Shown: positions 1-64,000 of the stretch, piece after piece
Layout: each line of letters starts with the position of its first letter
How positions within the stretch are numbered: position 1 is the stretch's first letter
NCBI RefSeq assembly: GCF_048128805.1
Contig: NC_136016.1
Location: forward strand, 9,669,501 to 9,733,500
Reading direction: 5' to 3'
Source: Centroberyx gerrardi
Taxonomy: Eukaryota; Chordata; Actinopteri; Beryciformes; Berycidae
Length of the DNA: 64,000 nucleotides
Notes under the pieces: model-generated
Seen by the model: only the letters and a program-made list of their open reading frames with translations
Told to the model about the DNA's origin: nothing
The model's database searches: none
Position numbers and translations under genes: made by a program

Positions 1-350
1 TTTTTATTACTAAAAAGCCAGTCTTCTTACTTTGGACATATGCACAACATAGTGTAAGCTAAAGTGTTAGCATGGAGCTTCTGAGCAAATCCTTAGTGTC
101 TGTTCTCATCTCTTAACAGCTAAGGTGACCAACTGTACAATTTCCCCAAAAGCTTTGTATATTCCTTCAAAATCGAATTTGAATTAGATTAGCAGTGTTC
201 TAATGCAAAAATGTTTTATTATTGCCATTCCAGCATGGCCACCCAGTGACTGCCAACCTCACCCCCCTTCCCCCCCTCACCTCCCCAGCCCCTCCCACTC
301 CTCCCTGCTGTGCCTGGCTGCTCTTGTTTGACCTTTGCCCTCGCTTGCAG

Positions 351-2393
351 GTGGGCGGAGCAGGTGTCCAGAGTTGGCCAATAACAATCAGGGCGTCGCC
401 CTCTGTGACACGCCCTCTTTGGGGTTGGATAATGAGCAGGCTCCCGACAGCCGATTCGCCGGTGAGTGGCAACCTATCGAACATGGACCAATGAGAGCTG
501 AGGACTGGGCATGAGGGTTTTGGACCGGGCGTAGATTGAGGGGAGGGGGGTGAGAGGAGAGGAAAGGTGGGTGGGGGGGGGTAACAGAGAAACATAATGC
601 ATGAGTAGAAGTAGGAATATGTGAGGCAGAAGAAGAGACAGGACTATCAGGGAGGATTGACGACATATTAGCTTGCTCAGCTAACATGATAATGTCAATT
701 AAGGTAGGAGGGAAGCAAGCGAAGTTCTTCATATTTTTGTAAGAATGTTTAACTGGGACCGACCTGCTTTTCAGACGCTAATGTTCTCTAAGCAACTATC
801 TAGAGAGCTGTAGGTATTGACCCGTTGTAGGATATTTGCCCAGCATGAAGAACTGGAGCCTTCAGCCTTCCTTCTTCTCTTCATCCCTACCCTTTGGTGT
901 TGTGGTGCTTCATTGTTGTTGTTTTATCAGTAGTGGGTAGCTGTGCACTCTCTCCCTCCTCTCCCCTTAGCAAAAGCCCTGGTGTGTGTGTGTGTGTTTA
1001 AGTGTGTGTCTGACAGGGGGACGTATTTCGACGCGAGTGCTTTTTGCATGCCGTTCTTTGTGTGTGTGTATGTGTGTGGTTGTGTGTGTGTGTCTGGTCC
1101 ATCCCAGAGTTCAAGTTCATGTTCAGCGTCTGCCAGCTCCGAGCCGCTTTGCCAAACATCTGCAACTCATTCTTATACCCCTTCATGTCCTGTCCTATCC
1201 CTCTCTCCCCTAATCCTCCTCCCTGCTTCGTACATGTTTACCCTGCAGTGCTTGATGGGTTGCTGTGATGAGAGCCAAAGGCGTTAAACTTGATTCAAAA
1301 TTAGGTTATAGCTTTATTAACACATCATTAACTCACGCTTAAAGTGACAATGCGAGGTGTTGAAGTCAAGTTATCTTGGGTTCAAACTCTCTGTATATCA
1401 ACCAGACGGCCTTAGCTCTGCATCACCCTCGTAGCTCCCCGCCTCTTATCCACCCGAACCCCGATCTCCCCTCATTCCCTTGAACCCTTTGGTTTTATAT
1501 CGTGGATGTTGTGCGATGTATTCTCTTTGTGTGTCGTAAAAGTGTTCTGTTATCTCTCTCTCTCTTTGTTTCTCTCCTTTTCCCGTCATTTCATCTTCTG
1601 CTGTCTTTTCCTGGACATTGTCCTTCTCCCTTCTCTCTCTCTCCTCTGTCTCTCTCCCTTCTTTCGCTTTCTTTCGGATGGACAGATGAGGATTCGTGCC
1701 CAGTGCACATTGAGGACTAGGTATGGAGTTACGGCTAGCTGGTAGATCAGACTCCAGGGTCACATATTGTAGTTTTCCTTTATCTTGCACTGTAATAATA
1801 ATAATAATCGCTCCTCTTTTAACTCCTAGTATTAGCTGTCTAGCATGAGTCAGTAGTATTTAGATTACAGCTCCCTTTTTCTGCATATACAGTGTAATTT
1901 AGTAAATATCAAATCAAATATAGTTAAAATTTGATGCAGCCTATTTTATTGCTGTTTCTAGGCTTATTCTTAATCTACCTTGATTTAAGAAAAATAGCTT
2001 AAAACTTGAGAAAAATAATCCATTGCAAACAGAAATTAAAGGATAGTCTCCCTCTGTTCTTGTAGTATTCATCATTTCCAAATCCCAACTCATAGTCCCA
2101 AACCAGTCGCCTTCATGAGTATGACAAAGCAACATTCACTCCAGAGACATGAGGTGCCAGACACGGTGACCCTCAGTGTTAATGTGCATGCAGCCTGGTA
2201 GAGAACCGCTATCCTTCAGTACGCTTCAGTCCACTATCCTGCGTTTCCTTCTCGTTGGAAGTTAAGTTGCGCTGGTGAAATGCAGCCAAGTCCCAAAGGA
2301 GTTTGTTGTAGTTTCCTCTAGATGGCGACAGTAGGACATAAACCCAAAGCCTGTTATTAAGCAGAGGTATTTATTCCCTCTTTTCTCTCTCTC

Positions 2394-2424
<31 letters not shown>

Positions 2425-2580
2425 CGTCCAGGTCTGATGTACCTCAGGGTCTACAGGCCAGTTTTGGAGCCCCTCCCCCACCACGCCTCCACCAGCAATA
2501 TCAACCTGGAGGAGCAGGGGGCGGAGACGAGGGACGGCCAGAGTCCTAAACACCCCCGCCGCGGACCACTCATTGTGTAG
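351..2580 (+). CDS. Possible 3' end of an unrecognised upstream gene (two exons)
   Basis: I do not recognise this protein. A candidate exon at 351-461 lies between an acceptor (…cttgcag) and a strong donor (gtgagt). It is open in the frame that reads CPELANNNQGVALCDTPSLG and ends with one base of a codon. A candidate terminal exon at 2432-2580 follows a long pyrimidine (TC)n tract and begins with two codon bases, so the phases match. It reads on through LMYLRVYRPVLEPL to a stop at 2578-2580 and is Pro/His/Arg-rich. A different acceptor at 1690 would give a short acidic ending (EDSCPVHIED, stop at 1718-1720) in the same phase. Supporting evidence is only splice signals, matching phase and protein-like composition. 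It could also be UTR or non-coding. Confidence 0.3.
2383..2425. repeat. (TC)n microsatellite / polypyrimidine tract
   Basis: Almost pure TC dinucleotide tract directly before the candidate acceptor at 2431. It would act as the polypyrimidine tract if the exon at 2432-2580 is real. Confidence 0.9.
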
Positions 2581-2586
2581 TACAAA

Positions 2587-2597
2587 ACACACACACA

Positions 2598-2644
<47 letters not shown>
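2587..2644. repeat. (AC)n microsatellite
   Basis: Nearly pure AC dinucleotide repeat just after the candidate stop codon at 2578-2580, with one GT interruption near its start. Confidence 0.95.
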
Positions 2645-2647
<3 letters not shown>

Positions 2648-4176
2648 AACTTATCCGTCCAGTGTCAGCTCTCCTTACCCTGCCATAGTGCTGCATCGCT
2701 GGATACTGTACTCGCTGAACAGGGAACCCCTCCCCACCCGTCCACCCGCCACCAAACATCTCCTGGGCTGAATATGATTGTCGTTGCTGGCGCTGGAGCT
2801 CGTCTTCTCCAGACCGGAAAGAGGAGGGAAGAGGAACGGAATGGCATCACCTCTCCATCATCTGTGCACTTTTATCACACAGGAGCTCCTTTACTCGTGT
2901 GGGAGTAACTACCATCAAATTAGCCTGTTGCTACGTTAACCTATCTGCATTTATTTATCTGTATTACCTGTTGGTCAGACCAATGACAGCTGTGTGTTAT
3001 GGCACTATCTTTGTAAAACACATGCTGCTCCTCTCCTCTCTCTATTACCAGCCAAACAGTCAGGGGCTACTGTGATCGGCAATCGGATTTAATATTAATG
3101 TACTTCTTCTCTGTTATATGTTGAATGAGTGGTCGGACACTATAAAAGTCAGCTACACCGGACTACCTTACCAAACTGGACTGAACCGGCTGACTCCTGT
3201 CTTTGGATCCGGGAGCTCCAGTCCTGGTTTCGCATGCAGCTTTCTGATATCTCCACTCACTTCTACTTAACGCTTCTCATTTCCCGCCGCGATTCTTACT
3301 CCATGACAACCTGCTCTGAATGTGAATCAGCAAGTAGTCGGACTTGTGAGGTGGTGGACGAGCCCTGAAACGGTGGACCATTGGCCAAAAAAATCGACAG
3401 AAACGGACTGTAACAGAGACGGGAGTCTCGCACAGAATGTACGACGAGGACGACGAACAGGGAAATTGCAGAAGGGGAATGTACAGGGAATGTGTATTTT
3501 TTTTTTTCTAGGTTGTCAAATTAGAATAACCTGCGAATTTGTGAACTTTGACACACGCAGCCCCCACCCCACCCACCCACCCACCCCCACCGCAACACGT
3601 CAGCCTCCCCCTCTGCAGCCCCATCTTAGCATGTCAGTATTATCTTAGACTGGAAATCAAACAAAGTACCACCAAGCAATAAAGATGCCTAAGCTGCATC
3701 CGCTCCTTATCTCCTCATGTAGGTAGAAGAAAACTCATATCTGCAGTTCTCAACAAAGAGAACCCGTGTTTGCACTGGCCGGCTACATTCACACATTCAG
3801 ATATTTCAATGTGTTTTTTTTTTTTAATTTGCTATTGTAAGGGACTTATGGCGAGACTACGTCCTACGGTGAATTGGTAAAGCCCGAACGTCAGATTTAG
3901 GCCACACTGTGGTTAGCTGGCATTTTGTTCACCCTCTTATTCCCTAATATACCAAGCCCTGCGCTGTGCAACAGACGGGGCAGCGAGCCCTTTTCTCCTC
4001 GTTTTTGTGAAAACTTTAGTTGGTTTGATTTTGTATAACTTTAGTGTATAGCTCACCTGTTGTTGATGTTCTATGTTCTGTGTTTTATTTGTTGCAAAAC
4101 ACTGTGTTGTTTATTATAATGTGGATGATAATATGTGAAAATTAGTAATGGTTTACACACACATGCGCACGTGCAT

Positions 4177-4178
<2 letters not shown>

Positions 4179-4224
<46 letters not shown>

Positions 4225-4239
4225 ATACACATAACTGAA
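4179..4239. repeat. (AC)n microsatellite
   Basis: Long AC dinucleotide tract passing into (ACACAT)n at its 3' side. Confidence 0.95.
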
Positions 4240-5475
4240 AAGGGACGATATCAACATTTAATGCACTATTAGCTGTTTCCTAGACGACACACTTTGCGGT
4301 GCATGAGGCGATAGTAGAGTAAGCATGTTAGTCTAGGTCAGTCTGCACCCTTCTGTAGAATACTTAACGATGGATCACTGCACACACCCGCTGGGAACTT
4401 CAAAATGGAACACCTCCATATCGTTCTGTAACGTCATATATTGGTTGCTGGCACCCTACTCCCTTGGCCGTACTGCTGAGGTCAAGAGTACTGCACTATA
4501 TTCAAGTATTCAAGGTGTCATGTTACCCAACAGCGATTTTGTGCACAAGACGCTCTCAAGATGAACCCTCCTCTTTTACAGCGCTGCAGACAGTCACTCA
4601 TTTGATCTCAGAACGTGTAGACGAAGCCATCCTCTAGCATCGATCGCAGTATGATATCAAAGGAAACGGGTCCCGATCCGCCAAGGCCCCACTTTTCTAG
4701 AATTGAGATTGAAAATGTCAACGAAAAACATCAGAAGAACAATAAAGTTTTTGCAACGAAACAGCCGCCTCTTTGATGTGGGACTGATTGATATGCTGTT
4801 AAGAGTTATGTTGATATAAGAAGAGGGCGGATTTGTAAATGAGGGCGGGGCGGTGTTTTGGTTCATGGTGCAGAACATGGGAAGCTTCATTTCAACTCCA
4901 GGACCTGACCTAACATGGTCATGATCACTGAAACTCCCTCCTCCAATTAATCACTTTGCAACCACTGTGACCTCTGGTATTCAGCATTTTCTCCCCAGAG
5001 AGCTCAACAGTTATTTTTACAAACAGACATAATTACATCTTTAAAAATGTCGTTATTTGTCTACTAGGCTTTGTTTGCATATGAGTTGGAAGAAGAGGTT
5101 TTTAGATTAGGCTTTCAAAACTAAAGTAAGTGAGGTGTGGTGACTACGGGTCCCCAGATAAGCCAATATTGGTAGATTGATTGTTCATGAGCTTCTATAG
5201 AGGTACAGTACGTGCACCAACATGAAGATATTTTATGAAAAATCACTTAAATACTACATTAAATCACTTACAAAAGGAGACATTTCATATTAATAATAAA
5301 TGATCCTTCTTGCTCAGATTGGCTGTGGGTGTAGGCTGGTGATGAGAATGAGTGGCTGTTAATGGGGACAATGTGCATCATGTCATTACTGTGGTTTTTT
5401 TGGTGATCATGTTCCACTGTAATCAAATTGCACTCACATATTACAGTAAATGTCTCATTTGTAACTGTCCAGAGA

Positions 5476-5513
5476 AACACACACACACGCACAGACACAC
5501 ACACACACACACA
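5476..5513. repeat. (AC)n microsatellite upstream of gene 1
   Basis: Imperfect AC repeat (with CGCACAG interruption) immediately upstream of the region that gene 1 shares with gene 2. Confidence 0.9.
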
Positions 5514-5542
5514 TACAAGTGCACAGGCACACTCTCTGACCT

Positions 5543-6029
5543 GATGCAATCTCACCAGTGTCATATCTTTAACAGTGTAATTGTTGTGAGGAGGCACTCA
5601 GTTCATATTATCTCTCCTTTCAGACGGACAGATCCTTTCCTCCTGTCCTGCCTCAGTCTGCTTGAGCTGTAACTCATCTGTCACTTGGCCTTTAAACCAA
5701 TCACATTCATTCTCAGCAGCCTCAATGATCAAGCCTAAACCTAATATATATTATATATATAGCATCTCCTGCCTCCCTCCTCTTGTTCTTCCCCTGTTAC
5801 CCAATAACAATGTCCATGCTGTTCGCTGTGGGAGGGATTTCTCATCTCAGGCAATGAGATCAAAAGAAAGGCTCTGTCGTTCATTTTGCTCAGCCCTCCT
5901 CTATGTGAACTCAATCAAAGGACATAACAGTGTGGATCTGGTGTTATTGCAGCAGCACAGTCTCAGTAACACAGACAGCACAGAGGAGACAGAGACACAC
6001 ACTCATCACACAGGCTGTTAGCTGCAGTC
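5543..6029 (+). promoter_or_regulatory. Promoter and 5' UTR region of channel gene 1
   Basis: This stretch is closely similar to 14342-14774 in front of gene 2. The similarity starts abruptly near 5543/14342, which marks the edge of the gene 1/gene 2 duplication. A TATA-rich run lies at 5743-5761. A block at about 5818-5850 (…ctgtgggagggatttctc) and a second at about 5868-5895 (ctctgtcgttcattttgc) have recognisable counterparts upstream of genes 3-5, which suggests a conserved core promoter or start region. The transcription start cannot be fixed from sequence alone. Confidence 0.45.
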
Positions 6030-9000
6030 ATGATGCGTGTTGCTTTCCTCCTCCTGCCCTTCCTCACAGGTAAGATATATATTATGCTGTGTGCTGTATG
6101 AGGTGTGTTTACCTGTTTAAACCTCTTAAAAGTCTCTTGTGAGGGGGAGTGGTGATCTCAGGTATGAATAGACCATAAGGTTTGTTATTTAAACATCAGC
6201 CTATGCGCTTCATCCGCTAATACATTTGTCTTCTTCAGGGACAAAGGCAGGGAAGTCTTCATGATGCCATTAGTTGCTATGTCCTTGTTTTCCCTTCATA
6301 TTAGCTCTGTTTACATATGATATGTGAACTGTTTGAGGATGTGGAAGAGTTAACCGATATAATGGTGCGGTCAAACTTCTCTGACAATTCCTCCTTTGTC
6401 TCCCATTATTCACCATGACTTTTTTAGTTGTTTCACAGCACCGTCTTTTTTTTTTTTTTTTTTTGCCATGCTTGATAGAGGACAGAAGAGAGCTTTTAAC
6501 AGTGGGGAGAAAGGAAATGGGCTCCAAATGGGCCAGAAATCCAGAAACCACCTCTTGTCATAACATCTACCTTTGAAAAATGTATACAGAAGATAAGGAT
6601 AATTGCTCTCTGTCGGCCAGCTAGGAATACATCATGTTTAGTTCTGATTTTGTGACTAACATATGAAAAAGGGAGTGCACAGAACTCAGACAGCAACAAA
6701 TACAATGAGTAGTACAGTACAGTGAGTAGAAAAGCAGCATCATCTTCTCTTATTAATGAATAACTTATTGAGCTTTTAAACATATTTTCTCTGGTCACTG
6801 CTGTAATCTAGATGGGGTGTCTTCTCAGAAAGTGTGCAGTTACCAGGACGTCCTAGACTACCTGAACCTGACCAAAAGTAATGAGGTGTTTACATTGACG
6901 CGGCCCGTTCTGGACCACACACACCCCACCATGATAAAACTGGATGTCATCCTCTATTCCATTCTGGCTGTGGTAAGTAGTATGTGTGTGTGTGTGTGTG
7001 TGTGTTGTCTGATATATGTCTGTTAAGTGCTGGCACATAAGTGATGTGTGTATGCAGACGGTTGTGAGGTTACGGTTAGTGTGTATATGTGGGTGTTCGC
7101 TGTAGTGTGCCTTCTTATATGTTTATATGTTTATTCATAGATTGAGAAAACCCAGACCTTCGTTCCTTTCATCTGGATATTAATGGTTAGTTGTCTCAAT
7201 GAATCATGATTATTTTATAAAGTATACATTATTTTCATTCAAAACATCCAAATATTTTCCTGCTAAGATGAAAATCACTCTCTTCTTTTCCTGTTGTTTC
7301 TTTTTGTCTTTGACTCCGTGTCGCTCACCTCTTATTCAATCTTTCATTTCCAATTTGTCGGTAACTCAGTCTTTCATTTGTTGGTAATTGAGCTCCAATT
7401 TTCTGTAGATGTGGACCAATGAGCGCATCTCTTGGGACCCTTCTGACTTCTGTGGAATCAAACAAGTTTCAATTCCCACAGAAATGCTGTGGAGACCGGA
7501 CCTCTTCATCTATGAAATGTGAGCTGAGCACATGCACATGCACATGCGCAGACTCACACACACATACATACATACATACAGTACTGTTCATGTTCATTTG
7601 CATATAAAAAGAGAGAACACCAAAAACTATTACATATTGTACAGGTAAGATAGAAAAACACCAAGAGGCTAATTGAAAATATAAGTTCAAGATGACTAAA
7701 ATTAAACTAAGTGTCAAAAACACTTAATAATGGAAAAGTAAGGAAAATATATTAAATTAGACCTAATGCGTTGCCTGAAATCAAAGGGAAGGTGACAGTG
7801 CGCTAGTAAATGGGATGCTGTGTGTGCGTTTGTGTGAGATGTAATTTACAGGCTCATATTTACTGATACTGGGTGAATTACAACACTGTTTGCTCAGTCT
7901 GAATACACAACGTGGTTATTACATTCATTATAGTCATTATAATCTAACATTTATCTTGCAGTTGTTCTAACAGGAGAAACACCACAATGTATTGATTCAA
8001 TGCATGACAAATGTCAAATGTGGTTGAAGATTTTGTGTATGTTTGTGTGATGTATGTGTATGTGTGTGTGTGTGTGTGTGTGTTGTCCCAGGACAGAGAA
8101 GGATGACGCTCCTCAGAGTCCCTACATTTATGTGTCCCATGATGGGACTGTGATTCTTGAGGAAGACATGAAGGTGGTCAGCACCTGTAAGATGGACGTC
8201 CACAAGTTCCCCTTCGACACACAGCGATGTAACATCACTGTTGGCTCCGCAATACACAGCGGTGAGGGAGTGAGCATTTGTGTGTGTGTGGCTTCAGACG
8301 GTCTGCACTGTGTTAACTGTATCCCTTCTTTCTTCCAATTCCCTGCCTACCTGGTTTCCCTTCATATCTCCCTCTCTCCGCTCCTCAGTCGATGAAGTGC
8401 GGCTCATCCCTGTCTCCAACTCGTCTCGGGCCACACAGTCTTCTCTTGAGTTGATGCTGACCCAGGGAGAGTGGGAGTTCCTCGATCTGTCAGTCACCAA
8501 CAACACTCTCAACTTCGATCGAGGACAGTTGGAACAATTAGTATACACTGTATGCAACCCAAGGACTTGAAGAGATAAACACAGGCTTCTGTTTTTGATT
8601 CCGACCCCCAAAACCTTTGTAGTTTCTGTTGCATATGGCAGATCCAGCCTGACCCTTGACCTTCTCCTCCTAGATCACCATGAGGAGGAGGCCCCTCCTC
8701 CATGTCATCAACTTTCTGTTGCCCATCCTGTTCTTCCTGTGTCTGGATCTGGCCTCATTCCTCATCTCAGATCATCGAGGGGAGAAGCTGGGCTTCAAGG
8801 TCACCGTGCTGCTGGCCATCTCAGTCCTGCTGCTCATCTTAAACGACATCCTGCCCTCCATGTCCGACAAGACTCCACTCATAGGTACAACGCACACTCA
8901 CACATTTAGCTTAACTGATTTCTTATTCATATCAGCCATAAGAGTACGTCTTTTTTATTTGTTTTCCTCCTCCCAGCGACCTACTGCATTGTGATTTTTG

Positions 9001-10126
9001 CTCTGATGCTGCTGAGTCTCTTGGAGACGATCTTGGTGACGTATCTGATGGAGAAAGACTCTCCATCCCAGGAGAACCTCAGCCTGAGGGACGACTGTGA
9101 GGACGAACAGGACAAAGACAAATCTCACAACTGTGACAGAGGTGAGACCCACTCTGGCAGAGGAAAGCTGATAAAATCCTGTACCAGGACAAGGATTACT
9201 GGGTGCTCCATCAATTCTGTTTTATAAATTGTGGGCTTTAGAGCTTTTCCCGATACTCTTTCTGGTGTTAATAGTTCTAATACATATGGTTTTAATATAT
9301 GATGATGAATCATATTGCTTGTGTTATCATTCATGTGTCAAACCTATGTTTTCAGAGGAGAAAAGACGGACTCTCTGTGCCTGCATCTGTGATGTGTCTG
9401 GTGGCGACGCATCATGTGAACTACTGCCTGTGGCTGAGGAGGTTAGGATTGTGTTGCTGTTGAATTATTTAACTTTTGTTATACTTCTTTGTTGAACCCC
9501 ATATCGTGTATCGAATCTCTACGATTCGATACGCGATATGGGGTTCATGATATGATACAACCATGATACGATGTAATAAATAAAAGTTTGACTGTGCAGA
9601 ATTATGTTTATTTCTGAGTCACAAATCTTTCTAGCGATGGCATTGGCTTCCTAGAATGTAAAAAACTATTTAAAAATGTTATTACAAAGTGCAAATAATA
9701 TAATTTGGATGGAGAGCTTGTGAAATTGTGATGGGTCATTTGTGATTACTACAGCAGAATAAAATGGAGCTAATATCACAATTAATTTTTCTGCCCCACG
9801 ATGCGTATTGTCACAGTTTTGTATTGCAGTAGATTGAATTTCGACATATCGTTCCATCCCTAACTTCAACGTTTTTCTGCCAAATCCATTCTGTGCAGGT
9901 TGGTAACAGCAGACAGTCAGGTGAGTCTGGTGTGTTACTGCTGATCCTGGAGGAGCTGAGGGAGCTGCAGAAAAGCCTGGCTCTGCTCCTCAGCAGCAAG
10001 CAGGAAGCAGGGAAGACCGGCTACTGGACCAGAGTGGCCAGAAGAATCAACACAGCTTTCTTCATTTTCTATGTCATCGCTGTCTCTCTTTTTCTAATCC
10101 TCATCTTTATAGGATGGAGCATTTAG
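6030..10126 (+). CDS. Channel gene 1: 5-HT3 receptor-like Cys-loop cation channel subunit, 10 exons, 458 aa
   Basis: Exons: 6030-6069, 6812-6972, 7141-7185, 7409-7518, 8092-8261, 8389-8549, 8674-8884, 8977-9141, 9356-9441, 9899-10126. All phases match, giving 1377 nt with no internal stop. The start is the first of two ATGs before a hydrophobic signal peptide. The product is a plasma-membrane pentameric channel subunit. Visible parts: N-glycosylation sequon N32; conserved Trp79 (loop D position); loop A Trp110/Glu118; Cys-loop C151-C165 around FPFD; M1 about 237-261; M2 about 268-289 with Glu266 (-1'), Leu276 (9') and Asp287 (20'), the cation-selective pattern; M3 about 301-324; MA-like amphipathic helix about 395-415; M4 about 436-456. 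The loop B Trp of 5-HT3A is replaced by Ala172, so a serotonin ligand is doubtful. Intron 3 uses the weak donor gttagt. Family certain; exact orthology not. Confidence 0.9.
9494..9862. mobile_element. Decayed MITE-like insertion in intron 9 of gene 1
   Basis: Intron 9 follows the gene 2 intron up to about 9490 and then departs. The inserted sequence starts with a near-perfect hairpin (9494-9546: 24-nt arms, 5-nt loop, one mismatch) and ends with atatcgttccatccctaa, which resembles the end of a fish non-autonomous DNA transposon. No clear target-site duplication was found, so the family is not assigned. Confidence 0.45.
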
Positions 10127-11390
10127 AGATGCTATGTCAATGTGGAGCATTACAAGTTTTTACCAGTTACCTGATATATTTTAGCCTGTGTATATTATAG
10201 ATCCTTTGTGCCAAAACATGTTCACAAGTTTTGTTTTGTTTGTTGTAGTTGTGTCTGTTTTCATTTGTGTTCCACTTTGTGACCAAGTTCAGTAGGCATT
10301 GTAACGTTTACAACCGTGTACAGTGTAATTTAAATTGAGATTGTGCATTTGTGTTATTGTGGATCTACTTTATCTGGTTCCCTTAGGTGAGATCATTTGC
10401 ACTCTAGATGCCCGAAATTGAAAGTGTTGTTGCAAGAGTATGCAGAGGAAAATATGATACAGTTGTCGCTCTTTAGGTTAAGACAATGCTTTAGTCAAAT
10501 TTTGCCACCCATATTTACATAGCCATTTTACCAGAAAACTACATTTTAAAAAAAAGAAAAGGATGTCACAATGATAAGTTATTTGAGATAGTTGGTTACT
10601 TTGTATACAAGAGTGGACACTGCCACTGTCACAGTTTACCTGCATTTGCAATTGTAAAATTCCCAAGCAATGATATTGATACTGATATTGGGTCAACATT
10701 TAAAAATCAAAGTCAGTTTAGGTTATCAAGCCACTGAAAAACACTCCCATACCAATCATCCAAATACTCTGCTGATTTGATTACAAGATCAAACTGCAGG
10801 CGCTCAAGCAATCTCAGCAATTCATATACTGTATACTGATGAGGATGAGTATTGGGGTCACTGTGCTCCTTTGTAGGATTTCAACTGCAAGTGAAGCACT
10901 CTCAGGCCAGTCAGTCTCCATTGTGGTCATTAAACTGTTGAGGTTCTGCACAATTGGCTGACTATCAGTAAGTTGTCAAAAGTTCAGCATAACATCCTTC
11001 ACTTGTGTGAGAGTTCCATTTGTTTGTCATCTCTAGTGCTTTTCCCCTGTCCAGAACCTGAACTAGATGTATTGAGGTTCTTCAAACTTTGAGAATATCT
11101 CAGATGTAGGAAGGAAGCTGTCAGGACTCCACAGTAATTGTGATACACTCCGTTTGCCTTACGAATCCACTAGAGCCTGTTGTATAGCAGATGATCTGAC
11201 TAACATGTTCTAGCCTAGTAGTGGTTGTTTACCTAACCAGGTGCAATTGATTACATATCCTGTGTAGCACATAGTAATGTGACAAATTTTACCATTTTGA
11301 TCAAGTCATAGTCTGTGACATTCACACACATGTAGTCCTTTTGCATCTTCTGCAGGGATATTGTGCTTCAGGATGCCTTCTTTGTATGCC
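10127..11390. other. 3' flank of gene 1 and intergenic DNA
   Basis: The first ~130 bp resemble the sequence after gene 2, so they are probably 3' UTR. No AATAAA was found close to the stop. Beyond that no coding exon or named repeat is supported. Some of it may be old mobile-element DNA. Confidence 0.4.
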
Positions 11391-13780
11391 CTTGTGGCGG
11401 GGTGGAGGTAGGAGCAAATAGAATATAGCTAATCTGACAATGGCACCTAGGGAATTTCACCCCAGGAATTATATTGAGGAACCTGGGCTAATACCTCGGT
11501 CATACATAGGCTACACAAGTTCATTACTGAAGGAAGACAGAGGCATGTTTCCAAAAGAAATGCTAATTTATTGAATAGTTAATGACTGGAAGGGTCTGTG
11601 GAGAGGATTGGTTAGACAAGGAAAATAAATCAAACCTATGTGAAAGGAAGTAACAAAAGACAAACACTTCCAGTATTTAAGGGTAAAACTAAAACAAAGG
11701 GGAGAGTGGGGCTGAGGCCACCAATGAAGAGGCAGACTAACTGAGGGTGTGTCCAGGGGTGCAACCACTTACCTACCACTTGTGTATTCACTGCGTGAAT
11801 ACACGTGTCCCAGTGCTCTTTTACCACTACAAGCTGTGAAGGGAACCGCATCAGGGTGTCTAGCCTCCCCAACAAGCCAGCACTCAGCTCCACTATAGGG
11901 AGATAACAGAAATATTAATCATTGAGCAAAACATAAGCTTAGTCAACTGCATCAGTGTTCTCCTGCACTGAACTAGTGACTGAACTAGTGACTGTCTGCG
12001 AAGAAACTGTGGCTGAGACATGTTCTGTGACCTCTCTGATCCCTGTGGGTAGACTCACCAAATGGGCATGGCTCAAGGTACCAATCACAGTGCGCGGGTA
12101 GAGCACAACATCATTGACCCCTACATTGACTATAGGGATGTAGACTGTACCATTAGTTGGACCAGAGCTGGGGATGCCAGTAGACCAGCAGGTAATCCGG
12201 CACCCAGAGGTTCAAACAGTGCATCACCCGATTGGTGCTGGAAGCAGGTAGCTGCCACAAGCTTCATGGTACCATCAGGAAATCTGAAAACCCTTCTACC
12301 CTTGACCCTTACTCTGCCCGAGCGGTCTGGGGGCGCATTGACCTGGGCCTAGTGACACTATTGTAAGGCTTGTTGGAATTGGCTGAGGGTTGTGACACAG
12401 GGCAAATCAAAGAGAGCACGGCCATGCCATACAAATAACTCTGTAACACGTTCTGATAATGTTCATACCTAGAACACCTGGGGCAGAAGGTGAATGACCA
12501 ACACACCCCGCTTTGTAATTACCTCATCACAAAGCTCGGCATCAAGGTAACCAACATAGGGTATGTCCAGCCCATTAGCGGCCTTAAGCTGCAACCAGTG
12601 ACATGACTGGAGCTTCTCCACCGCCCCAAGGTTCAAAGTTCTGGACAAAGAAACTCAGTTATGGTGGACACCATTGACCCTGTATTAACCAAAAATGGAA
12701 CCTCAATTCCTCCCATCAATAGGGTTATATGTGGACAAGATGACATCAACTTTGATGTCTAGTCTGGGTTCTCTGAAACTGGCTCCGAGCCAACTAGACC
12801 CCCACCTGAACTTTGGCTCATCAGTTCAGGGGGTGAAACTTTTCCGATTGCTGGTTCAGGGAAATGGGCCTATCACTACGAGTTGTAGGAGCAGCGTGGG
12901 AAGCTGGCTGAGCTTGTACAGGAACTCTTTCACCATCACATTCCCTCACAAACTGACCAGGTTTACGCACCTTCTACAAATGACAGACTGCTTCCTATTA
13001 CTGAAAGGGGGCCTGGGGGCATTCTGAAGAGCAACAAGACCTCAGCCAAGCAGACACCGACAGGCAGTAAACAGGCAAACAAGAAACTATTGCAAACAAA
13101 TAAAACTTAGTCACTGGTAGGGCTGGCTATCGTTTAAAAAAATGACGATACCAGTACCCTTAAAGTGATACCGATACCAATAGAGTACTTCATTCGATAC
13201 CTTTTTTTTTAACGTTTTGGTGGCATCTCGGCACGCTGAACTGCCAACTCTGTCACATACACCGCGCTCGACTTCACCACCACAGACTGTATGGGTTGTA
13301 GCTGCTGTGGTAGTGGGCCAATCACACGTCGCATTAAATCGAAGAACGCTTGCGGTGATTGGCTGCGAACAAAACCATACAAATAGTCATTTTTTTCTAG
13401 ATCTGTGTACAAAAAGTATCGACTGCAGGTATCGTTTGACTGGAAAAGTTTCGATACTACTTGGTACTCGGTTATTTCGGTCGATACCTTAAAGGTATCG
13501 AGTACCGATACCCAGCCCTAGTCACTGGGTACAATTAAAAACTTTAACCTCATGACTGCACTACCTACCTCAGAGCCACACAGGAGCCAATATGGCACAC
13601 AACAGGGCGAAACAGAGAAAAGACAGCCATGATGCCACAGCTGCTTTAAATACCCTCATAAGCCAATTGGAGGGCTGGACCAGGGAGGAGTCAATGTAGT
13701 GTGAAGGGGTGTGTTCAAGAGCTGAGAGGGAGTATTGTTAATGCAATCACACAAAAAGTGTTCCCACCACACACTGTATT
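11391..13780 (-). mobile_element. Degenerate Ty3/gypsy retrotransposon remnant
   Basis: Read on the minus strand, from high to low coordinates, one finds a damaged gag-type CCHC knuckle (about 12980-12930), a protease-like segment containing NTGSMVS (the usual catalytic Asp of DTGS is Asn) near 12700, and a segment like the post-protease region of fish gypsy polyproteins (about 12300-11940; GLPAGLLASPALV followed, after a 1-bp frame change, by VVLYPRTVIGTL). Stops and frame changes are frequent and no reverse transcriptase was seen. The flanks (11391-11900 and 13529-13780) are probably LTR or leader sequence, but no matching LTR pair could be shown. A hAT-type MITE at 13118-13520 is inserted in it. 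Confidence 0.6.
13118..13520. mobile_element. hAT-type MITE with 8-bp target-site duplication
   Basis: A 403-bp element with terminal inverted repeats: it starts tagggctggctatcg and ends cgatacccagcccta. It is flanked by the perfect 8-bp duplication gtcactgg (13110-13117 and 13521-13528). 8-bp duplications and TAGGG-type ends fit the hAT superfamily. There is no transposase reading frame, so it is non-autonomous. It sits inside the older gypsy remnant. Confidence 0.85.
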
Positions 13781-14341
13781 CCACTCTAGTTTACTACTGA
13801 CGTCCCTCAGTGCAAATTAATGGAGGTTGAACTCTTCTGCAAAGATGAATGTGAGAAAATTCCTAAATCCAGATGTGTTAAATTGGAAGAGGCTAATCCA
13901 AACAGTATTAAGTGAAGGGTGTGCACATTTTTGCAACCTAATCTAAATCATATAATCAGATGAGAAGAAAAGAGGATATTTTACCCTAACAGTTACTGTG
14001 GTACAGGATGAGTGCTGATTATGTGAGTGAATGGGCTCTAATGGGGGTGTAGAAGTGGCAGGAATGTGGAGACGGACAACTTCTCTCGTTGACTACACCA
14101 ACTCGTGTGTCATTTATTTGAAACAGAGCAAGACAATTTACATCGCGCTGCCCAAAAACACAACAACTCTATGTCGAGCTGACGTCACTCAGAAAACCAG
14201 ACTTTCTTAAAGGGACCGTGTCTCCTTAACCCTGAGAAGCACACAATATAACTGTGTGTGTTAAACATACCCAAACCACAGATTATGGTGAATAATGTCC
14301 ATAGAGTCCGCCACAGGGGCATCATTTTACTTGGCCAAACC
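13781..14341. other. Intergenic stretch before gene 2
   Basis: No exon or classified repeat can be supported here. The region ends where similarity to the gene 1 promoter begins (about 14342). Confidence 0.4.
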
Positions 14342-14774
14342 TTATGCAACCTCACCAGTGTCATATCTTTAACAGTGTAATTGTTGTGAGGAGGCACTCA
14401 GTTCATATTATCCCTCCTTTCGGACGGACAGATCCTTTCCTCCTGTCCTGCCTCAGTCTGCTTGAGCTGTAACTCATCTGTCACTCGGCCTTTAAACCAA
14501 TCATATTCATTCTCACCAGCCTCAATGATCAAGCCTAAACCTAATATATCTTATATATACAGCATCTCCTGCCTCCCCCCTCTTGTTCTTCCCCTATTAC
14601 CCAATATCAATGTCCATGCTGTTCGCTGTGGGAGGGATTTCTCATCTCAGGCAATGAGATCAAAAGAAAGGCTCTGTCGTTCATTTTGCTCAGCCCTCCT
14701 CTATGTGAACGCAGTCAGACAGCACAGAGGAGACAGACACACACACAAACACACACACACATTCAGGTGCAGTG
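14342..14774 (+). promoter_or_regulatory. Promoter and 5' UTR region of channel gene 2
   Basis: A duplicate of the gene 1 upstream region, with few differences over roughly 370 bp. It includes the TATA-rich run (14543-14560) and the downstream ctgtgggagggatttctc block. The sequences diverge about 60 bp before the ATG, where gene 2 has an AC-rich stretch (14729-14760). Confidence 0.45.
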
Positions 14775-17700
14775 ATGATGCGTGCTGGTTTCCTCCTCCT
14801 GCTCTTCCTCACAGGTAAGACAAAAGTTCATTATGATTCAGTGTGAGGTGCTGATTAAATATTCCCCTCTGTTTTGGATGCATGCCACAGTACGCCTCCT
14901 TCCTAAACTTTCATGCCATATTAGATATGAAAGATGACTGTCAGTCCTTTCAGTCAAATATCAGTCCATTTGCTTTATCATTAAGTCCATTTGTCTGACT
15001 TGAGAAAAGGATTAGTGATGTTGTTAATTGCTGCCATACTGTTGCTTTGCCATTTTTGAGACAGACATAAAGTAACTGATGGTACAAAGCAAACCAAACT
15101 TGATGGGTTTTTTTTCATGCTTGACTTTGATAGATGACAGAACAGGGTTAATTGTGGTGACAAAGGAAATGAGAGTAATCGCTATATATGAGAGGTCAAA
15201 TGTTTGTATTTAGCTGATAAATTACTGACTGCCACCAGACATCTGCCGATACATTAGACATAGACTGATTACATGCAAAAGTTGATATTTTTATTACAAA
15301 TATATTACATGAAAAGTGGAGCAGCTGACAACATCATCAGGGTCAGAAATTAAAGGTTGCTAAATGTTTGCTGTAGCTGCTAAATCTTTTTTTTTTGTAC
15401 CAGCCACTTCTACCAACCACAGATTTTATTGCGCCTTTATGGAGACACTGTGTCTTTTTTTTTTTACACTAGATAAGGTATCTTCTCAGAAAGTGTGCAG
15501 TTACCAGGACGTTCTAGACTACCTGAACCTGACCAGAGGTAATGAGGCATTCACGTCGACGCGACCCGTTCTGGACCACACACACCTCACCACAGTACAA
15601 CTGGATATCTCCCTCTATTCTATTCTAGCTGTGGTAAGCCGTAAACTCATGCAGTGTGTATGTGTGCATGGATGTATATGTGTGCTTTTAATTTAAACTG
15701 TGTGTAGTTTGCGTGCTGATCTGTGCTCGAGTGTAAAGTGTGTGTTTGTTCATAGACTGAGAAAATCCAGACCTTCGTTCCTTTCATCTGGATTGAGATG
15801 GTGAGTATGTAATCTATACTCTTTCCCATGCTTCCCACTCTTACTGTCTTCTTAGTGTTGGAATTGTTGGCTATTTACATATAACACAACTGTTTATATT
15901 CTATTTTTTGTTTTTATTTGCTTTTGTTGTATTTTCTCCCCTGCTGTATCCTATGACTTTTGCTCCTGCAACAAACCAATTTCCCCATAGGTTTCAGTGA
16001 AGTATAATCTAATCTTATCTTGGTTTTGACTTGAGATATCCCTTTCGATCTCTCTCCTCTAGTGGAAAAGCTCTTTCTGCCAACATGACTTCACTATTAC
16101 GGCCTTTTCATCATATCCTGCTGTGTTTTTTCTCCCCGACACAGCACAATCTGTTTCAATCTCTTCTCTTGTTTCGTCTTTCTTGATCATTTTCTCCCGC
16201 CTTGCTGCTGCAGAATTGGAACAATGAGCTCATCTCCTGGGACCCTTCGCAGTTTTGTGGAATCAGTCAGATTGCTCTTCCCCAAAATATGCTGTGGAAG
16301 CCAGATCTCTTCATCTATGAGATGTGAGCACGCGCACACACATACAGCACACACTAATTCATGATGAGCTGATGACTATGCTATACATTGCCTATTTTGT
16401 AGGAAGCTGAACTTGAGAGTATTTGTAGTACAGTACATGACAGCTGCATTGAGTAAAGTATGAGTGACTCAACTGAAATGTAATATGGCTAATATTGGTA
16501 TACGCTCTCTTTGTTTAGCGAGCAAACTGACCTTATGTTTAGACTGACTTAAGTACACAGTGTGGTTATTATAGTCATTGAATTCACAGATTTATTTAGC
16601 AGAAGTTTGTTTCACCAGAAATGACTGCAGTGCATGGAAAAATGTGCTATTAATGGAACCTGATAATCCTATGTGTGTTAATATTTGTGTATGTGTGTGT
16701 GTGTATGTGTGTGTGTGTGCTCCCAGGACACAAAAGGATGAAACCATCCTAAACCCCTATCTGTATGTGACACACAAGGGAATTGTCTCCATTGAGGAAG
16801 ACCTGAAGGTGGTCAGCTCCTGTAAGATGGACGTCCACAAGTTCCCCTTCGACACACAGCGATGCAGCATCACCTTCAGCACTGTCATGTACACTGGTGA
16901 GTGACTGAACATTTGTATGTGTGATTTATCCACCTTAACTCGAACAACTTGGACCTTTCATTTGTAAGCACCAATAGTAAGCCTCCAATTTCTTCCTCCC
17001 TGCCTTCCTGGTTTCCTTTCATATCTCCCTCTCTCTGCTCCTCAGTCGATGAAGTGCGACTCATCCCTGTCTCCAACTCGTCTCGGGCCACACAGTCTTC
17101 TCTTGAGTTGATGCTGACCCAGGGAGAGTGGGAGTTCCTCAACCTATTAGTCACCAACGTCACTTTCAGCTTCAATCGAGGGGACTGGGATCAGATAATA
17201 TACACTGTACGCAACGCAAGAAGACATGGAGAAACAACGCTTTTGAATTCTAACAGCAAGCCCTTAAAGGAATGCTGTAAATTTTAGATGATTATTTTTC
17301 TTCACTACATACCTGTTGCATTAAGGCAACCCTTTAATAGACTCTTCTGTCACATTCATCATATTTACCTGAACATCATCCAGCCTGACCCTTGACCATC
17401 TCCTCCTAGATCACCATGAGGAGGAGGCCCCTCCTCCATGTTGTCAACTTCTTGTTGCCCATCCTGTTCTTCCTGAGTCTGGATCTGGCCTCATTCCTCA
17501 TCTCAGATCATCGAGGGGAGAAGCTGGGCTTCAAGGTCACCGTGCTGCTGGCCATCTCAGTCCTGCTGCTCATCTTAAACGACATCCTGCCCTCCATGTC
17601 CAACAAGACTCCACTCATAGGTACAACACACACTCACACATTTAGCTTAACTGATTTCATATCAGCCATAAGAGTACGTCTATTTTATTTGTTTTCCTCC

Positions 17701-19857
17701 TCCCAGCGACCTACTGCATTGTGATTTTTGCTCTGATGCTGCTGAGTCTCTTGGAGACGATCTTGGTGACGTATCTGATGGAGAAAGACTCTCCATCCCA
17801 GGAGAACCTCAGCCTGAGGGACGACTGTGAGGACGAACAGGACAAAGACAAATCTCACAACTGTGACAGAGGTGATGAGGCTTATTATAACATACAGAGA
17901 AAGAGGAAAGGTGACAAAGAGGTTACAACCAAGTTATGCAGAAGTTTACATCCTCTCTAACTGATTCTGTATTTCCAACTAATCTCTATCCATTCCTGGC
18001 CCTGGATCTCTCATTACCTGATAATGTAATGTGATGCTAATATTCAAAACTGTGTAATTGCTCTGATTATTACACCTGCCATCAATATGATCTTGACAAA
18101 AATTACTACCTAAATGCATCCTAATTATTTAGTTGGTTGCAAACAACAACACAAGGTAGGAAATATATATCGCCATCATCATACATCTCTCTCAAACCCT
18201 TTTCTACATGTCCATTGCTGACCCTTTGAGTTTTTACTGGGTCAGTTTAATATAACCAACACTTTTGTATTTCCTCTCTTACGGTTGCTGTATTTTTCAC
18301 ATGAAATGTTACCAATATGGTATGGTAGGCACTCACTTACACACATCATTATTATTATTATTTGAAGCTGCTGGAGAACATCCTCTAAGTTTACTATGTT
18401 CCCAAATTCCCTCACCACTTTCAATCTAAACTCTGGATTCATACCATCTTTTCTGACGTCTTACCACAAGAGGGCGTGATCAGGCCATCTAGCCTGCATT
18501 GTCAGAGAGACAGTGGTTCGGACTGGCCTACATTTCCCACTGCTTTGAAGTTCCTCATTGTGTTTTAGTTAATTGGTCTCCTCCAGCAGGAAGAGGGAGC
18601 TCAGTCCTCACGCTTACAAAACTGATATGCAGCACTGATCATTTTCATAGCAGCACCTCTAGTTTGTAACAAAGGTAATTTTGTCCATGTTATCTGGTTA
18701 CGTTCCATCTTATAATGGTTTTACGGAGAGAATGAATACTCAGTAACTGTGTTTTTAGGTTGTTGGCTGTAATGCTTTTCTCAATACTCTGACTCAGGGT
18801 GTGCTGACGGTTATAAAACATGAATGGTGGTGAATTATGTTTCATGTATAACAACTAATGTGTCAGTCCTATGTTTTCAGAGGGGAAAAGACAGACTTGC
18901 TGTGCCTGCATCTGTGATGTGTCTGGTGTCAACACACCATGTCAACTACTGCCTGTGGCTGAAGAGGTTAGTATTGTGTTGCTGTTGAATTATGTAACTT
19001 TTGTTATACTTGTTGCCAGAGGTGGGGACTCGAGTCTTGACTTGATGCATGAAGAGAAGACTTGAGACTTGCCTTGACTTGGGTTCTGGTGACTTGGGAC
19101 TTGAGTTTGACTTGTACTCTGATGACTTGAAAAGGTTTCTAAAGTCTTGACAAAAGATCTTGTGTGTTTGTGTAAATGACTTGAAAGTGATCAGATTTGT
19201 TCCACCAGACAACTGAATTTAATTAATTTTATTTTCTCTGAATTTGTATGGAGTGATTGAATTTATTAAAGTTGAATCTGATTATAGAAATCAAACTCAT
19301 TATGCTCTTAAGTTTTTATCCTATTAAAACCATACTGCTTTGAAAAGTCCTAGATATTTAGTTAAGATATTAAATTGATACTGGACTCTTGATTTGTTCT
19401 GACTTGACTTGCTGTTCTACATTTAGACTTGAGACTTGACATTAATGACTTGGACTTGACTTGGTAATATACATTTAGATTTGGGACTTGACTTGAGACT
19501 TGTGCCTCAAGACTTGAGCAAAGTTGACTTGGTCACACCTCTGCTTGTTGCAAAAAATAAGTGTCAAATACAGTATCATCAGTCTTAGCAGGAGAATAAT
19601 CAACTTCAACATTCATCTACCAAATCCAGGTTGGTAACAGCAGACAGTCAGGTGAGTCTGGTGTGTTACTGCTGATCCTGGAGGAGCTGAGGGAGCTGCA
19701 GAAAAGCCTGGCTCCGCTCCTCAGCAGCAAGCAGGAAGCAGGGAAGACCGGCTACTGGACCAGAGCGGCCAGAAGAATCAACACAGCTTTCTTCATTTGC
19801 TATGTCATCGCTGTCTCACTTTTTCTAATATTCATGTGTATAGAATGGAGCATTTAG
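14775..19857 (+). CDS. Channel gene 2: 5-HT3 receptor-like Cys-loop cation channel subunit, 10 exons, 458 aa
   Basis: Exons: 14775-14814, 15473-15633, 15756-15800, 16214-16323, 16727-16896, 17046-17206, 17410-17620, 17707-17871, 18881-18966, 19630-19857; 1377 nt, open throughout. Domain plan as in gene 1: signal peptide, ligand-binding domain with Cys-loop C151-C165, cation-type M2 (Glu266, Leu276, Asp287), M3, Cys-rich cytoplasmic cassette, MA-like helix, M4. It is gene 1's closest relative: exon 8 is identical over 165 nt and exon 7 differs at about 6 of 211, yet exon 4 differs at about 25 of 110. The loop B Trp position is Val (FSTVMYT). A hAT-type MITE lies in intron 9. Gene 3 starts 641 bp after its stop. 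The two pseudogenes downstream derive from this gene type. Confidence 0.9.
19017..19543. mobile_element. hAT-type MITE rich in ACTTG repeats, in intron 9 of gene 2
   Basis: A 527-bp element with ends cagaggtggggac and gtcacacctctg (short inverted repeat cagaggtg/cacctctg). It is flanked by the perfect 8-bp duplication cttgttgc (19009-19016 and 19544-19551), diagnostic of hAT-like insertion. The interior is full of GACTTG/ACTTGAG subrepeats. Right-hand remnants of the same insertion, with the same right flank, persist in both pseudogenes (to 34885 and to about 54081). Confidence 0.85.
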
Positions 19858-20498
19858 AGATGACAAGAATGTTATATCATTGTTGGAGTTTTGTAAGCTT
19901 TACCAGTCACCTGATATATGTTCACCTGTATGTGTGACAGTTCATTTGGGTGAAAAATGTCAACTAAAGTATTCACAGTTGTGTTGTTGTTCTTTCCCTG
20001 CTCTTAAGCAAGGCACTTAACAGTTGTTGTTTGGTGTATTGCATTTATTGTGATTGTTGCTTTGCTGTTTGCCCAGAACACATGGAGTGTATATTGAGGT
20101 GCCATTCTCACCTGTCTTTGTGTGTTATTCTGTTCAACTTACTGCTCTCTACTGTGGCACTATGCTGTTAAACATCATTATAGCCCAGTTTGCCCCTCAG
20201 TCTCTTTCCAACACAGCTCCTGCCTCCTCCTCTCCTATCAGGCCATTAAGAATTACTGTGATATCCGTTGTGGGAGTGACCGCTAACTTCAAATGCCTGT
20301 TACACTGACCAATAAAATAAAAAAAAAGGTTTGTCGTTCAATTTGCCCAGTGTATAAGTGGCATTATTGCTGCAACAGACTTACTAACACTGTCAGACAG
20401 CAGGGGAAGGACACAGAGATACACATTTGCTCTCTCCTCACGTAGATTACACTTCACATGCTGCTCTACACACATACACACTCACAGGTGCAGTTATA
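19858..20498 (+). promoter_or_regulatory. Compact spacer: 3' UTR of gene 2 and promoter of gene 3
   Basis: Only 641 bp separate the gene 2 stop from the gene 3 ATG. ccaataaaataaaaaaaa at 20309-20326 contains AATAAA (20311-20316), which could serve as a poly(A) signal for gene 2 and/or a TATA-like element for gene 3. The sequence right after it (ggtttgtcgttcaatttgc) matches the gene 1/2 block ggctctgtcgttcattttgc. Near-identical copies precede genes 4 and 5. Confidence 0.45.
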
Positions 20499-22443
20499 AT
20501 GTGTATTGGTCTTCTTTTGCTACTCTTCCTCTCAGGTAAGCTATAATAATGTTCAGTATATTGCATGGTGTGTGAGGTGTTATCTGGAACGTTCTTGCAG
20601 TTTGGATGAATGATAAACTTCTTTCCCAAACATTCTGGTGATGAGTAGGAGTGCTGATGCTGAGGCTTGTTAACTTAATTAAACAGCAGTGCCTTTTCTT
20701 TATCACTTTATTATATACTGTCTTACTAAAAACTCTAAGGGTAAGAAACTGGAAAGATGGAATGGTTTTCTATGTTTCTATGCTCTGTTTTTTTTCCCAT
20801 TTGCATGCCGCTGTTTGGGTCCTGCAGAAAGGGTTTATGGTGATGAAACTAATCAGTAGCCACAATAAGACTTCCAGTGTGAAACTGTCAGCAGTAAATG
20901 TCTTGTTGACAAACATGTATTTCAGAGGTTTCTGATTAATACTGAATACCAAAAATTTAAAAAGTGAGAATTGCAACGGATGAATATGAAATTATCATTA
21001 TTTCTTTTCAAAATGACCTTTTAACAGCTTATATTTACAATCAAGGGCCATTAGATTGCATTAGATTAGAAGCATCTTGGGAGAACAGAATCAAGCTTTT
21101 AAACCCATAGCTGGGTAGAAATGCGTGCTGCTGGCCTTGATTTGATCAACATGCAACATTTGGTGGTATAGCAGCTCTAATGGAGAGCCTTAATTAAACT
21201 CAAAGGACTGTAAAATGCTCACATTTAACCATCAATCAGTGGATTAATATAGAGCGAACATCTCACATGTCTGCCAACGCCCAAACTGTTAGAACTCATA
21301 ATGGCCTCTCAGTGACCACAACCAGCACTACTTGAAAGGATTTTGGTTTTCAGAAGTGAGTGACTTTCAACCATGGATTCATACCCAGAGCAGGTAACAA
21401 TTTGCAGGGTGTCTGTAGGATAGGTTAATGCTGCGTACTTAGAATACTAGTACATAAATAGATTTTTTTTATGACAAAAATGCATTAAGTAACTGAGAGA
21501 GCACATAACTCTGACATCAAGGCAAATACAGTGGCAAGCAAATTGTAGTTTAAAAGCGAAATTTAGAGATGGAAAATCAGCGTCACATTTCCCAGTTAAT
21601 TCTACTGATGTTTTAAGAATATTTTCTCCCATAGAGAAACTGTGTTGATCTTTTGGCTGTAGATGGGGTGTCCTCTCAGAGTGGCTGTAGTTACCAGGAT
21701 GTCTTGAACTACCTGAACCTGACCAAAAGTAATGAGCTGTACACATTGACACGGCCCGTTAGGAACCACACACAACCTACAGTGGTAAATCTGCATGTCA
21801 CGCTCTATGCCATTCTAGATGTGGTAAGTGGTTTAAGGCTTTCAAATCATGTCCATTTGTCAGTGTATCTGTGTGTCTGTGTGTGTAAGTGTGTGTTGTT
21901 GTGTATAGCGTTAGTATGTTTATCTGTGCTTGAATATAGTTTGCTGCACAACAATTTTTAAGTGTTGATTTTTCAGTGACAATTACTTTGAGTTGTATTG
22001 ATGGTTTGTTGATATTTGCTTACTCACAGATTGAGATAGACCAGAGATTCGTTCCTTACATCTGGGTTGAGATGGTGAGTTCTCTCAGGGTGATTCACTT
22101 TGTTTAAAACAAATGATAACATGATGCATCTCTGACCTCTCACCCTGTTAGGAAACTCAAGTGTCTTTCTGGTTTTTTAAATGGCATCATCTCATCCATT
22201 TCTTTTTCTCTCAGTCCCCCATGACTATTGTCCCTCTTTATCATTTTCTTTTTTCTTTCATTGCTTTCATTTGTTGGGAATTTTCCTCTGGTTGTCTTCT
22301 GCAGATGTGGAAGAATGAGTACATCTCCTGGCAGCCGGATGCGTTCTGTGGAATCAATCGAGTTACTCTTCCTATTGAAGCTCTGTGGACGCCAGACATC
22401 AGTATTGCTGAGATGTAAGTGTGAATGTATGTGTGCGCACATG

Positions 22444-22481
<38 letters not shown>

Positions 22482-24653
22482 TATTACTTTGGATGTGAAA
22501 TGATGCAGTTACTATCAGACTCGTGCGAAGTCTCAGCAATAACTTGAGGATATTTTAAATCACATCAGAAGAGAACAACAGCACTGTTTTGATGTTGCCC
22601 CCATTTGAGGGTACAAAAAGTATTTAAACAGATTATGCGTATTCTTACTGTACAATGACTTCTAAAAGTCTGAAGCCCATAAACATCACCAGACTCTTGT
22701 CATATCCTCTCTTTGTAGACAGAGGGAAATGACTATATTGTTTACTTTCTGAATGTAGCATTCAATGCATTTATTTCATATCATATCACACTGTAGATTT
22801 AGTTATGCAGTATTCCATAAAGAAAGAGCCATCCATAATATACTGATACAAGCAAATTGCCATAATGTGTGTCTGTGTGTGTGTGTGTGTGTGTGCGTGT
22901 TTTTTCTTCTAGGACAGAGAAGGCTAAGACCTCTCCAAGTCTATATCTCTCCATTCGCAACAATGGGGAGGTCCTTATGAAGAACGACCTGGTGATGGTC
23001 AGCCGCTGCAAGATGAAAATCTACAGTTTTCCCTTTGACACCCAGAACTGTGACCTCACATTTAGCTCAGTCATGTACCCAGGTGAGGGAGTGGCAATCT
23101 TTGTGTCCAAGTGCGCCTGTCTGTGTGAGTGTGTATGTGCGTGTGCTGCAACAATTTTTATGGCTTATTGTCTACGTCACACACACACCACCAGGCACCC
23201 TGGGTTAGCTCATAATTTCCTTCTCTCCTGCCTCAGTCGATGAACTGCAGCTCCACTCACAGTTGGATAAAGAGTGGTATAAAATTCAGGGCGAGGACGA
23301 GTGGATGTTAGTCAGCCTGACAGTCGACCCTTTCAGTAGCAGCGGCTCAGAAGGTCATGGCAGCATCAAATACACTGTACGCATTACAAGATGGACACAT
23401 GAGCAGATTAGTGCAGATTAGTTGTTTTTTCCAACACAAATGCTAAACAGTTGCTTTGGCTGAATTTGTCAAACCCGCCTGAAGTCCATCCAGCCTGACC
23501 CTTGACCTTCTCCTCCTAGTTCACCATAAAGAGGAGACCCGTCCTCTACATCGTCAACTTCCTGTTGCCCATCCTGTTCTTCCTGTTTCTGGACTTGGCC
23601 TCCTTCCTCCTCTCAGACAGCGGGGGGGAGAAGCTGGGCTTCAAAGTCACCGTGCTGCTTGCTGTCACGGTGCTGCAGCTCATCCTCAACGACATTCTGC
23701 CCGCTACGTCCAACAGGATTCCACTTATAGGTAAAGAGCTCCGGCTCGGTCGTTCATATGAACAGGAACAGTACATACTGATACAGAGAGTATTATTTGT
23801 CTGTATTAATGATACTGCTTGCTCTTCACAGCGACCTACTGCATTGGGATTTTTTCTCTGATGCTGCTGAGTGTCCTGGAGACGATCTTGGTGATGTATC
23901 TGATAGGGAAAGACTCTCCATCCCAGGAGAAGGAGGCAGACGCTGGCTGCAGCCTGAGCGAGGACTGTGGAGACAAACAGGACAGGGGCAACTCCCATAA
24001 ATGTGACAGAGGTGAGACCCACTATAACAAAGAAAAAGAGGAACACTCATATATTGATGTGCCAGACCACAAAAAGACAGTAATCTTCCAGACAGTTATC
24101 AGGTCATAATGACTACCTTCAGTTATTTTCTGTCACATGCACACTTATAATACATAACGGTGAATCATATTATTTTGAATATGGTATAATCATCCTTATG
24201 TCAAACCTATCCTTTCAGAAGGGAATAAATGGACTCGCTGTTCATGCCTGTGCGATGTGTCTGGTGGCGACACACCGTCCGAACTGCTGTCGGTGGCCAA
24301 AGAGGTTAGGACGGGGTTGCACTTCAATTCTGGTTCACAAAAAGCTCAATGTCAAATGACTGCAATCTTAGCAGGGTCATAATCCACTTCATAAACCTTA
24401 ATCTACCACATGTCTGTTGCAGGGTAGTAGCAGCAAACTGACAGGAGAGTCCCATGGCTTGGAAAGTCTCTCCGAGGAGCTGAGGGAGCTGCAGAAAAGC
24501 CTGGCTCTGCTCCTCAGCAGCAAGGAGGAAGGAGGGAAGCCCGGCTACTGGACCAGAGTGGCCAAAAGAATCAACACAGCTTTCTTCATTTTCTATGCCA
24601 CAGCAGCCACTGTGTTTTTAGCCATCATCTTTAGAACATGGAGTCCTGCGTAA
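20499..24653 (+). CDS. Channel gene 3: 5-HT3 receptor-like Cys-loop cation channel subunit, 10 exons, 456 aa
   Basis: Exons: 20499-20535, 21663-21823, 22030-22074, 22305-22414, 22913-23082, 23237-23376, 23520-23730, 23832-24011, 24219-24304, 24423-24653; 1371 nt, open. The single ATG precedes a short Leu-rich signal peptide. Cys-loop C150-C164; cation-type M2 (Glu258 at -1', Leu268 at 9'); M4 ends in RTWSPA. Exon 6 is shorter than in genes 1 and 2 (140 versus 161 nt), which trims the loop F region. The loop B Trp position is Val (FSSVMYP). The gene differs from gene 5 at about 9 of 1371 nt by eye, with four amino-acid changes. Against gene 4 the pore exons match but the ligand-domain exons do not. 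Confidence 0.9.
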
Positions 24654-26200
24654 AGATGTTAGCTAGATAATGAAAAAAGCATGATTTAAAAGCTTTGCAA
24701 CAGCATTGAATTGAACTGAATTACTGTTTATTTATTCTGATGTGACTCAGGGCTGGAACAGCGTTTTTTTTTTCTTTTTTTTTCTTTTTTTTGCATCTTG
24801 TTCCACTGGAAGAATTGCACTCTAAAAAGCATAGCTGCACTGACCTTAGCAACACTGATGAGGAAAAGAGCACATGGCTGTTCAGATATATCACTACACA
24901 GGTCTTCAAATCCATGTATACAAAAAGAATTTGGTGAAGCATATGCAAAAAGAATTGAGTAATTTCTAGGTCTTGAAATGTTGCAGTATGGAAAAAACGG
25001 TTTACAGGCGTAGCTAATAGGGGCTGGGAAACATGACTGTCAGCATAAATCATATAGAACACTGGAAAAATTCTTGAAACCAGTTAAGAAATTAAGGTCT
25101 GGAAAAAATATGGGATTTTGAAAGCAAAATTGTTTAGGAACCTATTGCCTTAATCCTATTTTAGTCTTTCAGTAGTATTGCAAATATACACATCTGTTAT
25201 TACAGTGAAACAGATCAATTACTTGAAATATCCAATATTTTGACACTGACTGTATTGTTAACTTCTAGTACACTGATATCTAGTCCTACATTAATGTGTC
25301 TTTAATATGTAATATGCACAATCCTTACATACAAAGAAGGGCTCCTATTAAACACATGTAGTCATAAAAATAGCCATCAAAATGAAGCATGCTGGTATAT
25401 ATATGCAAATGTTCTCACAGGTTCCTTAGATTCGTGTAGGAACCGTATGAAGTTCCTTTAAGATTTCCTTCAAGTATGGGAGGAACTGTTCCAATGCAGT
25501 GTTATTAATGGCTTTTGAATTCATAAAAGTTTTTTGTTTGTTTTAAGCTTTCTTGTTTGTCATTCTCTATGCGCAGCATGATGCTGCGTTGGGGCACTTT
25601 ATGGAGAATTCATTTTCTTTCCATCCAGCAAATGAAAAACAAACGAAAGAAAATTGCACATATACATATACATATGCATATAGCCAACATAATGTATTCA
25701 TTTAATGGAATGAGTGTCCTATGAACTGTTCGACATACTGGCTTGGATATGTATCGGACGCTTTCTGCTGTGGAAATAAAGAATAAAAAAAACTTAAACA
25801 ATGCCCTCTTACATTTCCCATCATTTTACTTGATCAAACTTCCTCTCTAATGAAATTCTTCACTTTGAGAACAAACTTGCTATATGTGTGTTGTTGTATG
25901 CTGTTAGAAGAGGGAGTAATGAGACACAAGGCAAATTCAGGCCAGTCAGTCAGTCATCTGTCACTTTGTGAGATCATACGCTTCGTGAGATGGCCTCCAG
26001 AGGATGTCTTTGACTGCGAGATGCAGTGTTTCCCATAGAGGCAAAAAATCAAAAGTTGGTCAATGTATAGAAATTGATCTAATTTGATCTCTAATGCGCC
26101 TGATGTGTGCACATCATGTTTGTCATTTGGAGATGCACAGACCAGGGAGGGACATCTCCCTGCCATTCCCTACAGTTGGCCTTCGGGTCAGTTGATTGTT
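24654..26200 (+). other. 3' UTR and conserved spacer after gene 3 (block A)
   Basis: This spacer recurs almost unchanged after gene 4 (40120-41656) and gene 5 (59202-60747). It contains T-rich runs (24764-24793) and a double poly(A) signal, AATAAA at 25775-25780 and 25782-25787. If used, the 3' UTR would be about 1.1 kb. No further exon was seen. Confidence 0.55.
25775..25787 (+). other. Candidate poly(A) signals of gene 3
   Basis: Two AATAAA hexamers seven bases apart, conserved in the spacers of genes 4 and 5. They are followed by an A-rich stretch. Confidence 0.45.
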
Positions 26201-27279
26201 GATTGCAACTTCTAAGGCTCGAGATATTTTAAGGCCCTGACACACCAAACCGACTTCAAAGAACCAGCGGCGACGAAGGCCGACTGTTGCGTCGCCTCAC
26301 GTCGCCTGCGTCTGGTCCAAAAAGTTGCACTTGAACACACCGCAAAGACTACAGCCGATGGCCAACTAGCACGTACGTTCTGCGCCTGCGTGAGGGGAAA
26401 TAACCATATGTCTGATAAGAAGTTACAAATGGCACTGGCGTTGTCAGCCCTTGGTCTTTTGGTTGTGGAAGAAGAAAGGAAGAGGCGGAGGCAAAAAATA
26501 AGGAGAAACCGCACTAAATGGGTGAAATCATGAATAACGTTACTCCAGACAGGCTCAAGGGGCTTTCCCGAACCTGTGTCGAGAGCTGGAGATAAATGAA
26601 ACCTCTGATTTTAAAAATTTCGCTCGGCTCTTTCCTGTTCAGTTCCACATGTTGAAGGAATTTATCAGTCCAATCATCCAGAGGCAAAACACGAACTACC
26701 AATCAGAGTAATCTCTCTCACCGACGGCTCCGACGCCAATTCAACATGCTCAATCGGCCGAAAAGACGCCGACAGGGTCCGACTAGTGCCGACGGTGCGG
26801 GACACACCGCAAAAACTAGGGACACCGACGCTTACCGACGGCCCGACATTGCCCGACGGCCGACCGTCGGCCTGGTGTGTCAGGGCCTTTACAGTGTCCT
26901 CTTCATCCTCTGTATGGAGAATTCGAGCTCCTACCCTCCGGACGGAGATTTAGACTACCAAAGGCCAGGTCTAACAGGTTGAATAATTATTTTATTTCTC
27001 AGGCCACCAAACTGTTAAATGCTCATGATGATCCAGCTGATGATTAGTTTCCCATTTAACTACTGGGGGCTGATGATGGTTTTAGCGAGGGCTAAACATA
27101 CTCTAGGTTTCCTGTTGTCACGTGATGTATTCATGTATTTTATCATGTTTTTTGTATCTGAGTCCGTGTGCCTATGTCTCTGTGTGTTCTATGTTTTTAT
27201 CTGGCTGCAAGACAAATTTCCCCTCGAGGACAATAAAGTTGAAGTTGAAGTTGAAGTTGAAGTTGAAGTTGAAGTTGTT
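26201..27279 (+). mobile_element. LINE 3' end fragment carrying a nested PIF-Harbinger element (block A)
   Basis: This 1079-bp insertion is absent at the matching point in block B, where cagttgattgtt runs straight into ccccaactcc; a short ttgtt repeat is present at both edges. The right part encodes a LINE ORF2-like C-terminus (about 26910-27047, reading LLPSGRRFRLPKARSNR, then a stop). It is followed by a 3' UTR ending in a (GTTGAA)n tail (about 7 units), typical of CR1/L2/Rex1-like LINEs; the exact clade is not assigned. A Harbinger element (26232-26888) has inserted into it. Confidence 0.7.
26232..26888 (+). mobile_element. PIF-Harbinger element with transposase N-terminal fragment (block A)
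   Basis: A 657-bp element with a perfect 16-bp inverted terminal repeat, aggccctgacacacca, and a 3-bp TTA duplication (26229-26231, 26889-26891); both are hallmarks of PIF-Harbinger. Inside, on the + strand, are fragments resembling the start of fish Harbinger transposases: a basic ERKRRRRQKIRRNRTKW segment, then after a frame break FARLFPVQFHMLKEFISP and QNTNYQSE before a stop. The DDE domain is missing. An intact-length copy lies at 60779-61435. Confidence 0.85.
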
Positions 27280-27815
27280 CCCCAACTCCTATCCTTCCTC
27301 CTGAGCCACAGCCAGAAGCTGTTCTTCTCCGCTTCCTCTGCCAGCTCTCTTGTCGCCTTCCACAACTGTCATGATTCCTGGTAGCTTCCAGCTACCAGCC
27401 CAGTAAATAAACTGTCTTTTGAACTGTGCTCATTGCCTCTTGTCTCTGTGTCTGCACTTGGGTTCACTTGCCTAGCCGTAACAGTATGATCCGGCCAGTC
27501 ATGAACCCAGTGGACACAGCCAACCCTCTCTTGTCCCGGTGCAGTGGAAGAAAGCCCCGGGGGGTTTCAGCCCCTTTCCCTGCCTGCTTGTCTGTCTCCC
27601 CTGCACTCTCAATCCCCAGCGCACTCAAGCCCCAACCCTCTCGTCTCCCGGCTGTGGAAGAAAGCTCTGGGGGGTTTCGGCCCCTTTCCCTGCCTGCTTA
27701 CCTTGCCCGTCTAGCAGCCTTGTCTGCTAGCGACCGACCAGCTAGCTTCCAGCCTGCATCTCGCCCTGTGTATCAGCCTGCTTCCCGGCGTGCTAGCAAC
27801 CGGCCAGCTAGCCTT

Positions 27816-27983
27816 CAGCCCGTCTCCCAGTTTGCTAGCTTTGGGCCTGCTAGCCACCAGCCTGTCTCCCAGTTTGCTAGCTTCGGGCCTGCTAGCCACC
27901 AGCCTGTCTCCCAGTTTGCTAGCTTTGGGCCTGCTAGTTACCAGCCTGTCTCCCAGTCTGCTAGCCTTGGGTCTGCTAGCCTT
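27816..27983 (+). repeat. Tandem repeat, 42 bp x 4
   Basis: Four consecutive 42-bp units, each encoding about 14 residues (cagcctgtctcccagtttgc core). The period is a multiple of 3, so the frame is kept. Equivalent arrays occur in blocks B and C. Confidence 0.9.
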
Positions 27984-28352
27984 CAGCCTGCACCTCGGAC
28001 TTCTCGCAACCAGCCTCCACTCTAGTCGGTTAGGCTCGGCGTCATGAGCCTGCAGTCTGCCTGTCCTGAACCTGCCTGTCCTGATTCTGCATTTCCTGAA
28101 CCCCATGAGACTAATATGGATCAGCTGTGGAGTCACCCTGACGTCCAGCGGTCACCCTATGAAGGGACTCGCCTTGCCATTTTCACGGGGAACTGCAGAG
28201 TCTCCAAGAGGAGGTGAGGTCCCGATGGCTCCCGACGCCACTGGCTCTCTCAGCAGCCCAGCGCCACAGAGTCTCCGCTGCCTAGCGCCACAGAGTCTCC
28301 GCTGCCCAGCAACACGGAGTCTCTGCTGCTCAGCAGCACTACTGAGGTCCAG

Positions 28353-30015
<1,663 letters not shown>

Positions 30016-33000
30016 ATGATGGCCCATATGCTGTGAAGACCGCCCTAGGCTGGGTCATCAATGGACCAATCGTAAGAGGTGTCAGCTCAGATAACACTGG
30101 ACTACAGAGTCACACAGTGAATCGAATCTCAGTATCTGACATGGAGGACTTATGGATCCAACAATACAATGCTGACTTTCCAGAAAAAACGGTGCGATGA
30201 AAAGACAGAGATGTCACATGAAGATCACCAATTCATGCAATTGGTGTCAGAGTCAACAAAACTTGTGGATGGTCACTACTGCATTGGATTGCCTCTGAGA
30301 GATAGAGAGGTGAAGATGGCAAACAACAATTGCGTGGCAGAACAATGCCTTACTAACCTCAAAAGAAAGCTCCACAAAGATCCCGACCTTCACCAGGAGT
30401 ATTCATGAGAGGCATACTCGAGAAGGGCTATGCAGCCAAAATACCCAAGGAGCAGTTAGAGCACACTGATGGGAAAGTTTGGTTTATACCTCACCATGGC
30501 GTACACCAGCTGAAAAAGAGGAAGTTAAGGGTTGTGAGTTCTGACAAGGTTCCGGGAACAACAAGTTGCCATGATGGCTGACATCGAGTCCATGTTTTAT
30601 CAAGTCAGAATACCTGATGAGGACACAGACCTGTTGTGTTTCCTTTGGTGGCTGGATGGTAATCTAAGGCAAGATCCAGAAGAGTACCGCATGTATGTAC
30701 ACTTGTTTGGAGCAACATCCTCCTCCAGCTGTGTGTCTTATGCCATGAGACAAACTGCTGAAAATGGAAAGAGTAAGACTGCAACAGAGGCCGCAGAAAC
30801 AATGCTCAACAATTTCTATGTGGACGACTTTTTGAAATCTGTAGCTACAGACAATCTTGCTGTTGCTCTTGCCAAGGACCTCACGACTTTGTGCTCCAGT
30901 GGACGATTCCATTTAACCAAGTGGATTAGCAACAGTAGAGTCTTGTTGTTGTCAATCCCCAAAGAAGAACAAGCCTCAGAAGTAAAGGATTTAGACTTAT
31001 GCCATGATCAGCTACCGGTTCAGAGAGCACTGTGCATCTGGCGGTGCACAGACTCAGACAAGTTCAAGTTTAAGATACAGGTGCAAGAGAGACCATGCAC
31101 CAGAAGGTGAATCTTATCAGTTGTCAGTTCTGTCTACAACCCTCTGGGGTTCGTGTCACTATTCATCTTGCCACTAAAACTTATCTTGAGAGACCTCTGC
31201 AGAAGAGGATGGGATAATGAAATTTCCCCAAAAGCAGAGATGGCAAAAATGGATGACAGACCTGCAACAACTCTCATCCTTCAGTGTCAACAGATGTGTC
31301 AAGCCAGCAGGATTTGAAGCCACAATCAATAACACCACTTTTCAGATGCTAGTTGCGAAGGGTATGGCGCAGTGTCTTACCTCCTGTTGACAAATGAACA
31401 AAGTCAGAAACATTCAACCTTCCTAATGGCTAAATCAAGGTTGCACCACTCAGATTACGATTCCCAGGATGGAGTTGACAGCTGCAGTGGTAGGAGTAAA
31501 AAAAAACAAAAAGTTAAAACAAGAGCTACGGGTACAGCTGGAGGAGTCTATTTTCTGGACCGACATTGACTACGTTTACATGGACTGCAATAATCCGACT
31601 ATTGACTTTATTCTAAATAAGACAATATTTCGATTAAGGTGTTTACATGAGTTGCTTATAGAATATTCCATTCATATTCCCATTTACATGCTACAGAGCA
31701 TAGTCCGATTAATGACTGAAGACACACGCCAGCATTACGTCCCGACATCCTATGTCCGAGTTTCCCTCCAGAATTGAACCTGAAACCCTTTCTGTCATGT
31801 TGCTACCGTGGTCGGGACAAAATGTTGGGACTTCTTTTTACCGGTGGCAGTCATGTTTTCTTCTGTAAACAAGTTGCGCAACACTCGCTGGAAGCTAAGG
31901 CATGCATTGTCAAGCAGTTGGATTGCCGTACGTGTCGCAAAATGCTGCGAAAACTCTGATGGGACGTCATAGTGCGATTAAAGTGTATACATGTCTACAA
32001 TGCACTTCAATAATGCGACTAAAATCGCTTACTCCGACTATGACCTTATTCGGGTTAAGGTAATCAGAAAATGCTGTTTACATGGCAGTGTCTTATTCAG
32101 TATTGTCTTAATCGGGTTAATATCGGAATATTGCAGTCCATGTAAACATGCTCAGTGTCACAGTCCTGAGATGCATTGAAAATGATGCGACACGACATTT
32201 GTGCCCAATCGAGTCTCATACATCCGAGAAGCTACAGAGCCCACCCAGTGGAAGTATGTGAACACGAGCACCAACCCAGCAGATCAAGCCTCAAGAGGTT
32301 TCACAGCAGAGAATTTACTACAGAGTAAAAACTGGATTCAAGGGCCAGACTTCTTGTTAAAGACAGAGTGCAGCCTACCCATGTAACAGAGGAGGATGTT
32401 GAGAGAAAGAAGAGGTGCAGTAAGTCAACTCGTTGACTCCAGTTGGTACAAACTGCAAATGGCTGCAGCATAGTTCCTACGCTTGAAAGAGATCTTGCTT
32501 CACGAGTCAGAAAAGAAAGGAATTCCAGCAGACCATTTGCCAGCATGAGAGTGATCATATCAAAGCAAAATCCCTTCTCAAACATAAGCAGAGATTGGAA
32601 AAGAAAGTGCTTACTGTGGAGGATTTATTCAAGGCAGAGTTAGAGCTGATTCGTTTCAGTCAGAGACAAATGTATGACCAAGAGATCACAGCCTTACAGC
32701 GAGGAAACAAAGAAGACCCACATCTTCAAATTAGATCCTTATCTGGACCAAGGAGTCTTGAGAGTAGGTGGGCGATTAAGCAGATCCACAATGCCTGTGG
32801 AGGCCAAGCACCCTGCCATTTTGCATAAGGACCATCAGATTGCCTCACTTATCCTTAAGCACATACACCAAGAAACCAGGCACTCTGGAAAAAATCATGT
32901 CCTTGCCAAACTGAGGCAGCGGTATTGGATACCAAGAGGCAACTCAGCAGTGCGACGAATGATCTCTGAATGCAGCACCTGTAAAAGACTACACGCAAAG

Positions 33001-33344
33001 GCAGGTGAACAAAAAATGTCAGACCTGCCTGAAGATTGGTTACTGCCTGACCACCCCTGATTCACAAATACTTCGGACCCTTCGAGGTCAGAAGAGGACG
33101 CTGTGTGGTTAAAAGATATGGTGTGCTCTTCACATGCTTAACCATAAGAGCAGTACACCTTGAAGTGGCACACTCGCTTGACACAGACTCATGTGTCAAC
33201 GCTTTGCGTTGCTTCATGTGCAGAAGAGGTCAGGTGTTGATCCTTCGCTTTGACAACGGCACTAATTTTGTAGGTGCAGAGAGAGAGTTACGGCAAATGT
33301 TGTATGGTAATTGATATGCTATCAGCCTAGTCAATTAGGGGCCG
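30016..33344 (+). mobile_element. Decayed BEL/Pao retrotransposon, 5'-truncated (block A)
   Basis: It starts inside the protease region ([18 protein letters not shown] at about 30016) and runs + through fragments of reverse transcriptase (motif A DIESMFYQV near 30583; active-site YVDD near 30817-30828), an RNase H-end region (WKYVNTSTNPADQASRG near 32255-32305), an integrase H2C2 zinc-binding domain (about 32835-32990) and part of the integrase core (DNGTNF at 33253-33270). Frameshifts and stops separate the parts. The first catalytic Asp of the integrase (DYFGPF in the family) reads KYFGPF. Its gag region is absent. A TIR element interrupts it at about 31574-32147. It is not functional. Confidence 0.85.
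31574..32147. mobile_element. MITE inside the block A BEL/Pao copy
   Basis: Terminal inverted repeats of about 25 nt (gtttacatggactgcaat…) with one mismatch. It splits the BEL/Pao pol between the …FWTD and …VLRCIEN segments. The same insertion at the same place is in block B (50709-51284), so it predates duplication of the block. No clear target-site duplication was found, so the superfamily is left open. Confidence 0.7.
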
Positions 33345-33750
33345 GCTATGTAAGAGCCATTTCTCGTTAATATATTTTATTTATATTTTGTATCTCTTAT
33401 ATTGACTTATTCTGTTTGGATAGGTTTATGTTTTGATAAATATTGCTAATACTCAACATTTACTTGTGTGTGTAACACGTCGTTTATATTGCCTTAGATT
33501 AATGCTTGTCTCTCATTGGCTATTTACTTACTGCAGAGAAGCATTAGGTGGATTATGCACTTTATTCTTTCCTTTAGAAGAAAGAAGCTGTTGAGCTAGA
33601 ACACAAAACTAGTTTTTGACCGTGCCTTTATCAGCGTGTCCTGTGCCTTTGTTTGATTTGCATATCCTCAGTAAACGGTAAAACAAAGAACTTGGAGTGA
33701 AGAGACTTTTTTTTTGTCACGCGTCAACCATATGCCGAAGTTCAACAGTT
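33345..33750 (+). repeat. 3' LTR-like segment of BEL/Pao copy (block A)
   Basis: AT-rich stretch after the broken integrase, starting near tgtaagagcc and ending near gtcacgcgtca, matching about 52495-52868 in block B. No upstream partner LTR is present in either block, so the limits are approximate. It is followed directly by about 50 bp of unknown sequence and then the channel pseudogene. Confidence 0.5.
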
Positions 33751-33800
33751 TAAGTGAGTTTAATACAGAATCAAGAAAGCTGCACTTTCAGTTTCCAATA

Positions 33801-35199
33801 AGGAAGACCTGAAGGTGGCAGCTCCTGTAAGGTGGATGTCCACAAGTTCCCCTTCGACACACAGCGATGCAGCATCACCTTCAGCACTGTCATGTACACT
33901 GGTGAGTGACTGAACATTTGTATGTGTGATTTATCCACCTTAACTTGAACAACTTGGACCTTTCATTTGTAAGCACCAATAGTAAGCCTCCAATTCCTTC
34001 CTCCCTGCCTTCCTGGCTTCTCTCCATATCTCCCTCTCTCCACTCCTCAGTGCGACTCATCCCTTCCTCCAACTCGTCTTGGGCCACACAGTTTTCTCTT
34101 GAGTTGCTTCCTGTTGCCCATCCTGTTCTTCCTGTGTCTGGATCTGGCCTCCTTCCTCATCTCAGATCATCGGGGAGAGAAGCTGGGCTTCAAGGTCACC
34201 GTGCTGCTGGCCATCTCAGTCCTGCTGCTCATCTTAAACGACATCCTGCCCTCCATGTCCAACAAGACTCCACCCATAGGTACAACGCACACTCACACAT
34301 TTAGCTTAACTGATTTCTTATTCATATCAGCCATAACAGTACGTAGTGATAAATAGTGTATTTTTTGGTCTTTTTTATTTGTTTTCCTCCTCCCAGCGAC
34401 CTACTGCATTGTGATTTTTGCTCTGATGCTGCTGAGTCTCTTGGAGACGATCTAGGTGACGTATCTGATGGAGGACTTGGGACTTGACTTTGTATTTTGA
34501 TGACTTGTCAAGTCTTGACAAAAGATCTTGTGTTGTGTTGTTGTGTGTAAATGACTTAAAAGTGATCAGATTTGTTCCACCAAACAACTGAATTTAAATT
34601 CTGTTCTCTGAATTTGTATGGAATGATTGAATTTATTGAAGTTGAAAGTTTTTATCCTATTAAAACCATATTGCTTTGAAAAGTCCAAGATATTTAGTTT
34701 TCTTTAAGATATTAAATTGATACTGGACTCTTGATTTGTTCTGACTTGACTTGCTGTTCTACATTTAGACTTGAGACTTGACATTAATGACTTGGACTTG
34801 ACTTGGTAATATACATTTAGATTTGGGACTTGACTTGAGACTTGTGCCTCAAGACTTGAGCAAAGTTGACTTGGTCACACCTCTGCTTGTTGCAAAAAAT
34901 AAGTGTCAAATACAGTATCATCAGTCTTAGCAGGAGAATAATCAACTTCAACATTCATCTACCAAATCCAGGTTGGTAACAGCAGACAGACAGGTGAGTC
35001 TGGTGTGTTACTGCTGATCCTGGAGGAGCTGAGGGAGCTGCAGAAAAGCCTGGCTCCGCTCCTCAGCAGCAAGCAGGAAGCAGGGAAGACCGGCTACTGG
35101 ACCAGAGCGGCCAGAAGAATCAACACAGCTTTCTTCATTTGCTATGTCATCGCTGTCTCACTTTTTCTAATATTCATGTGTGTAGAATGGAGCACTTAG
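33801..35199 (+). pseudogene. Channel pseudogene A (gene 2-type, exons 5 to 10 remnants)
   Basis: Remains: 3' part of exon 5 (33801-33901, with a 1-bp deletion before the first Cys of the Cys-loop); exon 6 start (from 34051, lacking a 9-bp piece) fused directly to exon 7 (to 34279), with the exon 6 end, intron 6 and exon 7 start deleted, which breaks the frame; the first part of exon 8 (34397 to about 34472), with an in-frame TAG at 34452-34454 replacing a Leu codon; and intact exon 10 (34972-35199). The exon 8 end, intron 8 and exon 9 are gone, joined into the ACTTG-rich MITE remnant (about 34473-34885). No signal peptide or N-terminal domain, so no functional channel. Confidence 0.9.
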
Positions 35200-35851
35200 A
35201 GATGACAAGAATGTTATATCATTGTTGGAGTTTTGTAAGCTTTACCAGTCACCTGATATATGTTCACCTGTATGTGTGACAGTTCATTTGGGTGAAAAAT
35301 GTCAACTAAAGTATTCACAGTTGTGTTGTTGTTCTTTCCCTGCTCTTAAGCAAGGCACTTAACAGTTGTTGTTTGGTGTATTGCATTTATTGTGATTGTT
35401 GCTTTGCTGTTTGCCCAGAACACATGGAGTGTATATTGAGATGCCATTCTCACCTGTCTTTGTGTGTTATTCTGTTCAACTTACTGCTCTCTACTGTGGC
35501 ACTATGCTGTTAAACATCATTATAGCCCAGTTTGCCCCTCAGTCTCTTTCCAACACAGCTCCTGCCTCCTCCTCTCCTATCAGGCCATTAAGAATTACTG
35601 TGATATCCGTTGTGGGAGTGACCGCTAACTTCAAATGCCTGTTACACTGACCAATAAAATAAAAAAAAAGGTTTGTCGTTCAATTTGCCCAGCCCTCCTG
35701 TAGTGTATAAGTGGCATTATTGCTGCAACAGACTTACTAACACTGTCAGACAGCAGGGGAAGGACACAGAGATACACATTTGCTCTCTCCTCACATAGAT
35801 TACACTTCACATGCTTCTCTACACACATACACACTCACAGGTGCAGTTATA
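35200..35851 (+). promoter_or_regulatory. Spacer and promoter of channel gene 4
   Basis: Near-identical to the 641-bp spacer before gene 3, including ccaataaaataaaa (AATAAA at 35653-35658) and the ggtttgtcgttcaatttgc block. Here the preceding gene is a pseudogene, so the sequence is presumably kept for promoter use. Confidence 0.45.
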
Positions 35852-38800
35852 ATGTGTATTGGTCTTCTTTTGCTACTCTTCCTCTCAGGTAAGCTATAAT
35901 ATTGTTCAGTATATTGCATGGTGTGTGAGGTGTTATCTGGAACGTTCCTGCAGTTTGGATGAATGATAAACTTCTTTCCTAAACATTCTGGTGATGAGTA
36001 GGAGTGCTGATGCTGAGGCTTGTTAACTTAATTAAACAGCAGTGCCTTTTCTTTATCATTTTATTATATACTGTCTTACTAAAAACTCTAAGGGTAAGAA
36101 ACTGGAAAGATGTAATGGTTTTCTGTGTTTCTATGCTCTGTTTTTTTCCCATTTGCATGCCGCTGTTTGGGTCCTGCAGAAAGGGTTTATGGTGATGAAA
36201 CTAATCAGTAGCCACAATAAGACTTCCAGTGTGAAACTGTCAGCAGTAAATGTCTTGTTGACAAACATGTATTTCAGAGGTTTCTGATTAATACCGAATA
36301 CCAAAAATTTAAAAAGTGAAAAGTGCAACGGATGAATATGAAATTATCATTATTTCTTTTCAAAATGACCTTTTAACAGCTTATATTTACAATCAAGGGC
36401 CATTAGATTGCATTAGATTAGAAGCATCTTGGGAGAACAGAATCAAGCTTTTAAACCCATAGCTGGGTAGAAATGCGTGCTGCTGGCCTTGATTTGATCA
36501 ACATGCAACATTTGGTGGTATAGCAGCTCTAATGGAGAGCCTTAATTAAACTCAAAGGACTGTAAAATGCTCACATTTAACCATCAATCAGTGGATTAAT
36601 ATAGAGCGAACATCTCACATGTCTGCCAACGCCCAAACTGTTAGAACTCATAATGGCCTCTCAGTGACCACAACCAGCACTACTTGAAAGGATTTTGGTT
36701 TTCAGAAGTGAGTGACTTTCAACCATGGATTCATACCCAGAGCAGGTAACAATTTGCAGGGTGTCTGTAGGATAGGCTAATGTTGCGTACTTTTTTTTTT
36801 ATGACAAAAATGCATTAAGCAACTGAAAGAGCACATAACTCTGACATCAAGGCAATTACTGTACAGTGGCAAGCAAATTGTAGTTTAAAAGCAAAATTTT
36901 GAGCTTGAAAATCAGCATTGCATTTCCCTGTTAATTCTACTGATGTTTTAAGAATATTTTCTCCCATAGAGAAACTGTTGATCTTTTGGCTGTAGATGGG
37001 GTGTCCTCTCAGAGTGGCTGTAGTTACCAGGATGTCTTGAACTACCTGAACCTGACCAAAAGTAATGAGCTGTACACATTGACACGGCCCGTTAGGAACC
37101 ACACACAACCTACAGTGGTATATCTGGATGTCACGCTCTATTCCATTCTAGATGTGGTAAGTGGTTTACGGCTTTCAAATCTGTCCATTTATCAGTGTAT
37201 CTGTGTGTCTGTGTGTGTTTATCTGCACTTTGTAAGTGTTGATTTTTCAGTGACAATTACTTTGAGTTGTATCAATGGTTTGTTCACTCATAGAGCTGCT
37301 ATGGCTCTAAAGTGTTTAGTTAACTGGTGGGTGCGGACACTCTCTCAGAGTTAAATTCACACTGATGATTTTGCTGTGTGGGGGTCATTATGCTGGTTGT
37401 GCTGCCATGTTTGCTGGCCTGAAAGATTCTGACACATATTTGTTTACTCACAGATTGAGATAGACCAGAGATTCGTTCCTTACGTTTGGGTTGAGATGGT
37501 GAGTTCTCTCAGGGTGATTCACTTTCTTTAAAACAAATGATAACACGATGCATCTCTGACCTCTCACCCTGTTAGGAAACTCAACTGTCTTTCTTTTTTA
37601 AAATGGCATCATCTCATCCATTTCTTTTTCTCTCAGTCCCCCATGCCTATTGCCCCTCTTTCTCATTGTTCTTGTTATTTACTTTTTTCTTTCATTGCTT
37701 TCATTTGTTGGGAATTTTCCTCTGGTTGTCTTCTGCAGATGTGGAATAATGAGTACATCTCCTGGGAGCCGGATGCGTTCTGTGGAATCTATGAAGTTAC
37801 TCTTCCTATTGAACTTCTGTGGAAGCCAGACATCAGTATTGCTGAGATGTAAGTGTGAATGTATGCGTGCGCACATGCACATGCACATGCACACACATAC
37901 ACACACACACATGTCTCAGCAATAACTTGAGGATATTTTAAATCACATCAGAACATAACTACAGAACAGTTTTTACATGTTGCCCCCATTTGAGGGTACA
38001 AAAAGTATTTAAACAGATTATGTTTCTATTTAACAAAATAGTAATTTTTATTGTGTAGCGTATTCTTACTGTACAATGACTTCTAAAAGTCTGAAGCCCA
38101 TAAACATCACCAGACTCTTGTCATACCCTCTTTGTAGACAGAGGGAAATGACTATATTGTTTACTTTCTGAATGTAGCATTCAATGCATTTATTTCATAT
38201 CATATCACACTGTAGATTTAGTTATGCAGTATTCCATAAAGAAAGAGCCATCCATAATATATTGATGCAAGCATAATCGCCATAATGTGTGTGTGTGTGT
38301 GTGTGTGTGTTTCCTTCTAGGACAGAGAAGGATAAGGCCCCTCCAAGTCCCTATCTCACCATTTACAGCAGTGGGGAGGTCTATGTGAGGAACGACCAGG
38401 TGATGGTCAGCAGCTGCAAGATGAAAATCTACAGTTTTCCCTTTGACACCCAGAGCTGCAGCCTCACATTTAGCTCAGTCATGTACTCAGGTGAGGGAGT
38501 GGCAATCTGTGTGTCCAAGTGCACCTGTCTGTGTGAGTGTGTATGTGCGTGTGCTGCAACAATTTTTATGGCTTATTGTCTACGTCACACACACACCACC
38601 AGGCACCCTGGGTTATCTCACTATTTCCTTCTCTCCTGCCTCAGTCGAGAAACTGCAACTCCGCCCGCTCGCCAACTCAAAAATGGCTACAGCGTGGTCT
38701 AAAATGATGATGCAGGGCGAGGACGAGTGGACGTTTCAGAACCAGGCAGTCGAGCCTTTAAATAGCAGCAGCCCAGAAGGTCATGACAGCATCAAATACA

Positions 38801-40119
38801 CTGTACGCATTACAAGATGGACACATGAGCAGATTAGTGCATATTAGTTGTTTTTTCCAACACAAATCCTAAAAAGTTGCTTTGGTTGAATTTGTCAAAC
38901 CCGCCTGAAGTCCATCCAGCCTGACCCTTGACCTTCTCCTCCTAGTTCACCATGAAGAGGAGACCCGTCCTCTACATCGTCAACTTCCTGTTGCCCATCC
39001 TGTTCTTCCTGTTTCTGGACTTGGCCTCCTTCCTCCTCTCAGACAGCGGGGGGGAGAAGCTGGGCTTCAAAGTCACCGTGCTGCTTGCTGTCACGGTGCT
39101 GCAGCTCATCCTCAACGACATTCTGCCCGCTACGTCCAACAGGATTCCACTTATAGGTAAAGAGCTCCGGCTCGGTCGTTCATATGAACAGGAACAGTAC
39201 ATACTGATACAGAGAGTAGTTATTTGTCTGTATTAATGATACTGCTTGCTCTTCACAGCGACCTACTGCATTGGGATTTTTGCTCTGATGCTGCTGAGTG
39301 TCCTGGAGACGATCTTGGTGATGTATCTGATAGGGAAAGACTCTCCATCCCAGGAGAAGGAGGCAGACGCTGGCTGCAGCCTGAGCGAGGACTGTGGAGA
39401 CAAACAGGACAGGGGCAACTCCCATAAATGGGACAGAGGTGAGACCCACTATAACAAAGAAAAAGAGGAACGCTCATATATTGATGTGCCAGACCACAAA
39501 AAGACAGTAATCTTCCAGACAGTTATCAGGTCAATTTGTGCAGAGGCCACTCCATTATTTTTATTTCTATCATAATGACTACCTTCAGTTATTTTCTGTC
39601 ACATGCACACTTATAGTACATAATGGTGAATCATATTATTTTGAATATGGTATAATCATCCTTGTGTCAAACCTATCCTTTCAGAAGGGAATAAATGGAC
39701 TCGCTGTTCATGCCTGTGCGATGTGTCTGGTGGCGACACACCGTCCGAACTGCTGTCGGTGGCCAAAGAGGTTAGGACGGGGTTGCACTTCAATTCTGGT
39801 TCACAAAAAGCTCAATGTCAAATGACTGCAATCTTAGCAGGGTCATAATCCACTTCATAAACCTTAATCTACCACATGTCTGTTGCAGGGTAGTAGCAGC
39901 AAACTGACAGGAGAGTCCCATGGCTTGGAAAGTCTCTCCGAGGAGCTGAGGGAGCTGCAGAAAAGCCTGGCTCTGCTCCTCAGCAGCAAGGAGGAAGGAG
40001 GGAAGCCCGGCTACTGGACCAGAGTGGCCAAAAGAATCAACACAGCTTTCTTCATTTTCTATGCCACAGCAGCCACTGTGTTTTTAGCCATCATCTTTAG
40101 AACATGGAGTCCTGCATAA
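35852..40119 (+). CDS. Channel gene 4: 5-HT3 receptor-like Cys-loop cation channel subunit, 10 exons, 462 aa
   Basis: Exons: 35852-35888, 36996-37156, 37454-37498, 37739-37848, 38321-38490, 38645-38802, 38946-39156, 39259-39438, 39685-39770, 39889-40119; 1389 nt, open. Cys-loop C150-C164; exon 6 is 18 nt longer than in genes 3 and 5, adding six residues near loop F. Exons 7-10 differ from gene 3 at only about 4 of 708 nt. Exon 5 differs at 21 of 170, changing 16 amino acids with a single silent codon change. One change in exon 8 turns a cytoplasmic Cys into Trp (HKWDR). Intron 2 has about 130 bp of extra sequence (37281-37440). It is likely a subunit with altered ligand recognition but the same pore. 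Confidence 0.9.
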
Positions 40120-41656
40120 AGATGTTAGCTAGATAATGAAAAAAGCATGATTTAAAAGCTTTGCAACAGCATTGAACTGAACTGAATTACTGTTTATTTA
40201 TTCTGATGTGACTCAGGGCTGGAACAGTTTTTTTTATTTTTTTTTGCTTTTTTTTGCATCTTGTTCCACTGGAAGAATTGCACTCTAAAAAGCATAGGTG
40301 CACTGACCTTAGCAACATTGATGAGGAAAAGAGCACATGGCTGTTCAGATATATCACTACACAGGTCTTCAAATCCATGTATACAAAAAGAATTTGGTGA
40401 AGCATATGCAAAAAGAATTGAGTAATTTCTAGGTCTTCACTGCAGTATGGGAAAAAAACGGTTTACAGGCGTATCTAATAGGGGCTGGGAAACATGACTG
40501 TCAGCATAAATCATATAGAACACTGGAAAAAATCTTGAAACCAGTTAAGAAATTAAGGTCTGGAAAAAATATGGGATTTTGAAAGCAAAATTGTTTAGGA
40601 ACCTATAGCCTTAATCCTATTTTAGTCTTTCAGTAGTATTGCAAATATACACATCTGTTATTACAGTGAAACAGATCAATTACTTGGAATATCCAATATT
40701 TTGACACTGACTGTATTGTTAACTTCTAGTATACTGATATCTAGTCCTACATTAATGTGTCTTTAATATGTAATATGCACAATCCTTACATACAAAGAAG
40801 GGCTCCTATTAAAAACATGTAGTCATAAAAACAGCCATCAAAATGAAGCATGCTGGTATATATATGCAAATATTCTCACAGGTTCCTTAGATTCGTGTAG
40901 GAACCGTATGAAGTTCCTTTAAGATTTCCTTCAAGTATGGGAGGAACTGTTGCAATGCAGTGTTATTAATGGCTTTTGAATTCATACAAGTTTTGTTTGT
41001 TTTAAGCTTTCTTGTTTGTCATTCTCTGCGCAGCATGATGCTGCGTTGGGGCACTTTATGGAGAATTCATTTTCTTTCCATCCAGCAAATGAAAAACAAA
41101 CGAAAGAAAATTGCACATATACATATACATATGCATATAGCCAACATAATGTATTCATTTAATGGAATGAGTGTCCTATGAACTGTTCTACATACTGGCT
41201 TGGATATGTATCGGACGCTTTCTGCTGTGGAAATAAAGAATAAAAAAAACTTAAACAATGCCCTCTTACATTTCCCATCATTTCACTTGATCAAACTTCC
41301 TAATGAAATTCTTCACTTTGAGAACAAACTTGCTGTATGTGTGTTGTTGTATGCTGTTAGAAAAGGGAGTAATGAGACACAAGGCAAATTCAGGCCAGTC
41401 AGTCAGTCATCTGTCACTTTGTGAGATCATACGCTTCATGAGATGGCCTCCAGAGGATGTCTTTGACTGCGAGATGCAGTGTTTCCCATAGAGGCAAAAA
41501 ATCAAAAGTTGGTCAATGTATAGAAATTGATCTAATTTGAACTCTAATGTGCCTGATGTGTGCATCACATCATGTTTGTCATTTGGAGATGCACAGACCA
41601 GGCAGGGACATCGCCCTGCCACTCCCTACAGCTGGCCTTCGGGCCAGTTGATTGTT
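40120..41656 (+). other. 3' UTR and conserved spacer after gene 4 (block B)
   Basis: Counterpart of 24654-26200 with the same double poly(A) signal (AATAAA at 41232-41237 and 41239-41244). It runs into the LTR-like element without the LINE/Harbinger insertion seen in blocks A and C. The junction is near 41657. Confidence 0.55.
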
Positions 41657-43854
41657 CCCCAACTCCTATCCTTCCTCCTGAGCCACAGCCAGAAGCTGTT
41701 CTTCTCCGCTTCCTCTGCCAGCTCTCTTGTCGCCTTCCGCATCTGTCATGATTCCTGGTAGCTTCCAGCTACCAGCCCAGTAAATAAACTGTCTTTTGAA
41801 CTGTGCTCATTGCCTCTTGTCTCTGTGTCTGCACTTGGGTTCACTTGCCTAGCCGTAACAGTATGATCCGGCCAGTCATGAACCCAGTGGACACAGCCAA
41901 CCCTCTCTTGTCCCGGTGCAGTGGAAGAAAGCCCCGGGGGGTTTCAGCCCCTTTCCCTGCCTGCTTGTCTGTCTCCCCTGCACTCTCAATCCCCAGCGCA
42001 CTCAAGCCTCAACCCTCTCGTCTCCCGGCTGTGGAAGAAAGCTCTGGGGGGTTTCAGCCCCTTTCCCTGCCTGCTTACCTTGCCCGTCTAGCAGCCTTGT
42101 CTGCTAGCGACCGGCCAGCTAGCTTCCAGCCTGCATCTCGCCCTGTGTATCAGCCTGCTTCCCGGCGTGCTAGCAACCGGCCAGCTAGCCGCCGGCCTGT
42201 CTCCCAGTTTGCTAGCTTTGGGCCTGCTAGCCACCAGCCTGTCTCCCAGTTTGCTAGCTTCGGGCCTGCTAGCCACCAGCCTGTCTCCCAGTTTGCTAGC
42301 TTCGGGCCTGCTAGTTACCAGCCTATCTCCCAGTCTGCTAGCCTTGGGTCTGCTAGCCTTCAGCCTGCACCTCGGACTTCTCCCAACCAGCCTGCACTCC
42401 AGTCGGTTAGGCTCGGTGTCATGAGCCTGCAGTCTGCCTGTCCTGAACCTACCTGTCCTGATTCTGCATTTCCTGAACCCCATGAGACTAATATGGATCA
42501 GCTGTGGAGCCACCCTGACGTCCAGCGGTCACCCTATGAAGGGACTCGCCTTGCCATTTTCATGGGGAACCGCAGAGTCTCCAAGAGGAGGCGAGGTCCC
42601 GATGGCTCCTGATGCCACTGGCTCTCTCAGCAGCCCAGCGCCACAGAGTCTCCGCTGCCCAGCGCCACAGAGTCTCCGCTGCCCAGCACCACGGAGTCTC
42701 TGCTGCTCAGCGGCACTACTGAGGTCCAGTCTGTTCCTGCTCCGCTAAAGCTCCCTGTCCCCAAGCTGCGGCGGTCTCCTGTCCCTGCGCTGCGGAAGCT
42801 CCCGGTCCCCGAGCTGCGGCGGTCTCCTGTCCCTGCGCCGCGGAAACTCCCGGTCCCCGAGCTGCGGCGGTCTCCTGTCCCTGCGCCGTGTAAGCTCCCG
42901 GTCCCGGAGCTGCGGCGGTCTCCTGTTCCTGCGCTGCTAAAGCCTTCTGTTTCTGAGCTGTTAAAGTCTTCTGTTCCTGTGTTGCAGCAATCCGCTGAGC
43001 CTGAGTTGCCGCAGTCTTCAGTACCTGTTCTGCTGCAGTCTCCTGTGGCTGTGCTCCAGTAGCCTCCTGTTCCTCTGGCTCCTCCAGCCATATCCAGATT
43101 CCCAACCGTCGGCCGCATTTGCCGACGCCCTACCATTCCCCGCCGGCCATCTCCGCCGACGGCCACTGCAGGACTCCTGTCCTGCATTCCAGTCTCTGGT
43201 CAACTCCAGTGACTCTAGTGGTTCCAGTGACTCTAGTGATTCCAGTGACACCGACGACTCCAGTGACTCCGATGACACCATCGACTCCAGTGACACTGAC
43301 GACTCCAGTGACACCGACAATTCCTGTGTCTCCTGTGTCTCCGGTGTCTCCAGTGTCCCCAGTGATTCCTGTAACACCGGTGCCGGTCCTGCTCTCTAGC
43401 CGCCGGTTTCCGGTCCTGCACTCCAGTTTCCGGTTTCCGGTCCTGCGCTCCGGTCTCCGGCCTCCGGCCTCCAGTCCTGCATTCCAGTCTCCGGCCTCCG
43501 GTCCTGCACTCCCACTGCTGGACTCCGGTCCTGAACTCCTGACGCCGGCTGCATTCCCTGACTTCCAGCTGCGTCGTCGACCTCCAGCGTGGCCCAGCCT
43601 ACTTCGCCGACCCCCTGAGTGGCCTAGCCATCTTCGCCGACCTCCTGAGTGGCCCAGCCATCGTCGTCGACCTCCTGAGTGGCCCAGCCATCGTCGCCGT
43701 CCTCCTGAGTGGCCCAGCCATCGTCGCCGTCCTCCTGAGTGGTCCCTCAGGCCCCTGAATCCCTCCTCTGGACCCCCTCCACTGTCTTTTGAACTGTGCT
43801 CATTGCCTCTTGTCTCTGTGTCTGCACTTGGGTTCACTTGCCTAGCCGTAACAG
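41657..43854 (+). mobile_element. LTR-like repeat element with proline-rich tandem repeats (block B, most complete)
   Basis: Left LTR-like end at 41788-41861 and an identical 74-bp segment at 43781-43854 bracket an internal region of about 1.9 kb. The first frame stays open for 269 codons (41803-42612). It is followed by 48-bp repeats (42723 to about 43060), Ser/Asp-type 9-bp repeats (about 43200-43320) and a 30-bp repeat (about 43590-43740, reading [10 protein letters not shown]). A combined frame 43119-43871 covers the last parts. No gag, protease or reverse transcriptase was recognised. The right LTR is truncated at its 5' side. Confidence 0.55.
43590..43745 (+). repeat. Tandem repeat, 30 bp x 5
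   Basis: Five units of 30 bp encoding the 10-residue repeat [11 protein letters not shown], present only in block B of this window because blocks A and C are interrupted upstream by the LINE fragment. Confidence 0.85.
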
Positions 43855-44289
43855 CAACTTGGCTCCTGTGACTCCTGTGTCCCTGAGGAGGCGTGTTGTC
43901 GATATACTGACTAAAGGCCTTTGCACACCAAGTCCGTATTTTTTGTCCAAAATTGTCGCACGTTTAAAAATGAATACGACCTCACATTGTGTCAATCACG
44001 TTTACACACCGACTCCAAAACTTTCGTCCGTCATTAAGGTTTTCTGAACAGGTTCGATTTTCTGCGTTTTTTCGCATCCGTCAAAAGCCTTTAGAGAGTT
44101 GTTTGACCACTCAGAGCCACCATACTGTTGTTATTCATCATCCAAAATGGCATCTGATAAGCTGATTCACTTCGTCACCCAGCACAAAGCACTTCGACAA
44201 CAAACAAAGTAAAGAATACAGAGATGTGGAATTTAAAGATAGATTGTGGCAGGTGATTTCAGAACAGCTTGGAATTGCCATTACCAATT

Positions 44290-44540
44290 ACCAATTACAT
44301 TACCAACTAGAAGGGCACTCGGAGACCGCAGACCTCCGCCAAGACCAATTGCTTGTTCGTGAGGCTTGTCCGTGAGGCTTGTTCGTGAGTCGGATCCGGA
44401 TCTGCTCCAAAATTTTATGGGTTCTTCCTTGGCCCATGCTACCAGTGGGCCAGTAGTTTTTCCGTAATCCTGCTGACAGACATTCAAACAAACAAACAAA
44501 CGGCACCGAATACACAACCTCCTTGGCGGAGGTAATTACC
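44290..44540 (+). mobile_element. RTE-like LINE 3' end fragment nested in the Harbinger element
   Basis: Contains ctcggagaccgcagacctcc near its start and ends aacctccttggcggaggtaat after an (AAAC)n stretch. I recognise this ending from 3' tails of fish RTE-type LINEs. There is no coding capacity. Confidence 0.5.
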
Positions 44541-44589
44541 ATTATGCACGACTGGATCTACTAGGATCTCCGGCACAGCCTCAAAAAAC

Positions 44590-44822
44590 TGATACTACCA
44601 GCTTGATCCCCGGCTCCTCCAGTCCGCATGTCGAAGTGTCCTTGGGCAAGATACTGAACCCCAAATTGCTCCCGATGGTTGCACCAGCACCCTGCGTGGT
44701 AGCCTGCTGCCATCGGTGTATGAATGTGTGTGTGAATGGGTGAATGTAGGCATTGTTGTAAAGCGCTTTGAGTGGTCAGTAGACTAGAAAAGCGCTATAT
44801 AAATGCAGTCCATTTACCATTT
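44590..44822 (+). repeat. Common teleost interspersed repeat
   Basis: Contains the widely dispersed fish repeat text gtccttgggcaagatactga and aagcgctatataaatgcagt, ending tccatttaccat. Its class is not certain from sequence alone (LINE/SINE tail or MITE). Confidence 0.6.
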
Positions 44823-45225
44823 GCAGTCCATAAACAGACTGATCACAGGACAACTATTGACCATGATCTTGTCTGTAAACTAACTGGACCACCACTGACA
44901 TCCTGAAATAGACCTGGAAACGATCGGGATAATTCTGCAGCTCCTTTATCAGCAGGTGAAACTCTCCTTGCTCTTGACGCCTTCTCAGGATCGGATGGAC
45001 CCAATATTTTCTTTTTCTTTTTCTACTAAGAAGTGAGAGGACCACAAAATCATCCTCACTGCTTGACGACTTCATTTTGTCTCCTATTGCGAATTTTCGC
45101 AATGAATAGAATAATAAAACGCATCAGACTCAGTGTGCAAGGTTTCTGTGCATAACGATTTTTATCGGATGACAGATTCAAAAAACGCATACGAAAAATA
45201 CGGACTTGGTGCGCAAAGACCTTAA

Positions 45226-45620
45226 GCCTCTGCACCCTACCTCGACAGGGTAGATGATGGACGTCCAGCCAGCCTCCCTACACTGTAGCTGCCTGCCGAG
45301 GTCAACCCTCATGTTCCACTCCTTGCCAGAGGAGAGGAGGCGGGTTGGGGCTCTCGGTCTGGCTCCTTCGGCACTCCCTCCCTGCCTGATGAAATGGATG
45401 TGGTGCTCTGGTGGTGGTGCCATGCTTCTGTTCGCATCCTGTCTGCTAACCTCCAACACTTCTGCCAGCTTCTTCAGGACCTGGTCGTGCCGCCATCTAT
45501 ACCGCCCTTGGGACAGCGCGGTCTTGCAGCCTGACAGCATGTGTTGGAGACTTGCATTGGGGGCGCTGCAGAGGGGACAGCTCTCCTCGTTACCAAACCA
45601 CTGGTGGAGGTTGCAAGGAC
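45226..45620 (-). mobile_element. LINE C-terminal fragment (R2-like), antisense
   Basis: Read on the minus strand from about 45620 downward it encodes a Cys/His segment (CPLCSAPNASLQHMLSGC) followed by RYRWRHDQVLKKLAEVL and EWNMRVDLGRQLQ, characteristic of the C-terminal zinc-knuckle/endonuclease region of R2-like fish non-LTR elements. It is short and unlinked to any reverse transcriptase. Confidence 0.65.
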
Positions 45621-46078
45621 AAGGAAGTGTGATTGATATTCAAGATAGGAAGATATCCAACTTCTGTAGTTTGACTAGCTATTTATAGCTAGCCTAAAGC
45701 TAGCTAGCTGATATTTGCTAGCTAAGTTTGTAAACATAAATATAATTTGACCATAGGCATATTCCTCCACCACAAGAACATAGCAGAGACATGCATCCCT
45801 CCGCTATGTTCTCTTCTATCAATAAAAAAGCTATTTGGCAAAATTATGTTCTAAAAAATACGGCCAAACGTCAGTTGAAAATCACAGTAGCGGGATCTGT
45901 TGTTGAATCTGTTCACAAACGTGTTAAATGTCAGTTATCAGGTTATTTCCGTGGCCTCATTCAAATGAATTGGAAGTAACACTACAAACTTGTCCCAGCT
46001 GCATCCAATCTTGGTGATTAGTTTATATTATGGTTTTCATGGCGGTCAATTGCCAAACAACCCCCATGTTAAAACTAA
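45621..46078. other. Unassigned stretch before the BEL/Pao copy
   Basis: AT-rich with gctagct-type palindromes around 45660-45725. Nothing coding can be supported. A 5' LTR matching the 3' LTR-like segment at 52495 is not found here. Confidence 0.4.
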
Positions 46079-46398
46079 GTGGTTAAAACTAAGTACCCTG
46101 AAAAAGAAGGAGATAGAGAAAGTCTTAAAGAAGACAAGAACAATGTGGTGTTAATTGAGGAAGAAACACTGTTTGTGTTTAGTAAGCTTCTCTGCAAATT
46201 TAAAGAGATCAATGCAGAATTATTGCCCCTGATGGAAGAGGAAGCAAGAAAAGAGGACCAGTCTAGTTGGTTCAAGCCCAGATGCGCTGAGTTTGAGGAT
46301 TTTGTTCAAGCAACAGATTGGATTTTGAAATTAAAAAAAGGTTCTGCTGAAGAAAGCAATGATGACAATGTTATAAAACCCAGTGACAGCGTCTCTGA

Positions 46399-47187
46399 GG
46401 CTCTGCCCACACGTATATGGAGGTTTTTGAAAACGTAGTATTTTCACGTTTCACGTTTTGGCCTCCAGTCCACACAAAAATGTTTTAGGTCACTGAAAAA
46501 CTTTTGGAAAATGCCTTCCAGGATGGAGATTTTTCAAAACTCTGAATCAAAGACTGGTGAATCAGAGCTTTTTGAAAACACTGACATCATGACCTCAACT
46601 TGCACACGGCAATTGTTGTTTTATTTGTATTGAGCATGCGTCAGGAACCTACAAGCGATGGCGGACCACAAGTTTGTTTATATGTAGTCAGTACTGTTAG
46701 GTTTGATTACATGTATACAAGTCAACCTAGCTGTACTTCTCTTACATCACTCTTCTGCTTGAAATCTGCGATCTGCCTTGCTTTTGAAAAAAGTGGCAGA
46801 AACGAAGCGGAGCACTCAGTTTGTTGCCAGGCAACCAAAGTAGCGCTGAGTTGTCCTCTTGTGAGAAGTGAGCGCGGATCTTATCCTCTCAAGTTGAACT
46901 ATTTTCCACTCACAACCAACCTTGCGTGACCAACCACGGCGGAAAAATCTGCGATCCGCCGTGCAGCTGTCGGTGCGTGTGGAATCCGTGCCCTTCCATA
47001 GAAAATAATGCATTTGAGCGGAATCTGCAACGTGAACGCTGCAGAGGCGCTTTAAATCGTTTTTGCGTTCTCATGTGGATGGAGAGATTTTCTAAAACAT
47101 TGTTGGTGTGGACGGATTTTTTTTGAAAACTGAGGAGGAAAAAATGCGTTTTCAGAAATATCCATATACGTACGTGTGGACAGGGCC
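46399..47187. mobile_element. MITE-like TIR element inside BEL/Pao gag
   Basis: Ends ggctctgcccacacgtat and acgtacgtgtggacagggcc are imperfect inverted repeats. The element separates two gag fragments that would otherwise be adjacent. The middle (about 46790-47045) may be a further nested repeat. No clear target duplication, so the superfamily is open. Confidence 0.6.
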
Positions 47188-50100
47188 TTCTTCAGCCTGC
47201 ACTCGTTCTGAGAGTAAGCCAGCATGCTCTATTACTAGCCGTACATCACAGATGTCCACTACAAGCTCTGCATGCTTGAGAATAGAGGCAGATCGTAAAG
47301 CACTGTTAGGACGCGCTGTGTCCCTGAGGAAACAGGAAATTGAGATGGAAGAGGCTTGCTTAAAGGCAAAGAAAGAGCAATTAGAGATACAGACAGCAAT
47401 TGCAGCCTCAGACGCCAAGCACTCATGATGGGATGAACAACTATTATGAGTCAAATATGCCATGCATGTCAGGTTCAAGAGAGAAGATTAAAGAGGAATA
47501 TGAAAGTGACTCCCTATCCACAACAGAAAGGGGAATTCTCAATCTCATTCAGCACTTGGTCAACATAGAAGTAAGTCAAATAGACCAGCTACTCCAGCAT
47601 CAGATTCAGGTCATTCTCAGTAGTTCGGCACGTCTGATGAAGGTTTGTTGAGAGTTATGGAGCGTCAAAATGAGATAACAAAGATGTTGGTCAAACAGCA
47701 AGGCTTGTCTCAGCTCCCACAGAGAGACATACCAGTATTCTAAGGAGATCCTCTGGCCTTCCGTTCCTTCATATGGGCTTTTGAACAGTCCATTGAGAGC
47801 AAAACCGAAAGTCCACAAGACAAGTTATATATATCTTGAGCAGTTCACAAGAGGAGAGCCTCTCGACCTAGTTCGCAGCTGTGAGTACATGAGACCAGAA
47901 AACAAAGTTAGGAGGCTACTTCAGCAACATTATGGAGATGATCTGAGGATTGCCACAGTCTACATGAAAAAGGCTCTGGAGTGGCCAGCAATCAAAGCAG
48001 AGGATAGGAAGGCACTACTTACATATGCCTTGTTCCTTATTGGATGTCGGAATACCATGAATGATGTGGAGTTCATGGATGAGATGGATAATCCAAAGAA
48101 TATGAAGTCTGTTGTTGCAAAACTCCCCTTTAAAATGAGAGAGCGGAGGAGAACCCAAGGCTTTGAGATCCAGGAATGGAAAGGAAGAAGAGCCAGGTTT
48201 TCAGATTTAGTAGACTTCATATAATGGCAAGCTAAGGTCACTAATGACCCTGTGTTTTGTGACATCCTGGATGTTGGTTCAGAAGGAAAGGGTAAGCCTA
48301 AAATAAGCTCTAAGAAAAGTGGTCATAAGGGAAGCAGCTTCGCAGCTAGTGTCTCTCCAGCTGGAGAGCACAATGATAAAACCCTCTTTGAAAGGAAGTA
48401 CAATCCACTCACACCTGCAGATGCCTTCCAGAAGCCCTTCTGTCAGAAAAGTCATGCTCTGGAGTCTTGTAATGCGATTAAAGAACAGCCACTTCAAGAG
48501 AGAATACAGTTTTTGAAACTATGTTTTAGCTGTCTTACTCAAGGCCATCTGAACAAGGACTGCAAAAAGAGAAAGTCATGTCAAGAATGTGAAGGAAAAC
48601 ATCCAAGCATACTTCATGTGGCAAAGGAAGGTACTGAAAAAACTAAAAAGAATGAAAACAGCTGCGTGGAAGTCCCTGGTGAAGTCACAAATGCACTCGT
48701 GTCCACAGGAAGTGAAACCAGTGGAGATACTGGGGCCGGAAACATTGAGCGTATTCTTGCTATTGTTCCTGTAAAGTTCAAATTACAAAAGAAGCGAGAA
48801 GGTGGTCACAACCTATGCTTTCATGGATTAGGAAAGCACGGCAACATTCTGCACTGAAAAGCTCATGCACCAGCTAAATCTACAAGGGAGGAAAGCCCGT
48901 CATGAGACAGAAAAAGAAAGTGAGCAGTTATGTTTTGTCTGACCTGGAAGTCTGCAGCCTAGAGGACTACACTGACCTGCCACAGGCGTTTACTCAACAG
49001 AGCATCCCAGTAAAGAAAGAAAACCTCTGCAGGAAGACATTAGCAAGTGGGATTACCTTCAGAAATTATCCGACATATAGAAGCAGATGTCGAACTGCTT
49101 ATTGGCACCGATGCCTACAAAGCTATTGAGCCTTGGCAGGTGATCAATAGCAGGGATGATGGCCCATATGCTGTGAAGACCGCCCTAGGCTGGGTCATCA
49201 ATGGACCAATCGAAGAGGTGTCAGCTCAGATAACACTGGACTACAGAGTCACACAGTGAATCGAATCTCAGTATCTGACATGGAGGACTTATGGATCCAA
49301 CAATACAAAGCTGACTTTCCAGAAAAAACTGTGCGATGAAAAGACAGAGATGTCACATGAAGATCACCAATTCATGCAATTGGTGTCAGAGTCAACAAAA
49401 CTTGTGGATGGTCACTACTGCATTGGATTGCCTCTGAGAGATAGAGAGGTGAAGATGGCAAACAACAATTGCGTGGCAGAACAACGCCTTACTAACCTCA
49501 AAAGAAAGCTCCACAAAGATCCCGACCTTCACCAGGAGTATTCATGAGAGGCATACTCGAGAAGGGCTATGCAGCCAAAGTACCCAAGGAGCAGTTAGAG
49601 CACACTGATGGGAAGGTTTGGTTTATACCTCACCATGGCGTACACCAGCTGAAAAAGAGGAAGTTAAGGGTTGTGAGTTCTGACAAGGTTCCTGGGAACA
49701 ACAAGTTGCCATGATGGCTGACATCGAGTCCATGTTTTATCAAGTCAGAGTACCTGATGAGGACACAGACCTGTTTCCTTTGGTGGCTGGATGGTAATCT
49801 AAGGCAAGATCCAGAAGAGTACCGCATGTATGTACACTTGTTTGGAGCAACATCCTCCTCCAGCTGTGCGTCTTATGCCATGAGACAAACTGCTGAAAAT
49901 GGAAAGAGTAAGACTGCAACAGAGGCCGCAGAAACAATGCTCAACAATTTCTATGTGGACGACTTTTTGAAATCTGTAGCTACAGACAATCTTGCTGTTG
50001 CTCTTGCCAAGGACCTCACGACTTTGTGCTCCAGTGGACGATTCCATTTAACCAAGTGGGTTAGCAACAGTAGAGTCTTGTTGTTGTCAATCCCCAAAGA

Positions 50101-50708
50101 AGAACAAGCCTCAGAAGTAAAGGATTTAGACTTATGCCATGATCAGCTACCGGTTCAGAGAGCACTGTGCATCTGGCGGTGCACAGACTCAGACAAGTTC
50201 AAGTTTAAGATACAGGTGCAAGAGAGACCATGCACCAGAAGGTGAATCTTATCAGTTGTCAGTTCTGTCTACAACCCTCTGGGGTTCGTGTCACTATTCA
50301 TCTTGCCACTAAAACTTATCTTGAGAGACCTCTGCAGAAGAGGATGGGATAATGAAATTTCCCCAAAAGCAGAGATGGCAAAAATGGATGACAGACCTGC
50401 AACAACTCTCATCCTTCAGTGTCAACAGATGTGTCAAGCCAGCAGGATTTGGAGCCACAATCAATAACACCACTTTTCAGATGCTAGTTGCGAAGGGTAT
50501 GGCGCAGTGTCTTACCTCCTGTTGACAAATGAACAAAGTCAGAAACATTCAACCATCCTAATGGCTAAATCAAGGTTGCACCACTCAGATTACGATTCCC
50601 AGGATGGAGTTGACAGCTGCAGTGGTAGGAGTTAAAAAAAACAAAAAGTTAAAACAAGAGCTATGGGTACAGCTGGAGGAGTCTATTTTCTGGACCGACA
50701 TTGACTAC

Positions 50709-51284
50709 GTTTACATGGACTGCAATAATCCGACTATTGACTTTATTCTAAATAAGACAATATTTCGATTAAGGTGTTTACATGAGTTGCTTATAGAATA
50801 TTCCATTCATATTCCCATTTACATGCTACAGAGCATAGTCCGATTAATGACTGAAGACGCACGCCCACATTACGTCCCTACATCCTATGTCCGAGTTTCC
50901 CTCCAGAATTGAACCTGAAACCCTTTCTGTCATGTTGCTACCGTGGTCGGGACAAAATGTTGGGACTTCTTTTTACCGGTGGCAGTCATGTTTTCTTCTG
51001 TAAACAAGTTGCGCAACACTCGCTGGAAGCTAAGGCATGCATCGTCAAGCAGTTGGATTGCCGTACGTGTCGCAAAATGCTGCGAAAACTCTGATAGCAC
51101 GTCATAGTGCGATTAAGGTGTATACATGTCTACAATGGACATCAATAATGCGACTAAAATTGCTTACTCTGACTATGACCTTATTCGGGTTAAGGTAATC
51201 AGAAAATGCTGTTTACATGGCAGTGTCTTATTCAGAGTATTGTCTTAATCGGGTTAATATCGGAATATTGCAGTCCATGTAAAC
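50709..51284. mobile_element. MITE inside the block B BEL/Pao pol
   Basis: Same element and position as 31574-32147 in block A, with gtttacatggactgcaat inverted termini. Confidence 0.7.
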
Positions 51285-52494
51285 GTGCTCAGTGTCACAG
51301 TCCTGAGATGCATTGAAAATGATGCCGGTCGTTTCACGTCATTTCTGCCCAATCGAGTCTCATACATCCGAGAAGCTACAGAGCCCACCCAGTGGAAGTA
51401 TGTGAACACGAGCACCAACCCAGCAGATCAAGCCTCAAGAGGTTTCACAGCAGAGAATTTACTACAGAGTAAAAACTGGATTCAAGGGCCAGACTTCTTG
51501 TTAAAGACAGAGTGCAGCCTACCCATGTAACAGAGGAGGATGTTGAGAGAAAGAAGAGGTACAGTAAGTCAACTCGTTGACTCCAGTTGGTACAAACTGC
51601 AAATGGCCGCAGCATAGTTCCTACGCTTGAAAGAGATCTTGCTTCACGAGTCAGAAAAGAAAGGAATTCCAGCAGACCATTTGCCAGCATGAGAGTGATC
51701 ATATCAAAGCAAAATCCCTTCTCAAACATAAGCAGAGATTGGAAAAGAAAGTGCTTACTGTGGAGGATTTATTCAAGGCAGAGTTAGAGCTGATTCGTTT
51801 CAGTCAGAGACAAATGTATGACCAAGAGATCACAGCCTTACAGCGAGGAAACAAAGAAGACCCACATCTTCAAATTAGATCCTTATCTGGACCAAGGAGT
51901 CTTGAGAGTAGGTGGGTGGTTAAGCAGATCCGCAATGCCTGTGGAGGCCAAGCACCCTGCCATTTTGCATAAGGACCATCAGATTGCCTCACTTATCCTT
52001 AAGCACATACACCAAGAAACCAGGCACTCTGGAAAAAATCATGTCCTTGCCAAACTGAGGCAGCGGTATTGGATACCAAGAGGCAACTCAGCAGTGCGAC
52101 GAATGATCTCTGAATGCAGCACCTGTAAAAGACTACACGCAAAGGCAGGTGAACAAAAAATGTCAGACCTGCCTGAAGATTGGTTACTGCCTGACCACCC
52201 CTGATTCACAAATACTTCGGACCCTTCGAGGTCAGAAGAGGACGCTGTGTGGTTAAAAGATATGGTGTGCTCTTCACATGCTTAACCATAAGAGCAGTAC
52301 AGCTTGAAGTGGCACACTCGCTTGACACAGACTCATGTGTCAACGCTTTGCGTCGCTTCATGTGCAGAAGAGGTCAGGTGTTGATCCTTCGCTCTGACAA
52401 TGGCACTAATTTTGTAGGTGCAGAGAGAGAGAGTTACGGCAAATGTTGTATGGTAATTGATATGCTATCAGCCTAGTCAATTAGGGGCCGGCTA

Positions 52495-52870
52495 TGTAAG
52501 AGCCATTTCTCATTAATATATTTTATTTATATTTTGTATCTCTTATATTGACTTATTCTGTTTGGATAGATTTATGTTTTGATAAATATTGCTAATACTC
52601 AACATTTACTTGTGTAACACGTCGTTTATATTGCCTTAGATTAATGCTTGTCTCTCATTGGCTATTTACTTACTGCAGAGAAGCATTAGGTGGATTGTGC
52701 ACTTTATTCTTTCCTTTAGAAGAAAGAAGCTGTTGAGCTAGAACGTAAAACTAGTTTTTGACCGTGCCTTTATCAGCGTGTCCTGTGCCTTTGTTTGATT
52801 TGCATATCCTCAGTAAACGGTAAAACAAAGAACTTGGAGTGAAGAGACTTTTTTTTTGTCACACGTCAAC
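52495..52870 (+). repeat. 3' LTR-like segment of BEL/Pao copy (block B)
   Basis: Near-identical to 33345-33750. Starts tgtaagagcc, ends near gtcacacgtca. Same junction to the channel pseudogene as in block A. Confidence 0.5.
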
Positions 52871-52941
52871 TATATGCCGAAGTTCAACAGTTTAAGTGAG
52901 TTTAATACAGAATCAAGAAAGCTGCACTTTCAGTTTCCAAT

Positions 52942-54393
52942 AAGGAAGACCTGAAGGTGGCAGCTCCTGTAAGGTGGACGTCCACAAGTTCCCCTTCGAC
53001 ACACAGCGATGCAGCATCACCTTCAGCACTGTCATGTACACTGGTGAGTGACTGAACATTTGTATGTGTGATTTATCCACCTTAACTCGAACAACTTGGA
53101 CCTTTCATCTGTAAGCACCAATAGTAAGCCTCCAATTCCTTCCTCCCTGCCTTCCTGGCTTCTCTCCGTATCTCCCTCTCTCCACTCCTCAGTTGATGAA
53201 GTGCGACTCATCCCTTCCTCCAACTCGTCTTGGGCCGCACAGTTTTCTCTTGAGTTGCTTCCTGTTGCCCATCCTGTTCTTCCTGTGTCTGGATCTGGCC
53301 TCCTTCCTCATCTCAGATCATCGGGGAGAGAAGCTGGGCTTCAAGGTCACCGTGCTGCTGGCCATCTCAGTCCTGCTACTCATCTTAAACGACATCCTGC
53401 CCTCCATGTCCAACAAGACTCCACCCATATGTACAACGCACACTCACACATTTAGCTTAACTGATTTCTTATTCATATCAGCCATAACAGTACGTAGTGA
53501 TAAATAGTGTATTTTTTGGTCTTTTTTATTTGTTTTCCTCCTCCCAGCGACCTACTGCATTGTGATTTTTGCTCTGATGCTGCTGAGTCTCTTGGAGACG
53601 ATCTTGGTGATGTATCTGATGGAGGACTTGGGACTTGACTTTGACTTTGTATTTTGATGACTTGTCAAGTCTTGACAAAAGATCTTGTGTTGTGTTGTTG
53701 TGTGTAAATGACTTAAAAGTGATCAGATTTGTTCCACCAAACGACTGAATTTAAATTCTGTTCTCTGAATTTGTATGGAATGATTGAATTTATTGAAGTT
53801 GAATCTGATTATAGAAATCAAACTCATGATGCTCTTACCAAGTTTTTATCCTATTAAAACCATATTGCATTGAAAAGTCCTAGATATTTAGTTTTCTTTA
53901 AGATATTAAATTGATACTGGACTCTTGATTTGTTCTGACTTGCCTTGCTGTTCTACATTTAGACTTGAGACTTGACATTAATGACTTGGACTTGACTTGG
54001 TAATATACATTTAGATTTGGGACTTGACTTGAGACTTGTGCCTCAAGACTTGAGCAAAGTTGACTTGGTCACACCTCTGCTTGTTGCAAAAAATAAGTGT
54101 CAAATACAGTATCATCAGTCTTAGCAGGAGAATAATCAACTTCAACATTCATCTACCAAATCCAGGTTGGTAACAGCAGACAGTCAGGTGAGTCTGGTGT
54201 GTTACTGCTGATCCTGGAGGAGCTGAGGGAGCTGCAGAAAAGCCTGGCTCCGCTCCTCAGCAGCAAGCAGGAAGCAGGGAAGACCAGCTACTGGACCAGA
54301 GCGGCCAGAAGAATCAACACAGCTTTCTTCATTTGCTATGTCATCGCTGTCTCACTTTTTCTAATATTCATGTGTATAGAATGGAGCATTTAG
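52942..54393 (+). pseudogene. Channel pseudogene B (gene 2-type, exons 5 to 10 remnants)
   Basis: Same structure as pseudogene A: partial exon 5 (52942-53043, same 1-bp deletion), exon 6 start (from 53193) fused to exon 7 (to 53430) by the same deletion, 5' part of exon 8 (53548 to about 53624), exon 9 missing, MITE remnant (about 53625-54081) and intact exon 10 (54166-54393). Differences: it keeps the 9 bp at the exon 6 start that pseudogene A lost, keeps the exon 8 Leu codon that is TAG in A, and has lost the last base of exon 7 (…atag to …atat). The shared deletions show that both derive from one already broken ancestor. Confidence 0.9.
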
Positions 54394-55045
54394 AGATGAC
54401 AAGAATGTTATATCATTGTTGGAGTTTTGTAAGCTTTACCAGTCACCTGATATATGTTCACCTGTATGTGTGACAGTTCATTTGGGTGAAAAATGTCAAC
54501 TAAAGTATTCACAGTTGTGTTGTTGTTCTTTCCCTGCTCTTAAGCAAGGCACTTAACAGTTGTTGTTTGGTGTATTGCATTTATTGTGATTGTTGCTTTG
54601 CTGTTTGCCCAGAACACATGGAATGTATATTGAGGTGCCATTCTCACCTGTCTTTGTGTGTTATTCTGTTCAACTTACTGCTCTCTACTGTGGCACTATG
54701 CTGTTAAACATCATTATAGCCCAGTTTGCCCCTCAGTCTCTTTCCAACACAGCTCCTGCCTCCTCCTCTCCTATCAGGCCATTAAGAATTACTGTGATAT
54801 CCGTTGTGGGAGTGACCGCTAACTTCAAATGCCTGTTACACTGACCAATAAAATAAAAAAAAAGGTTTGTCGTTCAATTTGCCCAGCCCTCCTGTAGTGT
54901 ATAAGTGGCATTATTGCTGCAACAGACTTACTAACACTGTCAGACAGCAGGGGAAGGACACAGAGATACACATTTGCTCTCTCCTCACGTAGATTACACT
55001 TCACATGCTGCTCTACACACATACACACTCACAGGTGCAGTTATA
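54394..55045 (+). promoter_or_regulatory. Spacer and promoter of channel gene 5
   Basis: Near-identical to the spacers before genes 3 and 4, with AATAAA at 54847-54852 and the ggtttgtcgttcaatttgc block just downstream. Confidence 0.45.
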
Positions 55046-58000
55046 ATGTGTATTGGTCTTCTTTTGCTACTCTTCCTCTCAGGTAAGCTATAATAATGTT
55101 CAGTATATTGCATGGTGTGTGAGGTGTTATCTGGAACGTTCTTGCAGTGTGGATGAATGATAAACTTCTTTCCCAAACATTCTGGTGATGAGTAGGAGTG
55201 CTGATGCTGAGGCTTGTTAACTTAATTAAACAGCAGTGCCTTTTCTTTATCACTTTATTATATACTGTCTTACTAAAAACTCTAAGGGTAAGAAACTGGA
55301 AAGATGTAATGGTTTTCTGTGTTTCTATGCTCTGTTTTTTTCCCATTTGCATGCCGCTGTTTGGGTCCAGCAGAAAGGGTTTGTGGTGATGAAACTAATC
55401 AGTAGCCACAATAAGACTTCCAGTGTGAAACTGTCAGCAGTAAATGTCTTGTTGACAAACATGTATTTCAGAGGTTTCTGATTAATACTGAATACCAAAA
55501 ATTTAAAAAGTGAGAATTGCAACGGATGAATATGAAATTATCATTATTTCTTTTCAAAATGACCTTTTAACAGCTTATATTTACAATCAAGGGCCATTAG
55601 ATTGCATTAGATTAGAAGCATCTTGGGAGAACAGAATCAAGATTTTAAACCCATAGCTGGGTAGAAATGCGTGCTGCTGGCCTTGATTTGATCAACATGC
55701 AACATTTGGTGGTATAGCAGCTCTAATGGAGAGCCTTAATTAAACTCAAAGGACTGTAAAATGCTCACATTTAACCATCAATCAGTGGATTAATATAGAG
55801 CGAACATCTCACATGTCTGCCAACACCCAAACTGTTAGAACTCATAATGGCCTCTCAGTGACCACAACCAGCACTACTTGAAAGGATTTTGGTTTTCAGA
55901 AGTGAGTGACTTTCAACCATGGATTCATACCCAGAGCAGGTAACAATTTGCAGGGTGTCTGTAGGATAGGTTAATGCTGCGTACTTAGAAGACTAGTACA
56001 TAAATAGATTTTTTTTATGACAAAAATGTATTAAGTAACTGAGAGAGCACATAACTCTGACATCAAGGCAAATACAGTGGCAAGCAAATTGTAGTTTAAA
56101 AGCGAAATTTAGAGATGGAAAATCAGCATCACATTTCCCAGTTAATTCTACTGATGTTTTAAGAATATTTTCTCCCATAGAGAAACTGTGTTGATCTTTT
56201 GGCTGTAGATGGGGTGTCCTCTCAGAGTGGCTGTAGTTACCAGGATGTCTTGAACTACCTGAACCTGACCAAAAGTAATGAGCTGTACACACTGACACGG
56301 CCCGTTAGGAACCACACACAACCTACAGTGGTAAATCTGCATGTCACGCTCTATGCCATTCTAGATGTGGTAAGTGGTTTAAGGCTTTCAAATCATGTCC
56401 ATTTGTCAGTGTATCTGTGTGTCTGTGTGTGTAAGTGTGTGTTGTTGTGTATAGCGTTAGTATGTTTATCTGTGCTTGAATATAGTTTGCTGCACAACAA
56501 TTTTTAAGTGTTGATTTTTCAGTGACAATTACTTTGAGTTGTATTGATGGTTTGTTGATATTTGCTTACTCACAGATTGAGATAGACCAGAGATTCGTTC
56601 CTTACATCTGGGTTGAGATGGTGAGTTCTCTCAGGGTGATTCACTTTGTTTAAAACAAATGATAACATGATGCATCTCTGACCTCTCACCCTGTTAGGAA
56701 ACTCAAGTGTCTTTCTGGTTTTTTAAATGGCATCATCTCATCCATTTCTTTTTCTCTCAGTCCCCCATGACTATTGTCCCTCTTTATCATTTTCTTTTTT
56801 CTTTCATTGCTTTCATTTGTTGGGAATTTTCCTCTGGTTGTCTTCTGCAGATGTGGAAGAATGAGTACATCTCCTGGGAGCCGGATGCGTTCTGTGGAAT
56901 CAATCGAGTTACTCTTCCTGTTGAAGCTCTGTGGACGCCAGACATCAGTATTGCTGAGATGTAAGTGTGAATGTATGTGTGCGCACATGCATACACACAC
57001 ACACACATACACACACACACACACACACTCTTATTACTTTGGATGTGAAATGATGCAGTTACTATCAGACTCGTGCGAAGTCTCAGCAATAACTTGAGGA
57101 TATTTTAAATCACATCAGAAGAGAACAACAGCACTGTTTTGATGTTGCCCCCATTTGAGGGTACAAAAAGTATTTAAACAGATTATGCGTATTCTTACTG
57201 TACAATGACTTCTAAAAGTCTGAAGCCCATAAACATCACCAGACTCTTGTCATATCCTCTCTTTGTAGACAGAGGGAAATGACTATATTGTTTACTTTCT
57301 GAATGTAGCATTCAATGCATTTATTTAATATCATATCACACTGTAGATTTAGTTATGCAGTATTCCATAAAGAAAGAGCCATCCATAATATACTGATACA
57401 AGCAAATTGCCATAATGTGTGTCTGTGTGTGTGTGTGTGTGTGCGTGTTTTTTCTTCTAGGACAGAGAAGGATAAGACCTCTCCAAGTCTATATCTCTCC
57501 ATTCGCAACAATGGGGAGGTCCTTATGAAGAACGACCTGGTGATGGTCAGCCGCTGCAAGATGAAAATCTACAGTTTTCCCTTTGACACCCAGAACTGTG
57601 ACCTCACATTTAGCTCAGTCATGTACCCAGGTGAGGGAGTGGCAATCTTTGTGTCCAAGTGCGCCTGTCTGTGTGAGTGTGTATGTGCGTGTGCTGCAAC
57701 AATTTTTATGGCTTATTGTCTACGTCACACACACACCACCAGGCACCCTGGGTTACCTCACTATTTCCTTCTCTCCTGCCTCAGTCGATGAACTGCAGCT
57801 CCACTCACAGTTGGATAAAGAGTGGTATAAAATTCAGGGCGAGGACGAGTGGATGTTAGTCAGCCTGACAGTCGACCCTTTCAGTAGCAGCGGCTCAGAA
57901 GGTCATGGCAGCATCAAATACACTGTACGCATTACAAGATGGACACATGAGCAGATTAGTGCAGATTAGTTGTTTTTTCCAACACAAATGCTAAACAGTT

Positions 58001-59201
58001 GCTTTGGCTGAATTTGTCAAACCCGCCTGAAGTCCATCCAGCCTGACCCTTGACCTTCTCCTCCTAGTTCACCATGAAGAGGAGACCCGTCCTCTACATC
58101 GTCAACTTCCTGTTGCCCATCCTGTTCTTCCTGTTTCTGGACTTGGCCTCCTTCCTCCTCTCAGACAGCGGGGGGGAGAAGCTGGGCTTCAAGGTCACCG
58201 TGCTGCTTGCTGTCACGGTGCTGCAGCTCATCCTCAACGACATTCTGCCCGCTACGTCCAACAGGATTCCACTTATAGGTAAAGAGCTCCGACTCGGCCG
58301 TTCATATGAACAGGAACAGTACATACTGATACAGAGAGTATTATTTGTCTGTATTAATGATACTGCTTGCTCTTCACAGCAACCTACTGCATTGGGATTT
58401 TTTCTCTGATGCTGCTGAGTGTCCTGGAGACGATCTTGGTGATGTATCTGATAGGGAAAGACTCTCCATCCCAGGAGAAGGAGGCAGATGCTGGCTGCAG
58501 CCTGAGCGAGGACTGTGGAGACAAACAGGACAGGGGCAACTCCCATAAATGTGACAGAGGTGAGACCCACTATAACAAAGAAAAAGAGGAACACTCATAT
58601 ATTGATGTGCCAGACCACAAAAAGACAGTAATCTTCCAGACAGTTATCAGGTCATAATGACTACCTTCAGTTATTTTCTGTCACATGCACACTTATAATA
58701 CATAACGGTGAATCATATTATTTTGAATATGGTATAATCATCCTTATGTCAAACCTATCCTTTCAGAAGGAAATAAATGGACTCGCTGTTCATGCCTGTG
58801 CGATGTGTCTGGTGGCGACACACCGTCCGAACTGCTGTCGGTGGCCAAAGAGGTTAGGACGGGGTTGCACTTCAATTCTGGTTCACAAAAAGCTCAAAGT
58901 CAAATGACTGCAATCTTAGCAGGGTCATAATCCACTTCATAAACCTTAATCTACCACATGTCTGTTGCAGGGTAGTAGCAGCAAACTGACAGGAGAGTCC
59001 CATGGCTTGGAAAGTCTCTCCGAGGAGCTGAGGGAGCTGCAGAAAAGCCTGGCTCTGCTCCTCAGCAGCAAGGAGGAAGGAGGGAAGCCCGGCTACTGGA
59101 CCAGAGTGGCCAAAAGAATCAACACAGCTTTCTTCATTTTCTATGCCACAGCAGCCACTGTGTTTTTAGCCATCATCTTTAGAACATGGAGTCCTGCGTA
59201 A
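55046..59201 (+). CDS. Channel gene 5: 5-HT3 receptor-like Cys-loop cation channel subunit, 10 exons, 456 aa
   Basis: Exons: 55046-55082, 56209-56369, 56576-56620, 56851-56960, 57461-57630, 57785-57924, 58068-58278, 58380-58559, 58767-58852, 58971-59201; 1371 nt, open. It is a near-copy of gene 3: about 9 nucleotide differences by eye in the coding sequence, with four amino-acid changes (Gln to Glu and Ile to Val in exon 4, Ala to Asp at the exon 5 start, Ile to Met at the start of M1). Introns are also almost unchanged, which points to very recent duplication or gene conversion. Same Cys-loop (C150-C164), cation-type M2 and M4 ending as gene 3. Confidence 0.9.
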
Positions 59202-60747
59202 AGATGTTAGCTAGATAATGAAAAAAGCATGATTTAAAAGCTTTGCAACAGCATTGAATTGAACTGAATTACTGTTCATTTATTCTGATGTGACTCAGGG
59301 CTGGAACAGCGTTTTTTTTTTCTTTTTTTTTCTTTTTTTTGCATCTTGTTCCACTGGAAGAATTGCACTCTAAAAAGCATAGCTGCACTGACCTTAGCAA
59401 CACTGATGAGGAAAAGAGCACATGGCTGTTCAGATATATCACTACACAGGTCTTCAAATCCATGTATACAAAAAGAATTTGGTGAAGCATATGCAAAAAG
59501 AATTGAGTAATTTCTAGGTCTTGAAATGTTGCAGTATGGAAAAAACGGTTTACAGGCGTAGCTAATAGGGGCTGGGAAACATGACTGTCAGCATAAATCA
59601 TATAGAACACTGGAAAAATTCTTGAAACCAGTTAAGAAATTAAGGTCTGGAAAAAATATGGGATTTTGAAAGCAAAATTGTTTAGGAACCTATTGCCTTA
59701 ATCCTATTTTAGTCTTTCAGTAGTATTGCAAATATACACATCTGTTATTACAGTGAAACAGATCAATTACTTGAAATATCCAATATTTTGACACTGACTG
59801 TATTGTTAACTTCTAGTACACTGATATCTAGTCCTACATTAATGTGTCTTTAATATGTAATATGCACAATCCTTACATACAAAGAAGGGCTCCTATTAAA
59901 CACATGTAGTCATAAAAATAGCCATCAAAATGAAGCATGCTGGTATATATATGCAAATGTTCTCACAGGTTCCTTAGATTCGTGTAGGAACCGTATGAAG
60001 TTCCTTTAAGATTTCCTTCAGGTATGGGAGGAACTGTTCCAATGCAGTGTTATTAATGGCTTTTGAATTCATAAAAGTTTTTTGTTTGTTTTAAGCTTTC
60101 TTGTTTGTCATTCTCTATGCGCAGATGATGCTGCGTTGGGGCACTTTATGGAGAATTCATTTTCTTTCCATCCAGCAAATGAAAAACAAACGAAAGAAAA
60201 TTGCACATATACATATACATATGCATATAGCCAACATAATGTATTCATTTAATGGAATGAGTGTCCTATGAACTGTTCGACATATTGGCTTGGATATGTA
60301 TCGGATGCTTTCTGCTGTGGAAATAAAGAATAAAAAAAACAAAAACAATGCCCTCTTACATTTCCCATCATTTTACTTGATCAAACTTCCTCTCTAATGA
60401 AATTCTTCACTTTGAGAACAAACTTGCTATATGTGTGTTGTTGTATGCTGTTAGAAGAGGGAGTAATGAGACACAAGGCAAATTCAGGCCAGTCAGTCAG
60501 TCATCTGTCACTTTGTGAGATCATACGCTTCGTGAGATGGCCTCCAGAGGATGTCTTTGACTGCGAGATGCAGTGTTTCCCATAGAGGCAAAAAATCAAA
60601 AGTTGGTCAATGTATAGAAATTGATCTAATTTGATCTCTAATGCGCCTGATGTGTGCACATCATGTTTGTCATTTGGAGATGCACAGACCAGGCAGGGAC
60701 ATCTCCCTGCCATTCCCTACAGTTGGCCTTCGGGTCAGTTGATTGTT
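59202..60747 (+). other. 3' UTR and conserved spacer after gene 5 (block C)
   Basis: Nearly identical to 24654-26200. Candidate poly(A) signal AATAAA at 60322-60327 with a second one directly after it. No gene seen. Confidence 0.55.
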
Positions 60748-61820
60748 GATTGCAACTTCTAAGGCTCGAGATATTTTAAGGCCCTGACACACCAAACCGA
60801 CTTCAAAGAACCAGCGGCGACGAAGGCCGACTGTTGCGTCGCCTCACGTCGCCTGCGTCTGGTCCAAAAAGTTGCACTTGAACACACCGCAAAGACTACA
60901 GCCGATGGCCAACTAGCACGTACGTTCTGCGCCTGCGTGAGGGGAAATAACCATATGTCTGATAAGAAGTTACAAATGGCACTGGCGTTGTCAGCCCTTG
61001 GTCTTTTGGTTGTGGAAGAAGAAAGGAAGAGGCGGAGGCGAAAAATAAGGAGAAACCGCACTAAATGGGTGAAATCATGAATAACGTTACTCCAGACAGG
61101 CTCAAGGGGCTTTCCCGAACCTGTGTCGAGAGCTGGAGATAAATGAAACCTCTGATTTTAAAAATTTCGCTCGGCTCTTTCCTGTTCAGTTCCACATGTT
61201 GAAGGAATTTATCAGTCCAATCATCCAGAGGCAAAACACGAACTACCAATCAGAGTAATCTCTCTCACCGACGGCTCCGACGCCAATTCAACATGCTCAA
61301 TCGGCCGAAAAGACGCCGACAGGGTCCGACTAGTGCCGACGGTGCGGGACACACCGCAAAAACTAGGGACACCGACGCTTACCGACGGCCCGACATTGCC
61401 CGATGGCCGACCGTCGGCCTGGTGTGTCAGGGCCTTTACAGTGTCCTCTTCATCCTCTGTATGGAGAATTCGAGCTCCTACCCTCCGGACGGAGATTTAG
61501 ACTACCAAAGGCCAGGTCTAACAGGTTGAATAATTATTTTATTTCTCAGGCCACCAAACTGTTAAATGCTCATGATGATCCAGCTGATGATTAGTTTCCC
61601 ATTTAACTACTGGGGGCTGATGATGGTTTTAGCGAGGGCTAAACATACTCTAGGTTTCCTGTTGTCACGTGATGTATTCATGTATTTTATCATGTTTTTT
61701 GTATCTGAGTCCGTGTGCCTATGTCTCTGTGTGTTCTATGTTTTTATCTGGCTGCAAGACAAATTTCCCCTCGAGGACAATAAAGTTGAAGTTGAAGTTG
61801 AAGTTGAAGTTGAAGTTGTT
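60748..61820 (+). mobile_element. LINE 3' end fragment carrying a nested PIF-Harbinger element (block C)
   Basis: Same composite insertion as 26201-27279, 6 bp shorter because the (GTTGAA)n tail has one unit less. Confidence 0.7.
60779..61435 (+). mobile_element. PIF-Harbinger element with transposase N-terminal fragment (block C)
   Basis: Copy of 26232-26888: same 657 bp length, inverted ends and TTA duplications (60776-60778, 61436-61438). It arrived with the segmental duplication rather than by new transposition, since flanks match on both sides. Confidence 0.85.
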
Positions 61821-63650
61821 CCCCAACTCCTATCCTTCCTCCTGAGCCACAGCCAGAAGCTGTTCTTCTCCGCTTCCTCTGCCAGCTCTCTTGTCGCCTT
61901 CCACAACTGTCATGATTCCTGGTAGCTTCCAGCTACCAGCCCAGTAAATAAACTGTCTTTTGAACTGTGCTCATTGCCTCTTGTCTCTGTGTCTGCACTT
62001 GGGTTCACTTGCCTAGCCGTAACAGTATGATCCGGCCAGTCATGAACCCAGTGGACACAGCCAACCCTCTCTTGTCCCGGTGCAGTGGAAGAAAGCCCCG
62101 GGGGGTTTCAGCCCCTTTCCCTGCCTGCTTGTCTGTCTCCCCTGCACTCTCAATCCCCAGCGCACTCAAGCCCCAACCCTCTCGTCTCCCGGCTGTGGAG
62201 GAAAGCTCTGGGGGGTTTCCGCCCCTTTCCCTGCCTGCTTACCTTGCCCGTCTAGCAGCCTTGTCTGCTAGCGACCGACCAGCTAGCTTCCAGCCTGCAT
62301 CTCGCCCTGTGTATCAGCCTGCTTCCCGGCGTGCTAGCAACCGGCCAGCTAGCCTTCAGCCCGTCTCCCAGTTTGCTAGCTTTGGGCCTGCTAGCCACCA
62401 GCCTGTCTCCCAGTTTGCTAGCTTCGGGCCTGCTAGCCACCAGCCTGTCTCCCAGTTTGCTAGCTTTGGGCCTGCTAGTTACCAGCCTGTCTCCCAGTCT
62501 GCTAGCCTTGGGTCTGCTAGCCTTCAGCCTGCACCTCGGACTTCTCGCAACCAGCCTCCACTCCAGTCGGTTAGGCTCGGCGTCATGAGCCTGCAGTCTG
62601 CCTGTCCTGAACCTGCCTGTCCTGATTCTGCATTTCCTGAACCCCATGAGACTAATATGGATCAGCTGTGGAGTCACCCTGACGTCCAGCGGTCACCCTA
62701 TGAAGGGACTCGCCTTGCCATTTTCACGGGGAACTGCAGAGTCTCCAAGAGGAGGTGAGGTCCCGATGGCTCCCGACGCCACTGGCTCTCTCAGCAGCCC
62801 AGCGCCACAGAGTCTCCGCTGCCTAGCGCCACAGAGTCTCCGCTGCCCAGCAACACGGAGTCTCTGCTGCTCAGCAGCACTACTGAGGTCCAGTCTGTTC
62901 CTGCTCCGCTAAAGCTCCCTGTCCCCAAGCTGCGGCGGTCTCCTGTCCCTGCGCCGCGGAAACTCCCGGTCCCCGAGCTGTGGCGGTCTCCTGTTCCTGC
63001 TCCGCTAAAGCTCCCTGTCCCCAAGCTGCGGCGGTCTCCTGTCCCTGCGCCGCGGAAACTCCCGGTCCCCGAGCTGTGGCGGTCTCCTGTCCCTGCGCCG
63101 CGTAAGCGCCCGGTCCTGGAGCTGCGGTGGTCTCCTGTTCCTGCGCTGCTAAAGCCTTCTGTTTCTGAGCTGTTAAAGTCTTCTGTTCCTGTGTTGCAGC
63201 AATCCGCTGAGCCTGAGTTGCCGCAGTCTTCAGTACCTGTTCTGCTGCAGTCTCCTGTGGCTGTGCTCCAGCAGCCTCCTGTTCCTCTGGCTCCTCCAGC
63301 CATGCCAGATTCCCAACCGTCGGCCGCATTTGCCGACGCCCTACCATTCCCCGCCGGCCATCTCCGCCGACGGCCACTGCAGGACTCCCGTCCTGTATTC
63401 CAGTCTCTGGTCAACTCCAGTGACTCTAGTGGTTCCAGTGACTCTAGTGATTCCAGTGACACCGACGACTCCAGTGACTCTGATGACACCATCGACTCCA
63501 GTGACACCGACAATTCCTGTGTCTCCTGTGTCTACGGTGTCTCCAGTGTCCCCAGTGATTCCTGTAACACCAGTGCCAGTCCTGCACTCCAGTTTCTGGT
63601 TTCTGGTCCTGCTCTCCGGTCTCCGGCCTCCAGTCCTGCATTCCAGTCTA
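61821..63650 (+). mobile_element. LTR-like repeat element with proline-rich tandem repeats (block C)
   Basis: Copy of 27280-29123. The first frame (61967-62758, 263 codons) is longer than in block A because a TAG in A (near 28023) is CAG here. 42-bp and 48-bp tandem arrays are present. It is 12 bp shorter than block A near 63304 (A reads atgcctgccgtcgtccggccagatt, C reads atgccagatt, so about 15 bp are missing locally). Confidence 0.5.
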
Positions 63651-64000
63651 GTTAGACTCCAACTTGTCTCTGTAGGCTCTTTTGGCATCTCTGATGGCTT
63701 TCCGTAGGTCGTATCTGGACTTCCTCAAGGCCTCCAGGTCCCCAGAGCTATAGGCAGAGGACCGTGCTCTGAGTTTAGCACGGACATCACCATTAATCCA
63801 GGGCTTTTGGTTGGGGAAAGTCCTAACATTGACTTTCGGGACGACGTCATCAATGCACTTGGAGATGTAGGCTGAGACAGCGTCTGTGTATTCATCAATG
63901 TCCCCATCAGCTGCAACACAGAACATCTGCCAGTCTGTGGTTTCAAAACAGCCCTGGAGAGTGGCAATGGATTCCTCTCTCCAGCGTTGAACTGCCCGAA
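63651..64000 (-). mobile_element. LINE endonuclease-domain fragment, antisense, cut by the window end (block C)
   Basis: Same junction and sequence as 29124 onward: minus-strand linker after the endonuclease domain (KPWINGDVRAKLRARSSA) up to the end of the window. Confidence 0.8.

Follow-up and report, generated by a model that had tools for sequence, protein, structure and literature searches.

Three tandemly arranged genes (genes 3, 4 and 5) in a 64-kb window of the Centroberyx gerrardi genome, the window being the whole stretch of DNA that was analysed, are probably recent copies that each encode a whole channel subunit and in which the sensor domain has been changed by selection on top of nearly one pore. 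Positive selection on the extracellular exons holds up for genes 3 and 4. Across exons 2-6 this pair shows 54.5 amino-acid-changing changes per 496.7 sites and 5.5 silent changes per 127.3 sites, with omega at 3.55 (p=0.0024), in agreement with the original prediction that dN/dS would exceed 1 in the ligand-binding part. The value is 4.0 after dropping the exon 6 stretch that contains indels, and 2.99 (p=0.006) for gene 5 versus gene 4; the codon-level test covers one young pair only, as genes 3 and 5 are non-independent.

Gene 4 is matched by sequence to Cys-loop receptors and carries the Cys-loop CKMKIYSFPFDTQSC, with two cysteines 13 residues apart and an FPFD motif; C150 and C164 are invariant in 37/37 aligned proteins. 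Its predicted limits were correct, and the reading frames of genes 3-5 are all intact. Three C. gerrardi database proteins, P0001, P0004 and P0120, score above the Pfam cut-offs for both Neur_chan_LBD and Neur_chan_memb. P0004 is a separately annotated version of gene 3 with three differences, P0001 is a relative of gene 4 and 95% like it, and P0120, which is without exon 3, equals gene 1 at every aligned extracellular and pore position. The members of the array are listed in the table.

Table. Members and features of the array, in positions of the window.
Feature	Position	Strand	Remarks
Gene 1 (G1), older paralogue	6030..10126	+	Frame intact
Conversion tract in gene 1: exon 7, intron 7, exon 8	8674..9141	+	Near-identical to gene 2 (17410-17871)
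Gene 2 (G2), older paralogue	14775..19857	+	Frame intact
Gene 3 (A)	20499..24653	+	Frame intact, 456 aa
Truncated gene-2-like copy (pseudogene)	33791..35204	+	Deletion fusing exons 6 and 7
Gene 4 (B), ten-exon Cys-loop receptor subunit	35852..40119	+	GT/AG junctions, intact frame, 462 aa
Gene 4, exons 1-5	35852-35888, 36996-37156, 37454-37498, 37739-37848, 38321-38490	+	
Gene 4, exons 6-10	38645-38802, 38946-39156, 39259-39438, 39685-39770, 39889-40119	+	
High-divergence tract, gene 4 versus gene 3	36765..38899	+	Change-point on noncoding sites
Gene 4, exon 5	38321..38490	+	Loop E, Cys-loop, loop B
Gene 4, exon 6	38645..38802	+	Loops F and C
Gene 4, exons 7-10	38946..40119	+	M1-M3 pore, cytoplasmic loop, M4
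Second truncated gene-2-like copy	52933..54398	+	Same exon 6/7 junction; from alignment
Gene 5 (C)	55046..59201	+	Frame intact, 456 aa; near-identical to gene 3

Recounting the differences between genes 3 and 4 reproduced the figures first obtained by eye. Exon 5 of gene 4 differs from that of gene 3 (22913-23082) at 21 of 170 nt, with 16 amino-acid-changing codons and one silent codon, and exons 7-10 differ at 4 of 708 nt (1/211, 2/180, 0/86 and 1/231). Gene 5 gives a similar picture for exon 5 (20/170 nt; 15 amino-acid-changing codons, 1 silent). More extreme is exon 6, which was absent from the original prediction: between genes 3 and 4 it differs at 25 of 140 aligned nt, with 22 amino-acid-changing codons and 1 silent, and gene 4 is set off from genes 3 and 5 by two further in-frame indels (12 and 6 nt, 18 nt together). 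Exon 4 of the same pair adds six amino-acid-changing codons and no silent one. Exons 5 and 6 together differ at 46/310 positions versus 9/297 in the adjoining introns 5 and 6 (Fisher p=3e-7).

The tract of high divergence from gene 3 holds noncoding differences at 62/1285 sites inside and 50/3979 outside (2lnLR 50.1 versus a maximum of 19.4 among 60 permutations). It spans exons 2-6, the extracellular domain, and ends 47 nt upstream of exon 7, where M1 begins. The best segment for gene 5 versus gene 4 is shorter (36769-37983; 46/730 inside, 80/4544 outside). Introns 2 and 4 contain gaps and simple repeats. Counts masked for the neighbourhoods of gaps and repeats are lower than unmasked counts, and both are reported; the region-wise counts took exon 2 from 36999, three positions inside its start in the gene model.

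Silent divergence in exons 2-6 equals the intron rate (p=0.82), and amino-acid-changing divergence lies above that of introns 2-6 (49/1105; p=4e-6), at approximately 2.5-4.4 times the silent or intron divergence. Masking lowers the intron count to 18/726 (2.5%), and the excess over introns therefore grows. In exons 5-6, 10.6 amino-acid-changing changes are expected at the intron rate and 42.5 are observed. For exon 5 alone, the exon singled out in the original prediction, the omega test reaches only p=0.07. With P0005 of C. affinis as outgroup, 18 of 46 ungapped sites are derived in genes 3 and 5, 12 in gene 4 and 16 are ambiguous. The extracellular exons of genes 1 versus 2 give an omega of 0.52. 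A mutation hotspot was rejected, as silent sites and introns are without the excess, and so was GC-biased conversion, as strong and weak changes among the coding differences of the tract are balanced at 21 to 22.

Gene conversion had been proposed to keep the pore uniform, a proposal that is supported in genes 1 and 2 but not, as worded, in genes 3-5. Conversion clearly overwrote the M1-M3 exons in genes 1 and 2: exon 7 differs at 6/211 positions, intron 7 at 2/86 and exon 8 at 0/165, compared with 27-54% in the remaining introns, so that silent and intron divergence collapse over the shared tract, which runs from exon 7 through exon 8. The pore introns of genes 3-5 differ at 4/353 positions and the flanks at 15/1857 and 20/1235 (repeats masked). 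Because the pore introns diverge like their flanks, pore-specific conversion is not needed here and was dropped; the pore just has the same young age as its surroundings. The unusual part of genes 3-5 is the extracellular tract rather than the pore.

Of the 53 positions that changed between genes 3 and 4, 23 lie in loops E, F and C and none in loop A, and the changes fall at family-variable positions (mean entropy 0.98 versus 0.56). The binding loops show a weak excess only (25/69 versus 28/118, p=0.09), and in this pair there is no enrichment at published 5-HT3 ligand contacts (9/32 versus 44/155 elsewhere). Of selection on ligand recognition, as first proposed, omega bears out the selection; the lack of contact enrichment points in part to variable sites spread away from the binding cleft, an outcome that was to count against the proposal. 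Pooling four pairs yields contact enrichment (OR 1.88, p=0.005) that is fragile and varies with the perch pair chosen, being 1.54 or 1.38 (p=0.17) with other perch pairs and 1.0-1.6 when genes 1 and 2 are left out. Selection on subunit assembly, through the pairing of copies, or on escape from toxins or inhibitors, rather than on recognition of outside chemicals, is an unlikely alternative that accords with the lack of contact enrichment between genes 3 and 4. It is also favored by a post hoc bias of changes toward the minus face (19/40 positions in loops D, E and F versus 6/29 in loops A, B and C of the plus face, p=0.025, with conventional loop limits); at the subunit interface, loops E and F lie on the complementary side. 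However, loop D, likewise of the minus face, is changed at only 1/8 positions, loop C, which caps the pocket, is changed at 5/12, and genes 1 and 2 vary most in loops B (7/9) and C (7/12).

Ectopic conversion, by which exons 2-6 were imported en bloc from an older diverged paralogue into gene 4 or the ancestor of genes 3 and 5, would leave the divergence saying little about selection between them. The introns of the tract are indeed also raised relative to gene 3, with a boundary just upstream of M1, and P0001 seems to be a mosaic of two versions (13 runs, 19.6 expected, p=0.018). A neutral import would nevertheless bring introns and exons alike, whereas introns 5 and 6 differ by 2-3% and exons 5 and 6 by 12-18%; introns 2-6 reach only the masked value given above, though the tail of intron 1 differs at 11/155, and a ratio of changing to silent divergence above 1 would still demand selection in the donor. 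Such an import is improbable. A relaxation of constraint because the copies are redundant, or their decay toward pseudogenes, is far less credible: it would fit the two truncated copies in the same array and the pore-exon omega of 0.98 for gene 3 versus gene 4, a value from four changes only, but it is expected to raise omega up to 1 and not to the 3-4 observed. In addition, frames are intact, indels are in-frame only, genes 3-5 retain W90 and E129 together with the cysteines of the Cys-loop, and the pore exons of gene 5 versus gene 4 have an omega of 0.14 (p=0.015). Least credible of all is an artefact of assembly or alignment, which the ∼99% likeness of genes 3 and 5 and the gapped, repeat-bearing introns might invite; against it, the gene 3 version is annotated separately (P0004), a relative with 95% likeness to gene 4 exists (P0001), and omega persists without the indel stretch.

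The closest solved relative of gene 4 is 5-HT3A (sequence match E 3.8e-58; 200.5 bits versus 147.8 for alpha-7), which also supplies the top 31 of the 50 Foldseek matches listed, for a query model that is weak (mean pLDDT 60.9, pTM 0.47). The glutamate preceding M2 is present in both; tandem copies with diverging extracellular domains set the fish genes apart. Genes 3-5 keep only W90 of the 5-HT3A aromatic box (W90, Y143, Y153, W183, Y234), with W183 replaced by V, Y143 by S/T, Y153 by K/R and Y234 by H, and R92 is replaced by E. A recount over 111 relatives found W183, the tryptophan of loop B, in 0/109, Y153 in 0/109, Y234 in 1/111 and Y143 in 4/111, with W90 in 110/110 and E129 in 111/111. 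The substitutions W90C and W183C in 5-HT3 are reported to abolish binding of two drugs (PMC5464333). The functional label of serotonin receptor was rejected, and the "5-HT3A-like" fish family is regarded as one of orphan receptors, because most of the serotonin aromatic box is lost. On sequence grounds, genes 3-5 belong to this fish family of orphan, predicted cation-type Cys-loop subunits. Another atypical vertebrate Cys-loop channel is ZAC/olZAC: medaka olZAC is described as a zinc-activated fish channel equally similar to 5-HT3 and human ZAC (PMC13036004), and ZACN as exclusive to mammals (PMC10513076). The 60 PDB sequence matches listed for gene 4 include no ZAC entry and no olZAC (8WGE), so olZAC is probably another family, provided 8WGE lay in the searched PDB set.

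At the protein level, the pattern recurs in young paralogues of yellow perch, which differ at 38/206 extracellular and 0/97 pore positions, and in those of snakehead, at 18/206 and 0/97; of the 18 species examined with at least two copies, only 3 combine a strongly changed extracellular part with a near-identical pore. Among the papers listed by searches of an open-access library, none describes such a fish expansion. Duplicates of the RHCE/RHD type combine conversion with divergent selection and show a divergence peak around the selected exons with alike flanks. The fish genes share this peak; here, relative to gene 3, the boundary falls at the sensor/pore border of a channel. Octopus chemotactile receptors are described as tandem Cys-loop channels with extracellular diversifying selection and an altered transmitter site (PMC11526382), features that the fish array has in common with them. 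The octopus receptors derive from nicotinic receptors, whereas the fish channels match 5-HT3A best, a statement based on scores without a nicotinic receptor tree, and selected sites in octopus concentrate in the binding pocket, a concentration not seen at the contacts of gene 3 versus gene 4 and fragile in the pooled pairs.

In the favored reading of selection on the sensor, amino-acid substitutions in extracellular exons 4-6 would have been fixed after duplication faster than neutral in both lineages, with hotspots that include loops E, F and C, and elsewhere the copies would have been held alike by recent duplication and gene conversion. The result would be at least three sensor versions in C. 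gerrardi (gene 4; P0001; genes 3 and 5 with P0004) on nearly one pore. The selected property may be what the subunit interface recognises, either a ligand range or modulators, and the common pore may have been kept so that each sensor version drives the same cation current.

The usual picture of vertebrate Cys-loop receptors is one of conserved proteins of the synapse. By analogy with the octopus nicotinic receptors, it is conceivable, though doubtful, that acanthomorphs independently made a 5-HT3-related Cys-loop channel into tandem, fast-diversifying ionotropic chemoreceptors with intact pores and many sensor domains, in which the serotonin site was discarded and which re-expanded repeatedly (Centroberyx, yellow perch, snakehead). 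A fish annotation of "5-HT3A-like" need not mean a serotonin receptor. If confirmed, the array would be a vertebrate counterpart of the octopus case, with the serotonin site mostly lost, tandem multiplication and sensor exons evolving faster than neutral, and would offer channels suited to chimera work, in which the evolution of sensor and pore is already separated.

The window carries five intact Cys-loop receptor genes of the 5-HT3A-like type, each with ten exons and all on the plus strand; exons 2-6 encode the extracellular domain and exons 7-10 the pore, cytoplasmic loop and M4. Genes 3, 4 and 5 lie inside large repeated units. Units 3 and 5, but not unit 4, contain a segment of ~1 kb that looks like an insertion in these two closest copies and supports the grouping (3,5),4. 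Long tandem arrays, with repeats spaced at 42 and 48 bp, occur in all three units and are proline-rich when read by eye. The two truncated copies are closest to gene 2 in their exon 5-6 portion (92-94%) and to gene 1 in their exon 7-8 portion (90-91% versus 88-89%). Among the C. gerrardi database proteins, P0120, which lacks exon 3, is at distance 0.000 from gene 1 over the aligned positions of extracellular and pore parts alike, and P0004 is 0.5-2.1% different from genes 3 and 5 in both parts, which makes C. gerrardi (Beryciformes) almost certainly the source of the DNA. P0001, at 95% to gene 4, has no encoding gene in the window.

Features of the receptor array (positions in the window)
Feature	Positions	Strand	Remarks
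Gene 1	6030-10126	+	intact, ten exons
Gene 2	14775-19857	+	intact, ten exons
Gene 3	20499-24653	+	intact, ten exons
Gene 4	35852-40119	+	intact, ten exons
Gene 5	55046-59201	+	intact, ten exons
Truncated gene-2-like copies (n=2)	33791-35204, 52933-54398		exons 6 and 7 joined by one deletion
Repeat pair	19091-29474, 53625-64000		98.8%
Repeat pair	30016-37218, 49156-56432		97.2%
Segment of units 3 and 5	~26201-27266 (unit 3), 60748-61807 (unit 5)		~1 kb
Tandem repeats	27689-28797, 42066-43126, 62230-63338		42- and 48-bp spacing
Candidate pol region	30100-33320		by eye resembles a decayed retroelement
Raised noncoding divergence, gene 3 vs 4	36765-38899		brackets exons 2-6, ends before M1

Positive selection on the extracellular domain is well supported in one young pair, genes 3 and 4. 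The original prediction had drawn it from exon 5, set against nearly uniform pore exons, and its difference counts are exact on recount; exon 6 is more extreme still, and exon 4 has six amino-acid-changing codons and no silent one. Across exons 2-6, 54.5 changing differences fall in 496.7 sites and 5.5 silent differences in 127.3, and a pairwise codon model gives an omega of 3.55 (p=0.0024), or 2.99 (p=0.006) for gene 5 against gene 4; leaving out the exon 6 indel stretch raises these values to 4.0 and 3.25. Exon 5 alone reaches p=0.07, so that the claim of selection rests on the whole extracellular domain and not on exon 5. Polarisation of 46 sites with the C. affinis protein P0005 as outgroup places 18 on the line of genes 3 and 5 and 12 on that of gene 4, with 16 ambiguous.

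Introns served as a second neutral yardstick beside silent sites. Introns 2-6 of genes 3 and 4 differ at 49/1105 sites (18/726 once bases close to a gap or simple repeat are masked; the masked intron 1 tail, 11/155). Silent sites diverge at the intron 2-6 rate (p=0.82) and changing sites exceed it (p=4e-6, and p=2e-9 when restricted to exons 4-6). Introns 5 and 6, which adjoin the fastest exons, differ at 9/297 sites versus 46/310 in exons 5 and 6. A mutational hotspot, GC-biased conversion or relaxed constraint would not give this overall pattern, and strong and weak changes are balanced in the test for GC bias (21 versus 22).

On 5-HT3A numbering, genes 3 and 4 are unlike at 53/187 mapped positions, gaps included. 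With what we take to be the limits of loops A-F, the changes number 8/16 in loop E, 10/16 in F, 5/12 in C, 1/9 in B, 1/8 in D and 0/8 in A, and 28/118 outside the loops (binding loops versus the rest, p=0.09). The positions that vary in this pair are also variable across the family. PMC5464333 gives 33 residues within 5 Å of tropisetron or granisetron, from binding-protein crystals and docking models; at these contacts the same pair shows no enrichment (9/32 mapped contacts vary versus 44/155 other positions). Pooling four pairs gives an odds ratio of 1.88 (p=0.005) that shifts to 1.38 (p=0.17) with another perch pair and to 1.0-1.6 without genes 1 and 2, and clustering of variable sites in the ligand cleft is thus unproven.

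The second half of the prediction, conversion that keeps the pore uniform, is supported in one gene pair, but not in the one it was made for. The tract of raised noncoding divergence between genes 3 and 4 was either protected from homogenisation or imported. When gene 4 is compared with gene 5, the strongest high-divergence segment covers 36769-37983 only, so that the neat boundary before M1 rests on one comparison. Outside the tract, the pore introns (4/353) are no different from the flanks (15/1857 and 20/1235), and pore-aimed conversion therefore has no support in this pair. Genes 1 and 2 do show such conversion: they are near-identical from exon 7 (6/211) through intron 7 (2/86) to exon 8 (0/165), with 27-54% divergence in the remaining introns and 10/86 in exon 9; their silent sites diverge by 0.38 across exons 2-6 and by 0.04 across exons 7-10. 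The omega of their extracellular exons, 0.52, indicates that long-term constraint rules in this pair. P0001 looks like a mosaic: its outgroup-polarised extracellular sites go six with gene 4 and six with gene 3, and two join genes 3 and 4.

The pattern was sought in other fishes with 61 hand-picked proteins of the 120 listed and the five proteins of the window. These 66 sequences form 54 pairs within species and 2091 between species; among the 59 proteins not used are fused or partial gene models as well as other single-copy species. At extracellular distances of 0.1-0.3, the median pore distance is 0.02-0.03 within species (15 pairs, nine from C. gerrardi) versus 0.13-0.14 between species (526 pairs), a difference that fades above 0.3. 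The signal comes from 3/18 species with at least two copies, C. gerrardi, yellow perch and snakehead, in three orders. Paralogues differ at 18/206 extracellular and 0/97 pore positions in snakehead and at 38/206 and 0/97 in yellow perch, where the proteins might conceivably share pore exons through alternative splicing. P0083, P0094 and P0111 (Perca flavescens) and P0118 and P0119 (Channa argus) form separate lineages in which pores are identical or nearly so and extracellular domains differ. From proteins alone, fast sensors and converted pores would be indistinguishable.

A glutamate before M2 gives a cation channel, and this residue points to such a channel here. The nearest case in kind is that of the octopus chemotactile receptors, which PMC11526382 describes as expanded and in tandem, with positive selection on residues of the pocket. 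The fish family has another origin, and a parallel chemosensory role for it would be speculation. Medaka olZAC, absent from the 60 PDB matches listed, is a zinc-activated channel equally close to 5-HT3 and ZAC (PMC13036004), which shows that unusual members of the Cys-loop superfamily exist in fish.

Of the 120 relatives listed, the 111 with lengths of 400-560 aa are mostly named 5-HT3A or 5-HT3A-like, though the loop B tryptophan and most of the remaining serotonin-box residues are gone. W90 (110/110) and E129 (111/111) are kept; W183 (0/109), Y153 (0/109), Y234 (1/111) and Y143 (4/111) are lost or nearly so. According to PMC5464333, W90C, E129C and W183C each abolish binding of both tested drugs. 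Taken with these mutants, the residue losses would make serotonin an unlikely ligand of the family.
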